Shown here: positions 1 to 44,778 of the stretch, piece by piece
Position numbering within the stretch: the first letter of the stretch is position 1
Layout: each line of letters opens with the position of its first letter
Origin: Cyclobacteriaceae bacterium
GTDB taxonomy: Bacteria; Bacteroidota; Bacteroidia; Cytophagales; Cyclobacteriaceae
Reading direction: 5' to 3'
Assembly: GCA_026989505.1 (NCBI GenBank)
Contig: JALSJF010000240.1
Location: forward strand, 1-44,778
Length of the DNA: 44,778 bases
Program-made: the position numbers and the translations under genes
The notes under the pieces: generated by a model
What the model was told of the DNA's origin: nothing
Seen by the model: the letters and a program-made list of their open reading frames with translations, nothing else
The model's database searches: none

Positions 1-921
1 GCGGTGGTAGCCAGTGTTGATACCGGTCTGCCCCTGACCTACCAGGTGAGCGGCCCGGCCACCATCAGCGGCACTACCCTTACCCTGACCGGCACTGCCG
101 GCACGGTAACCGTAACGGTAAGCCAGGCCGGCACGGACGAATATAACCCCGCCAGCGAACAGGTTACCTTTGCTGTGAATGACCTGCAAAGCCAGACCAT
201 TACCTTTGCGGCCATAACCGATAAAACCTATGGTGATGCCCCGTTTACGCTTTCGGCTACTGCGTCCTCCGGCCTGGCCGTTACCTACAGTGTTGTTAGT
301 GGCCCGGTTAGCTTAAGCGGCAATGAGGTGACCATTACCGGGGCAGGCGCGGCCACCATTTCCGTCAATCAGGCCGGTGATGCCAACTACCTGCCGGCCC
401 CTGAAGTGACACAGACTTTTACCATCGCCAAAGCCGACCAGGTGATAACTTTTACGGCCATAGAGGATCAAATCCTGGAGGATGGCTCAATGACCTTATC
501 GGCAGAGGCCGGTTCGGGCCTGCCGGTAAGTTTCAGTGTGGTTAGCGGACCGGTTACAATAAATGGTAATGAGGCTACTTTTGATGGCCTTGGCACCGTG
601 ACCATTGCGGCTTCACAAGCGGGTAATGATAACTTTAACGCTGCCCCGGTAGTGGAACAAGTATTCGAAATTGTTACGGTTACCGGTATAGAACTACAGG
701 GGCCGGGAGCTATTGCCGTTTATCCCAATCCGGTAGCCAAATACCTTATTGTTTCCGGGAAATATGAGGCACTGCAAATTTATACTACGGCCGGTCGCAT
801 AGTCTATCAGACATCTGTTGCCACCGAAAGGGTTGATGTTAGTGCATTAACGCCCGGTAATTATATGATCAAGTTATCAGGAAAATCAGGAATATCAACG
901 TTCAGGTTTATAAAACAATAA
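1..921 (+). CDS. C-terminal part of a T9SS-secreted Ig-like repeat protein (5' end outside window)
   Basis: The reading frame is open from base 1, so the start lies upstream and only about 306 residues are visible. They hold at least two full tandem modules of about 80 residues, each opening with QTITFAAI or QVITFTAI and ending near QAGxxNxxxAP, plus the tail of another. Such repeats are common in large Bacteroidota surface proteins. The last ~65 residues begin with VYPNPV and include PGNYMIKL, the pattern of the type A C-terminal sorting domain read by the type IX secretion system. The protein is therefore probably exported and anchored at or released from the cell surface. Its catalytic or binding part, if any, is outside the window, so no substrate can be named. 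Confidence 0.85.
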   Translation, partial: AVVASVDTGLPLTYQVSGPATISGTTLTLTGTAGTVTVTVSQAGTDEYNPASEQVTFAVNDLQSQTITFAAITDKTYGDAPFTLSATASSGLAVTYSVVSGPVSLSGNEVTITGAGAATISVNQAGDANYLPAPEVTQTFTIAKADQVITFTAIEDQILEDGSMTLSAEAGSGLPVSFSVVSGPVTINGNEATFDGLGTVTIAASQAGNDNFNAAPVVEQVFEIVTVTGIELQGPGAIAVYPNPVAKYLIVSGKYEALQIYTTAGRIVYQTSVATERVDVSALTPGNYMIKLSGKSGISTFRFIKQ

Positions 922-923
922 TT

Positions 924-1376
924 ATGAAATTAAGAACTACACTAATCACCATTATAGCACTGGGTATGCTTGCCGCTACCGGGTGCAAAAACAAGGAAGA
1001 CGACCCCCAGGCGGATGCGTTGGCGCAACAGCTAGGCAGACTGGTTAACGGAGGGCTGTCCTGGGGTGTTGTCGGAGGCTCGGTAACTAAAGACGGGTAT
1101 GACGTCACGGGGCAATTCAGTGGCTTTTTGTTAACAATCGGGGCAGATTATACCTATGAAACAGCAAACAGCACGGGAATTGCCTGGCCGGCAGCCGGTA
1201 CCTGGCAATTTAATAATAGCAATCCCAATGAGCTGTTGCGTGATGACGGGGTGTTAATCGAGATAGTTAGTCTGAGCCCTGACCGGTTGATATTAAAATT
1301 CACCGTTGAAGAAACCAGCGGGGGCAGGATAGGGGGAATTACCGGTGAATTTACTTTTGAACTTACGCCCGGTTGA
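924..1376 (+). CDS. Small putative lipoprotein, function unknown
   Basis: 150 residues. The N-terminus MKLRTTLITIIALGMLAATGC is a lipoprotein signal peptide with a lipobox (AATGC) placing the lipidated Cys at residue 21. It is followed by a charged KNKEDD stretch, the usual tether of Bacteroidota surface lipoproteins. The rest is rich in Gly, Thr and hydrophobic beta-strand patterns (WPAAGTWQFNNSN, FTFELTPG), resembling small lipocalin-like or calycin-like lipoproteins, but no family is recognised. The start lies 2 bases after the stop of the upstream secreted protein, so the two are likely co-transcribed. The hairpins and terminator after it probably close this unit. Confidence 0.7.
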   Translation: MKLRTTLITIIALGMLAATGCKNKEDDPQADALAQQLGRLVNGGLSWGVVGGSVTKDGYDVTGQFSGFLLTIGADYTYETANSTGIAWPAAGTWQFNNSNPNELLRDDGVLIEIVSLSPDRLILKFTVEETSGGRIGGITGEFTFELTPG

Positions 1377-1382
1377 TTTAGT

Positions 1383-1537
1383 CCGGCACCCTCAACAGGA
1401 TTTCTTCACCCGGGGTTGATATCCCCACCTTTTGAGGTGCCGGGCCGATAAGGCCAAGATTTGGGTAGCTTTCTACCCTATGTACGGATTATCTTAGTTG
1501 GCGTACTCCGCAGGGTTAACCCCTGCGGTTTTTTTTT
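1383..1537 (+). other. Hairpin-rich intergenic segment, possible structured RNA or long 3' UTR
   Basis: Three further inverted repeats precede the terminator. A long stem pairs 1383-1395 with 1432-1443 (CCGGCACCCTCAA against TTGAGGTGCCGG, one bulge) and encloses a GGGG/CCCC stem at 1412-1426. A GGGTAG-CTTT-CTACCC hairpin spans 1463-1478. Together with the terminator stem at 1508-1528 this is more structure than a simple terminator needs. It could be a small RNA or a 3' UTR. I do not recognise an RNA family, and a promoter of its own is not evident. Confidence 0.3.
1508..1537 (+). terminator. Rho-independent terminator
   Basis: A perfect 8-bp GC-rich stem CCGCAGGG/CCCTGCGG around a short TTAAC loop is followed at once by nine T residues (1529-1537). 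It would end the transcript of the two genes at the left edge or of the structured segment before it. Confidence 0.85.
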
Positions 1538-1832
1538 GTATAAACCGGACCCGTTGCCGGTTGATTTGCTGTTGAAGTTTTCGCTTGTAATAGGGTGTGC
1601 CGCCAATCAACCAACCTTGTATCACCAGGCTGATTTAATTAATTGATAAACAGGTGTTATTAATTATCTTAAGCTGTTATTATCAATCTAATGGAATACT
1701 ACGGATTGATGTTGCCTACAAGTTTGTAAAGCTGATAGGTTTCTCACGGTTTTGCATACGGGCCGAACCTGCCGGTTGCTAGTTCTGTGCCTGCATCACG
1801 TGTTTTTACCCATAAAATTGTATTATTGAAAT
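1538..1832. other. Non-coding stretch before the sensor kinase, no gene seen
   Basis: About 295 bases, AT-rich in the middle (TTAATTAATTGATAA-type sequence around 1635-1690). Short open frames here have no recognisable product or start context. A TTGATAA/TTATCAA inverted pair lies near 1643 and 1679. It presumably carries the promoter for the kinase gene, but no TANNTTTG element of the Bacteroidota type could be placed with confidence. Confidence 0.4.
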
Positions 1833-4800
1833 ATGTGCTTATTTTTTATTTCGACCCGGTACCCGTTTTTTCGGTTTTGTTATCTATGCTCCCTGTTGAT
1901 ATTGGGGGCTGTACCGGTAGGTGTGGGGCAGGGGCAGTCTTTCACTATGGACTACTACGACAACGATGATGGCCTGTCGCAAAGTACCATTAATTGTATT
2001 ATTCAGGACAAGTTGGGCTACATATGGATTGGTACCCAGGACGGGCTGAACAGGTTTGACGGCTACTCTTTTACCACTTACCGGCACGACCCGGACGATC
2101 CGTATAGCCTGGGCGATAACTTTATTTTGGGCATAGATGCGGATGCTGAGGGTGACTTATGGATTGCTACGCGGGGAGGTGGGGTAAATAAATATGAACT
2201 CAGGACTGGCAGGTTTCACAGTTTTCAGCATGATGAAGCCGACCCGGCCTCGCTAAGCTCTGACCGCGTACGCGCGGTATTGGTAGATAACGAGGGGTAC
2301 GTGTGGGCAGCTACTATTGGTGGGGGGCTTAATCGTTACAACCCAGGGAATGGCACTTTTGATCGTTACTCCCATAGCCCAACTGACCCCACTACGCTAC
2401 TTGCCAATGACATTTATACGCTGTATAAAGATAAGGCCGGGACAGTTTGGGCAGGGTCAGTCCGGGGGGTATCCCGGTTTAACCCGGCTACCGATAATTT
2501 TACTTCATTTCCGCTCGGCTATGTACGGGCTATCTTAGAAGATGCCCAGGGTGGTTTTTGGGTAGGCACCTATGGCCAGGGGCTTAAACAGCTTAACCGT
2601 ACAACGGGTGCTGTAACCGTTTACCGGAACCAGCCCGGCAATTTGCACAGTTTAAGTAACGATAACCTGCTGGCACTGCTGGAAGCTGAACCCGGGGTGC
2701 TGTTGGTGGGCATCCGTGGTGGTTACCTGAACCGGTTCGATACCCGGCAGGAAACATTTTCATTGGTTGAAACGGAGCATCCTAATGTGCGGGTTTTGTA
2801 CAATGACGATGCCGGCAATACCTGGATAGGGTTGCAGGTAGGGCTTAATAAAATTAACAGCAACCGGCACAAGTTCACTTATTACCGTAACTCAAAGGCT
2901 ATTCCCGACAGGCTTACAAATAATAATATCTATGCTGTGTGCAAAGACAGCCGGGGGAATATTTGGGCGGGCTCGTTCCATGACGGCCTGAGCCGGATAG
3001 ACAACAAGACCGGGGAGCCCGAGCACTACCGGGCGGGTGACGGCAAAGGCCTGAACGGTAATTTGGTCAGGGCAATTTTTGAAGACAGTAAGGGTCGGTT
3101 GTGGGTAGGTACCAACAGTAACGGCCTGTACCGGTACGATTATCAAACCAATCGGTTCAGGCGGGTTTACCTTGCAAAAACCAGGGGCTTCCCTGAGCCC
3201 CAAAGTATTAACCAAATCTATGAGGACGCTCAGGGGAACCTATGGTTTTGCACCTTTGACGGTCTGCGCAAACTATTGCCCGATGGCCGTGTGGATGCGC
3301 TGACAGTTCAAAACTCCGGGCTTACTACTAATGCTACCTGGTCAATTTACCAGGATCACCGCGGTAACTACTGGATTGGGCTTTATGCTATGGGATTCGA
3401 TGTTTATCAGCCTGCATCCAATACCTTTACCCATTATGAAAATAAATCCGGAGACCCGCATAGCCTCGCTAACAACGGGGTTTCTTATGTGTATGAAGAT
3501 AGCAAGCACCGTATCTGGGTTGCGATATATGGAGGGGGCCTTGATCTGTTGGACCCGCAAACCGGTAAATTCAAACACTATTCACGCAATAAAGGCCTTG
3601 CCAACCCGGCTTTATACGGTATCCTGGAAGACGAACAAGGTCTGCTCTGGATGAGTCATAATGGCGGCATATCCTCCTTTGATCCGGAGACAGAGACTTT
3701 TGTAAACTACAGTAAAAAGGATGGCCTTTTCGGGGAAGAGTTTAACTCCGGGGCTTTTACGCAAACCCGTGCAGGGGAGATGCTTTTCGGCAGCCGGGAA
3801 GGTGTGGTTTCTTTTTCCCCCGGCAGTTTTAGGGCCAACAATTATCAACCTCCTGTACATATTACCGGCTTTAGTTTGTTTAACAGGCCACTAAACCCGG
3901 TTCAGGGAGGGCCGTTGGACTCACTGCCGGAGTTTGACAAGCGGATGGCGCTGGAACATGATGAAGGGTATTTTTCTATCTCTTTTGTGGCCTTAAACTA
4001 TGTAAACCCGGCAGCCAACCGCTATAAGTATAAACTGGAGGGTTTCGATAAAGAATGGATAACGGCTGGAAGTTCACGAACCGCCCGTTATACCAACGTG
4101 CCCCCCGGTGAATATGTTTTCCGGGTTCAGGGGGCAAACAACGATGGTATATGGAATACCACGGGCGATAGTCTTGTGCTCATCGTTAAAACCCCATGGT
4201 GGGAGACTTGGTGGTTTCGGTTGGCTTTGCTGGCCGCCTTGCTGGCCTTGTTGTGGACAGCCTACCGGTTGCGGGTGGCCAACATCCGGCACCAGCGGAA
4301 TTTACTGGCCGCCCAAGTGCAGGAACGGACGGCCGAAATTGCCAGCCAGTCGCGCCAGTTGGTGGCACAAAATAAATTGCTGACTGAGCTGAACCAGGAA
4401 AAGGACGATTTGATTGCCATTGTGGCCCACGATTTGCGTAGCCCGTTGAACCAGATAAAAGGGCTTATTGGTATTATTAACACTGCCGATAAGGGACTGT
4501 CGGCAGGAACCCGGGAGAATGTTGACCTGATTGGTAAATCGATGGACAGGTTGCGTACCATGATTACCCGGATACTGGATATTAATGTCATCGAATCAGG
4601 GCAGGTGAACCTGCAACCTGAAACGTTTGACCTGAATGAATTGCTACAAGGTTTGTGCACAAACTTCACTCCGCTGGCGGTGAACAAACAGGTAGCCCTG
4701 GTATTTAAACCAGCTCCCGAAGCAGTATTGCTGTTGCAGGACAAGAACTACACTATTCAGGTAATTGAAAATATCATCTCTAACGCCATAAAATTTACTG

Positions 4801-5111
4801 CCAGGGGTACGGCCGTATATGTAAAAGTGCGTATCCGGGATCAGCGGGCAGAAATTATGGTGCGTGACCAGGGGCCGGGGATCAGCGCTAAAGATAAAAA
4901 ATTATTGTTCAGCAAGTACAAAAAACTTGCTGCCAGGCCCACGGCTGGCGAGGAATCTACGGGCATCGGGCTGTCTATTGTAAAAAAATATGTTACTGCC
5001 ATGCAGGGGAAAGTGTGGTGCGAGGACAATCCGGATAAAGGCATAACCTTTATCATCTCGTTCCGGCTGCCGGAACAACCACCAGCCGGGGAGCCCTCTC
5101 GTAGTATTTGA
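1833..5111 (+). CDS. Two-component propeller (Y_Y_Y) sensor histidine kinase
   Basis: 1092 residues. After an N-terminal hydrophobic export segment (about 12-34) come many Reg_prop repeats to roughly residue 670 (typical units DxxGxxWIGTxxGLxR), predicted to form two seven-bladed beta-propellers in the periplasm. A Y_Y_Y domain follows at about 730-775, then one membrane helix at about 790-815 and a coiled coil. The cytoplasmic kinase core has the phospho-acceptor His866 in IVAHDLRSPLN, the N-box near Asn980/Asn984 (ENIISNAIKF), the G1 box DQGPGIS and the G2 box GIGLSIV. Bacteroidota relatives are often hybrid systems with receiver and AraC domains that control glycan-use genes. This one stops right after the ATPase domain, so it needs a separate response regulator, which is not adjacent. 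The signal is unknown. Confidence 0.92.
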   Translation: MCLFFISTRYPFFRFCYLCSLLILGAVPVGVGQGQSFTMDYYDNDDGLSQSTINCIIQDKLGYIWIGTQDGLNRFDGYSFTTYRHDPDDPYSLGDNFILGIDADAEGDLWIATRGGGVNKYELRTGRFHSFQHDEADPASLSSDRVRAVLVDNEGYVWAATIGGGLNRYNPGNGTFDRYSHSPTDPTTLLANDIYTLYKDKAGTVWAGSVRGVSRFNPATDNFTSFPLGYVRAILEDAQGGFWVGTYGQGLKQLNRTTGAVTVYRNQPGNLHSLSNDNLLALLEAEPGVLLVGIRGGYLNRFDTRQETFSLVETEHPNVRVLYNDDAGNTWIGLQVGLNKINSNRHKFTYYRNSKAIPDRLTNNNIYAVCKDSRGNIWAGSFHDGLSRIDNKTGEPEHYRAGDGKGLNGNLVRAIFEDSKGRLWVGTNSNGLYRYDYQTNRFRRVYLAKTRGFPEPQSINQIYEDAQGNLWFCTFDGLRKLLPDGRVDALTVQNSGLTTNATWSIYQDHRGNYWIGLYAMGFDVYQPASNTFTHYENKSGDPHSLANNGVSYVYEDSKHRIWVAIYGGGLDLLDPQTGKFKHYSRNKGLANPALYGILEDEQGLLWMSHNGGISSFDPETETFVNYSKKDGLFGEEFNSGAFTQTRAGEMLFGSREGVVSFSPGSFRANNYQPPVHITGFSLFNRPLNPVQGGPLDSLPEFDKRMALEHDEGYFSISFVALNYVNPAANRYKYKLEGFDKEWITAGSSRTARYTNVPPGEYVFRVQGANNDGIWNTTGDSLVLIVKTPWWETWWFRLALLAALLALLWTAYRLRVANIRHQRNLLAAQVQERTAEIASQSRQLVAQNKLLTELNQEKDDLIAIVAHDLRSPLNQIKGLIGIINTADKGLSAGTRENVDLIGKSMDRLRTMITRILDINVIESGQVNLQPETFDLNELLQGLCTNFTPLAVNKQVALVFKPAPEAVLLLQDKNYTIQVIENIISNAIKFTARGTAVYVKVRIRDQRAEIMVRDQGPGISAKDKKLLFSKYKKLAARPTAGEESTGIGLSIVKKYVTAMQGKVWCEDNPDKGITFIISFRLPEQPPAGEPSRSI

Positions 5112-5169
5112 GTAGTATGGGTAATCATATTGCTGCTTATGGCTTATTTTTACATGAAAAACTTACAGT

Positions 5170-5766
5170 ATGTTTACCGGTATAATTGAGCAGCAGGGAA
5201 AAATAAAGGCCATAGAAACCGAAGGCCAAAACGTACATTTTTTTATTGCCGCCCCAATGGCCAGCGAGCTGCAGGTTGACCAAAGCGTGGCCCATAATGG
5301 GGTTTGCCTGACTACCGTAGATATCGATAACGGGGTGTATAAGGTTACGGCCGTAGAAGAAACCCTGAAAAAATCGAACCTTGGCAGCCTGCGGCCGGGC
5401 GATTATGTGAACCTTGAGCGCAGCATGGTGGCCAACGGCCGCTTTGATGGGCATATCGTGCAGGGGCATGTGGATGAAACCGCTGTCTGCACGGCCATTG
5501 AAGAGGCGGATGGCAGTTGGCTGTTTACCTTTAAATTGTCCGGCCCTACTACATTACTGGTAGAAAAAGGGTCGGTAGCGGTTAATGGGATAAGCCTTAC
5601 CTGTTTTGCTGTAAAGGCCGATGCGTTTACCGTGGCTATTATTCCCTATACCTACGAACATACTAACCTGGGCCGCCTCAGCGTAGGCGACAGGGTTAAT
5701 ATTGAGTTCGATATCGTTGGCAAATATGTGAGCCGGATGTTACAGCGTAAGGATAGCAACCGGTGA
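5170..5766 (+). CDS. ribE: Riboflavin synthase, alpha subunit
   Basis: 198 residues, the normal length. The enzyme dismutates two 6,7-dimethyl-8-ribityllumazine molecules to riboflavin in the cytoplasm. It starts with the family signature MFTGIIEQQG. Its two lumazine-binding repeats are visible: residues 1-~97 with VNLERSM and GHIVQGHVD, and ~98-190 with VEKGSVAVNGISLTC and VNIEFDIVGKY. The gene stands alone between a kinase and a convergent amylase, not in a rib operon. No FMN riboswitch-like element was seen in the 58-base upstream gap. Confidence 0.95.
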   Translation: MFTGIIEQQGKIKAIETEGQNVHFFIAAPMASELQVDQSVAHNGVCLTTVDIDNGVYKVTAVEETLKKSNLGSLRPGDYVNLERSMVANGRFDGHIVQGHVDETAVCTAIEEADGSWLFTFKLSGPTTLLVEKGSVAVNGISLTCFAVKADAFTVAIIPYTYEHTNLGRLSVGDRVNIEFDIVGKYVSRMLQRKDSNR

Positions 5767-5804
5767 TCCGATTGCCTGTAACACCATAACCCGGCCCGTA
5801 TATT

Positions 5805-7238
5805 TTATTGGGCAGGGGACCAAATGGAATAACTTTTAGGGGGGCATTGGATTTTAACCCAGCCGCCACCCTGCGTTGTTGGATACCAGTTTGAATGGCC
5901 GGTATAATCTTTTATTACCGTATTGCTCCAATTAGTAGGCACCCATCTTTCCAGCCAATTATTCGAGTTATTGAGATAAACAACCAGGCCCGGCTCGCCA
6001 TTATACCCGTTTCTTCTCGCCAGGTATTCATCACTGTCGGCATACAAGATAGTAGTAGTGCCGGTAGCCTTGTTGTTGTGGATCCAAATAAGGTTATCAA
6101 GCCGCTCTTTGTTGAGCCACTCTTCATAGTCCCGATAAAAAATAGTGGGGTAACCTTCATGTGTGAGAATATAAGCATAAGCCAGCATTTTGTTCCAAAT
6201 CTCATCGGTGTCGTGGTTAGTGACAAAAGTTACGGCTTTAAAAGGGTTCCTTTTCCACATCATATCATCATAAAGTACAGCAAGGTTGTTACCATCAAAG
6301 GCATCGTTCATTTTGTAGTAACAGGCAAAGTCAAAAACACTGCTATTGGCCGCGTTCGCCCACCATTCAAGATAGTTAACATCTGTGTCCCAAAGTTCCC
6401 CTACGGAGAACCCGCCAACAGAGGTGAGCCAATCTTTTACCACCCAGGGGGCGAAACCTTTCACATAATCAAAACGCCAGCCATCAAAACCGATATCGTT
6501 TTTGTAATGGGCTGCCACGGAATAAGATGTTTTCCACAGCCAATCCTGAACGTAGGGTACTTCATGGCAGAGGTCAGGGAACCCCCCAAAAGCACCCTCA
6601 TCATTGCTGTGTACCCAATTAGGGTGAAAGTCATGTTGCGATCGCATAAAATTTCCGGACGCAATCCCGGAAAAGTCCGTCCAGGTGGAATCGCCTGTAT
6701 ATTGGTTATACTCTAATTGACCGCCACTATTATGGTTTATGACGATGTCGGCATAAACTTTCATGTTTTCGTTATGCGCAGCTTGTATTAAAGCAATCAA
6801 CTCTGCTTTAGAGCCGAACCTTGTTTCAAGGGTGCCATTTTGGTTGTATTGTCCCAAATCGAAGTAGTCCGTAGGGTCATAACCCATAGAGTAAGGGCCG
6901 TTCTGGGCCTTGGCAACCGGAGGCAGCCAAATGGCTTCAATACCCGCATTCGACCAGGCTGTTACTTTTGTTTGCAGGCTGTCCCACCAAATGCCCCCGG
7001 CCGGTACGTCCCAGTAAAAGGCCTGCATCATAACACCTCCTCCGGGCCCGGCAATATACCTGCCCTTGGGTGAAGGGGCAGAAGAGGTGGTAAATGGACG
7101 GCCGTCATGGTTGGTTACCTGTACAATATTGGTTTGTAACTGCATGAGCTGTTGTTTATCGAGTCCTTCTTTTTGGTTACAGGAAGAAAACGCGAAAGCC
7201 AATAGAAAGGGGAGTAGTCGTGCGTGTTTTACATTCAT
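5805..7238 (-). CDS. Archaeal-type (GH13_7-like) alpha-amylase lipoprotein
   Basis: 477 residues. The N-terminus ends in a lipobox (AFSSC, Cys20), so the enzyme is probably anchored to the envelope. The catalytic (beta/alpha)8 barrel shows the GH13 regions: I DIVINH, II GWRFDYVKG with nucleophile Asp257, III VGELWD with acid/base Glu281, and IV FVTNHDTDE with Asp343. Long stretches (MQAFYWDVPAGGIWWD, YSMGYDPTDYFDLG, YPTIFYRDYEEWLNK) match what I remember of Thermococcales alpha-amylases, which places it in or near GH13_7. It should cut internal alpha-1,4 bonds of starch or glycogen. A C-terminal beta domain closes the protein. A LacI-type operator lies about 95 bases upstream. No SusCD-type transporter is next to it. 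Confidence 0.92.
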   Translation of the reverse strand: MNVKHARLLPFLLAFAFSSCNQKEGLDKQQLMQLQTNIVQVTNHDGRPFTTSSAPSPKGRYIAGPGGGVMMQAFYWDVPAGGIWWDSLQTKVTAWSNAGIEAIWLPPVAKAQNGPYSMGYDPTDYFDLGQYNQNGTLETRFGSKAELIALIQAAHNENMKVYADIVINHNSGGQLEYNQYTGDSTWTDFSGIASGNFMRSQHDFHPNWVHSNDEGAFGGFPDLCHEVPYVQDWLWKTSYSVAAHYKNDIGFDGWRFDYVKGFAPWVVKDWLTSVGGFSVGELWDTDVNYLEWWANAANSSVFDFACYYKMNDAFDGNNLAVLYDDMMWKRNPFKAVTFVTNHDTDEIWNKMLAYAYILTHEGYPTIFYRDYEEWLNKERLDNLIWIHNNKATGTTTILYADSDEYLARRNGYNGEPGLVVYLNNSNNWLERWVPTNWSNTVIKDYTGHSNWYPTTQGGGWVKIQCPPKSYSIWSPAQ

Positions 7239-7332
7239 TTTTCTGGTAGTTAGTAGTAAAGTTTTGCGGAAGTTATAAAATATACTTTATGATTAAAAAG
7301 CTAATCCAGGGAAAAAGTAACGAAATCGGTTG

Positions 7333-7346
7333 TGCAAACGTTTGCA
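7333..7346. promoter_or_regulatory. LacI-family operator upstream of the amylase gene
   Basis: TGCAAACGTTTGCA is a perfect 14-bp palindrome with the central CG step and the GCAAACGTTTGC core typical of LacI/GalR-family operators. It sits about 95 bases upstream of the amylase start. On the amylase strand a poor -7-like element (TACTTTTT) lies 15 bases after the TTTG within the palindrome, so binding would probably overlap the promoter. The regulator gene is not in this window. Repression lifted by a maltose- or starch-derived sugar is inference. Confidence 0.7.
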
Positions 7347-7397
7347 ATATCCGTTGCTCTTCAACCTGTTGGTAATAACGATAAAAAATAGATTAAT

Positions 7398-7976
7398 TTA
7401 CTTAAGGAACCTAATACGTACCAACGACCGCGGTAACCGGGCCAACCGGTACACAAGCCAGGCTATAATCATACCTGATAAGGCCCCGGCCACTATATCG
7501 CTGGGGTAATGGACCCCCAGGTAGATGCGGGTATAGCTAAAAACAGCGGCCCAGACGAACATCACCCAAACCCACTTAATATGATGGCGCAGTACCAGCC
7601 ACAGAAAAGTAGCAATGCCAAAGGCGTTGGCTGCATGCGAAGAAACAAAGCTGTATAAACCACCCCGGTAACCGTTGACAATATGCAGGAGATCTTCCAG
7701 GCCGGGCTCGTGCGTAGGCCGCAGGCGGCCTACCCAGGGCTTCAGCAAGCCGGCAGAAAGACGGTCGGCCAGCAAAATAACCAGGCCAACGTAGAATAGC
7801 ACCACCAGCGTCTGCCATTTGAGTTTATAGGCCATCCAGCCGGTCAGCAGCAAAAACAGGGGCAGCCAGGCCCTGCCATCGGTAAGGAAAAACATGACCG
7901 TATCCCACCACGGATTGTGCCAGCTATTGATTTTAAGCAGCAGGTAGCGATCGAGGGCAAGCAAAAATTCCAGCAT
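7398..7976 (-). CDS. PAP2-family membrane phosphatase
   Basis: 192 residues from the chosen ATG. A longer frame reaches 8003, but homologs typically begin MLEFLLxLDR, and a TATATTTG promoter-like element at 7983-7990 falls inside the extension. Several hydrophobic helices are visible. The three phosphatase motifs are present: KPWVGRLRP (KxxxxxxRP), FVSSHAANA (the PSGH-like motif with catalytic His) and SYTRIYLGVHYPSD (SRxxxxxHxxxD). Family members remove phosphate from lipid phosphates such as undecaprenyl diphosphate or phosphatidic acid at the inner membrane. The exact substrate cannot be read from the sequence. It is divergent from the E1 dehydrogenase gene. Confidence 0.88.
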   Translation of the reverse strand: MLEFLLALDRYLLLKINSWHNPWWDTVMFFLTDGRAWLPLFLLLTGWMAYKLKWQTLVVLFYVGLVILLADRLSAGLLKPWVGRLRPTHEPGLEDLLHIVNGYRGGLYSFVSSHAANAFGIATFLWLVLRHHIKWVWVMFVWAAVFSYTRIYLGVHYPSDIVAGALSGMIIAWLVYRLARLPRSLVRIRFLK

Positions 7977-7982
7977 AGTGGT

Positions 7983-7990
7983 CAAATATA
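7983..7990 (-). promoter_or_regulatory. Candidate -7 element (TATATTTG) for the PAP2 gene
   Basis: On the minus strand this reads TATATTTG, an exact match to the Bacteroidota TANNTTTG -7 box. A TTTG lies 23 bases further upstream, at the outer edge of the spacing reported for Flavobacterium. Transcription would start about at the chosen ATG, implying a leaderless or nearly leaderless mRNA. Confidence 0.3.
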
Positions 7991-8077
7991 GTTGATGTTT
8001 CAAATATCCGGGGCAAAGCAGCTTATTCTATCAGGTTTTGGCTAAATTAGTGTAAAAGTTTAACGTAGAAATACCCT

Positions 8078-10156
8078 ATGCGCACCGTAGCTGAAATTAG
8101 CCATAAAACCGACCTTGATTTACTGTTAAAAGCCTATCGTTTAATGGTCACGGCCCGGGCCATGGCCGAAAAATACGATGAGGAGAAAGAGTTTGCCAGC
8201 CGCTATGTACACAGTACCAGCCGTGGCCATGAAGCCATTCAACTGGCAGCCGGGTTTCTGCTTAATCCCTGGGATTACGCCTCCCTGTATTACCGCGATG
8301 AGTCTATATTACTGGCCATGGGTTTTTCCCCTGCGGAGCTGATGATGCAGTTGATGGCCAAAGCCAACGACCCCTTCACCGGAGGCAGAAGCTATTATGG
8401 CCACCCCAGTGTTAAACAGGCGGGGATGCCTACCATTCCGCACCAGAGTTCCGCCACCGGCATGCAGGCTATTCCGGCTACCGGTATGGCGCACGCCATT
8501 CATTATCTTGAATCGGAGGGGCTGGGGGATGAGCGTCTGCCTTATGTGCTGTGCTCGTTGGGGGATGGCTCGGTTACCGAAGGTGAGGTGGCCGAGGCCT
8601 TGCAGATGGCGGTCCTGAAAAAGCTGCCGGTACTCTACCTTATCCAGGACAACGACTGGGGAATTTCCGCCACCGGCAAGGAGATGCGGGCGATGGATGC
8701 CTATGATTATGCAGCCGGCTTTAAAGGCCTGAAGCGGATGCGGGCCGATGGCAGTGACTTTGAAAATTCGTATGAAATACTCACCCGGGCCGTTGGCTAT
8801 ATCAAACGGCACCGGGCCCCGGTGCTGGTACATGCCAAATGTCCGCTGCTGGGCCACCACACATCGGGGGTACGCAAAGAATGGTACCGCAGCGAGGAAG
8901 ACCTGGCCAGCCACCGCAAGAACGATCCTATACCCAAACTCAAACGCAGGTTATTGCGCCTCGGGGTTAAGGAAGGGGAACTGCGGCAAGTGGAAAAGCA
9001 GGCCAAAGACCTGGTTGATGAATCGTTTGTTGAGGCCAGGAACTCTCCTGACCCGGACATCAAAGAAGTTGAAGAATATATTTATGCACCCACACCGGTT
9101 ACTGAAGAAAAGGGACAGCGCCATAAGGCCGGGGCTGAGCCGGTGGTCATGGTAGATGCCGGCCTGCATGCCATTGATTATCTGTTGAAAAACCACCCTG
9201 AGGCCATTTTCTATGGCCAGGATGTGGGCGGCACCCTGGGCGGTGTCTTTCGTGAGGCGGCAACGCTGGCGGGCAAGTACGGCCATAACCGGGTGTTTAA
9301 TACCCCCATTCAGGAGGCGTATATTGTGGGCAGTACCGTAGGCATGAGTGCCGTAGGGGTGAAGCCTATCGTGGAAATACAGTTTGCCGATTATGTGTGG
9401 CCGGGGATGAACCAGTTGGTGGAGGAGTTATCGAAAAGTTGTTATCTGTCGAAGGGGAAATTTCCTGTACAGGCGCTGATCAGGATACCCATTGGCGCTT
9501 ATGGCGGAGGGGGGCCTTACCACAGTGGCAGTATTGAGTCAACCCTGGTCAACATCAGGGGCATTAAGGTTATCTATCCCTCCAATGCGGCTGACATGAA
9601 AGGGTTATTAAAAGCGGCTTTTTATGATCCTAACCCTGTGGTGAGCCTGGAACACAAAGGCTTGTATTGGTCGAAAGTACCGGGTACCGCCTGGGCTAAG
9701 ATGGTTGAACCGGACGATGATTACATTGTGCCGTTGGGTAAGGCCAACCGGGTGCTGACAGCCACCGAGGAAAATAGGGCCAATGGCGACAGCCTGGTAA
9801 TTATTACCTATGGTATGGGCGTACACTGGGCGCTTAATGCCGCTAAAAGCCATGCGGGCAAGGTTTCTATACTTGATTTACGCACGCTCAGTCCATACGA
9901 CTGGGAGATGATTGCCGCAGAAGTACAACAGCACGGTAAGGTTATGGTGCTTACCGAGGAGCCATTGCTGAACTCTTTTGCCGAATCGTTGGCGGGCAGG
10001 ATAGCAGCCGAACTATTTACTCACTTAGATGCCCCGGTACGTAGTATAGGGGCCAAAAATGTACCGGCTATTCCGTTAAACCGGGAGTTGGAGGCCGCCA
10101 TCCTGCCTAATGCCGCCCTTGTGGCCGAAAAGATTGAAGCGCTGTTAAAGTATTAG
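8078..10156 (+). CDS. 2-oxoacid dehydrogenase E1, fused alpha and beta subunits
   Basis: 692 residues. The N-terminal ~330 residues are the E1-alpha part with the thiamine-diphosphate motif GDGSVTEG...IQDN (about residues 162-192). From about residue 355 the E1-beta/transketolase pyrimidine-binding part follows (FYGQDVGGTLGG, NTPIQEAYIVG, PIVEIQFADYVWPG), then the C-terminal domain. Bacteroidota commonly carry this fusion. It decarboxylates a 2-oxoacid (branched-chain oxoacid or pyruvate) and hands the acyl group to the lipoyl arm of an E2 protein. No E2 or E3 gene is next to it, so the complex is assembled from dispersed genes. The substrate cannot be fixed from the sequence alone. Confidence 0.92.
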   Translation: MRTVAEISHKTDLDLLLKAYRLMVTARAMAEKYDEEKEFASRYVHSTSRGHEAIQLAAGFLLNPWDYASLYYRDESILLAMGFSPAELMMQLMAKANDPFTGGRSYYGHPSVKQAGMPTIPHQSSATGMQAIPATGMAHAIHYLESEGLGDERLPYVLCSLGDGSVTEGEVAEALQMAVLKKLPVLYLIQDNDWGISATGKEMRAMDAYDYAAGFKGLKRMRADGSDFENSYEILTRAVGYIKRHRAPVLVHAKCPLLGHHTSGVRKEWYRSEEDLASHRKNDPIPKLKRRLLRLGVKEGELRQVEKQAKDLVDESFVEARNSPDPDIKEVEEYIYAPTPVTEEKGQRHKAGAEPVVMVDAGLHAIDYLLKNHPEAIFYGQDVGGTLGGVFREAATLAGKYGHNRVFNTPIQEAYIVGSTVGMSAVGVKPIVEIQFADYVWPGMNQLVEELSKSCYLSKGKFPVQALIRIPIGAYGGGGPYHSGSIESTLVNIRGIKVIYPSNAADMKGLLKAAFYDPNPVVSLEHKGLYWSKVPGTAWAKMVEPDDDYIVPLGKANRVLTATEENRANGDSLVIITYGMGVHWALNAAKSHAGKVSILDLRTLSPYDWEMIAAEVQQHGKVMVLTEEPLLNSFAESLAGRIAAELFTHLDAPVRSIGAKNVPAIPLNRELEAAILPNAALVAEKIEALLKY

Positions 10157-10322
10157 CCCGAAAAATTCATATGAATTTTTTGCCCACAGGGCTGATGAAC
10201 TGCAAAATAGTGTAAAACAACATGTTATACACAAAATACAGCATGAGCCAAAGAGTAAGCATGACCCAAATTTGAGGGTAAAAGAGTTTACCTCATTATT
10301 CATGATTCTCATGAATAATCCG
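10155..10322 (+). repeat. Palindromic element A (inverted partner of 13483-13634)
   Basis: It lies between convergent stop codons. The left end holds a perfect 20-bp palindrome at 10161-10180 (AAAAATTCAT/ATGAATTTTT), inside a larger AGCCC...GGGCT inverted pair (10155-10159 and 10189-10193). The right end is an 11-bp-arm hairpin with a TTC loop at 10295-10319 (ATTATTCATGA/TCATGAATAAT). Both ends reappear, as reverse complement, in element B. The ~95-base middle does not. This suggests a small mobile or REP-like palindromic element. It could also act as a bidirectional terminator. Confidence 0.65.
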
Positions 10323-10324
10323 TG

Positions 10325-12739
10325 TTAGAACGGATAACCAATTGACAACGTATAAATCAGCGGTTCGGTATTCTGGCGGATATCGAAAGGCGGGTCTCTG
10401 AAGCCGGGGCTAAGTACAAACCGCTTGCCGAGGGGCCGGGCAGGATCATACACTTTACCGGCTACATCAAAGCGCATGATGAAGAAGGTGAAATCAAATC
10501 TCAGGCCCATACCGGCACCTACGGCTATTTCCTGGTAAAACCGGTTTAATTTAAACTGTGCCCCTGGGCGGGTATTGTCTTCCCTGATCGTCCAGATATT
10601 GCCCACATCAACAAAAGCCGCCCACTGTAAGAAGCCGATCAGGTACTGCCGGTATTCAATGCTCGATTCCAGGATAATCTCACCCTGCTGTTCAAAACGG
10701 TAGCTTACCCGGCCATCTTCCTCAATATGGTCGTACGACCCGGGCCCCAGCCGCCTGGGCTTCCAGGCACGGTTACCAATACTACCCCCGGCAAAGAAAT
10801 ACTTTTCGTAGGGCATTAAGGCATTTTCGCCATAAGGGTAGGCCACCCCGGCCCGCACCCGAAAAGCCCAGGCCTTTTTTTTGCCTAACGATACCACCTG
10901 GCGGTAGTCACTGTCGAGTTTCAGGTAGGCATAGATTTCCAGGCTGTCGCGGGCAAAGAAATCCCGGGCCCAAAGATTGGTAAAGGTGCCGCCCGGCTCA
11001 AACATAATACTGAAGTAGGATGAACTGTTAAAGCCCCGGCCATAGTCGTTGGTTTTTACGCTGCGGGTAAGGCGTTGGTTAATAACAAAGGAGGGCTTGA
11101 ACGAATTGATCAGGTTATTGCCGTTTTGCTCCAGGTCCAGCAACCGGTCGTAATACGCGCGGTCAAGGTTGGTGGTCCTTATCAGGCCAATCTCGAGCAA
11201 CTTGAAATCAAATAGTGTACGTTGGTTGGGTTGCCAGGTATAGGCGTTGGTGGCCAGCAGGTTGGCGCGGGTATATTCGGGCCGGTCGGTAAACGATAAG
11301 CCCACGGAAATGCTGGTTTTGGGGTTGTAAAAACCTAACTTTACTTTCGTGGGGTCTGAAAATGGCAGGAAGAAACGGGGGAAAGTAAGCGAAACGCTGG
11401 CCCCGGCTTCAAGGCTGGCCAGCACATCATTGGGGTTAGAGGCAGCGGCTACACCTTCTACGCCAATATTGCCGCCTATTTGCAGGATACCCAGGGTATT
11501 AAACACATTGCGTTGCTTAAGGTTGATGCTGGCAAACGGTCCCGGCACAAATTGCGTTACGGTCAGGCCTGCTTCGGCCGACCATTGGTAACGGTGCAAC
11601 GGACTGACAAAAATATTGGCCAGAAATTTACCTCCCGTGGTATCATAATTGATGTTGACGAATTTAAACATATCCACTCCGGCCAATTCCCGTTGGGTGT
11701 TCAGGGTCTTTGCGCGGCTGTAAACCTCTCCGGGTTTAAGGTGGATGCGCCTGCCCAATACCTTTTCGGCATAATACCGGTCGTAAAAATTGTAGGTAAC
11801 ACCATTATAGGTAAACGACTTCTGCCGTTGGACACTGGCAATATTGTTTACATCAAGCGAAAAGACTACCGAATCAATCCTGAATGACTTGTGCCGGCTG
11901 AGGTTGGCCGGGTTAAGCAGGCGTAGTTGAACGGCCACTTTATGCTGGCCAAGGGTGGTATCAACCCGGTAATTGATGTATTGCCGGGTAAAATCAAAAT
12001 AGCCGTTATCCTTTAACAGTAAGTCAATCCTTTCACGTTCGGCCTTCAGGTTATCCTGGCTGTATGGGCTACCGGTTTTCAGCTTGCTTTGCCGGTTATT
12101 GGCCATAATAAGCTGCCTCACAGCGGTGTCGGGGATGTCGTAAAAAATAGTATCGATGGTGTAGCGCGGCCCTTCGTTAACCCGATAATTTACCCGGGCT
12201 ATTTTGTCCTCAAAATGTACCTGGTAATCAACCCGGGTTAAAAACCAGCCGTTCGATTGCATATATATAGCCAGGTTACGTTGTGATTTTTCTACCTGGG
12301 CGCTATCAAAAACTACTAACGGCTCCCCCCAGCGCATCATCAGGTTACCCGCATCTATTTTTTTGTTGAGCCGGGTTATCTTTTTGTCTTGCCGTTTTTG
12401 CAGGCGGTCTTTTTTTCTAACTGAAATGTCTCCAGGGGCCATTTTATCAGTAAACTTCCTGATAACAACTGCCTTTTGGCGTTCATACCTGGCGGTGTCG
12501 TACGTTTTTAGCCCCTGATAATAAACAAACGAATAGGGGGCAATGGGCAAAAACCACACCCGGCTGTTGGGCTTTTGCAGAAGCTGTTTTTGCAGGTCTT
12601 CCCGCAGGTCTTTCCGGGCAACCGTTATTTTTTGGTTATAAAGCAGATATTCACCTTCTTTGAGGTGCTTAACACCTACGCAACTGCTGGCTACGTAGGC
12701 AAGGGCAACCACCAAAAAGGGCTTTAAATAGTACTGCAA
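10325..12739 (-). CDS. BamA/TamA-family (Omp85) outer-membrane protein
   Basis: 804 residues from the chosen TTG. An in-frame TTG at 12766 would overlap the divergent gene, and the shorter start has GAGGA about 10 bases upstream. The start gives a clean lipoprotein signal (MQYYLKPFLVVALAYVASSC, Cys20). The N-terminal ~350 residues contain POTRA-like units (YTIDTIFYDI, YSQDNLKAERERIDLLLKDN). The C-terminal half is a 16-strand-type barrel ending in an aromatic residue (TLSIGYPF), with FFAGGSIGNRAWKPRRLGPG matching the conserved surface-antigen loop. The family inserts or secretes outer-membrane proteins. This is probably a TamA-like paralog rather than the essential BamA, which usually sits in another gene context. 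It is divergent from an RNA methyltransferase gene. Confidence 0.85.
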   Translation of the reverse strand: MQYYLKPFLVVALAYVASSCVGVKHLKEGEYLLYNQKITVARKDLREDLQKQLLQKPNSRVWFLPIAPYSFVYYQGLKTYDTARYERQKAVVIRKFTDKMAPGDISVRKKDRLQKRQDKKITRLNKKIDAGNLMMRWGEPLVVFDSAQVEKSQRNLAIYMQSNGWFLTRVDYQVHFEDKIARVNYRVNEGPRYTIDTIFYDIPDTAVRQLIMANNRQSKLKTGSPYSQDNLKAERERIDLLLKDNGYFDFTRQYINYRVDTTLGQHKVAVQLRLLNPANLSRHKSFRIDSVVFSLDVNNIASVQRQKSFTYNGVTYNFYDRYYAEKVLGRRIHLKPGEVYSRAKTLNTQRELAGVDMFKFVNINYDTTGGKFLANIFVSPLHRYQWSAEAGLTVTQFVPGPFASINLKQRNVFNTLGILQIGGNIGVEGVAAASNPNDVLASLEAGASVSLTFPRFFLPFSDPTKVKLGFYNPKTSISVGLSFTDRPEYTRANLLATNAYTWQPNQRTLFDFKLLEIGLIRTTNLDRAYYDRLLDLEQNGNNLINSFKPSFVINQRLTRSVKTNDYGRGFNSSSYFSIMFEPGGTFTNLWARDFFARDSLEIYAYLKLDSDYRQVVSLGKKKAWAFRVRAGVAYPYGENALMPYEKYFFAGGSIGNRAWKPRRLGPGSYDHIEEDGRVSYRFEQQGEIILESSIEYRQYLIGFLQWAAFVDVGNIWTIREDNTRPGAQFKLNRFYQEIAVGAGMGLRFDFTFFIMRFDVAGKVYDPARPLGKRFVLSPGFRDPPFDIRQNTEPLIYTLSIGYPF

Positions 12740-12744
12740 ATTAT

Positions 12745-13482
12745 ATGAATCCTCTCGCCAAATCAAAAATCAAATATATTAAGTCCCTGCAACTAAAGAA
12801 ACACAGAATACGCGAAGGTAAGTTTATTGTTGAGGGGGGCAAATCGGTAAGGGAGTTTTTGCAGAGTGGTTTTGTGGTTAGCGAACTGGTGGCTACGGCT
12901 GATTTTTATGCCGGGATTGCAGCTACCGCCATGCCGGCCCGGTGTTACGTTACCGATGCCAGCACCCTGGCCGCCCTGGGCACTTATACCACCAACAACG
13001 CGGCCCTGGCGGTAGTGGAGATTCCTCCCCGGGCGGATTTAAACCTTGGCCCGGAAGACCTGTTGCTGGCAGTGGATAAGTTGAATGATCCCGGCAACCT
13101 GGGGACGATCATTAGGATTGCCGATTGGTTTGGTATAAGGAAATTGCTGCTCAGCCACGATGCGGTAGATGTTTACAACCCCAAAGTGGTTAACGCCTCC
13201 AAGGGCTCCCTTACGCGGGTGGCGGTACACTACGCCAACCTGCCGGCCGTATTGGCTGCTTATCCCGGGCCGGTACTGGCCGCGGAGATGACCGGGGAAT
13301 ACCTGCCGGAAGTGAAGCCTCTACGTGCCGGTATCATTCTTATGGGCAGCGAAGCGCATGGGTTGCGGGAGGAACTTGCCCCTTATATTACCCGCAGGGT
13401 TACAATTCCCCGCCTCGGTGGGGCGGAGTCGTTAAATGTGGCCGTGGCCACCGGAATCATCTGTTATCATTTGTTGAACTAA
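12745..13482 (+). CDS. TrmH/SpoU-family RNA 2'-O-methyltransferase
   Basis: 245 residues. An N-terminal substrate-binding region (FIVEGGKSVREFL) is followed by the SPOUT knot domain with its three motifs: LNDPGNLGTIIRIADWFG (motif 1), ILMGSEAHGL (motif 2) and IPRLGGAESLNVAVATG (motif 3), which form the SAM-binding trefoil knot. Family members methylate ribose 2'-OH groups in rRNA (RlmB-like) or tRNA. The N-terminal domain points to an rRNA-type enzyme, but the target nucleotide cannot be read. The start lies about 6 bases from the divergent BamA-like start, so the two promoters must overlap the coding ends. A palindromic element follows the stop directly. Confidence 0.9.
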   Translation: MNPLAKSKIKYIKSLQLKKHRIREGKFIVEGGKSVREFLQSGFVVSELVATADFYAGIAATAMPARCYVTDASTLAALGTYTTNNAALAVVEIPPRADLNLGPEDLLLAVDKLNDPGNLGTIIRIADWFGIRKLLLSHDAVDVYNPKVVNASKGSLTRVAVHYANLPAVLAAYPGPVLAAEMTGEYLPEVKPLRAGIILMGSEAHGLREELAPYITRRVTIPRLGGAESLNVAVATGIICYHLLN

Positions 13483-13634
13483 CCCGAATTATTCATGAAA
13501 ATCATGAATTCAGGGATTAAATTAACCGCCAAACAACTGTTTGTCAGTTAATTACACCAAGGATAGCCCTGATGCCCCCCGGGGCTCGGGGACATCGGCC
13601 CTGCGGGCGAAAAATTCATGTGAATTTTCGGGCT
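13483..13634 (-). repeat. Palindromic element B (inverted copy of the ends of element A)
   Basis: Read on the minus strand, its first 43 bases (13634 down to 13592) align with 10155-10198 with one indel and about five mismatches, including the AAAATTCA/TGAATTTT palindrome (13612-13629) and the GCCC/GGGC flanks. Its other end (13485-13510) carries the ATTCATGA/TCATGAAT hairpin, matching 10297-10322 with two changes over 25 bases. The middle differs and contains a GC-rich GCCCCCCGGGGC inverted stretch near 13574-13585. Confidence 0.65.
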
Positions 13635-13710
13635 GAGGCTTTTTGCTGCCGGGGTTAGTTGCTGAGCCTTTTTTGCATTAACCTTGCAGTTAAATATAAA
13701 ATTTGCGTTT

Positions 13711-14151
13711 ATGGTTGTTCGTTTCTTTAGTGCCCTGGGCTGGATATTTTTCTTGTTTGCCTTTGTGGCGATGCTGCTGGCCTATGCCAATTTCCCGGAC
13801 GAAGTGCTGGTATATGTTAACGACAACGGGGTGCCGGTCACCTACCTGTCAAAAGATAGCCTGTTTTATCTTATGCTGGCATTTCTGGTACTCATGAATG
13901 CCACTGTGCCCGGCCTGGCAAGAATCTTGCACAAAGCTAAATGGGAGGCTGCCTGGACCCTCACCGGCCTGCATATCTCGCAGATATTCTACAACATGTT
14001 TTTTGCCAGCTCAGTTTATTTTATTGCCATGCTTAACAGCAGCGATATTTTAGACTATTCCAATTTCGGTTACCTGGTTTATGTCAGCGGAACTTTTCTC
14101 ACCGTAGCCGTGATTTACACCCTGGCAGCAGGCCTGATTGTAAAAAAATAA
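13711..14151 (+). CDS. Small integral membrane protein, function unknown
   Basis: 146 residues from ATG 13711. A TTG at 13684 is possible but lies where a promoter-like sequence (TTTG, 22 bases, AAAATTTG) is seen. Four hydrophobic segments are visible at about residues 3-27, 49-65, 84-108 and 117-144, with a short polar extracytoplasmic loop (DEVLVYVNDNGVPVTYLSK) between the first two. No catalytic motif or family is recognised. It is probably an inner-membrane protein with four helices. It stands alone between the palindromic element and parE. Confidence 0.65.
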   Translation: MVVRFFSALGWIFFLFAFVAMLLAYANFPDEVLVYVNDNGVPVTYLSKDSLFYLMLAFLVLMNATVPGLARILHKAKWEAAWTLTGLHISQIFYNMFFASSVYFIAMLNSSDILDYSNFGYLVYVSGTFLTVAVIYTLAAGLIVKK

Positions 14152-14179
14152 GCTGAAGAAAAAAATAATTTTATGCCGC

Positions 14180-14224
14180 TTAATTAGCTAATAAATAGAT
14201 AGTTATTGGCTGCCGGCTAATTAA
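14180..14224 (+). other. AT-rich inverted repeat after the small membrane protein gene
   Basis: TTAATTAGC (14180-14188) and GCTAATTAA (14216-14224) are perfect complements. An inner TAATAA/TTATTG pair could extend the stem. There is no T-tract, so it is a weak terminator candidate and may only protect the 3' end. Confidence 0.35.
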
Positions 14225-14326
14225 TCACTGTAAAACAGGGGGTTTTGCTTGTTTGTGCAAATGCGTAAAATAGTGTTTATTCACACCACCACAGGAATTT
14301 TTGCTGTGCGGAAGGCGTAACAAACT

Positions 14327-16183
14327 ATGGCTGAAATAGGAAATTATACAGAGGAGAGTATCCGGTCGCTCGACTGGAAAGAGCATATTCGCATGCGGCC
14401 GGGAATGTATATCGGTAAGCTGGGCGATGGCTCAGCCGAAGATGATGGTATTTATGTGTTGGTAAAGGAGGTGATAGACAATGCCATCGATGAGCACATG
14501 ATGGGTTTTGGCAAAACCATAGACGTGAAAATAACCGACCAGCGGGTAGAAATCAGGGATTACGGCCGGGGCATACCGTTGGGAAAAGTAGTAGAATGTG
14601 TTTCCAAAATAAACACCGGAGGAAAATATGACTCAGGTGCTTTTCAGAAGTCCGTAGGCCTGAACGGGGTAGGTACCAAGGCCGTAAATGCCCTTTCCGA
14701 TTATTTTAAGGTGCAATCGTACCGCGAGGGTAAGGCCAAGGTGGCTGAGTTTAGCAAGGGCGAACTGCTCAAAGAGGCCGACCTGACCATCAGCAGTAGC
14801 CGCAACGGCACCCTGGTGGTATTCGAGCCGGACGGCTCGGTGTTTAAAAACTACCATTTTATCCCCGAATACTTAGAAGACCTGATCTGGAACTACGTCT
14901 TCCTTAATGCCGGCCTGACCATCAATTTTAATGGTAAAAAGTTCCATTCCGCCAATGGCCTGTATGATTTGTTGTCGCGCAAGGTTAATGTGGATAATAT
15001 CCGCTATCCCATTGTGCACCTGAAGGGCCATGACATTGAAATAGCCCTGACCCACACCAACCAGTATGGCGAAGACTATTATTCCTTTGTCAACGGCCAA
15101 TATACCACCCAGGGCGGCACCCACCAGGCGGCTTTTCGTGAGGCTATCGTACGCACCGTGCGTGAATTTTACAAGAAAGACTTTGATGCCACCGACATCC
15201 GGGCCAGTATTGTGGCGGCCATTGCCGTGCGGGTGCAGGAGCCGGTGTTTGAATCGCAAACCAAGACCAAGCTGGGGTCACAGAATGTAGCCCCCGAAGG
15301 GCCTACTATGCGTACCTTTGTAAACGATTTTGTTAAAAAGGCCTTTGATAATTACCTGCACGAACATGCCGAAGTGGCCGAAGCCCTGCATAAACGCATC
15401 CTGCAATCGGAGCGCGAACGCAAGGAGATAGCCGGGATTAAAAAACTGGCCAACGAACGGGCCAAAAAGGCCAACCTGCATAACAAGAAATTGCGCGACT
15501 GCCGGATTCACCTGAACGACAAAAAAGGTGACGACCGGGAAGAAACCATGATTTTTATTACCGAGGGTGATTCGGCCAGCGGCTCTATCACCAAATCGCG
15601 TAATGTGCAGACCCAGGCCGTGTTCAGCCTGCGGGGCAAGCCCCTGAATTGCTATGGGCTGACCAAAAAAGTGGTATATGAAAACGAAGAGTTCAACCTG
15701 CTGCAGCACGCCCTCGACATTGAGGATGGCCTTGAAAACCTCCGTTACCGCAAAATCGTAATTGCTACCGATGCCGATGTGGACGGCATGCACATCCGTT
15801 TGCTGATCCTGACTTTCTTTTTGCAGTTTTTCCCTGATCTGGTACGCCACGGCCATTTGTTTATCCTGGAAACCCCCTTGTTCAGGGTAAGAAACAAGAA
15901 AAAAACGATTTATTGCTACGATGAAACGGAAAAGCAAGCCGCCATCAGGGAACTGGGCGGCAAGCCCGAAATAACCCGGTTTAAAGGCCTGGGGGAAATA
16001 TCGCCCGATGAGTTTGGCGGCTTTATTGGCAGCAATATCCGCTTAGACCCGATCATCATCAAGCAGGATACCGATATTGACAAACTGCTGTCGTTTTATA
16101 TGGGCAAGAACACGCCCGAACGGCAAAAGTTTATCATCAACGAACTACGGATTGAAAAAGACATTGTGGAGGAAGCATTATGA
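14327..16183 (+). CDS. parE: DNA topoisomerase IV subunit B
   Basis: 618 residues, shorter than GyrB. The GHKL ATPase domain shows EVIDNAIDE (catalytic Glu and Mg-binding Asn), DYGRGIPLG and [15 protein letters not shown] transducer domain follows. The TOPRIM domain has ITEGDSASG (Glu413) and DADVDG (Asp482-Asp486), the metal ligands for DNA cleavage. With ParC it decatenates and relaxes DNA after replication. Its stop overlaps the next start by 4 bases (ATGA), so translation of parE and parC is coupled. Assignment to topoisomerase IV rather than gyrase rests on the parE-parC pairing and on Bacteroidota gene order. Confidence 0.93.
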
Positions 16184-18930
16184 GTGAGCAAAAGGACATG
16201 AACGGCCAACCGCAACCAAAGGAAGAGCAGCAGTTGCAGGATGTAGTGGCTTTGAGCGGCATGTATGAAAACTGGTTCCTGGATTATGCCTCTTACGTGA
16301 TCCTGGAGCGGGCCGTGCCCGATATTACCGATGGCCTGAAACCGGTGCAGCGCAGGATTATGCATGCCATGAAGGAGATGGATGACGGGCGCTTTAATAA
16401 AGTGGCCAATATCATCGGCACGGCTATGCAATACCACCCGCACGGTGATGCCGCCATAGGCGATGCCATCACCAACCTCGGGCAAAAAGAACTGCTCATC
16501 GACACCCAGGGCAACTGGGGGGATATCCGCACCGGTGACCGGGCCGCAGCCGCCCGGTATATCGAAGCCCGGCTGTCGAAGTTTGCCCTCGAGGTGGTGT
16601 TTAACCCGCAGACCACCGAATGGCAACTCAGTTATGATGGCCGCAAAAAGGAGCCGGTTTCTTTGCCGGTTAAGTTTCCATTATTGCTGGCCCAGGGGGT
16701 GGAGGGTATAGCCGTAGGGCTTTCTACCAAAATTTTACCCCATAACTTTAATGAACTGATCAAGGCTTCTGTTGATATCCTCAAAGGCCGTAGCCCCAGG
16801 ATTTACCCTGATTTTCCTACCGGGGGACTGGCCGATGTGTCGGAATATAACAAAGGCATGCGGGGCGGGCGCGTGAAGGTACGCGCCCGGATTGAAGTGA
16901 TGGATAAAAAAGAGATTGTAATCCGGGATATCCCTTACGGCACTACCACCACCGGCCTGATTGAATCCATTATCAAAGCCAACGATAAGGGCAAGATCAG
17001 GATAAAAAAGGTGGTGGACAACACCGCCAAAGATGTGGAGATTGTGGTTACCCTGGCCCCGGGCATATCGCCCGATATTACCATAGACGCCCTTTATGCC
17101 TTCACCGACTGCGAAATATCCATCTCACCCAATGCCTGCGTGATCAAAGACGATAAGCCGCAGTTTTTGTCGGTGATTGATATTCTGAAGGTAAACACCC
17201 AACAAACCGTTGACCTGCTTACCCGGGAGCTGGAAATCCGTCAGGGGGAGTTGAAGGAAAAGTTGTTGTTTTCTTCGCTGGAAAAGATATTCATTGAAAA
17301 CAGGATTTACCGCGATATTGAGGAATGCGAAACCTGGGAAGCCGTGATGGCTACTATTGACCGGGGCCTGGAGCCGTTTAAGCCTGATTTTTACCGGGAA
17401 ATCACCGGGGAAGATATCGTCCGTCTGACGGAAATCAAGATCAAGCGCATCAGTAAATACGATAGCTTTAAGGCCGATGAACTAATGCAGCGGCTTAATG
17501 CCGAACTACTTGAAGTAGAACATAACCTGGCCAATGTAACAGATTATGCCATAAGCTATTATCAAAACCTGCAAGAAAAGTACGGCAAAGGTAAAGAGCG
17601 TAAAACCGAGCTTACCACCTTTGATAATATTAAGGCTACGGCCGTGGTGGCCAACAACCAGAAACTTTACGTAAACCGGAAGGACGGTTTTATCGGTTAT
17701 GGGTTGAAGAAAGATGAGTTTGTCAGTGAGTGCTCTGATATAGATGATATCATTGCCATCCGCAAAGATGGCAAGTGCGTGGTTTCACGGATTGCCGAAA
17801 AGGTGTTTATGGGCAAAGATATTATGTATGCCGGGGTGTGGAAGAAGAACGATGAGCGCATGGTGTATAACCTGATTTATACCGATGGCAAAACCGGGCG
17901 GACGATGGTGAAACGCTTTAATGTGCTGGCCGTAACCCGCGACAAGGAGTATGACCTTACCAAAGGCAGTAAGGGCACCCGGGTGCATTATGTTACCGCC
18001 AACCCCAACGGTGAGGCCGAAACCGTTACTGTTAAGCTAACCTCAGGCAGCAAAGCCCGCAAGAAAGTGTTTGATTTTGACTTTGCCGGTATTGATATCA
18101 AGGGCCGGGGGGCCGGGGGCAATATTTTAACCAAATACCCCGTACGCAAAATAGAATTTAAAGCCGAGGGGGTGTCAACCCTTACCGGGGTGGATATCTG
18201 GTATGATAAGGTTACCGGCCGCCTGAACCGCGATCAGCGGGGTGAATATGTAGGAAATTTCAACGGAGAAGATAAAATTGTCGTGGTTTATAAAACAGGC
18301 GAGTATGAGGTAACCGGCTATGAGCTTACCAACCGCTATGAGGCGGACAGGGTAGTGGCCCTTGGCAAACTTGCCCCCGATACCGTCATCTCGGCCATTC
18401 ACCTCGATGGTGAATCGAAGAATTACTACATCAAAAGGTTTGTTATTGAAACCCACACCCTGGGCAAGCGGTTCAGCTTTATCAGCGAAGGCAGGGGGTC
18501 CTCACTAATCGTGGCTTCGTTGGCCAAAGAACCGGTGGTTGAGCTTACCGTGGGCAAAGGCAAAGGGGGCAGGGAGAAAGTGGTTAGTGAGGTAAAGCTA
18601 AACGAATTGATTGAGGTAAAGGGCTGGAAAGCCATTGGCAATAAGCTGTCGCCCCATAAGGTAAAGAAGGTAAAGTTACGGGCTACAACGGTGGTGCCGG
18701 CCCCGCAAGCTGTTGCAGCCGGCAACGTTCCTGAAACGACAAGCAGCAAAGGGCCTGCCACAGGTACACAACCGGCCCTTTTTGACGACACCGCTGTGGT
18801 AAAGAAAACGCCACCGGCTAAAAAAGTGAAAGCCAGGCCTAAGCCAGCGAAGGTTAAACCGGCAGGGAACAAGAAGAAGGAGGAGGATGAGGGCTTTGAC
18901 ATAGGCACCACCATTGAGCTCGACTTTTAA
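16180..18930 (+). CDS. parC: DNA topoisomerase IV subunit A
   Basis: 916 residues. The breakage-reunion domain begins after a short polar leader and contains [24 protein letters not shown] and the catalytic Tyr127 in [11 protein letters not shown], which bonds to the cleaved DNA. A coiled-coil tower and the C-terminal beta-pinwheel follow, and no clear GyrA box was seen. The tail (about 850-905) is a Lys/Ala/Pro-rich, probably disordered extension ([19 protein letters not shown]). The protein is longer than E. coli ParC, as is usual in Bacteroidota. It is coupled to parE by the 4-base overlap and abuts trmH without a gap. Confidence 0.93.
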
Positions 18931-19614
18931 ATGGCGTCCGATCACCGGCAAGAGATAACTGACTTTCTGGCTTCTTACATTACGGAGCACAAAAGGGCTT
19001 TGATGGAAAAGGTGCTGGCACAACGCACCAATTTTGTTACCGTAGTGCTGGAAGATATCTATCAGCCGCATAACGCCAGTGCGGTAGTGCGCTCTGCCGA
19101 CTGTTTTGGCATTCAGCAGGTGCATATTATTGAAGGCAGGAACAGGTATAATGCCAATCCACAGGTATTGCGGGGTTCTGGCAAGTGGGTAGATATTGTT
19201 AAGCATGCCGGTACGGAAAATAATACGGCAACTTGTTTTAAGGCCTTAAAGGAAAAAGGCTACCAATTGGTGGGTACCACCCCACATAAAGAAGGGGTTG
19301 ATTTGCCCGGCTTTACCGTTGACCGGCCGGTGGCGCTGGTTTTTGGCACGGAAGAGACCGGCCTGAGCGATTACGCCATGGAACATGTGGACAGCTATTT
19401 ACGTATTCCCATGTATGGTTTTACCGAAAGCTTTAACCTTTCGGTAAGTGCGGCTATCTGTTTATATCAGATAATGACTAACTTGCAGGCAAGCAGTACC
19501 CACTACCGTTTAAGCGAGGAAGAAAAATCAACTATTCGCCTGGCGTGGTATAAAAAAACGGTACGCAAGTCAGAAGCATTGGTAAAGGAGTATTTGCACA
19601 AGATAAAGAGGTAG
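18931..19614 (+). CDS. trmH: tRNA guanosine-2'-O-methyltransferase TrmH
   Basis: 227 residues, the expected size. SPOUT motifs are visible: HNASAVVRSADCFGIQ (motif 1), ALVFGTEETGLS (motif 2) and IPMYGFTESFNLSVSAAI (motif 3). TrmH methylates the ribose of G18 in the tRNA D-loop using SAM. The N-terminal and C-terminal helices (residues 1-25 and 190-227) match tRNA-binding extensions of the family. The ATG follows the parC stop with zero spacing, so it is translated from the same mRNA as topoisomerase IV. Confidence 0.9.
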   Translation: MASDHRQEITDFLASYITEHKRALMEKVLAQRTNFVTVVLEDIYQPHNASAVVRSADCFGIQQVHIIEGRNRYNANPQVLRGSGKWVDIVKHAGTENNTATCFKALKEKGYQLVGTTPHKEGVDLPGFTVDRPVALVFGTEETGLSDYAMEHVDSYLRIPMYGFTESFNLSVSAAICLYQIMTNLQASSTHYRLSEEEKSTIRLAWYKKTVRKSEALVKEYLHKIKR

Positions 19615-19619
19615 GTTTT

Positions 19620-20249
19620 TTGAGAATATTTTTCAGGATATCGGTTTGGCTGTTATCAATCGTGGCCGTTTTTGTGGTTTTTGCCAATCTTTGGGTTGTC
19701 GGCAGCACCCGCGAACAAGTGATGGAAAAAATGCCCGGTGCTGGCCAGCCAACGGTGCTGTTATTACTGGGAACCAGTCATAAAACCATGACTGGTGACG
19801 ACAACCTGTTTTATCAGCAACGGATAACTACGGCTTTTACTTTGTATAAAGCAGGGTATATTAACCGCATAATCCTCAGTGGTGACCACAGGACAAAATA
19901 TTATAATGAACCGCTGGTGATGCGCAAATCGCTGGTGGCGCTGGGCGTGCCCGATTCGGTTCTGTTGGCCGATGATGGCGGGGTGCGCACCCTTGATTCC
20001 ATTATCCGCTGTAAGGAACTCTTTGGGGTGGATGAAATAATTGTGGTTACCCAGCGTTTTCATGCTTACCGGGCGTTGTTCATCAGCAATTATTACAAAA
20101 TAAAGGCTATTGCTATGGTACCGGAAACGGCTACCGATATCCCTGTTTTCGGGGTTTTGCTACGTGAATTTTTTGCCCGGCCGCTGGCTGTATTAGATTT
20201 GTATTTGCTGCATCGCAGGCCGGAGTTTAAACATGCCGTTATTAATTAA
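19620..20249 (+). CDS. SanA/YdcF-family (DUF218) membrane-anchored protein
   Basis: 209 residues with a TTG start, supported by GAGGTAGG a few bases upstream. One N-terminal membrane helix (about 5-28) anchors a DUF218 domain with a Rossmann-like pattern: VLLLLGTS, IILSGDH, DDGGVRTLDSI and VTQRFHAYRALFI. E. coli SanA and related proteins affect envelope permeability and vancomycin tolerance, but their reaction is not settled. Position 3 to 5 bases after trmH suggests it closes the parE-parC-trmH transcription unit. Confidence 0.85.
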   Translation: MRIFFRISVWLLSIVAVFVVFANLWVVGSTREQVMEKMPGAGQPTVLLLLGTSHKTMTGDDNLFYQQRITTAFTLYKAGYINRIILSGDHRTKYYNEPLVMRKSLVALGVPDSVLLADDGGVRTLDSIIRCKELFGVDEIIVVTQRFHAYRALFISNYYKIKAIAMVPETATDIPVFGVLLREFFARPLAVLDLYLLHRRPEFKHAVIN

Positions 20250-20301
20250 AAAAAGAGCCGTTTTTACGGTTACTTAGGAGGTGTTATCGTATTTATATGA
20301 T

Positions 20302-22809
20302 ATGTTGTTAAGGGTCATTACATCCGTATTTGCCATAGGCTTGCTGCTGGCAGCCACCACCCCGGGGCAGGCCCAGGAAACCATTGTTTACGGGAAAGTG
20401 CTCGATGCCGAAACCGGTGACCCCGTACCCTTTGCCAATGTTATCTTTAAGGGCACTATTATTGGTACCACCACCTCGTTCGATGGGGAATACCATCTGG
20501 CCACCCGCAATAAGGTAGATACGCTTCTTTTTAGCTATGTGGGCTATATTCCGCGTGAGGTAGTGGTCATTGCCGGGCAAGAGCAAAAAATAGATGTACA
20601 GTTATTGCAGGATGTTATTCAATTATCGGAACTGGTGGTTTACCCCGGTGAGAACCCGGCTTTTGCCATCATGCGCCAGGTTGTTAAGCATAAAAAGCAA
20701 AACGACAAGCGCAGGCTGGAGGCTTACGAATATGAGAGCTATACCAAGATAGAAGTTGATATCGACAATATGTCGGAGCGCTTCCGGCAGAAGAAACTTA
20801 TCCGGAAAGTCACTTCGGTACTTGACAGCATTCAAACCATTGCCGGGGAAAACGGCAAACCGATTTTGCCGATATTTTTTTCCGAGGCCATTTCAAAATA
20901 TTACGTTAAGAACAGGCCTCTTCTGCGGCACGAATACATCCTGAAAACCAATGTTACCGGTTTAGGCCTCACGGATGGTACGTTTACCTCACAGATTGTC
21001 GGGGCTACCTTTCAGGAGTATAATTTCTACCGCAATTATCTTACCATTCTTGAAAAAGAGTTTGCTTCACCCATTACCAGTTTCTGGAAGGGTATGTATG
21101 AGTATGACCTGGTGGACAGTTTGTATGTTGGCGATGATTATTGTTACCGTATTGATTACTTTCCCAAACGCAAGCATGACCTGGCATTTACCGGCACTAT
21201 CTGGATAACCAAAGAAGACTATGCCCTGAAACAAATAGATGCCCTGGTGTCTAAATCCGCCAACCTGAATTTTGTGGAAAAATTGCGTGTACAGCAGGAG
21301 TTGATCAAGACCGAAGCCGGCCCCTGGCTGCCCAAGAAAACCCGGGTGCTGGTAGATATTGCCCAGCCATCTGACGAGATGGCCGGTTTGCTGGCTAAAT
21401 TTTATACCTCTATCGATAAAGTGGTAGTAAACCAGCCCAGGGAAGATAAGTTTTACCGGCTGCCGGTAGAAATGGATGCCGGGGTGCGGCAAAGCAATGA
21501 AACCTACTGGTCCGCCAACCGCCATGAACAGCTCAGCCAAACCGAGGTGAATGTGTACCATATGGTGGACACCCTCAAGAAAATCCCGGTAATCAAAGCC
21601 TATAGTGATATGGCCAAGCTGGCCTACAGTGGTTATTATAAGTGGGGCAAAGTTGACCTGGGCCCGTACCCCTTGTTTTTATCGTTAAATGATGTGGAAG
21701 GCCTGCGCCTCGGCTTTGGCGGAGAAACCAATTACGACTTCAGCAAGCGGTTTGTTATCAAGGGCTATGCCGGTTATGGCCTTCAGGATGAACGCTGGAA
21801 GTATGCCGCAGGGCTGGACTATGTGGCTTCCCGCAAGCCCTGGCTAAAATTTGGCAGCATGGTGAGCTTTGAGGTTGACCCGGTGTACTTTTTATTTGAA
21901 CCGGTAGAGGGACAGGTGGCATTCTATGCCTTTACCCGCATGGGGGTACTGCGCAGACCCTTCTTGCATAACAAATATGAGCTGCGGATGGAAAACCAGA
22001 TGGTACGCGATATCAACCTGCGCCTGTGGTTACGCCATGACTTCCTGCAGCCCTTGTTTGATTTTCAATACTATGCCAGCCCATCCTACGACCCCACCAG
22101 CATTCAGCAAAACCTGACAATAAGCGAAGTGAAAGCCGAACTTGAATGGGCGAAAGACCGCAAGTACCTGATTAACGACAATTACCGGTATCATTCGGGG
22201 TTTAACCGTTTTCCGGTTATTACCCTGCGTTATACAGCCGGTTTAAAAGGTGTACTTGCCAGTGATTTTGCCTACCATAAACTTGGCCTCAACATTGCCA
22301 AACGGTTTAAGTTAGGCCAGTTTGGCACCTCTTTGCTGGCCTTAGATGGGGAGTATATTTTTGGTAACCTGCCTTATCCGTTGTTAGAAAACCATCTCGG
22401 CAACGAAACCCCGTTTTACTCGCCACGGGCCTACAGTATGATGGATAACTTTGAATTTGTCAGCGACCAGTACGCTTCGTTGCTGTACCGCCATCATTTC
22501 AACGGGGCCATCATGAACAGGCTGCCGTTGATTAAATACTTAAAACTAAGGTTGCTGGTAGAGGCCCGGGTTTTGGTGGGGAATGTGCGGCAGGAAAACC
22601 GGGATATTATGGTGCCGCAGTTTGACAATAATGGGGTGGAGATCCTGCCGTTTAAGTCGCTGGATGGGCAGCCGTACATTGAGTTAGGCTACGGGGTGGA
22701 AAACATCCTGAAAGTTATCCAGGTTAACTTTTTTCACCGCCTCACGGCAGCCGACCAGGGTAACCAACGCACTTTTGGGGTGAAAATAGGCTTCCAGTTT
22801 ACGTTGTAG
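20302..22809 (+). CDS. DUF5686 outer-membrane protein with carboxypeptidase-like regulatory domain
   Basis: 835 residues from ATG 20302. A GTG at 20281 overlaps the AGGAGG sequence and is less likely. A signal peptide (MLLRVITSVFAIGLLLAATTPGQAQ) precedes a CarboxypepD_reg-like beta-sandwich (about 27-110; VYGKVLDAETGDPVPFANV, FDGEYHL, YVGYIPREV). The rest is the DUF5686 region, which ends in a predicted beta-barrel with many alternating strands and a C-terminal Phe-containing strand (GVKIGFQFTL). Bacteroidota have several such proteins, with no settled function. Export or sensing of a large ligand is only a guess. It has no obvious operon partner. Confidence 0.85.
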   Translation: MLLRVITSVFAIGLLLAATTPGQAQETIVYGKVLDAETGDPVPFANVIFKGTIIGTTTSFDGEYHLATRNKVDTLLFSYVGYIPREVVVIAGQEQKIDVQLLQDVIQLSELVVYPGENPAFAIMRQVVKHKKQNDKRRLEAYEYESYTKIEVDIDNMSERFRQKKLIRKVTSVLDSIQTIAGENGKPILPIFFSEAISKYYVKNRPLLRHEYILKTNVTGLGLTDGTFTSQIVGATFQEYNFYRNYLTILEKEFASPITSFWKGMYEYDLVDSLYVGDDYCYRIDYFPKRKHDLAFTGTIWITKEDYALKQIDALVSKSANLNFVEKLRVQQELIKTEAGPWLPKKTRVLVDIAQPSDEMAGLLAKFYTSIDKVVVNQPREDKFYRLPVEMDAGVRQSNETYWSANRHEQLSQTEVNVYHMVDTLKKIPVIKAYSDMAKLAYSGYYKWGKVDLGPYPLFLSLNDVEGLRLGFGGETNYDFSKRFVIKGYAGYGLQDERWKYAAGLDYVASRKPWLKFGSMVSFEVDPVYFLFEPVEGQVAFYAFTRMGVLRRPFLHNKYELRMENQMVRDINLRLWLRHDFLQPLFDFQYYASPSYDPTSIQQNLTISEVKAELEWAKDRKYLINDNYRYHSGFNRFPVITLRYTAGLKGVLASDFAYHKLGLNIAKRFKLGQFGTSLLALDGEYIFGNLPYPLLENHLGNETPFYSPRAYSMMDNFEFVSDQYASLLYRHHFNGAIMNRLPLIKYLKLRLLVEARVLVGNVRQENRDIMVPQFDNNGVEILPFKSLDGQPYIELGYGVENILKVIQVNFFHRLTAADQGNQRTFGVKIGFQFTL

Positions 22810-23013
22810 GGCTACTTGCACCGTAGCGTTGGGTTTACGCAACGCTTTGTATTGATGTACCGGCACCTTTGAAATGGTATGCTACCTGACCCACTATATG
22901 TTTAGGTATTCCGGTTCCGGGTGCCCGGGAGAGGGAGAGGAATGCTGCGGACAGGGAAGGAAGGCCGGCTATTCTCAGGCGCAAGACACCCCACAGGTCA
23001 GCATCCGGCCAAT

Positions 23014-23045
23014 AAAAAAAACCGCAGCGTTAAACTACGGTTTTT
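23014..23045 (-). terminator. Rho-independent terminator after tRNA-Leu
   Basis: On the minus strand an AAACCGTAG/CTGCGGTTT stem (one G-T pair) with a seven-base loop is followed by a run of T residues (the A-run at 23014-23021 on the plus strand). It lies about 10 bases beyond the tRNA 3' end. Confidence 0.75.
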
Positions 23046-23055
23046 AGCCGGTAAG

Positions 23056-23137
23056 TGCCGTGGAAGGGATTCGAACCCCCACGCCCGAAAGCACTGCCAC
23101 CTGAAGACAGCGTGTCTACCAGTTTCACCACCACGGC
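23056..23137 (-). tRNA. tRNA-Leu, anticodon CAG
   Basis: 82 bases. The acceptor stem GCCGTGG pairs with CCACGGC, the discriminator is A, and the D-arm contains GGTAGAC. The anticodon stem CTGTC/GGCAG holds loop TTCAGGT, giving anticodon CAG at 23103-23101. A long variable arm (class II tRNA) and T-arm GGGGGTTCGAATCCC follow. The 3' CCA is not encoded, so it must be added after transcription. Confidence 0.95.
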
Positions 23138-23180
23138 ATTGGTAGGGCAAAGTTACATGCTATGATTTATTGTACCAAAT

Positions 23181-24050
23181 TTATTCGCTAACTACTACAG
23201 CCAGCAAGTCACCTTTGGGGCTGACGGTAAGGCGGGTGAAGTTCTTAATGCCATAATCGGTAAGATTAGCCAGCTCTACCCACTCCTTGTCAATTTTCGG
23301 ATCAAATTTGTACAAACGCTTACCATCGCCCATGAGCAAAATGCCATTGGGTGTCCAGGTATAATACTGTTTGCCCTTAAACATGGGCATAAGGGTCGTT
23401 ATTTCTTTGCTTTTGGTATCCAGTTTTTTCAGTACCCAGTTATGGTCATCCGAGAGGTCAACAAAAGTCATGTCATGATGCCCTCCGGGAACAGGGAGGA
23501 GGGTAGTGCCCGGGTCATCGGCAATTTTTTCGTTGGTGTTGGCTTTCAGGTCGATCATGTGCAGGGTATTGGGCTTGCCCACTACAAAAACACAGAGCAA
23601 ATTCTTGTTAATCCAGCAGTGGTAGCCGATGGGGTTTACCTCGGTGACCTTTTGCGGTACCGCCCCGTTGATCGGGTACTGCCATAAGTATTGGTCGCCA
23701 TTACGTTCAAGGATAATGCAACTGAAATGTTTGCCATCGGGGGTGAGGGTGGGGCTGTACTCGCTGTGTGGGGTAAAGGTAAGCCTGCGTTCGCTCCGGG
23801 CATCTATGTTGTACCGGTAAACATCGGTTTGGCCAAAGCCGTCATCAGATGAATACAACAGGCTTTCACCATCGGGCATGAAAAAAGGCTGGTTGTCGTA
23901 ACCGGGGGAATTGGTAATATTCCTGGGGTTGCTCAATGAGAACTGGTTTTTGTCAATTTTAAAATTAAATAAATAAATATCCGAACCCTGTTGGGCCAAT
24001 ACCGCAGAGCCAACTACTGAGAGCAGTAATACAAAGCAGGTTTTTTTCAT
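23181..24050 (-). CDS. Exported TolB-like beta-propeller (WD40-like/PD40) protein
   Basis: 289 residues. A classical signal peptide (MKKTCFVLLLSVVGSAVLAQ, cleavage after AQ) is followed by PD40-like repeats such as NQPFFMPDGESLLYSSDDG, YSPTLTPDGKHFSC and YTWTPNGILLMGDGKRLY, and it ends TVSPKGDLLAVVV. That gives about six blades of a propeller in the periplasm or outer envelope. It lacks the TolB N-terminal domain and any peptidase domain, so it is a free propeller, perhaps a protein-binding scaffold. It is divergent from holA across about 150 AT-rich bases. Confidence 0.78.
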   Translation of the reverse strand: MKKTCFVLLLSVVGSAVLAQQGSDIYLFNFKIDKNQFSLSNPRNITNSPGYDNQPFFMPDGESLLYSSDDGFGQTDVYRYNIDARSERRLTFTPHSEYSPTLTPDGKHFSCIILERNGDQYLWQYPINGAVPQKVTEVNPIGYHCWINKNLLCVFVVGKPNTLHMIDLKANTNEKIADDPGTTLLPVPGGHHDMTFVDLSDDHNWVLKKLDTKSKEITTLMPMFKGKQYYTWTPNGILLMGDGKRLYKFDPKIDKEWVELANLTDYGIKNFTRLTVSPKGDLLAVVVSE

Positions 24051-24133
24051 AAGTATATGTTTTGTCTTGATAAATATTGACTGCCAATCTTAAAAACAAC
24101 AAGCAATTTAAACAATTTTTATTCCTTAGGTAC

Positions 24134-24141
24134 CAAAGTTA
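24134..24141 (-). promoter_or_regulatory. Candidate -7 element (TAACTTTG) for the propeller gene
   Basis: The minus strand reads TAACTTTG, an exact TANNTTTG match. A TTG sits 16 bases upstream of it (24160-24158), slightly shorter than reported spacings. The implied leader is about 75 bases. Confidence 0.35.
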
Positions 24142-24202
24142 TTAAATGCTTAGCTTACAACACATATCTTCTTTATAATTGTTAATTAATTTTTGAAGAT
24201 TA

Positions 24203-25219
24203 ATGCCTGCAACAGAAATACTAAATAATCTTAAGGAAAATAAAATAAATCCAATTTATTTTTTGCAGGGGGAGGAAGCCTTCTACATCGATCAAATCAG
24301 CGACTATATCGAAAACAACCTGTTGTCGGCAGCAGAAAAAGGCTTTAACCTTACCGTGATGTACGGTAAAGACAGCAAGATGCAGGATATTTTAACCAAT
24401 GCGAGGCGTTTTCCGATGATGGCCGAACGGCAGGTGGTAATGGTTAAAGAGGCCCATCTGCTGGAGGACTTTAACAAGGAGGCGGCCCGGGATATGCTGG
24501 AAGCCTATGTGCTTAACCCGGTGCCGAGTACGGTATTGGTGTTCTGTTATAAGTACGGCAAACTGGATGGCAAGACGAAACTGGCCAAAAGCCTGAAAAA
24601 ACAGGCCGTAGTGTTTAACAGCCTGAAACTTAAAGACTACGAGTTACCCAAATGGGTTACCGGTTACATTACCGGCAAAGGTTACAGGGTTACCGAAATG
24701 GGCGCCCAATTGCTTACCGACCATATCGGCAATAACCTGGAACGGATGGCCAATGAGGTTGACAAAATGATAATCAACCTTAAGCCCGGGGTAACCATTG
24801 ACGAGCAGGCGATAGAGAAATACGTGGGCATCAGCAAAGATTTTAATGTGTTTGAGCTACAAAATGCCCTCATCTTCCGCGATAGCATGAAGGCTAACCG
24901 CATTGTTAACTACTTTGGCGCCAATCCTAAAAGCCATCACCCCATCCCCACCATTGCCTTACTTTACAGCTTGTTTAACAAAGTGCTGCTGGCACATCAG
25001 GCGAAAGGCTTGCCGCCAAAAGAAATAGCCGCCCTTATTAAAGTAAACCCCTATTTTGTCAAAAATTACCTCACGGCAGTACGTAATTATCCGTTATACA
25101 AGGTGATTAAGAACATTGAATATATCCATCAGGCAGATTTAGCCGCCAAAGGCATAGAAAGTCCGGTAATAACCGGGGAAAATATACTAAAGGAACTGGT
25201 TTTTAAGTTAATACATTAA
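24203..25219 (+). CDS. holA: DNA polymerase III subunit delta
   Basis: 338 residues, the usual size. Domain I starts with NPIYFLQGEEAFYID, the family signature, then RRFPMMAERQVVMVKEA. Domain II includes VLVFCYKYGKLDGKTKLAKSL, and domain III includes GNNLERMANEVDKMI and ISKDFNVFELQNAL. Delta opens the beta sliding clamp as part of the clamp-loader complex. The gene ends 14 bases before the TPR gene and is divergent from the propeller gene. Confidence 0.92.
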   Translation: MPATEILNNLKENKINPIYFLQGEEAFYIDQISDYIENNLLSAAEKGFNLTVMYGKDSKMQDILTNARRFPMMAERQVVMVKEAHLLEDFNKEAARDMLEAYVLNPVPSTVLVFCYKYGKLDGKTKLAKSLKKQAVVFNSLKLKDYELPKWVTGYITGKGYRVTEMGAQLLTDHIGNNLERMANEVDKMIINLKPGVTIDEQAIEKYVGISKDFNVFELQNALIFRDSMKANRIVNYFGANPKSHHPIPTIALLYSLFNKVLLAHQAKGLPPKEIAALIKVNPYFVKNYLTAVRNYPLYKVIKNIEYIHQADLAAKGIESPVITGENILKELVFKLIH

Positions 25220-25233
25220 ACCATATTCAGGGA

Positions 25234-28200
25234 ATGCTGCAACGCACCATTTTTATCCTCTTCTTTACTGCCTTGCTGGCCGGGCGGGTGAGTGGCCAGC
25301 AAACCCTGGTACACCGGCTGCCGCAGGCCTTGTTTGACAATGGCACCTACCTGCTGGAAGCCAGGAACTATGGCGGGGCACGCACTTATTTTGAGCAATA
25401 CCTCGCCTCGGGCGATGCGGCTTACCGGACCGAGGCCGAGTACCAGGTTGCCGCCTGTGCCATTAAGCTTTACCACCTGGACGGGGAAAAATTGATGCAG
25501 GATTTTATCACTACGCACCCGTCATCCCCCCTGAGCCGTAAAGCCTATGTGGAAATGGGCGAGTACTTCTTTCAGGACCGCGATTACAAGCAGGCTATCG
25601 TTTATCTCACCAAAGTTAACCAGCGGGCCCTTAGCCGGGAGAAACGGGCCGTCATTCAGTATAAACTGGGCTACAGTTATTTTGCCGTGAAAAAATTTAC
25701 CCGGGCCTTGCAGGAATTTAACAAGGTAAAGAGGTCGTCCGGGGAGTACAAGGCCCCGGCCCACTACTATGCCGGCTTTGTGGAATATGACCAGCAGGAC
25801 TACCAGGCCGCCCTGCAGGATTACCTGGTTATTGCCAGGGATAAGGCCTTTGCGGCTTCGGTGCCTTATATGATTACCTCCATTTACTATAAAGCCAAAG
25901 ATTATCAGCAACTGGTGGACTATGCCCGGCCGGTAATCGATAATAACCAGCCGGTGCAGAAGAAAGGCCAACTGGCGCTGTTGCTGGCCGAAGCGTACTA
26001 CGAACTGGGCCAGCTTACCGAGGCTTACCATTACTTTGGGGTAGCCAATAAAACGGCCCGGTTTACGGCCCAGTCGGTTTACCATTACGGGGTGGCTGCT
26101 GCCAGGGCCGGCCATACGGGTAAGGCCATTAACCTGCTGAAATCAGTGGCCGGGCAGAAAAACCGGGTGGGGGCGCTGGCCTCGTACAAACTGGGCCGAC
26201 TATACCTTGCCAACGGCAATGCGGCTTTTGCCTTTACAGCCTTTAAAGCCGTGAAAGACAGCAAATATGCCACCGGGTTACAGGAGGACGCTACCTTTAT
26301 TGCTGGTAAGCTGGCGTATGACCTGGGGCGGTTTTCTGAATGTATCACCATCCTTACACCCTTTAGCACAACATACCCTCAAAGCCAATATCAGGCTAAG
26401 GTTGATGATATTTTAGCGCAGGCCTTTCTCAATACCCGCAACTATAAACCGGCCCTTGACTATATCGAAAGCCTGGAGGAGAAATCGGAGACCGTGTGGA
26501 TGGCCTACCAGATAGCCACCTTTCATTATGGGGTAGATTTTTATAATAACCGCAAGTTTAAGCAGGCCATAGCACTGTTTAAGAAGTCGCTGGAACATCC
26601 CCAGGTGGCTGAGTACACCCTCAAGGCCAACCTGTACATTGCCGAGGCCTATGCCATTGGCCGGAAGTACAAAACCGCCCTGCCGTACTACCAGGCGGCT
26701 ATTGCGCTAGGTAAAGCGGCAGCCCCCGATGATTACTGGCGGGCTGTTTACGGGCGCGGTTATGCCTGGTATAATACGGCTGCCTATAACAAGGCCCTGG
26801 TTGATTTTAAAGCCTATATTGCCAACGTGCCTGCCGGAAACCCCAACTATGGTGATGCCCTGGTGCGCCTGGCCGATTGCTACTATGCCGCCAAAGACTA
26901 CCCGACCTCTATTCGCTATTTTTCCCAGGCGATCCGGGGCCTGGTGAATGAAAAAGACTACGCCTATTACCAGGCCGGGGTGATCTATGGTATCCTGGAT
27001 AATTATCAGCAGGCTATGAACTATCTTGACCGGGTAATTAAGGTATATAAGACTTCGGCTTTTTATGATGACGCCTTGTTTGAAAAAGGTTTGTTACAGT
27101 TGAAAAAAGAAAAATTCCCCGCGGCTATTGCAACCTTCAATAAGCTGCTGGCTGAAAAGCCCCGTAGCCCTTATGTGCCTTTTTCGCTGGAAAGACTGGC
27201 CGTGGCCAATTACAACCTGGGCAATTACGGGAAAACCGCCAATCTGTATAAACAGTTGCTGGATAAATACCCCAATAACCCGGGTATCAGCGATGCCCTG
27301 ATTGGTTTGCAGGAGGCCATGCGGCTGACCGGCCGGGCCGAAGAGTTTGACCGGGTGCTAACAGACTTCCGGGCCAGGAACCCGGAAATCAGTGGCCTCG
27401 AAAAAGTTGAATTGGAAGCCCTGAAGGGATATTATAATGACCAGGAGTATGCCCGGGCAGCCCGGGGCTTTGCCGTCTACCTCGCAACCTATCCCGAAGA
27501 CATCCGGGCAGCCGAAGTGAAATACCTGCTGGCCGAATCGTTGTACCGCCTCGATAAAGTTGATTCGGCCCTCAACCTGTATTATGCGTTGTACCAGGAC
27601 GGAGGCGATCTGCAGGTACACCGCATTGCCGAGCGGATAGCCGATATTGAGTTTGCCAAAGGCAATTTTGCCGCTGCCAATAAATATTACCGTGAGCTGG
27701 CCGGTATTGCCATCAGCAACAACCAGAAGCTACGGGCCTGGTTGGGCCTCATGAAAGGGTATTACCGGCAGGCCAACTACGACTCTACCATGGCCTATGC
27801 CGACAGGTTGATTGCCAACGGGGGTAACCGTAATGAATTTATTGTCGAGGCCAGCCTGAAAAAAGGCCTGGCGTTGTTAAACCTGGGCCGGTTTGACAAT
27901 GCCTTGCTGATGTTTGAAAAAACCACTGCGCTGGCCAGGGATAAAAACGGGGCAGAGGCACAATACTATATTGGCCTTATCTTACATCAGCAGCAAGATT
28001 ACCACAACTCCAACGAGGCCCTCTATGTCATCCCCGAGCAATACGGCATGTACACCGAATGGCTCGACAAAGGCTTTTTATTGGTGGCCGAGAACTTTAT
28101 TGCCCTGCAAGAGTATTTTCAGGCCAGGGCTACCTTGCAGTCCATTATCGATAACTCCGCAGACCCCAATACGGTAAAAATAGCTACCGAGCGCTATGAA

Positions 28201-28285
28201 TGGGTAACCGATGTGGAGGCCAGGGCCGCCAACCTGGTGCCTGATTCTTTAAATACGGTTGAAATTGATACTTCCTCGCAACAGC
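25234..28285 (+). CDS. Large exported tetratricopeptide-repeat protein (coding region continues to 28293)
   Basis: 1019 residues; the stop codon is at 28291-28293, and the feature is closed here only at the start of the overlapping next gene. A signal peptide (MLQRTIFILFFTALLAGRVSGQ) leads into many TPR or Sel1-type helical pairs spread over the full length, for example LLLAEAYYELGQLTEAYHYFG, LVRLADCYYAAKDYPTSIRYF and LAESLYRLDKVDSALNLYYAL. Such long periplasmic TPR proteins act as scaffolds. The 8-base overlap with the downstream beta-barrel gene points to translational coupling and a joint role at the outer membrane. No known family name can be given. Confidence 0.85.
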
Positions 28286-29965
28286 ATGAATAAGATTAAA
28301 CAATATATTGTCGTTGGTTTGCTGCTGGCCCCTGTGGCTGTGTGGGCGCAGGAGGACTGGGAGAAACCGGCCGGGGGTATTGAAGATGCCCGGGTGGTGA
28401 TTGAAAAAGACAAGGTCATCAATTTGCGCCCGGTTTCGCGCAGGTTTAAGGTTATTCAGTTTGCCGCCCCGGAAGTCAAACCCCTGAAAGTTAACTTTCA
28501 GCTTCAGGATGTTGCCGATTCGCTGCCGCCCCTGCAGGTGATTGTGCGGCCTAAAACCATGAAAGACCTGCCCATAGAGAAGCTCTATGGCCTGAATGCC
28601 AGGCTGGGCTATGGTAACTATGCCTCACCTTACGTGTTGCTCGATGCCGGCACCAAACGTAACGATACGTATGCTTTAAACGGCTACTTTAATCATGTTT
28701 CTTCGGGCAAAGGACCGGTAATTGGCGATTTCAGTGCGGCCGGTATCACCCGGGTGGGAGGGGCGGCCAAATACTTTCTCAACAACCTTACCCTGACTAC
28801 CGGGGCCGATTATCGTTACCAGACCTACACCATATACGGGTATAATCCTGAAGTAATTGATACCCTGGTGTTTGACCACAGTCTGCTTAAGCAGCGGTTG
28901 AATGTTTTGGCCTTAGATATTGGCCTGGTGGAGAACAATGTAAAAAACAATACCGATCATAAGGTAACCCTGGGGATTAATTACCTGATTAATAATCATG
29001 AAATTTCGGAATTTTACTATGGGCTTGCCTATGATTTTGGCTTCCGCCCGGATAAACAATGGACGTTCGATGTGCAGGCCGAATATACCGGTTTCAACCA
29101 AAATGGGGTTACTATCAGCAATTTTTCCCGCAGGCTGGCACAGCTCAGGCCAACGGCTGCTTACCGGTGGAATAAATTCACGTTTACGGCCGGGGTAAAC
29201 GCGTTTTACAACTACGAAACCAATTTACTGAGCAGCAACCCAAAAGAGTTCTACTTTTATCCTGTGGCCACGGTTAAGTACGCCATCAGTAGCCACCATG
29301 AGGTAGAAGCAGGTGTTGACGGGGCCATAGAGAAGCTAACCTTAAATGGCCTGTATGCAGAAAACCCTTATCTCAGTGAGACGGTCCGGGTAACGAATAA
29401 TATCAATAATTTTTCCATGATGGCCGCTTTGCAGGGTCAGTTTTCGGGCAAGATTGGCTACCGGGTTAACTTCCAATACCGCCACTATAACCGCCTGCTG
29501 TTTTACAATAATAACAGCCTCGATACCGCCCGTTTTGATGTGGTTTACGATAATGGCGGGGCCAGTATAAGCCGCCTGGCGGGAGAGTTATCTTATTATA
29601 TTCAGGATAATATCAATATTTCGGCCAATGTAGCGTATAACGCTTATACCACCGTTGACCTGGCCGAAGCCTGGCAACGCCCGGTAGTGGAAGCCGGGGC
29701 CACCGCGGATTTTATCATTCTGGACAAACTCACCGGCCACCTGAGCTATTTCTTGCTGAGTGGCATCAAAGCCCAAACAGCAGCCGGAGAGGTTAAAACC
29801 CTGGCGGCCATTCATGATTTAAATGTTGGCCTCAACCTTTCCCTGACTGAAAAGGCAGGAATTTTTGTTGATGTAATGAATATTTTTGGCAACAACTATC
29901 AGCTTTATAACAATTACCCGGTGAAGGGATTCCAGGTCATAGGCGGGGTTAGCTACAAATTTTAG
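28286..29965 (+). CDS. Outer-membrane beta-barrel protein, TonB-receptor-like without plug
   Basis: 559 residues from ATG 28286, which overlaps the stop of the TPR gene (ATGAATAA). A TTG at 28259 is unlikely. The signal peptide is MNKIKQYIVVGLLLAPVAVWAQ. A short N-terminal stretch with PPLQVIVRPKTMKDLPIEKLYG is followed by roughly 20 amphipathic strands, ending VIGGVSYKF with C-terminal Phe. It resembles the barrel part of TonB-dependent receptors but shows no plug domain and is shorter. It may be the membrane partner of the co-transcribed TPR protein. Confidence 0.75.
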   Translation: MNKIKQYIVVGLLLAPVAVWAQEDWEKPAGGIEDARVVIEKDKVINLRPVSRRFKVIQFAAPEVKPLKVNFQLQDVADSLPPLQVIVRPKTMKDLPIEKLYGLNARLGYGNYASPYVLLDAGTKRNDTYALNGYFNHVSSGKGPVIGDFSAAGITRVGGAAKYFLNNLTLTTGADYRYQTYTIYGYNPEVIDTLVFDHSLLKQRLNVLALDIGLVENNVKNNTDHKVTLGINYLINNHEISEFYYGLAYDFGFRPDKQWTFDVQAEYTGFNQNGVTISNFSRRLAQLRPTAAYRWNKFTFTAGVNAFYNYETNLLSSNPKEFYFYPVATVKYAISSHHEVEAGVDGAIEKLTLNGLYAENPYLSETVRVTNNINNFSMMAALQGQFSGKIGYRVNFQYRHYNRLLFYNNNSLDTARFDVVYDNGGASISRLAGELSYYIQDNINISANVAYNAYTTVDLAEAWQRPVVEAGATADFIILDKLTGHLSYFLLSGIKAQTAAGEVKTLAAIHDLNVGLNLSLTEKAGIFVDVMNIFGNNYQLYNNYPVKGFQVIGGVSYKF

Positions 29966-30058
29966 GCTTATATTCGTGGAAAAAAAGCCGACAATTTTAA
30001 AATCCAACTTAGATTAACTACTTTTAGTTTATTGAAATATTAATCAAAGCCTAATATC

Positions 30059-30952
30059 ATGAAAGATAAGGATCCTAATGAGGACGAATTTAACCAGGAC
30101 GAACAAGATAATATCAATGAAGCTGACGATAGCTTTGGTTTGCCCGATCTTGATTTTGATACGTTAGACGAGGCTGGCGAAGAGGAGGAAAAACAGGAAG
30201 AAACACCTGCGGCAGAGGAAGAAAGCCCCGCAGAAACCGGGGCCGAAGAACCGGTTGCGGAAACTTCCGGGGAAGAACCCGTAGCAGAAGTTGTGGCGGA
30301 AGCGGCAGAAGAACAACCACCAACAGCAGAAAATACGGCAGCGGATACTGCAGAAGGCGATAGTGGCATTGAGGCCGAAGATAAGGGCGGAGGGGAAGAA
30401 GAACCACCGCAACGAAAATATGTGCCCCCCAAGCCCGAATCCAACGCCCCTAAGATGATTGCCGTTATCCTGGCCGTTATTGTGGTATCGGTAGGGGTAT
30501 GGTACTTTATGTTTTACCGCCCCCAGGCCCAGGCGGCTGAAAAAGCCCGCCTAGAAGCGGCCGCCAAAAAGGAAACGGCCGCCAAAAAGTTGGCCGAAGC
30601 CAAACGCTTAGAGGCAGAACGAAAACGTGCGGAAGAAGACGCCAACAAAGCAGCCGATGAGGATGAAAGCGCCAGTGCCACAACCGAAGCCGGCACTTTC
30701 AATACAATTTCTGCCCCAACCGGGCGTTACTATGTTATTGTAGAAAGCTTTGTGGATAGCGATATGGCCGCTGACTATGGTAACAAACTGGCTGCCGATG
30801 GGGTATCAACCACCTTGTTGGCCCCGCTGGAGGGCAAGAAAAAGCTGCACCGCCTGGCTTTGGGTGATTACGGCTCTTTTATGGAAGCCCAGGAAGCAGC
30901 CAATAAACTTAAAGCAGAGTTTGGTGAAACCTTATGGGTATTGAAATACTAA
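30059..30952 (+). CDS. SPOR-domain membrane protein with long acidic N-terminus
   Basis: 297 residues. Residues 1-120 are strongly acidic and low-complexity (runs of Glu, Ala and Pro), probably disordered and cytoplasmic. One membrane helix lies at about 132-153 (MIAVILAVIVVSVGVWYFMF). A charged coiled coil follows (about 158-200), and the C-terminal ~77 residues form a SPOR domain (GRYYVIVESF, HRLALGDYGSFMEAQEAANKL). SPOR domains bind denuded glycan strands of peptidoglycan, often at the division site. One base separates it from exbB, so it belongs to the ExbB-ExbD-TonB operon. Confidence 0.88.
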   Translation: MKDKDPNEDEFNQDEQDNINEADDSFGLPDLDFDTLDEAGEEEEKQEETPAAEEESPAETGAEEPVAETSGEEPVAEVVAEAAEEQPPTAENTAADTAEGDSGIEAEDKGGGEEEPPQRKYVPPKPESNAPKMIAVILAVIVVSVGVWYFMFYRPQAQAAEKARLEAAAKKETAAKKLAEAKRLEAERKRAEEDANKAADEDESASATTEAGTFNTISAPTGRYYVIVESFVDSDMAADYGNKLAADGVSTTLLAPLEGKKKLHRLALGDYGSFMEAQEAANKLKAEFGETLWVLKY

Positions 30953-30953
30953 G

Positions 30954-31634
30954 ATGATAATAACACAAATTACTATGGCGGCACAAGACAGTGCCGCTAT
31001 AGCTAACGAAGGCAGTTCTATCCAGTTAATAGACCTGGTTTTCAAGGGAGGGGTCATGATGATCCCTATTTTTCTGCTGTCTGTTCTGGGGGTATATGTG
31101 TTTGTAGAACGCCTGCGTACGCTTAAACAAGCCATGGCCAGCCCGGATGCCTTTATGAACCAAATAAAAGAACTTGTGCTAAAGGGCGACTTAACCGCTG
31201 CCAAGCTTATTTGTTCGCAGTCGGATACGCCTATGTCGCGCATGATTGCCAAGGGGCTAAACCGCATTGGTTCTTCCCTGAAAAATATTGAGGCCTCTAT
31301 TGAGAATGTGGGCCGCATTGAAATCTACCGGTTAGAAAAAAACCTCTCGTTGCTGGCCACCATTGCCGGGGCGGCCCCCATGCTGGGTTTTCTTGGCACG
31401 GTTATGGGAATGATCAGTGCCTTTATGTCAATTGCCCAGGAGGAGGGCGCGGTAAGCCCGAAAATGCTCTCGGCCGGTATCTATGAGGCCATGGTAACCA
31501 CCGCTGCCGGTTTGGTGGTGGGGGTACTGGCTTACCTCGCCTACAATTTTCTGGTCACCCGGATGCAAAAGGTTATTCACAGTATGGAATATTCATCCAT
31601 AGAGTTTATCGAGCTCTTACAGGAACCTAAGTAG
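30954..31634 (+). CDS. exbB: MotA/TolQ/ExbB proton-channel protein
   Basis: 226 residues. Three membrane helices are visible: about residues 33-50, 125-150 (LSLLATIAGAAPMLGFLGTVMGMISAF, the signature helix) and 170-195 (AMVTTAAGLVVGVLAYLAYNF). ExbB/TolQ channels use the proton gradient to drive TonB or TolA in the inner membrane. The partners ExbD and TonB follow directly. ATG 30954 was kept because it follows the SPOR-gene stop by one base. ATG 30975 is an alternative. Whether the unit is ExbB-like or TolQ-like cannot be separated by sequence here. Confidence 0.9.
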   Translation: MIITQITMAAQDSAAIANEGSSIQLIDLVFKGGVMMIPIFLLSVLGVYVFVERLRTLKQAMASPDAFMNQIKELVLKGDLTAAKLICSQSDTPMSRMIAKGLNRIGSSLKNIEASIENVGRIEIYRLEKNLSLLATIAGAAPMLGFLGTVMGMISAFMSIAQEEGAVSPKMLSAGIYEAMVTTAAGLVVGVLAYLAYNFLVTRMQKVIHSMEYSSIEFIELLQEPK

Positions 31635-31636
31635 TT

Positions 31637-32026
31637 ATGGCTTTTGAATCCAAACATAAGATCGATTCATCGTTCAGCATGTCATCCATGACGGACATCG
31701 TCTTTCTGCTGCTGATTTTCTTTATGCTGACCAGCTCGTTTATTACCCCCTCGGGGCTGCCGGTAAGCCTGCCTTCGGCCAAAAAGTCGAAGATTGTGCT
31801 GCAAAAGGTTACGGTAACCATTACCAGGGATTTGAAGTATTATATTAATGACAGGCGGGTTAGCCGCTCGCGGATGGAGCAGGAGTTGCAACGGGAACTG
31901 AATGGGGAAGAGGCCATGGTAACCTTGCATATTGATAAGGAGGTGCCTACGGAACATCTGGTAGAAGTAGCCGGCATTGCGGCTGCCCTTAATGCCAAGG
32001 TGTCGATTGCCACCAAGCCCAATTAA
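31637..32026 (+). CDS. exbD: ExbD/TolR biopolymer transport protein
   Basis: 129 residues. A short cytoplasmic N-terminus (FSMSSMTDIV) leads into one membrane helix that carries the conserved proton-carrying Asp in MTDIVFLLLIFFMLTSSF. A periplasmic domain of about 85 residues follows (VTVTITRDLKYYINDRRV, LHIDKEVPTEHLVEV). It forms the channel stator with ExbB. The gene starts 2 bases after the exbB stop. Confidence 0.92.
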   Translation: MAFESKHKIDSSFSMSSMTDIVFLLLIFFMLTSSFITPSGLPVSLPSAKKSKIVLQKVTVTITRDLKYYINDRRVSRSRMEQELQRELNGEEAMVTLHIDKEVPTEHLVEVAGIAAALNAKVSIATKPN

Positions 32027-32034
32027 GAAAAGTT

Positions 32035-32940
32035 ATGTCACCGCAGGAGAAAGATAAAGAGAACAGGCAGATTGGCCTACTGGTGTCGGCCGTGGCCCAT
32101 ATTGCCGTGCTGTTGCTGTTTGTTTTTCTGGTGGCCTGGCGGGCGCCTAATCCACCGCTGCCCGAATTTGGCATTGAACTCAACTTTGGCACCAGCAACC
32201 GGGGTACGGGCGATATTCAGCCCCAAACCAAGCCGGCCGCGGCCGAAACCACAGAGGAAGCCAAACCCGATGCCCCGGAAGAGGTAGTGGCAGAGCCCGA
32301 AGAAGAAGTAAGCGAAGAAACCCCGGTGCAAGAAGCGGAAGAAATTACCGGGCCGGTAGAAGCAACCCCGGATCAGGCCAGGGTACCGGAAGAGGTAGCC
32401 CCGGTTACCGAAACGCCAACCCCTGCCCCGGTAGAGGAGCCGGAAGAAAAGCCTGTGGAAAAACCCAAGGTTGTGCCGAAGAAAGAAACCCCCAAACCGC
32501 CCAAAGTGCTTTACCCGGGCAAAAAGGAGGGGGCGGCCGGTACCAGTGGGGACAAAAACACCCCTGCCGCAGCCAACCAGGGTGATCAACCCGCTGCCAC
32601 GGGCGACCAGGGTGATTCGCAAGGTAATGTTGATGCCCGGTCGCTCTACGGCAATGCCGGGGGTGGGGGAGGAACTTCACTGGAAATGACCGGTTGGATG
32701 TGGGATTCTAAGCCTGATCCGGAAGAAGATACTTCCGAGAGTGGCAAAATAGTTTTTGAAGTAATTATTGACGACCGCGGGGAAGTAATCAGCGCCCGGC
32801 CGGTAAACTATACGGTCAGCGCCAGCCTGATGAAAATCTACCAGGCAGAAGTGGAACACCTTACCTTTACCCAAACTTCACCCGGTGCCGCCCCACCGAC
32901 AACCAAAGGGCGCATTACCTTTATTATCAAGGCTAAATAG
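32035..32940 (+). CDS. TonB-like energy transducer
   Basis: 301 residues. An N-terminal membrane helix (about 13-35, IGLLVSAVAHIAVLLLFVFLV) includes the His that TonB proteins use at this place. A long Pro/Glu/Lys-rich spacer (about 60-165) can span the periplasm. The C-terminal part (about 235-301) has IVFEVIIDDRGEVISARPV and ends RITFIIKAK, like a short TonB C-terminal domain. It would couple ExbBD to outer-membrane receptors. A TolA-like role is possible given the SPOR protein in the same operon. Confidence 0.8.
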   Translation: MSPQEKDKENRQIGLLVSAVAHIAVLLLFVFLVAWRAPNPPLPEFGIELNFGTSNRGTGDIQPQTKPAAAETTEEAKPDAPEEVVAEPEEEVSEETPVQEAEEITGPVEATPDQARVPEEVAPVTETPTPAPVEEPEEKPVEKPKVVPKKETPKPPKVLYPGKKEGAAGTSGDKNTPAAANQGDQPAATGDQGDSQGNVDARSLYGNAGGGGGTSLEMTGWMWDSKPDPEEDTSESGKIVFEVIIDDRGEVISARPVNYTVSASLMKIYQAEVEHLTFTQTSPGAAPPTTKGRITFIIKAK

Positions 32941-32984
32941 GGCTGCCGGTTGTTTTCCGGGCATAGTCTGCTATTTTTGCCGCT

Positions 32985-34268
32985 ATGAATTACCGGCAAA
33001 CCGTAGATTTCCTGTACACCAAACTGCCCATGTTCCAAAAGACCGGTGGGGCTGCCCTGAAATTTAATTTGCAGAACATTACCACCTTGCTGGCACGGCT
33101 GGGCAACCCGCACCGGCAACTGCGTTTTATCCATGTGGCCGGCACCAATGGCAAGGGCAGCTCGGCCCACATGCTGGCCTCGGTGTTGCAGCAGGCAGGC
33201 TATAGCACCGGGCTTTTCACCTCTCCGCACTTAAAATCATTTACCGAACGCATCAGGATTGACGGTCATGAAATTACCGAAACTGCCGTAGTGGAGTTCG
33301 TTGCAGAAATAATGCCGTTGATTGATGAACTGCAACCCTCATTTTTTGAAATCACGTTTGCCATGGCTGTGCACTACTTCAACCGGCAGCAAGTGGCCGT
33401 AGCCGTAATTGAAGTGGGTATGGGTGGGCGCCTGGACTCTACCAATGTAATTACCCCGGAGATCTGTTTGATTACCAATATCGGCTATGACCACCAGCAA
33501 TTTTTGGGCACCACCTTGCCGCAAATTGCCGCTGAAAAAGCCGGCATCATCAAACCGGGTGTGCCGGTAGTCATCAGTGAATATCAGGAAAAAGTGGCGA
33601 CCGTGTTTACGGAAAAGGCTGCGGCATTACAGAGTGAACTGCTGTTTGCCAACCAACACCTGCGTCTGGAGGTAGCAGCGGAGGGCAGGTACAATGTGAT
33701 TTCCGGGGAGCGGGTGCTACTTGAGGGGGTAAAGCCTGATTTAAAGGGGCCGTACCAATTGCCCAACATCCTTGGAGTGGTGGCCACCTTACAAAAACTC
33801 AACGAAACAAACGCTTTTGCCCTTGATGACACGGCAATACAACAAGGGCTGGAAAATGTGGTGGCCAATACAGGTTTAAAAGGCCGCTGGCAGGTGCTGG
33901 GCAACAAACCGCTGGTAATTGCCGATACCGGCCATAACCTTGCCGGGGTAAAGACCCTTACGGCTTCCCTGGCCACCCTGGCGTACAACCGGCTGCATAT
34001 CGTCTGGGGCATGGTAAACGATAAGGAGGCCGGGGAAATACTGGCCTTGTTGCCACCGGCAGCCATTTATTATTTCGTCAGGGCCGCCATTCCCCGGGCC
34101 ATGTCAACGGCCGGCCTGCTGTCGGTTGCCGCTGAACTTGGCTTAAGCGGTAAGGCGTATGGTTCGGTTACGGGCGGCTACCGGGCAGCCCTGACGGCAG
34201 CCCAACCGGACGACCTGGTTTTTGTGGGGGGCAGTACCTTTGTGGTAGCAGAAATTGAAGACTTGTAA
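32985..34268 (+). CDS. folC: Bifunctional folylpolyglutamate / dihydrofolate synthase
   Basis: 427 residues. The Mur-ligase-type ATPase P-loop HVAGTNGKGSSAHML is near residue 45. FTSPHLKSFTERI, VIEVGMGGRLDSTNV and TNIGYDHQQFLG are the family signatures, and the C-terminal domain contains VIADTGHNLAGVKTL. It adds glutamate to dihydropteroate and to tetrahydrofolates with ATP in the cytoplasm. It lies 44 bases after the tonB-like gene and abuts trmB without a gap. Confidence 0.94.
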   Translation: MNYRQTVDFLYTKLPMFQKTGGAALKFNLQNITTLLARLGNPHRQLRFIHVAGTNGKGSSAHMLASVLQQAGYSTGLFTSPHLKSFTERIRIDGHEITETAVVEFVAEIMPLIDELQPSFFEITFAMAVHYFNRQQVAVAVIEVGMGGRLDSTNVITPEICLITNIGYDHQQFLGTTLPQIAAEKAGIIKPGVPVVISEYQEKVATVFTEKAAALQSELLFANQHLRLEVAAEGRYNVISGERVLLEGVKPDLKGPYQLPNILGVVATLQKLNETNAFALDDTAIQQGLENVVANTGLKGRWQVLGNKPLVIADTGHNLAGVKTLTASLATLAYNRLHIVWGMVNDKEAGEILALLPPAAIYYFVRAAIPRAMSTAGLLSVAAELGLSGKAYGSVTGGYRAALTAAQPDDLVFVGGSTFVVAEIEDL

Positions 34269-34928
34269 ATGAGAGCGAAACGGTTACGGTTTGCCGATAA
34301 TGAGCGGGCGGCTAATGTGATTCAGCCGGGCAAGCCTTTGTTCGCCACCCTCAAAGGCCAATGGCAGCCGGCCTATTTTAAGAATGACCATCCGCTAACG
34401 CTGGAACTGGCCTGCGGCCGGGGCGAATACACCGTTGGCCTGGCGCGGTTGTTCCCGCAACGGAACTTTGTTGGTGTGGACATTAAGGGCGACCGCCTCT
34501 GGAAGGGCAGCCAGGCCGCCCTGGCAGAGGGGCTGGCCAATGTGGGGTTTCTGCGCACGTTTGTCCACAACCTGGAAGATTTCTTTGCTGAGGATGAAGT
34601 GGCTGAAATCTGGTTAACCTTTCCTGACCCGCGGCCGAAAGACCGGGACGAAAGGCGCAGGCTCACCCATAAGCGGTTTATGGAGACCTATAAGAAGCTA
34701 CTGCAACCAGGGGGCTGGTTCCGGCTGAAAACCGATAACACCCTGCTTTTTGACTATACCCTGGCCCAACTTGCCGCCCGCCATGATGTGCAGGACCTAA
34801 CCTATACTTTCGACCTCGCTACCTCACCCTTACTAACCGAGCACTTTGGTATTACCACCCGCTATGAGCAAATGTTTGCCGCGCAGGGGGAAAAAATAAA
34901 ATACCTTAAATTCAGGTTTACGGGTTAA
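34269..34928 (+). CDS. trmB: tRNA (guanine-N7-)-methyltransferase
   Basis: 219 residues. The SAM-binding motif LELACGRGEYTVGLA (about 40-54) and the catalytic/tRNA-binding WLTFPDPRPKDRDERRRLTH (about 115-134) are conserved TrmB features. The enzyme methylates G46 of tRNA. The ATG directly follows the folC stop codon. It is the last gene before the 135-base promoter region of the sulfur cluster. Confidence 0.93.
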   Translation: MRAKRLRFADNERAANVIQPGKPLFATLKGQWQPAYFKNDHPLTLELACGRGEYTVGLARLFPQRNFVGVDIKGDRLWKGSQAALAEGLANVGFLRTFVHNLEDFFAEDEVAEIWLTFPDPRPKDRDERRRLTHKRFMETYKKLLQPGGWFRLKTDNTLLFDYTLAQLAARHDVQDLTYTFDLATSPLLTEHFGITTRYEQMFAAQGEKIKYLKFRFTG

Positions 34929-34968
34929 AAACAGCACACTATTTAGGGGTTCAGGCCACAGGAAGTTC

Positions 34969-34985
34969 TTTAGAATTATTCTAAA
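34969..34985. promoter_or_regulatory. 17-bp palindrome, candidate operator of the ArsR-type regulator
   Basis: TTTAGAATTATTCTAAA is a perfect palindrome of 8-bp arms around one T, in the only sizeable gap before the sulfur cluster. Its length and AT-rich arms fit ArsR-family operators. It sits about 18 bases upstream of a -7-like AATATTTG, where the -33 element would be, so binding should block transcription. Confidence 0.5.
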
Positions 34986-35003
34986 TTAACATATTTATTA
35001 TTG

Positions 35004-35011
35004 AATATTTG
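35004..35011 (+). promoter_or_regulatory. Candidate -7 element of the sulfur-cluster promoter
   Basis: AATATTTG differs by one base from TANNTTTG and is the best match in the 135-base gap. No good -33 TTG precedes it, as expected for a regulated promoter. It would give a leader of about 45 bases before the TTG start at 35064. Confidence 0.25.
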
Positions 35012-35063
35012 AACAATTGTAAAATTATGTGTTACTTCAAGGTTTAAATAACAGAATAATATT

Positions 35064-35378
35064 TTGCAAAACACCATTTCAAAAAGAAAAATCAGCACGG
35101 AGAAACTCGCCAAGATAGCGGAGATTTTTCAGGGGCTGGCTTACCCGGTTCGTCTGCAGGTACTTGAGTTATTGGAAGATGGGAAAGACTATTCGGTAGG
35201 GGATATCCTCGACAAGGTGCAGATAGAAGCCTCCCTCTTATCCCATCATCTGGCAAAAATGAAGAATATCGGCATTATTGATTCCTACCGGCAGGGACGG
35301 AATATCTATTACCGCCTGGCCATTAAAGAGATTACCAAGGTATTCGACTGCATCTATTCATGTGAACTAAAATTATAA
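35064..35378 (+). CDS. ArsR-family regulator of the sHdr cluster (sHdrR-like)
   Basis: 104 residues with a TTG start; no ATG lies in frame upstream, and the next Met is inside the DNA-binding helix region. The winged helix-turn-helix is clear: LAYPVRLQVLELLEDG, the recognition helix around EASLLSHHLAKMKNIG, and the wing RQGRNIYYRL. The only two Cys are Cys96 and Cys100 in the last helix (FDCIYSCELKL). Regulators of this family at other sulfur-oxidation clusters (sHdrR, SqrR, BigR) release DNA when Cys residues form a disulfide or polysulfide bridge, but there the pair is split between two helices. Regulation of the following genes is inferred from position. Confidence 0.85.
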   Translation: MQNTISKRKISTEKLAKIAEIFQGLAYPVRLQVLELLEDGKDYSVGDILDKVQIEASLLSHHLAKMKNIGIIDSYRQGRNIYYRLAIKEITKVFDCIYSCELKL

Positions 35379-35399
35379 GCAAACATAAACCGTAAAAAA

Positions 35400-35639
35400 A
35401 TGAGTGACATTAAAGTAGTGAAAACCCTCGACAACAGCGGCCTCTCATGCCCGATGCCGGTTGTTAAAACCAAGAAAGCCATCAAAGACATGGAGATAGG
35501 TGATGTGCTGGAAATGATCTCTACCGATCCGGGTTCAATTCCGGATATGGAAGCCTGGGCCCGGCAGACCGGCCATGAGCTGCTTGAGGCCCACGATGAA
35601 GGCGATAAGTACCGCTTTCTGATTAAAAAGACACACTAA
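35400..35639 (+). CDS. tusA: TusA-family sulfur carrier protein
   Basis: 79 residues, the usual size. The family motif LSCPMPVVK places the sulfur-carrying Cys17 after the first strand (CPxP). TusA accepts persulfide sulfur and passes it to other carriers. In sHdr-type sulfur oxidizers it moves sulfane sulfur toward the sHdr complex, together with DsrE-family proteins. It lies 21 bases after the regulator and 12 bases before a DsrE3A-like gene, so a role in sulfur oxidation fits better than in tRNA thiolation. Confidence 0.93.
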   Translation: MSDIKVVKTLDNSGLSCPMPVVKTKKAIKDMEIGDVLEMISTDPGSIPDMEAWARQTGHELLEAHDEGDKYRFLIKKTH

Positions 35640-35651
35640 ACCCGTAAAACT

Positions 35652-36164
35652 ATGGATGACAAACCCAAAAAATTAGCCCTGATTGCGAGCCAAGGTACGC
35701 TCGATTGGGCCTACCCGCCCTTTATCCTGGCCACTGCGGCCGCCTCAATGGATTGGGACGTAGCCATTTTCTTCACTTTTTATGGCTTGCCCTTGTTGAA
35801 GAAAGATTTGAAAGCCCAGGTTTCCCCGGCCAGTAACCCGGCCATGCCCATGAAGATGCCGTTTGGCGGTGAGAGCTTCCGCAACATCAACTGGCCGATG
35901 CCGAATATTCTCATGAGCAACATGCCCGGCTTTGAAGCTATGGCCACCAGCCTGATGAAGAAAACCTTCAAAGACAAAGGTGTGGCCTCTATTGAGGAGC
36001 TGCGCGAAATGGCTGTGGAACTGGATGTGAAAATGATTGGCTGCCAGATGACCATGGACGTATTTGGCTTTAAGAAAGAAGAGTTTATTGAAGAAGCAGA
36101 TATAGGCGGAGCGGCAACATTCCTTGAATTTGCTGCCGACTCTAACGTTAGCTTGTTTGTTTAA
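35652..36164 (+). CDS. DsrE3A-like sulfurtransferase
   Basis: 170 residues. The start LALIASQGTLDWAYPPFILA and the helix-strand pattern AIFFTFYGLPLL are typical of DsrE3A. The likely active Cys131 lies in MIGCQMTMDVFG, and the family ending GGAATFLEFA is present. There are no membrane helices, unlike DsrE2. TusA and DsrE3A genes are often neighbours in sulfur oxidizers and exchange persulfide or thiosulfonate sulfur. The other DsrE-like gene of the cluster (37590-37970) is shorter and belongs to a different subgroup. Confidence 0.88.
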   Translation: MDDKPKKLALIASQGTLDWAYPPFILATAAASMDWDVAIFFTFYGLPLLKKDLKAQVSPASNPAMPMKMPFGGESFRNINWPMPNILMSNMPGFEAMATSLMKKTFKDKGVASIEELREMAVELDVKMIGCQMTMDVFGFKKEEFIEEADIGGAATFLEFAADSNVSLFV

Positions 36165-36183
36165 TTACTAAATATGGGCCCGG

Positions 36184-37269
36184 ATGCAAATACGGTTTAT
36201 CGATGCAGGCACTGTTTCTGGCTTGCGGTCGCAATCTATTTACCATGGGCTCGGCTATGCTCAGCAACCCACTACGCCTGACACTATAGTGCTGGCAACC
36301 CCAGGAACACCCTATATGTGTGTAGGGTACTTCCAGGACGTGGAACATGAGCTTGACATGAACTACTGCCGGCTAAACCACCTGCCGGTTATCAGACGTG
36401 AAACCGGGGGTGGGGCGGTCTATATCGACCAGGGCCAGCTTTTTGTGCAGTGGGTATTTCAACAACGTTCACTCCCTGTGCGAGTGGACCTGCGGTTTCA
36501 ACTCTTTGTAAAACCATTGATAGAAACCTATAAGTTCTTTGGCATAAATGCATACTACCATCCCATCAACGATGTACACGTTGACGGCAAAAAGATCGTG
36601 GGTACCGGGGCCGCTACCATTGGCAACGGGGAAGTGGTTACCGGCAATTTTTTATTCGATTTCAATTACCCGGCCATGGTTGAAGCCATTAACGTACCCG
36701 GTGATGATTTTCGTGCAGCGGTAAGGCGTAACCTGCGCCACTACCTCACCACCATGGCCCTGGAACTGGATGAACTGCCAGCCCGGGCCGAGGTGATAAC
36801 CGTGTACCGCCAGCAGTGCGAGAAAATCCTGGGGGTAAAGGCCGTGGCCGGGGAATTTACCCACGAAGAACTCCGGCAGATGAAACGGATAGAAGAAAAG
36901 TTTCAGCGTGACAACTGGCTTTATCAGACCAAACGGCCGCCTGTGAGAGACAAGCTGTTTAAGGTACACCTTGGCTTGTGGATAGGCCAGTGCCACCGGG
37001 AAGTAGCCGGGAAGACCATCAAGGCCCTGGTAACCATGAAAGACGACCGGATAACCGAGTTGCTGCTCAACGGGCCGGAACCTGCTGCCACGCTTAAGGA
37101 AATGGCAGACGCCCTGGTAGGTGCCCCGATGGACAAAGCGTTGATCGCGCAACGCCTGCAGCCACTGCTGGCAGCAGAGAAACGCCCGGCCTGGACGGAG
37201 GTGATCTTCAGGACAAAGGAATTGCAACAGCAACAAACAGGACATGGAACGCTGGCAAGGAGTAATTAA
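36184..37269 (+). CDS. Lipoate-protein ligase sLpl(AB) for LbpA
   Basis: 361 residues. The LplA-type catalytic domain shows RRETGGGAVY (71-80, lipoyl-AMP binding), the HPINDVHVDGKKIVGTGAA region with catalytic Lys137, and GNFLFDFNYPAM. The last ~110 residues (about 250-345; RDKLFKVHLGLWIGQCHR, ALVTMKDDRITELLLNG) resemble the accessory LplB-type domain fused on, hence sLpl(AB). In sulfur oxidizers this ligase attaches octanoate or lipoate specifically to the lipoate-binding protein LbpA. The gene context with two lbpA genes and a LipS-type gene supports this. Housekeeping lipoylation of 2-oxoacid dehydrogenases presumably uses other genes outside the window. Confidence 0.88.
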   Translation: MQIRFIDAGTVSGLRSQSIYHGLGYAQQPTTPDTIVLATPGTPYMCVGYFQDVEHELDMNYCRLNHLPVIRRETGGGAVYIDQGQLFVQWVFQQRSLPVRVDLRFQLFVKPLIETYKFFGINAYYHPINDVHVDGKKIVGTGAATIGNGEVVTGNFLFDFNYPAMVEAINVPGDDFRAAVRRNLRHYLTTMALELDELPARAEVITVYRQQCEKILGVKAVAGEFTHEELRQMKRIEEKFQRDNWLYQTKRPPVRDKLFKVHLGLWIGQCHREVAGKTIKALVTMKDDRITELLLNGPEPAATLKEMADALVGAPMDKALIAQRLQPLLAAEKRPAWTEVIFRTKELQQQQTGHGTLARSN

Positions 37270-37489
37270 TGCCCGGGATGTGGCCCGGCTGTATAACGAT
37301 AAGAGTAACCACTGGTTGTTACTGGAGGTTATCAAAAAGGATAAAAACGGCAAAGCAGAAGAGTTTAAACTAATTGCCTGTGACCCGGATAAAGACCGGC
37401 TGTATGAACTGATGGAAGACGATGACTGGGACTGGGACAAGCACTACATTTTTGTATTTGCCGACCCGGACAGCCTTTGTGAGCTATGA
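37244..37489 (+). CDS. Unknown 81-residue acidic protein inside the sHdr operon
   Basis: 81 residues. It starts inside the ligase gene (26-base overlap in another frame), so it is very probably translated with it. It is rich in Asp, Glu, Lys and Trp (LMEDDDWDWDKHYIFVFADP near the C-terminus), with one Cys near its end (LCEL) and no signal peptide or membrane helix. No family is recognised. Tight overlap with sLpl(AB) and placement before lbpA suggest a soluble partner of lipoylation or of the sHdr complex, but this is inference only. Confidence 0.7.
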   Translation: MERWQGVINARDVARLYNDKSNHWLLLEVIKKDKNGKAEEFKLIACDPDKDRLYELMEDDDWDWDKHYIFVFADPDSLCEL

Positions 37490-37504
37490 TGGCAGATGTA
37501 ATTT

Positions 37505-37586
37505 AAATTGACTTTTAACTTGATAACAGGTAACTTATAAACCAGACTGAAATTGATTTTTAACTTTTAACCGATAATTAGTAAAC
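37505..37586 (+). repeat. Imperfect tandem duplication before the second dsrE-like gene
   Basis: Two copies of about 37 bases, 37505-37542 and 37550-37586, both start AAATTGA and end TAAAC and share ATTTTTAACTT-like blocks, with a 45-base period. It fills most of the 100-base gap, the widest inside the cluster. It may carry an internal promoter or regulator site, but no TANNTTTG box is evident. Confidence 0.45.
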
Positions 37587-37589
37587 AAT

Positions 37590-37970
37590 ATGGAAGATTT
37601 TGAAGGAAAAAAGATCCTTGTAATTCAAACACACGGAGTTGAAACCCCCACCCGGACGTATTCGCCCTTATTTTATGCCATGGCGGCCGCAGCTATGGAA
37701 ATAGAAGTTATGGTGTGGTTTACCATGAATGGCACCAACCAGCTAAAAAAAGGCGAAGCGGAAAAAGTGCAACTGGTGAAAGACTCTAATGTTAACCTTA
37801 AAACCATGCTCGAAATGGCCATGGACAGCGATGTGGAGTTGCGCGTCTGCCAGCAAAGCCTTGAGTTATGGGATATGACCGAAGACGATTTGATTGATGG
37901 TGTGGAAATTATGGGCGCTACCAGTATTATCGAGCTGTCGCTCAACTATGACCATGTTATGTATTTTTAA
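37590..37970 (+). CDS. DsrE-family sulfurtransferase-like protein (second copy)
   Basis: 126 residues with the DsrE/F fold pattern: KILVIQTHGVETP, SPLFYAMAAAAMEIEV, VWFTMNGTNQL and DDLIDGVEIMGATSIIELSL. A single Cys87 in ELRVCQQSLELW sits where DsrE proteins carry their sulfur-binding Cys. It is shorter than the DsrE3A-like protein at 35652 and probably belongs to another DsrE3 subgroup (3B or 3C), which I cannot separate by eye. It is placed just before lbpA, so it may deliver sulfur to LbpA or the sHdr complex. Confidence 0.82.
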   Translation: MEDFEGKKILVIQTHGVETPTRTYSPLFYAMAAAAMEIEVMVWFTMNGTNQLKKGEAEKVQLVKDSNVNLKTMLEMAMDSDVELRVCQQSLELWDMTEDDLIDGVEIMGATSIIELSLNYDHVMYF

Positions 37971-38012
37971 ACAACAACAAATAACTATTTTCTAACTTAA
38001 ACCTATACACTA

Positions 38013-38480
38013 ATGGCTCACGAAGAAGTAAAAGGTTGTGTTATACTTAAAGACCTTCACTATTCCGTTCAGGATAACACCTGGGTAAAAGCCGATGGCG
38101 ATGTAGTTACCATTGGCATGACCGACATAGCCCAAAGTCTGGCAGGCCCTATCCTGCATGCAAAGACCAAATCGGTGGGTACCGCCCGCAAGAAGGGCCG
38201 GCCGATTGCTACCGTAGAAAGCGGCAAATGGGTGGGGCCCGTTAAATCGCCCGTTACCGGGGAAATTATTGAAGTAAACGAGCAACTGGCAGGCGATGCC
38301 CAGTTAATTAACCGCAGCCCGTACCGTGACGGCTGGGTAGTGAAAATGAAAGCCAGCAACCTGGAGGCCGAACTGGCCGAAATGACTACCGGGGAAGCAG
38401 CCGTTGAAGCTTACCGGCAGAAGATCGAACAGGACGGCATCGCGTGTACCCATATTGATGATTCGGATACTTATGATTAA
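38013..38480 (+). CDS. lbpA: Lipoate-binding protein LbpA, first copy
   Basis: 155 residues, GcvH-like fold. The lipoyl-attachment Lys72 lies in the turn TVESGKWVGPVKSPVTGEI. GcvH hallmarks VTIGMTDIAQ and LINRSPYRDGWVVKMK are present. In sHdr organisms LbpA is not part of glycine cleavage. It carries the sulfur or redox intermediate on its lipoyl arm and is needed for sulfur oxidation. The location right before sHdrC1 identifies it as LbpA. Two Cys (Cys9, Cys145) are outside the hallmark sites. A longer C-terminal tail than GcvH (about 130-155) is visible. Confidence 0.92.
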   Translation: MAHEEVKGCVILKDLHYSVQDNTWVKADGDVVTIGMTDIAQSLAGPILHAKTKSVGTARKKGRPIATVESGKWVGPVKSPVTGEIIEVNEQLAGDAQLINRSPYRDGWVVKMKASNLEAELAEMTTGEAAVEAYRQKIEQDGIACTHIDDSDTYD

Positions 38481-38538
38481 TAACTATCTGATAATCAAAT
38501 AATTAAAAATAAGTTTTAAACTAAAACTACTGACAACT

Positions 38539-39249
38539 ATGATGGCATTAGACCTTAGTCAGAACAAACACGCTGACGTCAGTTATGAGGAGAAGGAAAG
38601 GCTTTTCGAAGAGGTGAAAGCTGACGAACGCTGGCATCATGTGCTTTACGGTTGCTACGAGTGTGGCATCTGTGTGGCCGCCTGCCCCTCAGCGCGTTTT
38701 TATGACTTCAGCCCGCGGGTAATTGCCCAGGCGGTAGCGCGTGAAGATATCGACCTGATCTACACCCTGATGAGCGACAGTATCTGGGATTGCTCCCAGT
38801 GCTTTAGCTGCGACCGCTGCCCGAGGCAAAACTCACCGGGGCAAATTATCACCGTAATGCGTGAAGTGGCGGTGAAAAACGGCCTGCAAACGGCCAAAGA
38901 CGCCCTGCAGGGCTATGGCAGGATCATCTATAAAATCATGGCCACCGGCTCGCAGGTATCGCCCGATATGCTGCAGCCCGATGCCTTCCCGGATTGGGGT
39001 ACCCACGTGTACGAAATTGCCGAGAACCTGGAGGAATGGCGCAGGGCCTTGCCACCCGAAACGCTGCACACCACCGAAACCGGCTGGAAAGTTGATCAGA
39101 AAACCATCATCGAATTATACCTTATCTGGCACATGACCGGGGTTATGGACCTCATTGAAGGTGTTGACGAAGGCTTGTTTATGATTTTGGTGGATGTGAT
39201 GGAAGAACGGTTGGAAGAAGCCGGTTACGATGATATAACGTTTGATTAA
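38539..39249 (+). CDS. hdrC1: sHdrC1, iron-sulfur subunit of the sHdr complex
   Basis: 236 residues. Two [4Fe-4S] motifs are seen: Cys39, 42, 45 and 49 (CYECGICVAACP) and Cys85, 88, 91 and 94 (CSQCFSCDRCP). The second has only two residues between its third and fourth Cys, one fewer than the usual CxxCxxCxxxCP. HdrC subunits pass electrons between HdrA and HdrB. In sHdr clusters the order C1-B1-A-hyp is conserved and is exactly followed here. The C-terminal half is helical, without further motifs. The complex is cytoplasmic and thought to bind loosely at the membrane. Confidence 0.92.
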   Translation: MMALDLSQNKHADVSYEEKERLFEEVKADERWHHVLYGCYECGICVAACPSARFYDFSPRVIAQAVAREDIDLIYTLMSDSIWDCSQCFSCDRCPRQNSPGQIITVMREVAVKNGLQTAKDALQGYGRIIYKIMATGSQVSPDMLQPDAFPDWGTHVYEIAENLEEWRRALPPETLHTTETGWKVDQKTIIELYLIWHMTGVMDLIEGVDEGLFMILVDVMEERLEEAGYDDITFD

Positions 39250-39267
39250 CGCTAAACCCTATATGAT

Positions 39268-40455
39268 ATGATACATTTACCTGTTGTTAAAGCTACTGAC
39301 CGGAAGTTTGAGGCAGATCCGGACAATGCCCCCACCGAAGATATTCGTGAAGAACTCTTTCAATTGGAGAAAGAAGGAGAGTTGGAAGTTATCCGGGTGC
39401 CGGATAATTATATTGAACTACCTACCAAGTACGGCCGCATGAAAAAAATCCCGGTAGAAAAAACCTGGCACCACAAAAGCTGTGGCCAGTGCGGGCACAT
39501 TCCGGGCTATTCTACCTCTATTTTCTGGCTCAACCGGCAGTTTGGCCTGGATTACTACGACCCTACCGACCAGACTTCCTGCACCGCCTGGAACTATTAC
39601 GCTTCGGCCACCTCTAACCCCGAAGCCCAGGCTGCCGTGGCCATCCGCAACTTTGCCGCTGCCGATGAGGTAGGCTACTTCCCGCTCATTCACTGTGGTA
39701 CCAGCTTCGGCCATTATAAAGAAGTACGCCACGCCCTGGTACACCAGCATGACTTGCGCAGGAAGGTGAAGAAGATCATGGAACGCCTTGGCAAAAAACT
39801 GGTGATTCCGGAGGAAATTGTGCATTACAGCGAGTGGGTACTGGCCATGAAAGACCGCATAGCCGAGCGCCAGGAGATAGACATGAGCAACATCACCGCC
39901 ACGGTGCACCCGGCCTGCCATTACCACAAGCTGATAGAAGAAGATGCCATTTACGATAGCGAAATCTATGGCGCCCAGCGCACCGCCATTGTTACCGGTA
40001 CCCTGCAGGCACTCGGCATCAATGTGGGGGATTACTCCACCTGGTTCGATTGCTGCGGCTTTGGCTTCCGTCACATCCTGGTATCGCGCGATTTCTCCCG
40101 TTCATTCTCGGTACAACGCAAGATCGAAGTGATGAAAGAGGAAGTGGACCCGGATATTGTGGTAACCCACGACACCGGGTGTGTAACCACGCTTGACCAG
40201 AGCCAGTTTGCCGGCCGTGCCCACGACAAAAAAGTAGGCTTGCCGGTGATGTCAGATTCGCAGGTAGCGGCCCTGGCCATGGGGGCCCACCCCTATAAAG
40301 TGCTGCAACTGCACTGGCACAATACCGACAACAAGCCTTTCTTACGCAAGTTAGGCCTCGATATCGATAAACAATGGGCCGAATTCCAGGCCGAAGTTGA
40401 CCTGATTAAGGCCGGCAAGAAAGAATACATGACCTGGGAAGACGCTGATAAATAA
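39268..40455 (+). CDS. hdrB1: sHdrB1, cysteine-rich catalytic-type subunit of sHdr
   Basis: 395 residues with two Cys-rich domains. The first has Cys72 and Cys75 (KSCGQCGHIPG), Cys105 (TSCTAWNYY) and Cys143. The second has Cys217 (HPACHYHKL), Cys262-263 (WFDCCGFGFRH) and Cys305 (HDTGCVTTLD). HdrB proteins hold non-cubane iron-sulfur clusters in such CCG domains, where the sulfur substrate is bound. The last CxxC of the canonical second motif is reduced to CVTT. An N-terminal extension of about 60 residues precedes the first domain. Confidence 0.9.
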   Translation: MIHLPVVKATDRKFEADPDNAPTEDIREELFQLEKEGELEVIRVPDNYIELPTKYGRMKKIPVEKTWHHKSCGQCGHIPGYSTSIFWLNRQFGLDYYDPTDQTSCTAWNYYASATSNPEAQAAVAIRNFAAADEVGYFPLIHCGTSFGHYKEVRHALVHQHDLRRKVKKIMERLGKKLVIPEEIVHYSEWVLAMKDRIAERQEIDMSNITATVHPACHYHKLIEEDAIYDSEIYGAQRTAIVTGTLQALGINVGDYSTWFDCCGFGFRHILVSRDFSRSFSVQRKIEVMKEEVDPDIVVTHDTGCVTTLDQSQFAGRAHDKKVGLPVMSDSQVAALAMGAHPYKVLQLHWHNTDNKPFLRKLGLDIDKQWAEFQAEVDLIKAGKKEYMTWEDADK

Positions 40456-40489
40456 TTTTTTTAATTACACTTAATTGAATGTACTAATT

Positions 40490-41548
40490 ATGGCTAATGA
40501 AAACATACTTGTAATTGGCGGTGGCCCTACGGGGCTGGAAGCCGCCAAAGGTATTGCCGACTTGGGTTACAAGGCAATACTGGTAGAAAAGCGCGAGCGG
40601 TTGGGTGGTACGCCCGATGCTTCCGGCTATGCTGCCCTCACACCCGATATGCGTGATGCCGGGGAGGCTATGGATGAAATGCGGGCTGCCGTGGAGAATA
40701 ACCCTAATGTAGAAATTATGCTGAACACAGAAGTAACCGGGGCCGAAGGCGAAACCGGTAACTTTAAGGTAAAGGCTAAGTCGGCTGGCAATGAGGTGGA
40801 GATTGAGGCGGGCGCAGTAATTATTGCTACCGGTTTTACCCACTTTGACCCGGGCCGCGAAACCCAGAAGTACGGGTATTATGAGCACGATGACGTGCTT
40901 ACCCTGGTAGATGCCGAAAAAATGCTTAAAGAAGGCAATTTTGTCCGCCCTTCCAATGGCGAGAAGCCCAAAAGGGTGGCCTTTATCCAGTGTGTAGGCT
41001 CCCGCGACCGCCAGATTGGCAATGAGTACTGCTCGAAAGTGTGCTGTGGCATTTCTTCCAAGCAGGCCATTGAGGTACGCGAAATGGTGCCCGACTGTAA
41101 AGTGTTCATCTTCTATATCGACATGCGTATGTATGGCTATTGGGAGAATGAAATTTACTGGCCGGCCCAGGAAAAACACAAAGTCAACTACATCAAAGGA
41201 ATGGCCACCGAGATCATTAAGAAAGGGGACCACCTGATTGTGAAAGGAGAAGATACCACCATGCGCAGACCGATGGAAGTGCCCATGGATATGGTTATCC
41301 TGGCCGTAGGCATGGAACCCAGTGCCGGCACCAGGCAGGTAGCCGATATTTTTGGGGTGAAGAAGAACCAATACAACTTCATCGAAACCATTGGTGGGGC
41401 CCTGAATACGGTTTCTACCAATGTTGAAGGTGTTTTTGCCGCAGGTGCCTGTACCGGGCCTTCAGACCTGGAGGACTGTATCTCCGCTGCCGGTTCGGCC
41501 GTGATGAAATCTATTGCCGCAGTGAGAAGAGTAGCCGTACCTGCCTGA
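40490..41548 (+). CDS. hdrA: sHdrA, FAD- and FeS-containing subunit of sHdr
   Basis: 352 residues from ATG 40490 (a TTG at 40475 is less likely). The N-terminal FAD-binding Rossmann motif ILVIGGGPTGLEAAKG is followed by the HdrA FeS signature with Cys168 (QCVGSRD), Cys181, Cys185 and Cys186 (YCSKVCCGISSKQA), then a C-terminal FAD segment FAAGACTGPSDLEDCISAAGSA. It is about half the length of methanogen HdrA and lacks its thioredoxin-reductase insertion and ferredoxin ends, as is typical for sulfur-oxidizer sHdrA. It should exchange electrons between the sHdrB/C units and an unknown acceptor. Confidence 0.92.
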   Translation: MANENILVIGGGPTGLEAAKGIADLGYKAILVEKRERLGGTPDASGYAALTPDMRDAGEAMDEMRAAVENNPNVEIMLNTEVTGAEGETGNFKVKAKSAGNEVEIEAGAVIIATGFTHFDPGRETQKYGYYEHDDVLTLVDAEKMLKEGNFVRPSNGEKPKRVAFIQCVGSRDRQIGNEYCSKVCCGISSKQAIEVREMVPDCKVFIFYIDMRMYGYWENEIYWPAQEKHKVNYIKGMATEIIKKGDHLIVKGEDTTMRRPMEVPMDMVILAVGMEPSAGTRQVADIFGVKKNQYNFIETIGGALNTVSTNVEGVFAAGACTGPSDLEDCISAAGSAVMKSIAAVRRVAVPA

Positions 41549-41550
41549 AA

Positions 41551-42288
41551 ATGAGCCAGCTTATCGACATGGAAGCCGCCAAGGAGTTTATGAAAGAAAC
41601 CCTGGCGAAAGTGGAAAAAGAAAACCTGACGGATATTGCCAACTCCCTGGTAGAAAAAAGTGCGCTTTTTCAACAAGTTCTGGCTCAAGAGCGCTTAAAT
41701 GAACTATCGCAGGAAGAACTGGACCAGGTTTTACAGCGGATATTCTCTATCCGCAGAAAACTGCCGGAGGTCTATGGGCATATTTCCTTTCATAAGCTCA
41801 GGTCAGCCATTTTTCACCTGCTTTACAGTGCCGGCAAGCCCGATTTTCGTTTTCAGGCCTTTTGCGATGCCCTGGGGGAATTAGATACCCCGTTAAAGTA
41901 CGATATAACCGGAGAACTTCTCCATTTTACCTTCCCCAATAAATACTGGCTGTGGAGCCGGTGGATGTGGGACCCCAAGAATAAAACCGGGGCCCTGCCA
42001 TTAGTTACCAGCGAAGATTTCGACCTGCAAGGCGAAACCCTGGGCGAAGTATATATGAAAGTAGGCAAGGCCGTGGCCTTCGTCCATTCGGTAGCCGAAA
42101 TGGCTGAATTTCAGTTTATTCACCGGTCGTTGTTTGGTACCGATGTGTACTTGAGTTGTGTTTACATCATCTACTCGTACACCGTGCTGCAAATGAAAAT
42201 GACCAAAGAATTTAATGAAGTGATGCCGGGGCTGACGGAGTTCTCGCGCAGGTTATTGGGCGTTTATGGCATGCAAACGGCTGCCTGA
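41551..42288 (+). CDS. Conserved 'Hyp' protein of sHdr clusters
   Basis: 245 residues, no signal peptide, no clear membrane helix. Mostly helical, with aromatic-rich segments HFTFPNKYWLWSRWMWDP and VYIIYSYTVLQMKM. Only two Cys are present (Cys104 and Cys202) and no FeS motif. In sHdr clusters a hypothetical gene between hdrA and the second hdrB/C set is conserved, and this one takes exactly that place, 2 bases after the sHdrA stop. Its role is not known. A structural or membrane-docking part of the complex is one idea, based only on its aromatic and basic patches. Confidence 0.82.
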   Translation: MSQLIDMEAAKEFMKETLAKVEKENLTDIANSLVEKSALFQQVLAQERLNELSQEELDQVLQRIFSIRRKLPEVYGHISFHKLRSAIFHLLYSAGKPDFRFQAFCDALGELDTPLKYDITGELLHFTFPNKYWLWSRWMWDPKNKTGALPLVTSEDFDLQGETLGEVYMKVGKAVAFVHSVAEMAEFQFIHRSLFGTDVYLSCVYIIYSYTVLQMKMTKEFNEVMPGLTEFSRRLLGVYGMQTAA

Positions 42289-42332
42289 TGATAGAAAATA
42301 AATGAAATACTAAACTAAGCTGATCTAAGATT

Positions 42333-43592
42333 ATGCCGATTGATAAAAAACAAATAATAGAAAAAGAAAGTGCCGTTGTCGATGGAATAGAACTCTCGGC
42401 TGACTGGAACCGGATGTTCGAGCAGCGGGTGGTTCATTATGAAGATAATGATGCACTGGATAAAGTACGGGATTTAGACGGGGCCGAGTCCATCGGTTGG
42501 TGCTACCAGTGCGGGCAGTGCGTGCCGGTATGCCCCGTTGATGCCGTAGGGGAGTATGGGCCGTTCCGTACCTATAAAGACCTGCTCATGGGTGTTGACC
42601 TGTTTAAATCCGATGAACTGTGGAAATGCACCACCTGTATGCAATGCCTGCGGGTGTGTCCCAAAGCCGTGGATATGGTGCAAATTATGCCGGCCGTACG
42701 CGAAGAGGCAGTGATGGAAGGGGATGTGCCCGAAGAACTGCAGGAAGCCTTTGAAAACACCTTTGAGTATGGCAACCCGCTGGGGGAATCGCAGCGCAAA
42801 CGGGCCGACTGGATTCAGGAAACCGGCTCCGAGGTACCGCTGATGAAGGATAAAAAGGAGGCCGACCTGTTATGGTTTGTGGAGTGCTACCCGTCTTACC
42901 ATGCCCGCGGCAAAGAAGCCAGTGCAGCCCTGGCTAAAATTTTAAATACCCTGGGCAGCGATTTTGGCGTCCTCGGCACCGAAGAGAAATGTTCCTGCGA
43001 CTCCCAACGCCTGGCTGGTGAGGTAGGCCTGTTTGAGGAGTTTGCCGAGGAAAATATCAAGACCTTCAGCAAGTATAAGTTCAAACAAATGCTGGTTACC
43101 GATCCGCACGCCCTCAATGCCATCCGCAAAAAATACCCTGAGTATGGCGGTGAGTATGATGTCATTCACTATACCACCTACCTGGCCCCGTTGATGGAGA
43201 AGCTGGAGATGAAAAACACCCTTAACTATAAGGTAACATTTCATGATCCTTGTTATCTCGGGCGCCATAACGGTGAGTATGAAGCCCCCCGCAGTATTTT
43301 GCGTGCAATTCCGGGCGTTGAGTTGATTGAGATGGGCCGTTGCAAAGAACAAAGCTACTGCTGCGGAGGTGGCGGTGGCGGCATGTGGCTCGATGGCTTT
43401 ATGGCCGACCATGTAAGTGAGCGGCTGTCGGAAAACCGGGTGAAAGAAGCTGTGGAGACCGGTGCCGACCTGCTGGTGGTCTGCTGCCCTTATGAGGTTT
43501 CGCGCTTTGAAGATGCCGTAAAATCTACCGGCAATGAAGGTAAACTGTTGGTAAAAGATATTGCCGAACTGATAGTTGAAGCCATGGGGTAG
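42333..43592 (+). CDS. sHdrC2-B2 fusion (sHdrB3-like) iron-sulfur protein
   Basis: 419 residues. The N-terminal ~120 residues are HdrC-like with Cys57, 60, 63 and 67 (CYQCGQCVPVCP) and Cys99, 102, 105 and 109 (CTTCMQCLRVCP). From about residue 180 two CCG-type domains follow: VECYPSYHARG with EKCSCDSQRLAG, then HDPCYLGRHN, YCCGGGGGGMW and VVCCPYEVSRF. So one chain holds what some sHdr systems encode as separate C2 and B2 genes. I recall that a fused version is called sHdrB3 in 'type II' clusters, which also carry etfAB. No etfAB is seen in this window, but the cluster is cut at the right. HdrD and GlpC-like proteins share this architecture, so the gene context carries the assignment. Confidence 0.85.
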   Translation: MPIDKKQIIEKESAVVDGIELSADWNRMFEQRVVHYEDNDALDKVRDLDGAESIGWCYQCGQCVPVCPVDAVGEYGPFRTYKDLLMGVDLFKSDELWKCTTCMQCLRVCPKAVDMVQIMPAVREEAVMEGDVPEELQEAFENTFEYGNPLGESQRKRADWIQETGSEVPLMKDKKEADLLWFVECYPSYHARGKEASAALAKILNTLGSDFGVLGTEEKCSCDSQRLAGEVGLFEEFAEENIKTFSKYKFKQMLVTDPHALNAIRKKYPEYGGEYDVIHYTTYLAPLMEKLEMKNTLNYKVTFHDPCYLGRHNGEYEAPRSILRAIPGVELIEMGRCKEQSYCCGGGGGGMWLDGFMADHVSERLSENRVKEAVETGADLLVVCCPYEVSRFEDAVKSTGNEGKLLVKDIAELIVEAMG

Positions 43593-43646
43593 GCCCGGCA
43601 ACCGGAGAATAGTAAACAGATGATAACCAACACTATACTATAAACC

Positions 43647-44093
43647 ATGATAAAAATTGATAAATACGATGTGGATACCGGGCTCTTTTACGATCCCCGG
43701 GATCATTATTGGGTAAAAATATCGGGTTCTACCGCCCGTGTGGGCATGAGCCCGCTTATTCAGGAAACCAGCGGGGCTTTTGTGGCTGTACAGCTTAATG
43801 GCCTGGATAAAACGTTTGCCCGGGGTGAGGCCATTGGCAGCATTGAGGCTGAGAAACACGTAGGCCCGGTGAAAATACCCTTGTCGGGCAAAGTAACCCG
43901 GGTGAACGAAGCAGTAATTAACAACCCCCGCCTGATAAATTATGACCCGTATGGTGAGGGCTGGCTGATTGAAATGGAGCTGACCAATGCCGATGCCGAA
44001 GTGCCGGAGTTGATTTTTGGCGACCACCAGGTGGTAGCCTGGTTTGAGGAAGAACTGAAAAAATTCTCGGATAAAGGATGGATAGCCCAGTAA
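43647..44093 (+). CDS. lbpA2: Lipoate-binding protein LbpA, second copy
   Basis: 148 residues, GcvH-like, with the attachment Lys70 in SIEAEKHVGPVKIPLSGKV and LINYDPYGEGWLIEMEL near the C-terminus. It differs clearly from LbpA1 (ESGKWVG against EAEKHVG around the Lys; a different N-terminus and tail), so it is not a recent duplicate. It lies between the sHdrC2-B2 fusion and a LipS-type gene with 16 bases of overlap into the latter. It may serve the same complex in another step or state. Confidence 0.9.
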   Translation: MIKIDKYDVDTGLFYDPRDHYWVKISGSTARVGMSPLIQETSGAFVAVQLNGLDKTFARGEAIGSIEAEKHVGPVKIPLSGKVTRVNEAVINNPRLINYDPYGEGWLIEMELTNADAEVPELIFGDHQVVAWFEEELKKFSDKGWIAQ

Positions 44094-44778
44094 TAGCCGA
44101 ACAAAGCCTGATGGAGCAGGCCTTTGCCGTACGCAAAGCCAACTTTTGCGATGACATAAAATTTTATGCCCCCGGCTTGAAATCCTATAATATTCCGGAG
44201 TTTGAGCAGCAAAACCCCAACGCATTTTTGCCTATCAGTGTTACCGGCAACGCCTGTGCCCTCGACTGTGACCACTGCGATACCCGTATCCTCGACCCCA
44301 TGATCCCCCTGGATATGAAAGAAGGGGTGTTTGGTATGTGTGAAAAAATGCAGGCCAAAGGTACCGAATCGGTGCTGATCAGCGGTGGCTCCATGCGCAA
44401 CGGCCAGGTACCTTTTATGCGCCATATCGATGATATCAAGCGGGTAAAAGATGAACTAAGCATGAAAATTATTATGCACACCGGGCTGGTGAGCGAGGAG
44501 ATGGCCGAGGGGCTGGCCTATGCCGGGGTTGACGGGGTGGCCCTCGATATTATTGGCGCCCGGGAAACAATAGAGCAGGTATATCATATGAAGGCCACGG
44601 TACAAGACTTTGATACCACCCTGGAAAGGCTTACCCGTCATGGGTTGAGTATCCGGCCGCATATCATCATTGGTTTGCACTATGGCCGCCTTTTGGGGGA
44701 GTACAAGGCCCTGGAGATGATTAAAAAGTACCCCACCCACGCCTTGATCCTGGTAATTTTAACCCCCCTGCAGGATAC
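44078..44778 (+). CDS. Radical-SAM lipoyl synthase of the LipS1/LipS2 type (3' end outside window)
   Basis: About 233 residues are visible; the frame is open at the window edge. It starts at ATG 44078 inside the end of lbpA2 (16-base overlap); ATG 44111 is an alternative. The radical-SAM motif is CALDCDHC (CxxxCxxC), in ISVTGNACALDCDHCDTRI. A TIM-barrel-like pattern follows (VLISGGSMRNG, IIMHTGLVS, VDGVALDIIG, IRPHIIIGLHYG). In sHdr clusters two such enzymes, LipS1 and LipS2, together insert both sulfur atoms into octanoyl-LbpA. This one looks more LipS1-like to me, and the partner may lie just beyond the edge. A general biotin-synthase-like annotation would be wrong here given the context. 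Confidence 0.82.
   Translation, partial: MDSPVIAEQSLMEQAFAVRKANFCDDIKFYAPGLKSYNIPEFEQQNPNAFLPISVTGNACALDCDHCDTRILDPMIPLDMKEGVFGMCEKMQAKGTESVLISGGSMRNGQVPFMRHIDDIKRVKDELSMKIIMHTGLVSEEMAEGLAYAGVDGVALDIIGARETIEQVYHMKATVQDFDTTLERLTRHGLSIRPHIIIGLHYGRLLGEYKALEMIKKYPTHALILVILTPLQD

Follow-up and report, generated by a model that had tools for sequence, protein, structure and literature searches.

A probable type II sHdr-LbpA sulfur-oxidation operon on a Bacteroidota chromosome, with a proposed sulfide-to-sulfate working

Results

The window analysed here, a stretch of 44,778 nucleotides from a contig assigned to a Cyclobacteriaceae bacterium, ends in 14 co-directional ORFs (35064-44778; Table 1). 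Profile searches and the ORF list bear out the genes that the original prediction had named as an sHdr cluster, in the order given there and on a single strand; its gene list overlooked one small ORF, Orf81, at 37244-37489. The prediction had also called the cluster complete, which holds for the genome but not for the window, since the latter stops inside lipS1. The core genes shdrC1-B1-A-H-B3, the last of them a fused C2-B2, are syntenic (38539-43592). The arms of the predicted operator recur 5′ of the operon of a genus-mate, G001. Promoter and terminator scans gave results at chance level only.

Table 1. Features of the operon and its upstream side (positions in the window)
Feature	Position	Strand	Evidence
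Candidate operator (predicted), perfect palindrome TTTAGAA-TTA-TTCTAAA, operon upstream side	34969..34985	.	script scan
ArsR/SmtB-type regulator, 104 aa, C-terminal CxxxC pair	35064..35378	+	NF033788 71.8 bits, cut-off 55
TusA sulfur carrier, active-site motif CPMP	35400..35639	+	PF01206 92.4 bits; motif inspection
DsrE2-type sulfurtransferase	35652..36164	+	NF047629 209.9 bits, cut-off 210; PF13686 176.7 bits
sLpl1, LplA-type lipoate-protein ligase, 361 aa	36184..37269	+	PF21948 107 bits; TIGR00545 99 bits, under cut-off
Orf81, small conserved protein, 81 aa	37244..37489	+	conservation in relatives; no family over cut-off
DsrE-type sulfurtransferase, 126 aa, conserved VCQQS cysteine	37590..37970	+	PF02635 75 bits
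LbpA1, lipoate-binding protein, VESGK lysine motif, N- and C-terminal cysteines	38013..38480	+	PF01597 124.7 bits; tree
sHdrC1, 4Fe-4S electron carrier	38539..39249	+	PF13183 35.6 bits; NF041779 90.8 bits, below cut-off
sHdrB1, proposed catalytic subunit	39268..40455	+	NF041780 118.6 bits, below cut-off; methanogen HdrB 59 bits
sHdrA, Fe-S flavoprotein, 357 aa	40475..41548	+	best solved match 6tjr, 311 bits, residues 10-352; tree
Hyp (sHdrH), conserved subunit without family	41551..42288	+	predicted fold pLDDT 91.7, pTM 0.90
sHdrB3, fused sHdrC2-B2	42333..43592	+	Fer4 domains at 57-112 and CCG (2 stretches), one ORF
LbpA2, second lipoyl-domain protein, EAEK lysine motif, no cysteine	43647..44093	+	PF01597 91.5 bits; tree
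LipS1 lipoyl synthase, cut by contig end, resumes on C52	44078..44778	+	NF053742 169.5 bits (partial), cut-off 230

Contigs C52 and C267 of the same genome carry the remainder of the cluster (an sLplAB ligase, LipS2, EtfB, EtfA and a membrane Fe-S protein), and a dedicated lipoate assembly (sLpl, LipS1, LipS2) adjoins the cluster. The last 148 bases of the window are repeated on C52 with 2 mismatches, and this overlap joins to the window the etfAB genes, which are located on C52. When 900-base ends were compared, C52 and C267 overlapped by 463 bases at 98.5% identity (7 differing). The contig with the last gene of the cluster overlaps C52 and runs on into genes for a thioredoxin-like protein, a VUT transporter, ribonuclease Z, a STAS protein and purC. 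Both in G001 and in G737, EtfBA, both ligases, LipS1, LipS2 and the membrane Fe-S protein are found on the same contig as the cluster. In G001 it is a single contig of 80 kb, which at 20.0-29.1 kb carries homologues of the type II topoisomerase, SpoU, DUF218 and DUF5686 genes of the window. Identity between the genus-mate and the window is 91-95% for C1, B1, A and B3 and 78% for Hyp; for the two topoisomerase subunits it is 89% and 79%. Base usage, said in the prediction to resemble that of the neighbours, is indeed close: GC content is 0.486-0.506 in the cluster and 0.466-0.508 in the flanks, and tetranucleotide distances (0.186-0.189) lie at or just over the upper end of the flanking range (0.138-0.186).

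As described in the available text of PMC11582611, type II sHdr systems have shdrC1B1AHB3 and etfAB in one syntenic cluster, with the fused C2-B2 as a hallmark. In our tree, sHdrA groups with 6tjr, the sole type I reference and itself on a long branch, apart from methanogen and fermenter HdrA (support 99/96). We take 6tjr to be the sHdrA of Hyphomicrobium denitrificans, the record itself showing a generic molecule name. At 357 aa, the protein also differs from methanogen-type HdrA of about 650 aa. C1, B1 and A carry NCBIfam Hdr labels only with scores far under the cut-offs. The Hyp subunit matched no Pfam or NCBIfam family, and its sequence profiles found solved structures at chance level only: the best hit was a DNA-3-methyladenine glycosylase (E 0.13) or, with a profile of 24 rows that brought up no glycosylase, a syntaxin (E 0.065). 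For its predicted model, VIA-align placed 8-oxoguanine DNA glycosylase 3n0u first (Z 8.0, rmsd 4.0, 170/208 residues; next row Z 4.1), Foldseek returned nothing at E up to 0.001, and an hhalign comparison to a single glycosylase yielded a probability of 0.35%. The modelled likeness may represent an arrangement common among helical proteins.

The two lipoyl-domain proteins differ. LbpA proteins have been defined by a conserved lysine and two cysteines, and in the available text of the same paper cysteine exceptions are named only for some archaeal members (PMC6067878). LbpA1 has the lysine together with Cys 9 and Cys 145, whereas LbpA2 keeps the lysine and has neither cysteine, which lowers the claim for this protein though not for the cluster. 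In the tree, a clade made up of the six GcvH rows (99/98) excludes both proteins; the branch leading to LbpA1 (100/99) leaves LbpA2 on the side of GcvH. The absence of the cysteines and this position make the name LbpA weaker for LbpA2. LbpA1 passes one GcvH model, NF002270 (123 bits, cut-off 117), and falls under another, TIGR00527 (84.8 against 115.85); LbpA2 is under the cut-off in both. Profile searches also identified a separate GcvH in the window genome. Using the GCV_H model, we found three proteins over the cut-off (GcvH, LbpA1 and LbpA2) in each of four sHdr genomes and one in each of two relatives without a Hyp match. Of the two LbpA proteins originally predicted, the first stands and the second does so under a weaker name, a GcvH identity being rejected by the tree for LbpA1 and, with that qualification, for LbpA2.

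Orf81, conserved in relatives and present also in KSB1 clusters, has an invariant Cys near its C-terminus. Profile searches placed it in no family over the cut-off, and its predicted fold (pLDDT 81) had no structural match (best E 0.74). The DsrE2 score is only marginally under the NF047629 cut-off. In the regulator, the only cysteines are the C-terminal Cys 96 and Cys 100; the Cys50/Cys116 pair conserved in sHdrR is absent, as it is from many shdr-linked ArsR proteins according to the available text of PMC12423496.

Loci whose titles name seven phyla or candidate phyla contain the cluster as well; together with its conservation in the genus-mate, this argues that it is not a chance grouping. 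By record titles, the Cyclobacteriaceae and Saprospiraceae clusters group with support in a single clade, whose neighbours are KSB1 and Planctomycetota. G063, from a different class of Bacteroidota, represents a separate sHdr lineage; it is a single-contig genome with sHdr, SoxYZ, FCSD and SQR. The cluster has a patchy distribution, including within genera, and occurs in 9 of 390 genomes of the family. A single origin for all Bacteroidota clusters was rejected by the AU test (p 3.5e-43; 12 rows constrained together, LG+G4 without mixture, a long-branch warning on L031), the constrained group having been picked after the tree had shown G063 apart. One clade over two families and a second lineage in another class suggest that the phylum acquired the system on two or more separate occasions. 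The proposed horizontal but old acquisition agrees with both the tree and the composition. Searches for further type I references found none in viral contigs and, in plasmids, a single sHdrB1 homologue besides relatives that are not sHdr. The literature, in the text available, places sHdr in no named Bacteroidota genome and names the phylum for YeeE and for Sox; supplements of a published GTDB-wide survey may list such genomes.

Genes for adjoining steps are found elsewhere in the window genome. An SQR-like protein is nearest, among solved ones, to mitochondrial SQOR (301 bits) and scores 197 bits with the only SQR model listed (cut-off 525). Contig C232 carries a run of genes for a molybdoenzyme (PF00384, PF01568, PF04879), an FeS-NrfD fusion (PF13247 and PF03916 in one ORF), SulP (420 bits, cut-off 380), ArsR and YeeE-like proteins. 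With molybdopterin, Fe-S and NrfD subunits present, its subunit makeup is SoeABC-like. The molybdoenzyme has ArrA and thiosulfate reductase as best solved matches and reached no curated NCBIfam family, the best, DmsA/YnfE (DMSO reductase) and PhsA (thiosulfate reductase), being far below cut-off; its putative sulfite-oxidizing role therefore rests on linkage. Genes related to those of the molybdoenzyme stand immediately beyond the sHdr cluster in G063 and within a few kb of the cluster in two Chloroflexota loci, L037 and L038; in G737 they adjoin the cluster by way of two contigs that share 24 identical bases at their join. The SQR-like gene and a molybdoenzyme/NrfD/SulP operon with sHdr-adjacent relatives make a conversion of sulfide to sulfate plausible. 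SoxB and AprA had no match in the window genome, nor SoxB in G001, so there is no sign of Sox-based thiosulfate use or of sulfite oxidation by the APS route. The two YeeE-like ORFs on C232, within the genome stretches compared, have 198 and 209 aa, less than the 330-350 aa stated for SoxT, and the available text of PMC11582611 reports that type II genomes lack that transporter. COX1 had four matches in the window genome and none in G063, where the sHdr cluster is full and SQR scores over its cut-off (661 bits).

Discussion

Judged by its sequence, the window cluster belongs to the type II sHdr systems and represents a known kind in an unexpected host. We give a probability of about 0.84 to the full reading, a type II sHdr-LbpA sulfur-oxidation operon on a Bacteroidota chromosome, most probably of a Cyclobacteriaceae host, with the working proposed below. 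What the sequences show directly is which genes are present, how they are ordered and related, and how they are linked in the genome. Two other accounts of what the cluster is and where it belongs carry very little weight. An ordinary HdrABC, methanogen-like or fermentative, combined with a glycine-cleavage relay could be read from the best NCBIfam labels (methanogen Hdr and GcvH) and from the one GcvH subfamily cut-off that LbpA1 exceeds; it is nevertheless scarcely credible, given the low Hdr scores, the separate GcvH and the position of both LbpA proteins outside its clade, and the solved-structure match and HdrA tree led us to reject a methanogen or fermentative Hdr. Equally improbable is a chimeric or contaminating contig bearing an operon from another phylum. 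Although the assembly comprises 273 contigs and the cluster sits at the end of one of them, completeness is 96% and contamination 0.2%, composition is close, and the overlaps among three contigs lead onward into further flank genes. Moreover, the genus-mate has the same topoisomerase-region genes beside its cluster, and a chimera at the trmB/regulator junction is thereby refuted as far as present assemblies allow.

The working that we propose for this type II system is modelled, in its chemical steps, direction of flow and energy gain, on described systems. SQR would convert sulfide to sulfane sulfur, which TusA, DsrE2 and DsrE may hand to the lipoyl arm of LbpA1, itself presumably lipoylated by the dedicated ligases with LipS1 and LipS2. 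The sHdrC1-B1-A-Hyp-B3 complex would then oxidize the LbpA1-borne sulfur to sulfite, with electrons probably passing through EtfBA and the membrane Fe-S protein to the quinone pool. The NrfD-linked molybdoenzyme might oxidize sulfite to sulfate, to be exported by SulP, while heme-copper oxidases would consume oxygen. The gene set very probably enables the host to oxidize sulfur compounds for energy.

The same machinery could serve for sulfide or sulfane detoxification, or as a small supplement for a heterotroph, and not for lithotrophic growth; we consider this only slightly short of an even chance. The kinship of the SQR-like protein with mitochondrial SQOR, the lack of a SoxB match in the window genome or G001, and the patchiness of hosts would all fit, and thiosulfate is described as a supplement for Hyphomicrobium in the available text of PMC12423496. 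On the other hand, the linked EtfBA and membrane Fe-S protein and, in relatives, the NrfD-type molybdoenzyme suggest electron harvest. Etf complexes can operate in either direction, and G063, with its full cluster and no COX1 match, may be an anaerobe; a reverse or two-way complex, reducing sulfite or disproportionating sulfur with Etf as electron donor, might therefore be considered. We regard it as improbable, because the window genome has four COX1 matches, TusA, DsrE2, the SQR-like protein and SulP suit an oxidative route, and so do SoxY, SoxZ, FCSD and SQR in G063. Counting against the main reading, Black Sea Bacteroidota isolates with a reported 'heterodisulfide reductase system', which may or may not be sHdr, showed no sulfide oxidation in culture according to the available text of PMC11129491.

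If sulfur oxidation by the Cyclobacteriaceae system is real, it would depart from the usual picture of Bacteroidota as organic-matter degraders, sHdr being best known from quite different microbes. Non-phototrophic oxidation of sulfur to sulfate would shift sulfur flux to a phylum missed by surveys of sox and rdsr genes. The cysteine-less LbpA2 and Orf81 offer natural contrasts for the roles of cysteines and the lipoyl arm in sHdr. Rather speculatively, and we think it doubtful, the Bacteroidia and KSB1 clade may have an altered sulfur relay: Orf81 would be a new sHdr-tied family whose invariant C-terminal Cys takes sulfur from TusA or DsrE, LbpA2, encoded next to the lipoate genes, a scaffold for lipoate assembly or an electron shuttle, and LbpA1 the only sulfur carrier, in a system lasting in two Bacteroidota families with sulfite oxidation linked alongside.

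Among known systems, the closest are type II sHdr-LbpA (PMC11582611) and the group III clusters of Actinobacteria and Firmicutes (PMC6067878), which, in the available texts, share with the window and its genome the fused sHdrB3, EtfBA, two LbpA, a dedicated ligase, LipS1/S2, TusA and DsrE, all within a single cluster. The window differs from them in host phylum, the cysteine-less LbpA2, the extra small Cys-terminal protein and an ArsR without the sHdrR cysteine pair, and its relatives have a linked molybdoenzyme. The type I system of Hyphomicrobium denitrificans has in common sHdrA along its length, the C1, B1, A and Hyp subunits and LbpA dependence; its C2 and B2 are separate genes, its definition does not include Etf, and SoxT and sHdrR are linked. 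Methanogen HdrABC shares the flavin and Fe-S core of HdrA, the CCG domains of HdrB and the ferredoxin character of HdrC, but its HdrA is about twice as long and matches the window sHdrA in two separate stretches; it is not known to come with LbpA or lipoate genes. Finally, sHdr loci of KSB1, Neomarinimicrobiota, Calditrichota, Planctomycetota and Chloroflexota have the same gene content as the window, although module order differs in several of them and the Chloroflexota LbpA rows examined, unlike LbpA2 of the window, carry cysteines.

Gene content and integrity of the cluster

The window spans the whole of contig C240 (44,778 bases). The 14 ORFs that close it encode, according to family scans and comparisons, ArsR, TusA, DsrE2, an LplA-type ligase, a small unnamed ORF (Orf81, 81 aa), DsrE and LbpA, followed by sHdrC1, sHdrB1, sHdrA, Hyp (sHdrH), a fused C2-B2 protein (sHdrB3), a second LbpA and LipS1. 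The original prediction called this cluster complete. The window itself ends inside LipS1, interrupted by the contig end, but the remaining genes are present in the same genome (3.51 Mb, completeness 96%, contamination 0.2%): searching it with DNA of the genus-mate G001 located sLplAB, LipS2, EtfB, EtfA and a membrane protein combining Fe-S and CCG domains on two further contigs, C52 and C267. At one end, C52 duplicates the final 148 bases of the window with 2 mismatches, and at the other it has 463 bases in common with C267, 7 of them differing; these mismatches suggest strain variation. All 19 genes lie on a single contig in G001 (record WFNR01000064.1, titled 'Cyclobacteriaceae bacterium') and likewise in G737, a genome of the same family. 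In G001 an extra ORF, for a four-helix-bundle protein, sits between sHdrB3 and LbpA2. The predicted model of Hyp has 8-oxoguanine DNA glycosylase as its best structural match (Z 8.0), which, being without sequence support, may serve as a lead only.

A chimeric contig, joined at the trmB/regulator junction, had been considered a possible source of the arrangement. A block of the window, encoding a 155-aa ORF, two type II topoisomerase subunits, SpoU, DUF218 and DUF5686 in a domain scan, matches contig C64 of G001, and the G001 cluster occupies the first 17 kb of that same contig. Thus, two assemblies put the cluster near the same genes, in a different order. For the genes at 23-35 kb of the window, the 80 kb of G001 compared showed no match. 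Past the cluster, C267 continues with thioredoxin-like protein, VUT transporter, ribonuclease Z, STAS and purC genes. Base usage, as originally noted, resembles that of the neighbours: GC, GC3 and tetranucleotides are near flank values, with tetranucleotide distances at or just over the flanks' upper end. As far as these assemblies go, the shared block, the contig overlaps, the C267 flank genes and the composition refute a chimera.

Coordinates of the features discussed in the text
Locus	Position	Feature	Remark
Window	35,064 to window end, + strand	14 ORFs of the sHdr cluster	Small gaps
Window	34969-34985	Palindrome TTTAGAA-N3-TTCTAAA upstream of the ArsR gene	Candidate operator; recurs in G001
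Window	about 35009-35028	TTGAACAATTGTAAAATTAT stretch upstream of the ArsR gene	Candidate operator; recurs in G001
Window	41551-42288	Hyp	Predicted fold confident, pLDDT 91.7
Window	13.7-22.8 kb	Topoisomerase block	Matches G001 C64 20.0-29.1 kb
L008 (G063)	315-1526	Radical SAM-like neighbour	
L021		Radical SAM-like neighbour	
L022		Radical SAM-like neighbour	
L027		Radical SAM-like neighbour	
L028		Radical SAM-like neighbour	
L030		Radical SAM-like neighbour	
L118 (G737)	749-1891	Radical SAM-like neighbour	
L019	3-1415	Class V aminotransferase	
L021	1-525	Class V aminotransferase	
L030	12021-13577	Class V aminotransferase	PF00266, 273 bits
L116 (G737:C11)	5891-7681	SoxB-resembling 5'-nucleotidase-family protein	266 bits, cut-off 550
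L042 (Acidithiobacillus ferrooxidans plasmid NZ_CP040512)	11491-15194	Solitary sHdrB1 homologue	52.8% against sHdrB1 of the window
L043 (Picosynechococcus plasmid)	5092-10832	Tandem C-B-A / C-B-A Hdr-like cluster	Cyanobacterial; outside the sHdr clade

Assignment to type II sHdr

The expected affiliation with sHdr was borne out by a tree of sHdrA (29 rows, 28 different), in which the window's protein groups with 6tjr, presumably sHdrA of Hyphomicrobium denitrificans, apart from HdrA of a methanogen, Fusobacteriota (the fermentative type) and a cyanobacterial plasmid; both 6tjr and the plasmid row form long branches. The accessible part of PMC11582611 defines type II by shdrC1B1AHB3 with etfAB in a single cluster. 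The window carries shdrC1B1AHB3, and etfAB is present as well, on the same contig as the cluster only in relatives. The sHdrB1 homologue of L042 lies among LbpA-like, hemerythrin, globin, hcp and NnrS genes, with no annotated HdrA or HdrC within the 29 kb shown; it is of the sHdrB1 type but lies outside sHdr, and perhaps serves the nitric-oxide response.

Lipoate-binding proteins, Orf81 and recurring neighbours

LbpA is characterized by a lysine and two cysteines, as far as the accessible text of PMC6067878 goes. LbpA1, the product of the first lipoate-binding protein gene, has all three residues and also scores over the cut-off of one GcvH subfamily model (123 vs 117 bits). LbpA2, the product of the second, has the lysine only. 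The N- and C-terminal cysteine pair occurs in none of 10 Bacteroidota LbpA2 rows, not counting that of G063, a Bacteroidota genome of another class; three of the 10 have an internal cysteine, one of them with a further cysteine in an over-long start. Both proteins had originally been taken for LbpA as opposed to GcvH. In a 43-row tree, which gave long-branch warnings and omits two Nocardioidaceae rows, the Acidithiobacillus row and rows <130 aa, GcvH, LbpA1 and two LbpA2 groups do come apart, but LbpA2 falls on the GcvH side of a 100/99 branch.

Orf81 was found in all eight Bacteroidia clusters in which the ligase-DsrE stretch is covered (window, L017, L019, L021, L024, L026, L028 and L118) and in both KSB1 clusters. 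At the threshold used, it was not seen in L008, L029, L030, L031, L032, L034, L037 or L039, where the DsrE part is covered. In the phylum sample, one of 395 genomes, the window's own, has it; other phyla were covered at sHdr loci only. Its C-terminal cysteine is invariant across 9 aligned rows, and Orf81 may be a sulfur carrier.

Two other genes recur beside the cluster. A radical SAM-like protein, scoring 27.9 bits against the PF04055 cut-off of 29.5, adjoins it in six loci and in G737; none was seen by the cluster in the window's genome, and in G001 the upstream side is cut off by the start of the contig. A class V aminotransferase, with the cysteine-desulfurase type of fold, flanks it in three loci.

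Other genes of the pathway

The window's genome encodes an SQR-like protein with 301 bits to mitochondrial SQOR, below the one SQR model listed (197 vs 525 bits). Another of its contigs, C232, carries an FeS-NrfD fusion, a 957-aa molybdoenzyme, a SulP permease exceeding its model cut-off, ArsR and two YeeE-like ORFs. The C-x3-C ending that this ArsR has in common with that of the sHdr cluster suggests that the two operons are controlled together. Over 944 columns the molybdoenzyme shows 55% identity to its G063 counterpart, which, with its FeS-NrfD gene, lies directly beyond the sHdr cluster and the radical SAM gene adjoining it. Relatives occur in L037 (58%, about 2.7 kb ahead of the TusA gene) and L038 (FeS-NrfD, 43%, <1 kb beyond the ligase), and the sHdr contig of G737 begins with an FeS-NrfD gene that is continued on another contig, the two being joined over 24 identical bases. 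The SoxB-resembling gene of G737 lies directly past the molybdoenzyme-SulP genes. In the window's genome neither AprA nor SoxB had a match, and COX1 had four. G063, a single-contig genome with a full type II cluster and adjacent molybdoenzyme (L008, L010, L115), also has SoxY, SoxZ, FCSD and a type III SQR (661 bits vs cut-off 525); COX1 had no match there.

Distribution and evolutionary history

A Hyp profile run over 84,980 species genomes yielded 23 loci: by title, 10 from Bacteroidota or its families, 4 Calditrichota, 3 Chloroflexota, 2 KSB1, 2 Neomarinimicrobiota, 1 Planctomycetota and 1 Nocardioidaceae. The patterns were built from four Bacteroidota Hyp sequences, and therefore type I and distant type II systems are not expected among them. 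Hyp occurs in 3 of 59 relatives, own genome counted. It was found in two of 395 genomes of the phylum sample (own and G063) and in 11 of 390 family genomes, own included; 9 of these exceed 300 bits and two, near 22 bits, were left uncounted, giving 9/390. The nine hosts represent 6 of 84 genera, and g15 and g18 contain genomes both with and without the cluster.

In a concatenated tree of five proteins (25 rows, 1649 columns; C1 in 19 rows, B1 in 24), one clade (100/100) unites the 11 rows from Cyclobacteriaceae, Saprospiraceae and unplaced Bacteroidetes; it adjoins KSB1 L027 (86/82), then KSB1 L023 together with Planctomycetota L030. G063 groups with Neomarinimicrobiota and Calditrichota (100/100), and a single clade of all 12 Bacteroidota rows was rejected. 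Within the 11-row clade families are mostly separate; the exception is Saprospiraceae L028, which is at the base on the concatenation and with other Saprospiraceae on sHdrA alone. Any transfer had been expected to be old. The tree agrees, and would fit either an old acquisition followed by many losses or an early exchange between families, without telling the donor apart.

Relation to known systems

The accessible parts of PMC6067878, PMC12423496, PMC10332631 and PMC11582611 already describe sHdr together with the LbpA and lipoate machinery belonging to it. PMC11582611 screened 65,703 GTDB species, and some of the present host genomes may therefore stand in its supplement. In the passages covered by our literature search, no Bacteroidota genome is named as having sHdr. 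The nearest statement, as far as the available text of PMC11129491 goes, concerns Black Sea isolates, Bacteroidota among them, with a 'heterodisulfide reductase system'; no sulfide oxidation was seen in these. For two Bacteroidota genomes from a vent, complete sulfide oxidation is reported in the accessible portion of a study that leaves sHdr unnamed there (PMC10974373), and the accessible portion of a Bohai Sea study assigns 334 of 406 sHdr to 329 Proteobacteria genomes (PMC12345210). Judged by its genes, the Cyclobacteriaceae cluster would thus represent a known kind of system with variations, namely LbpA2 and Orf81.
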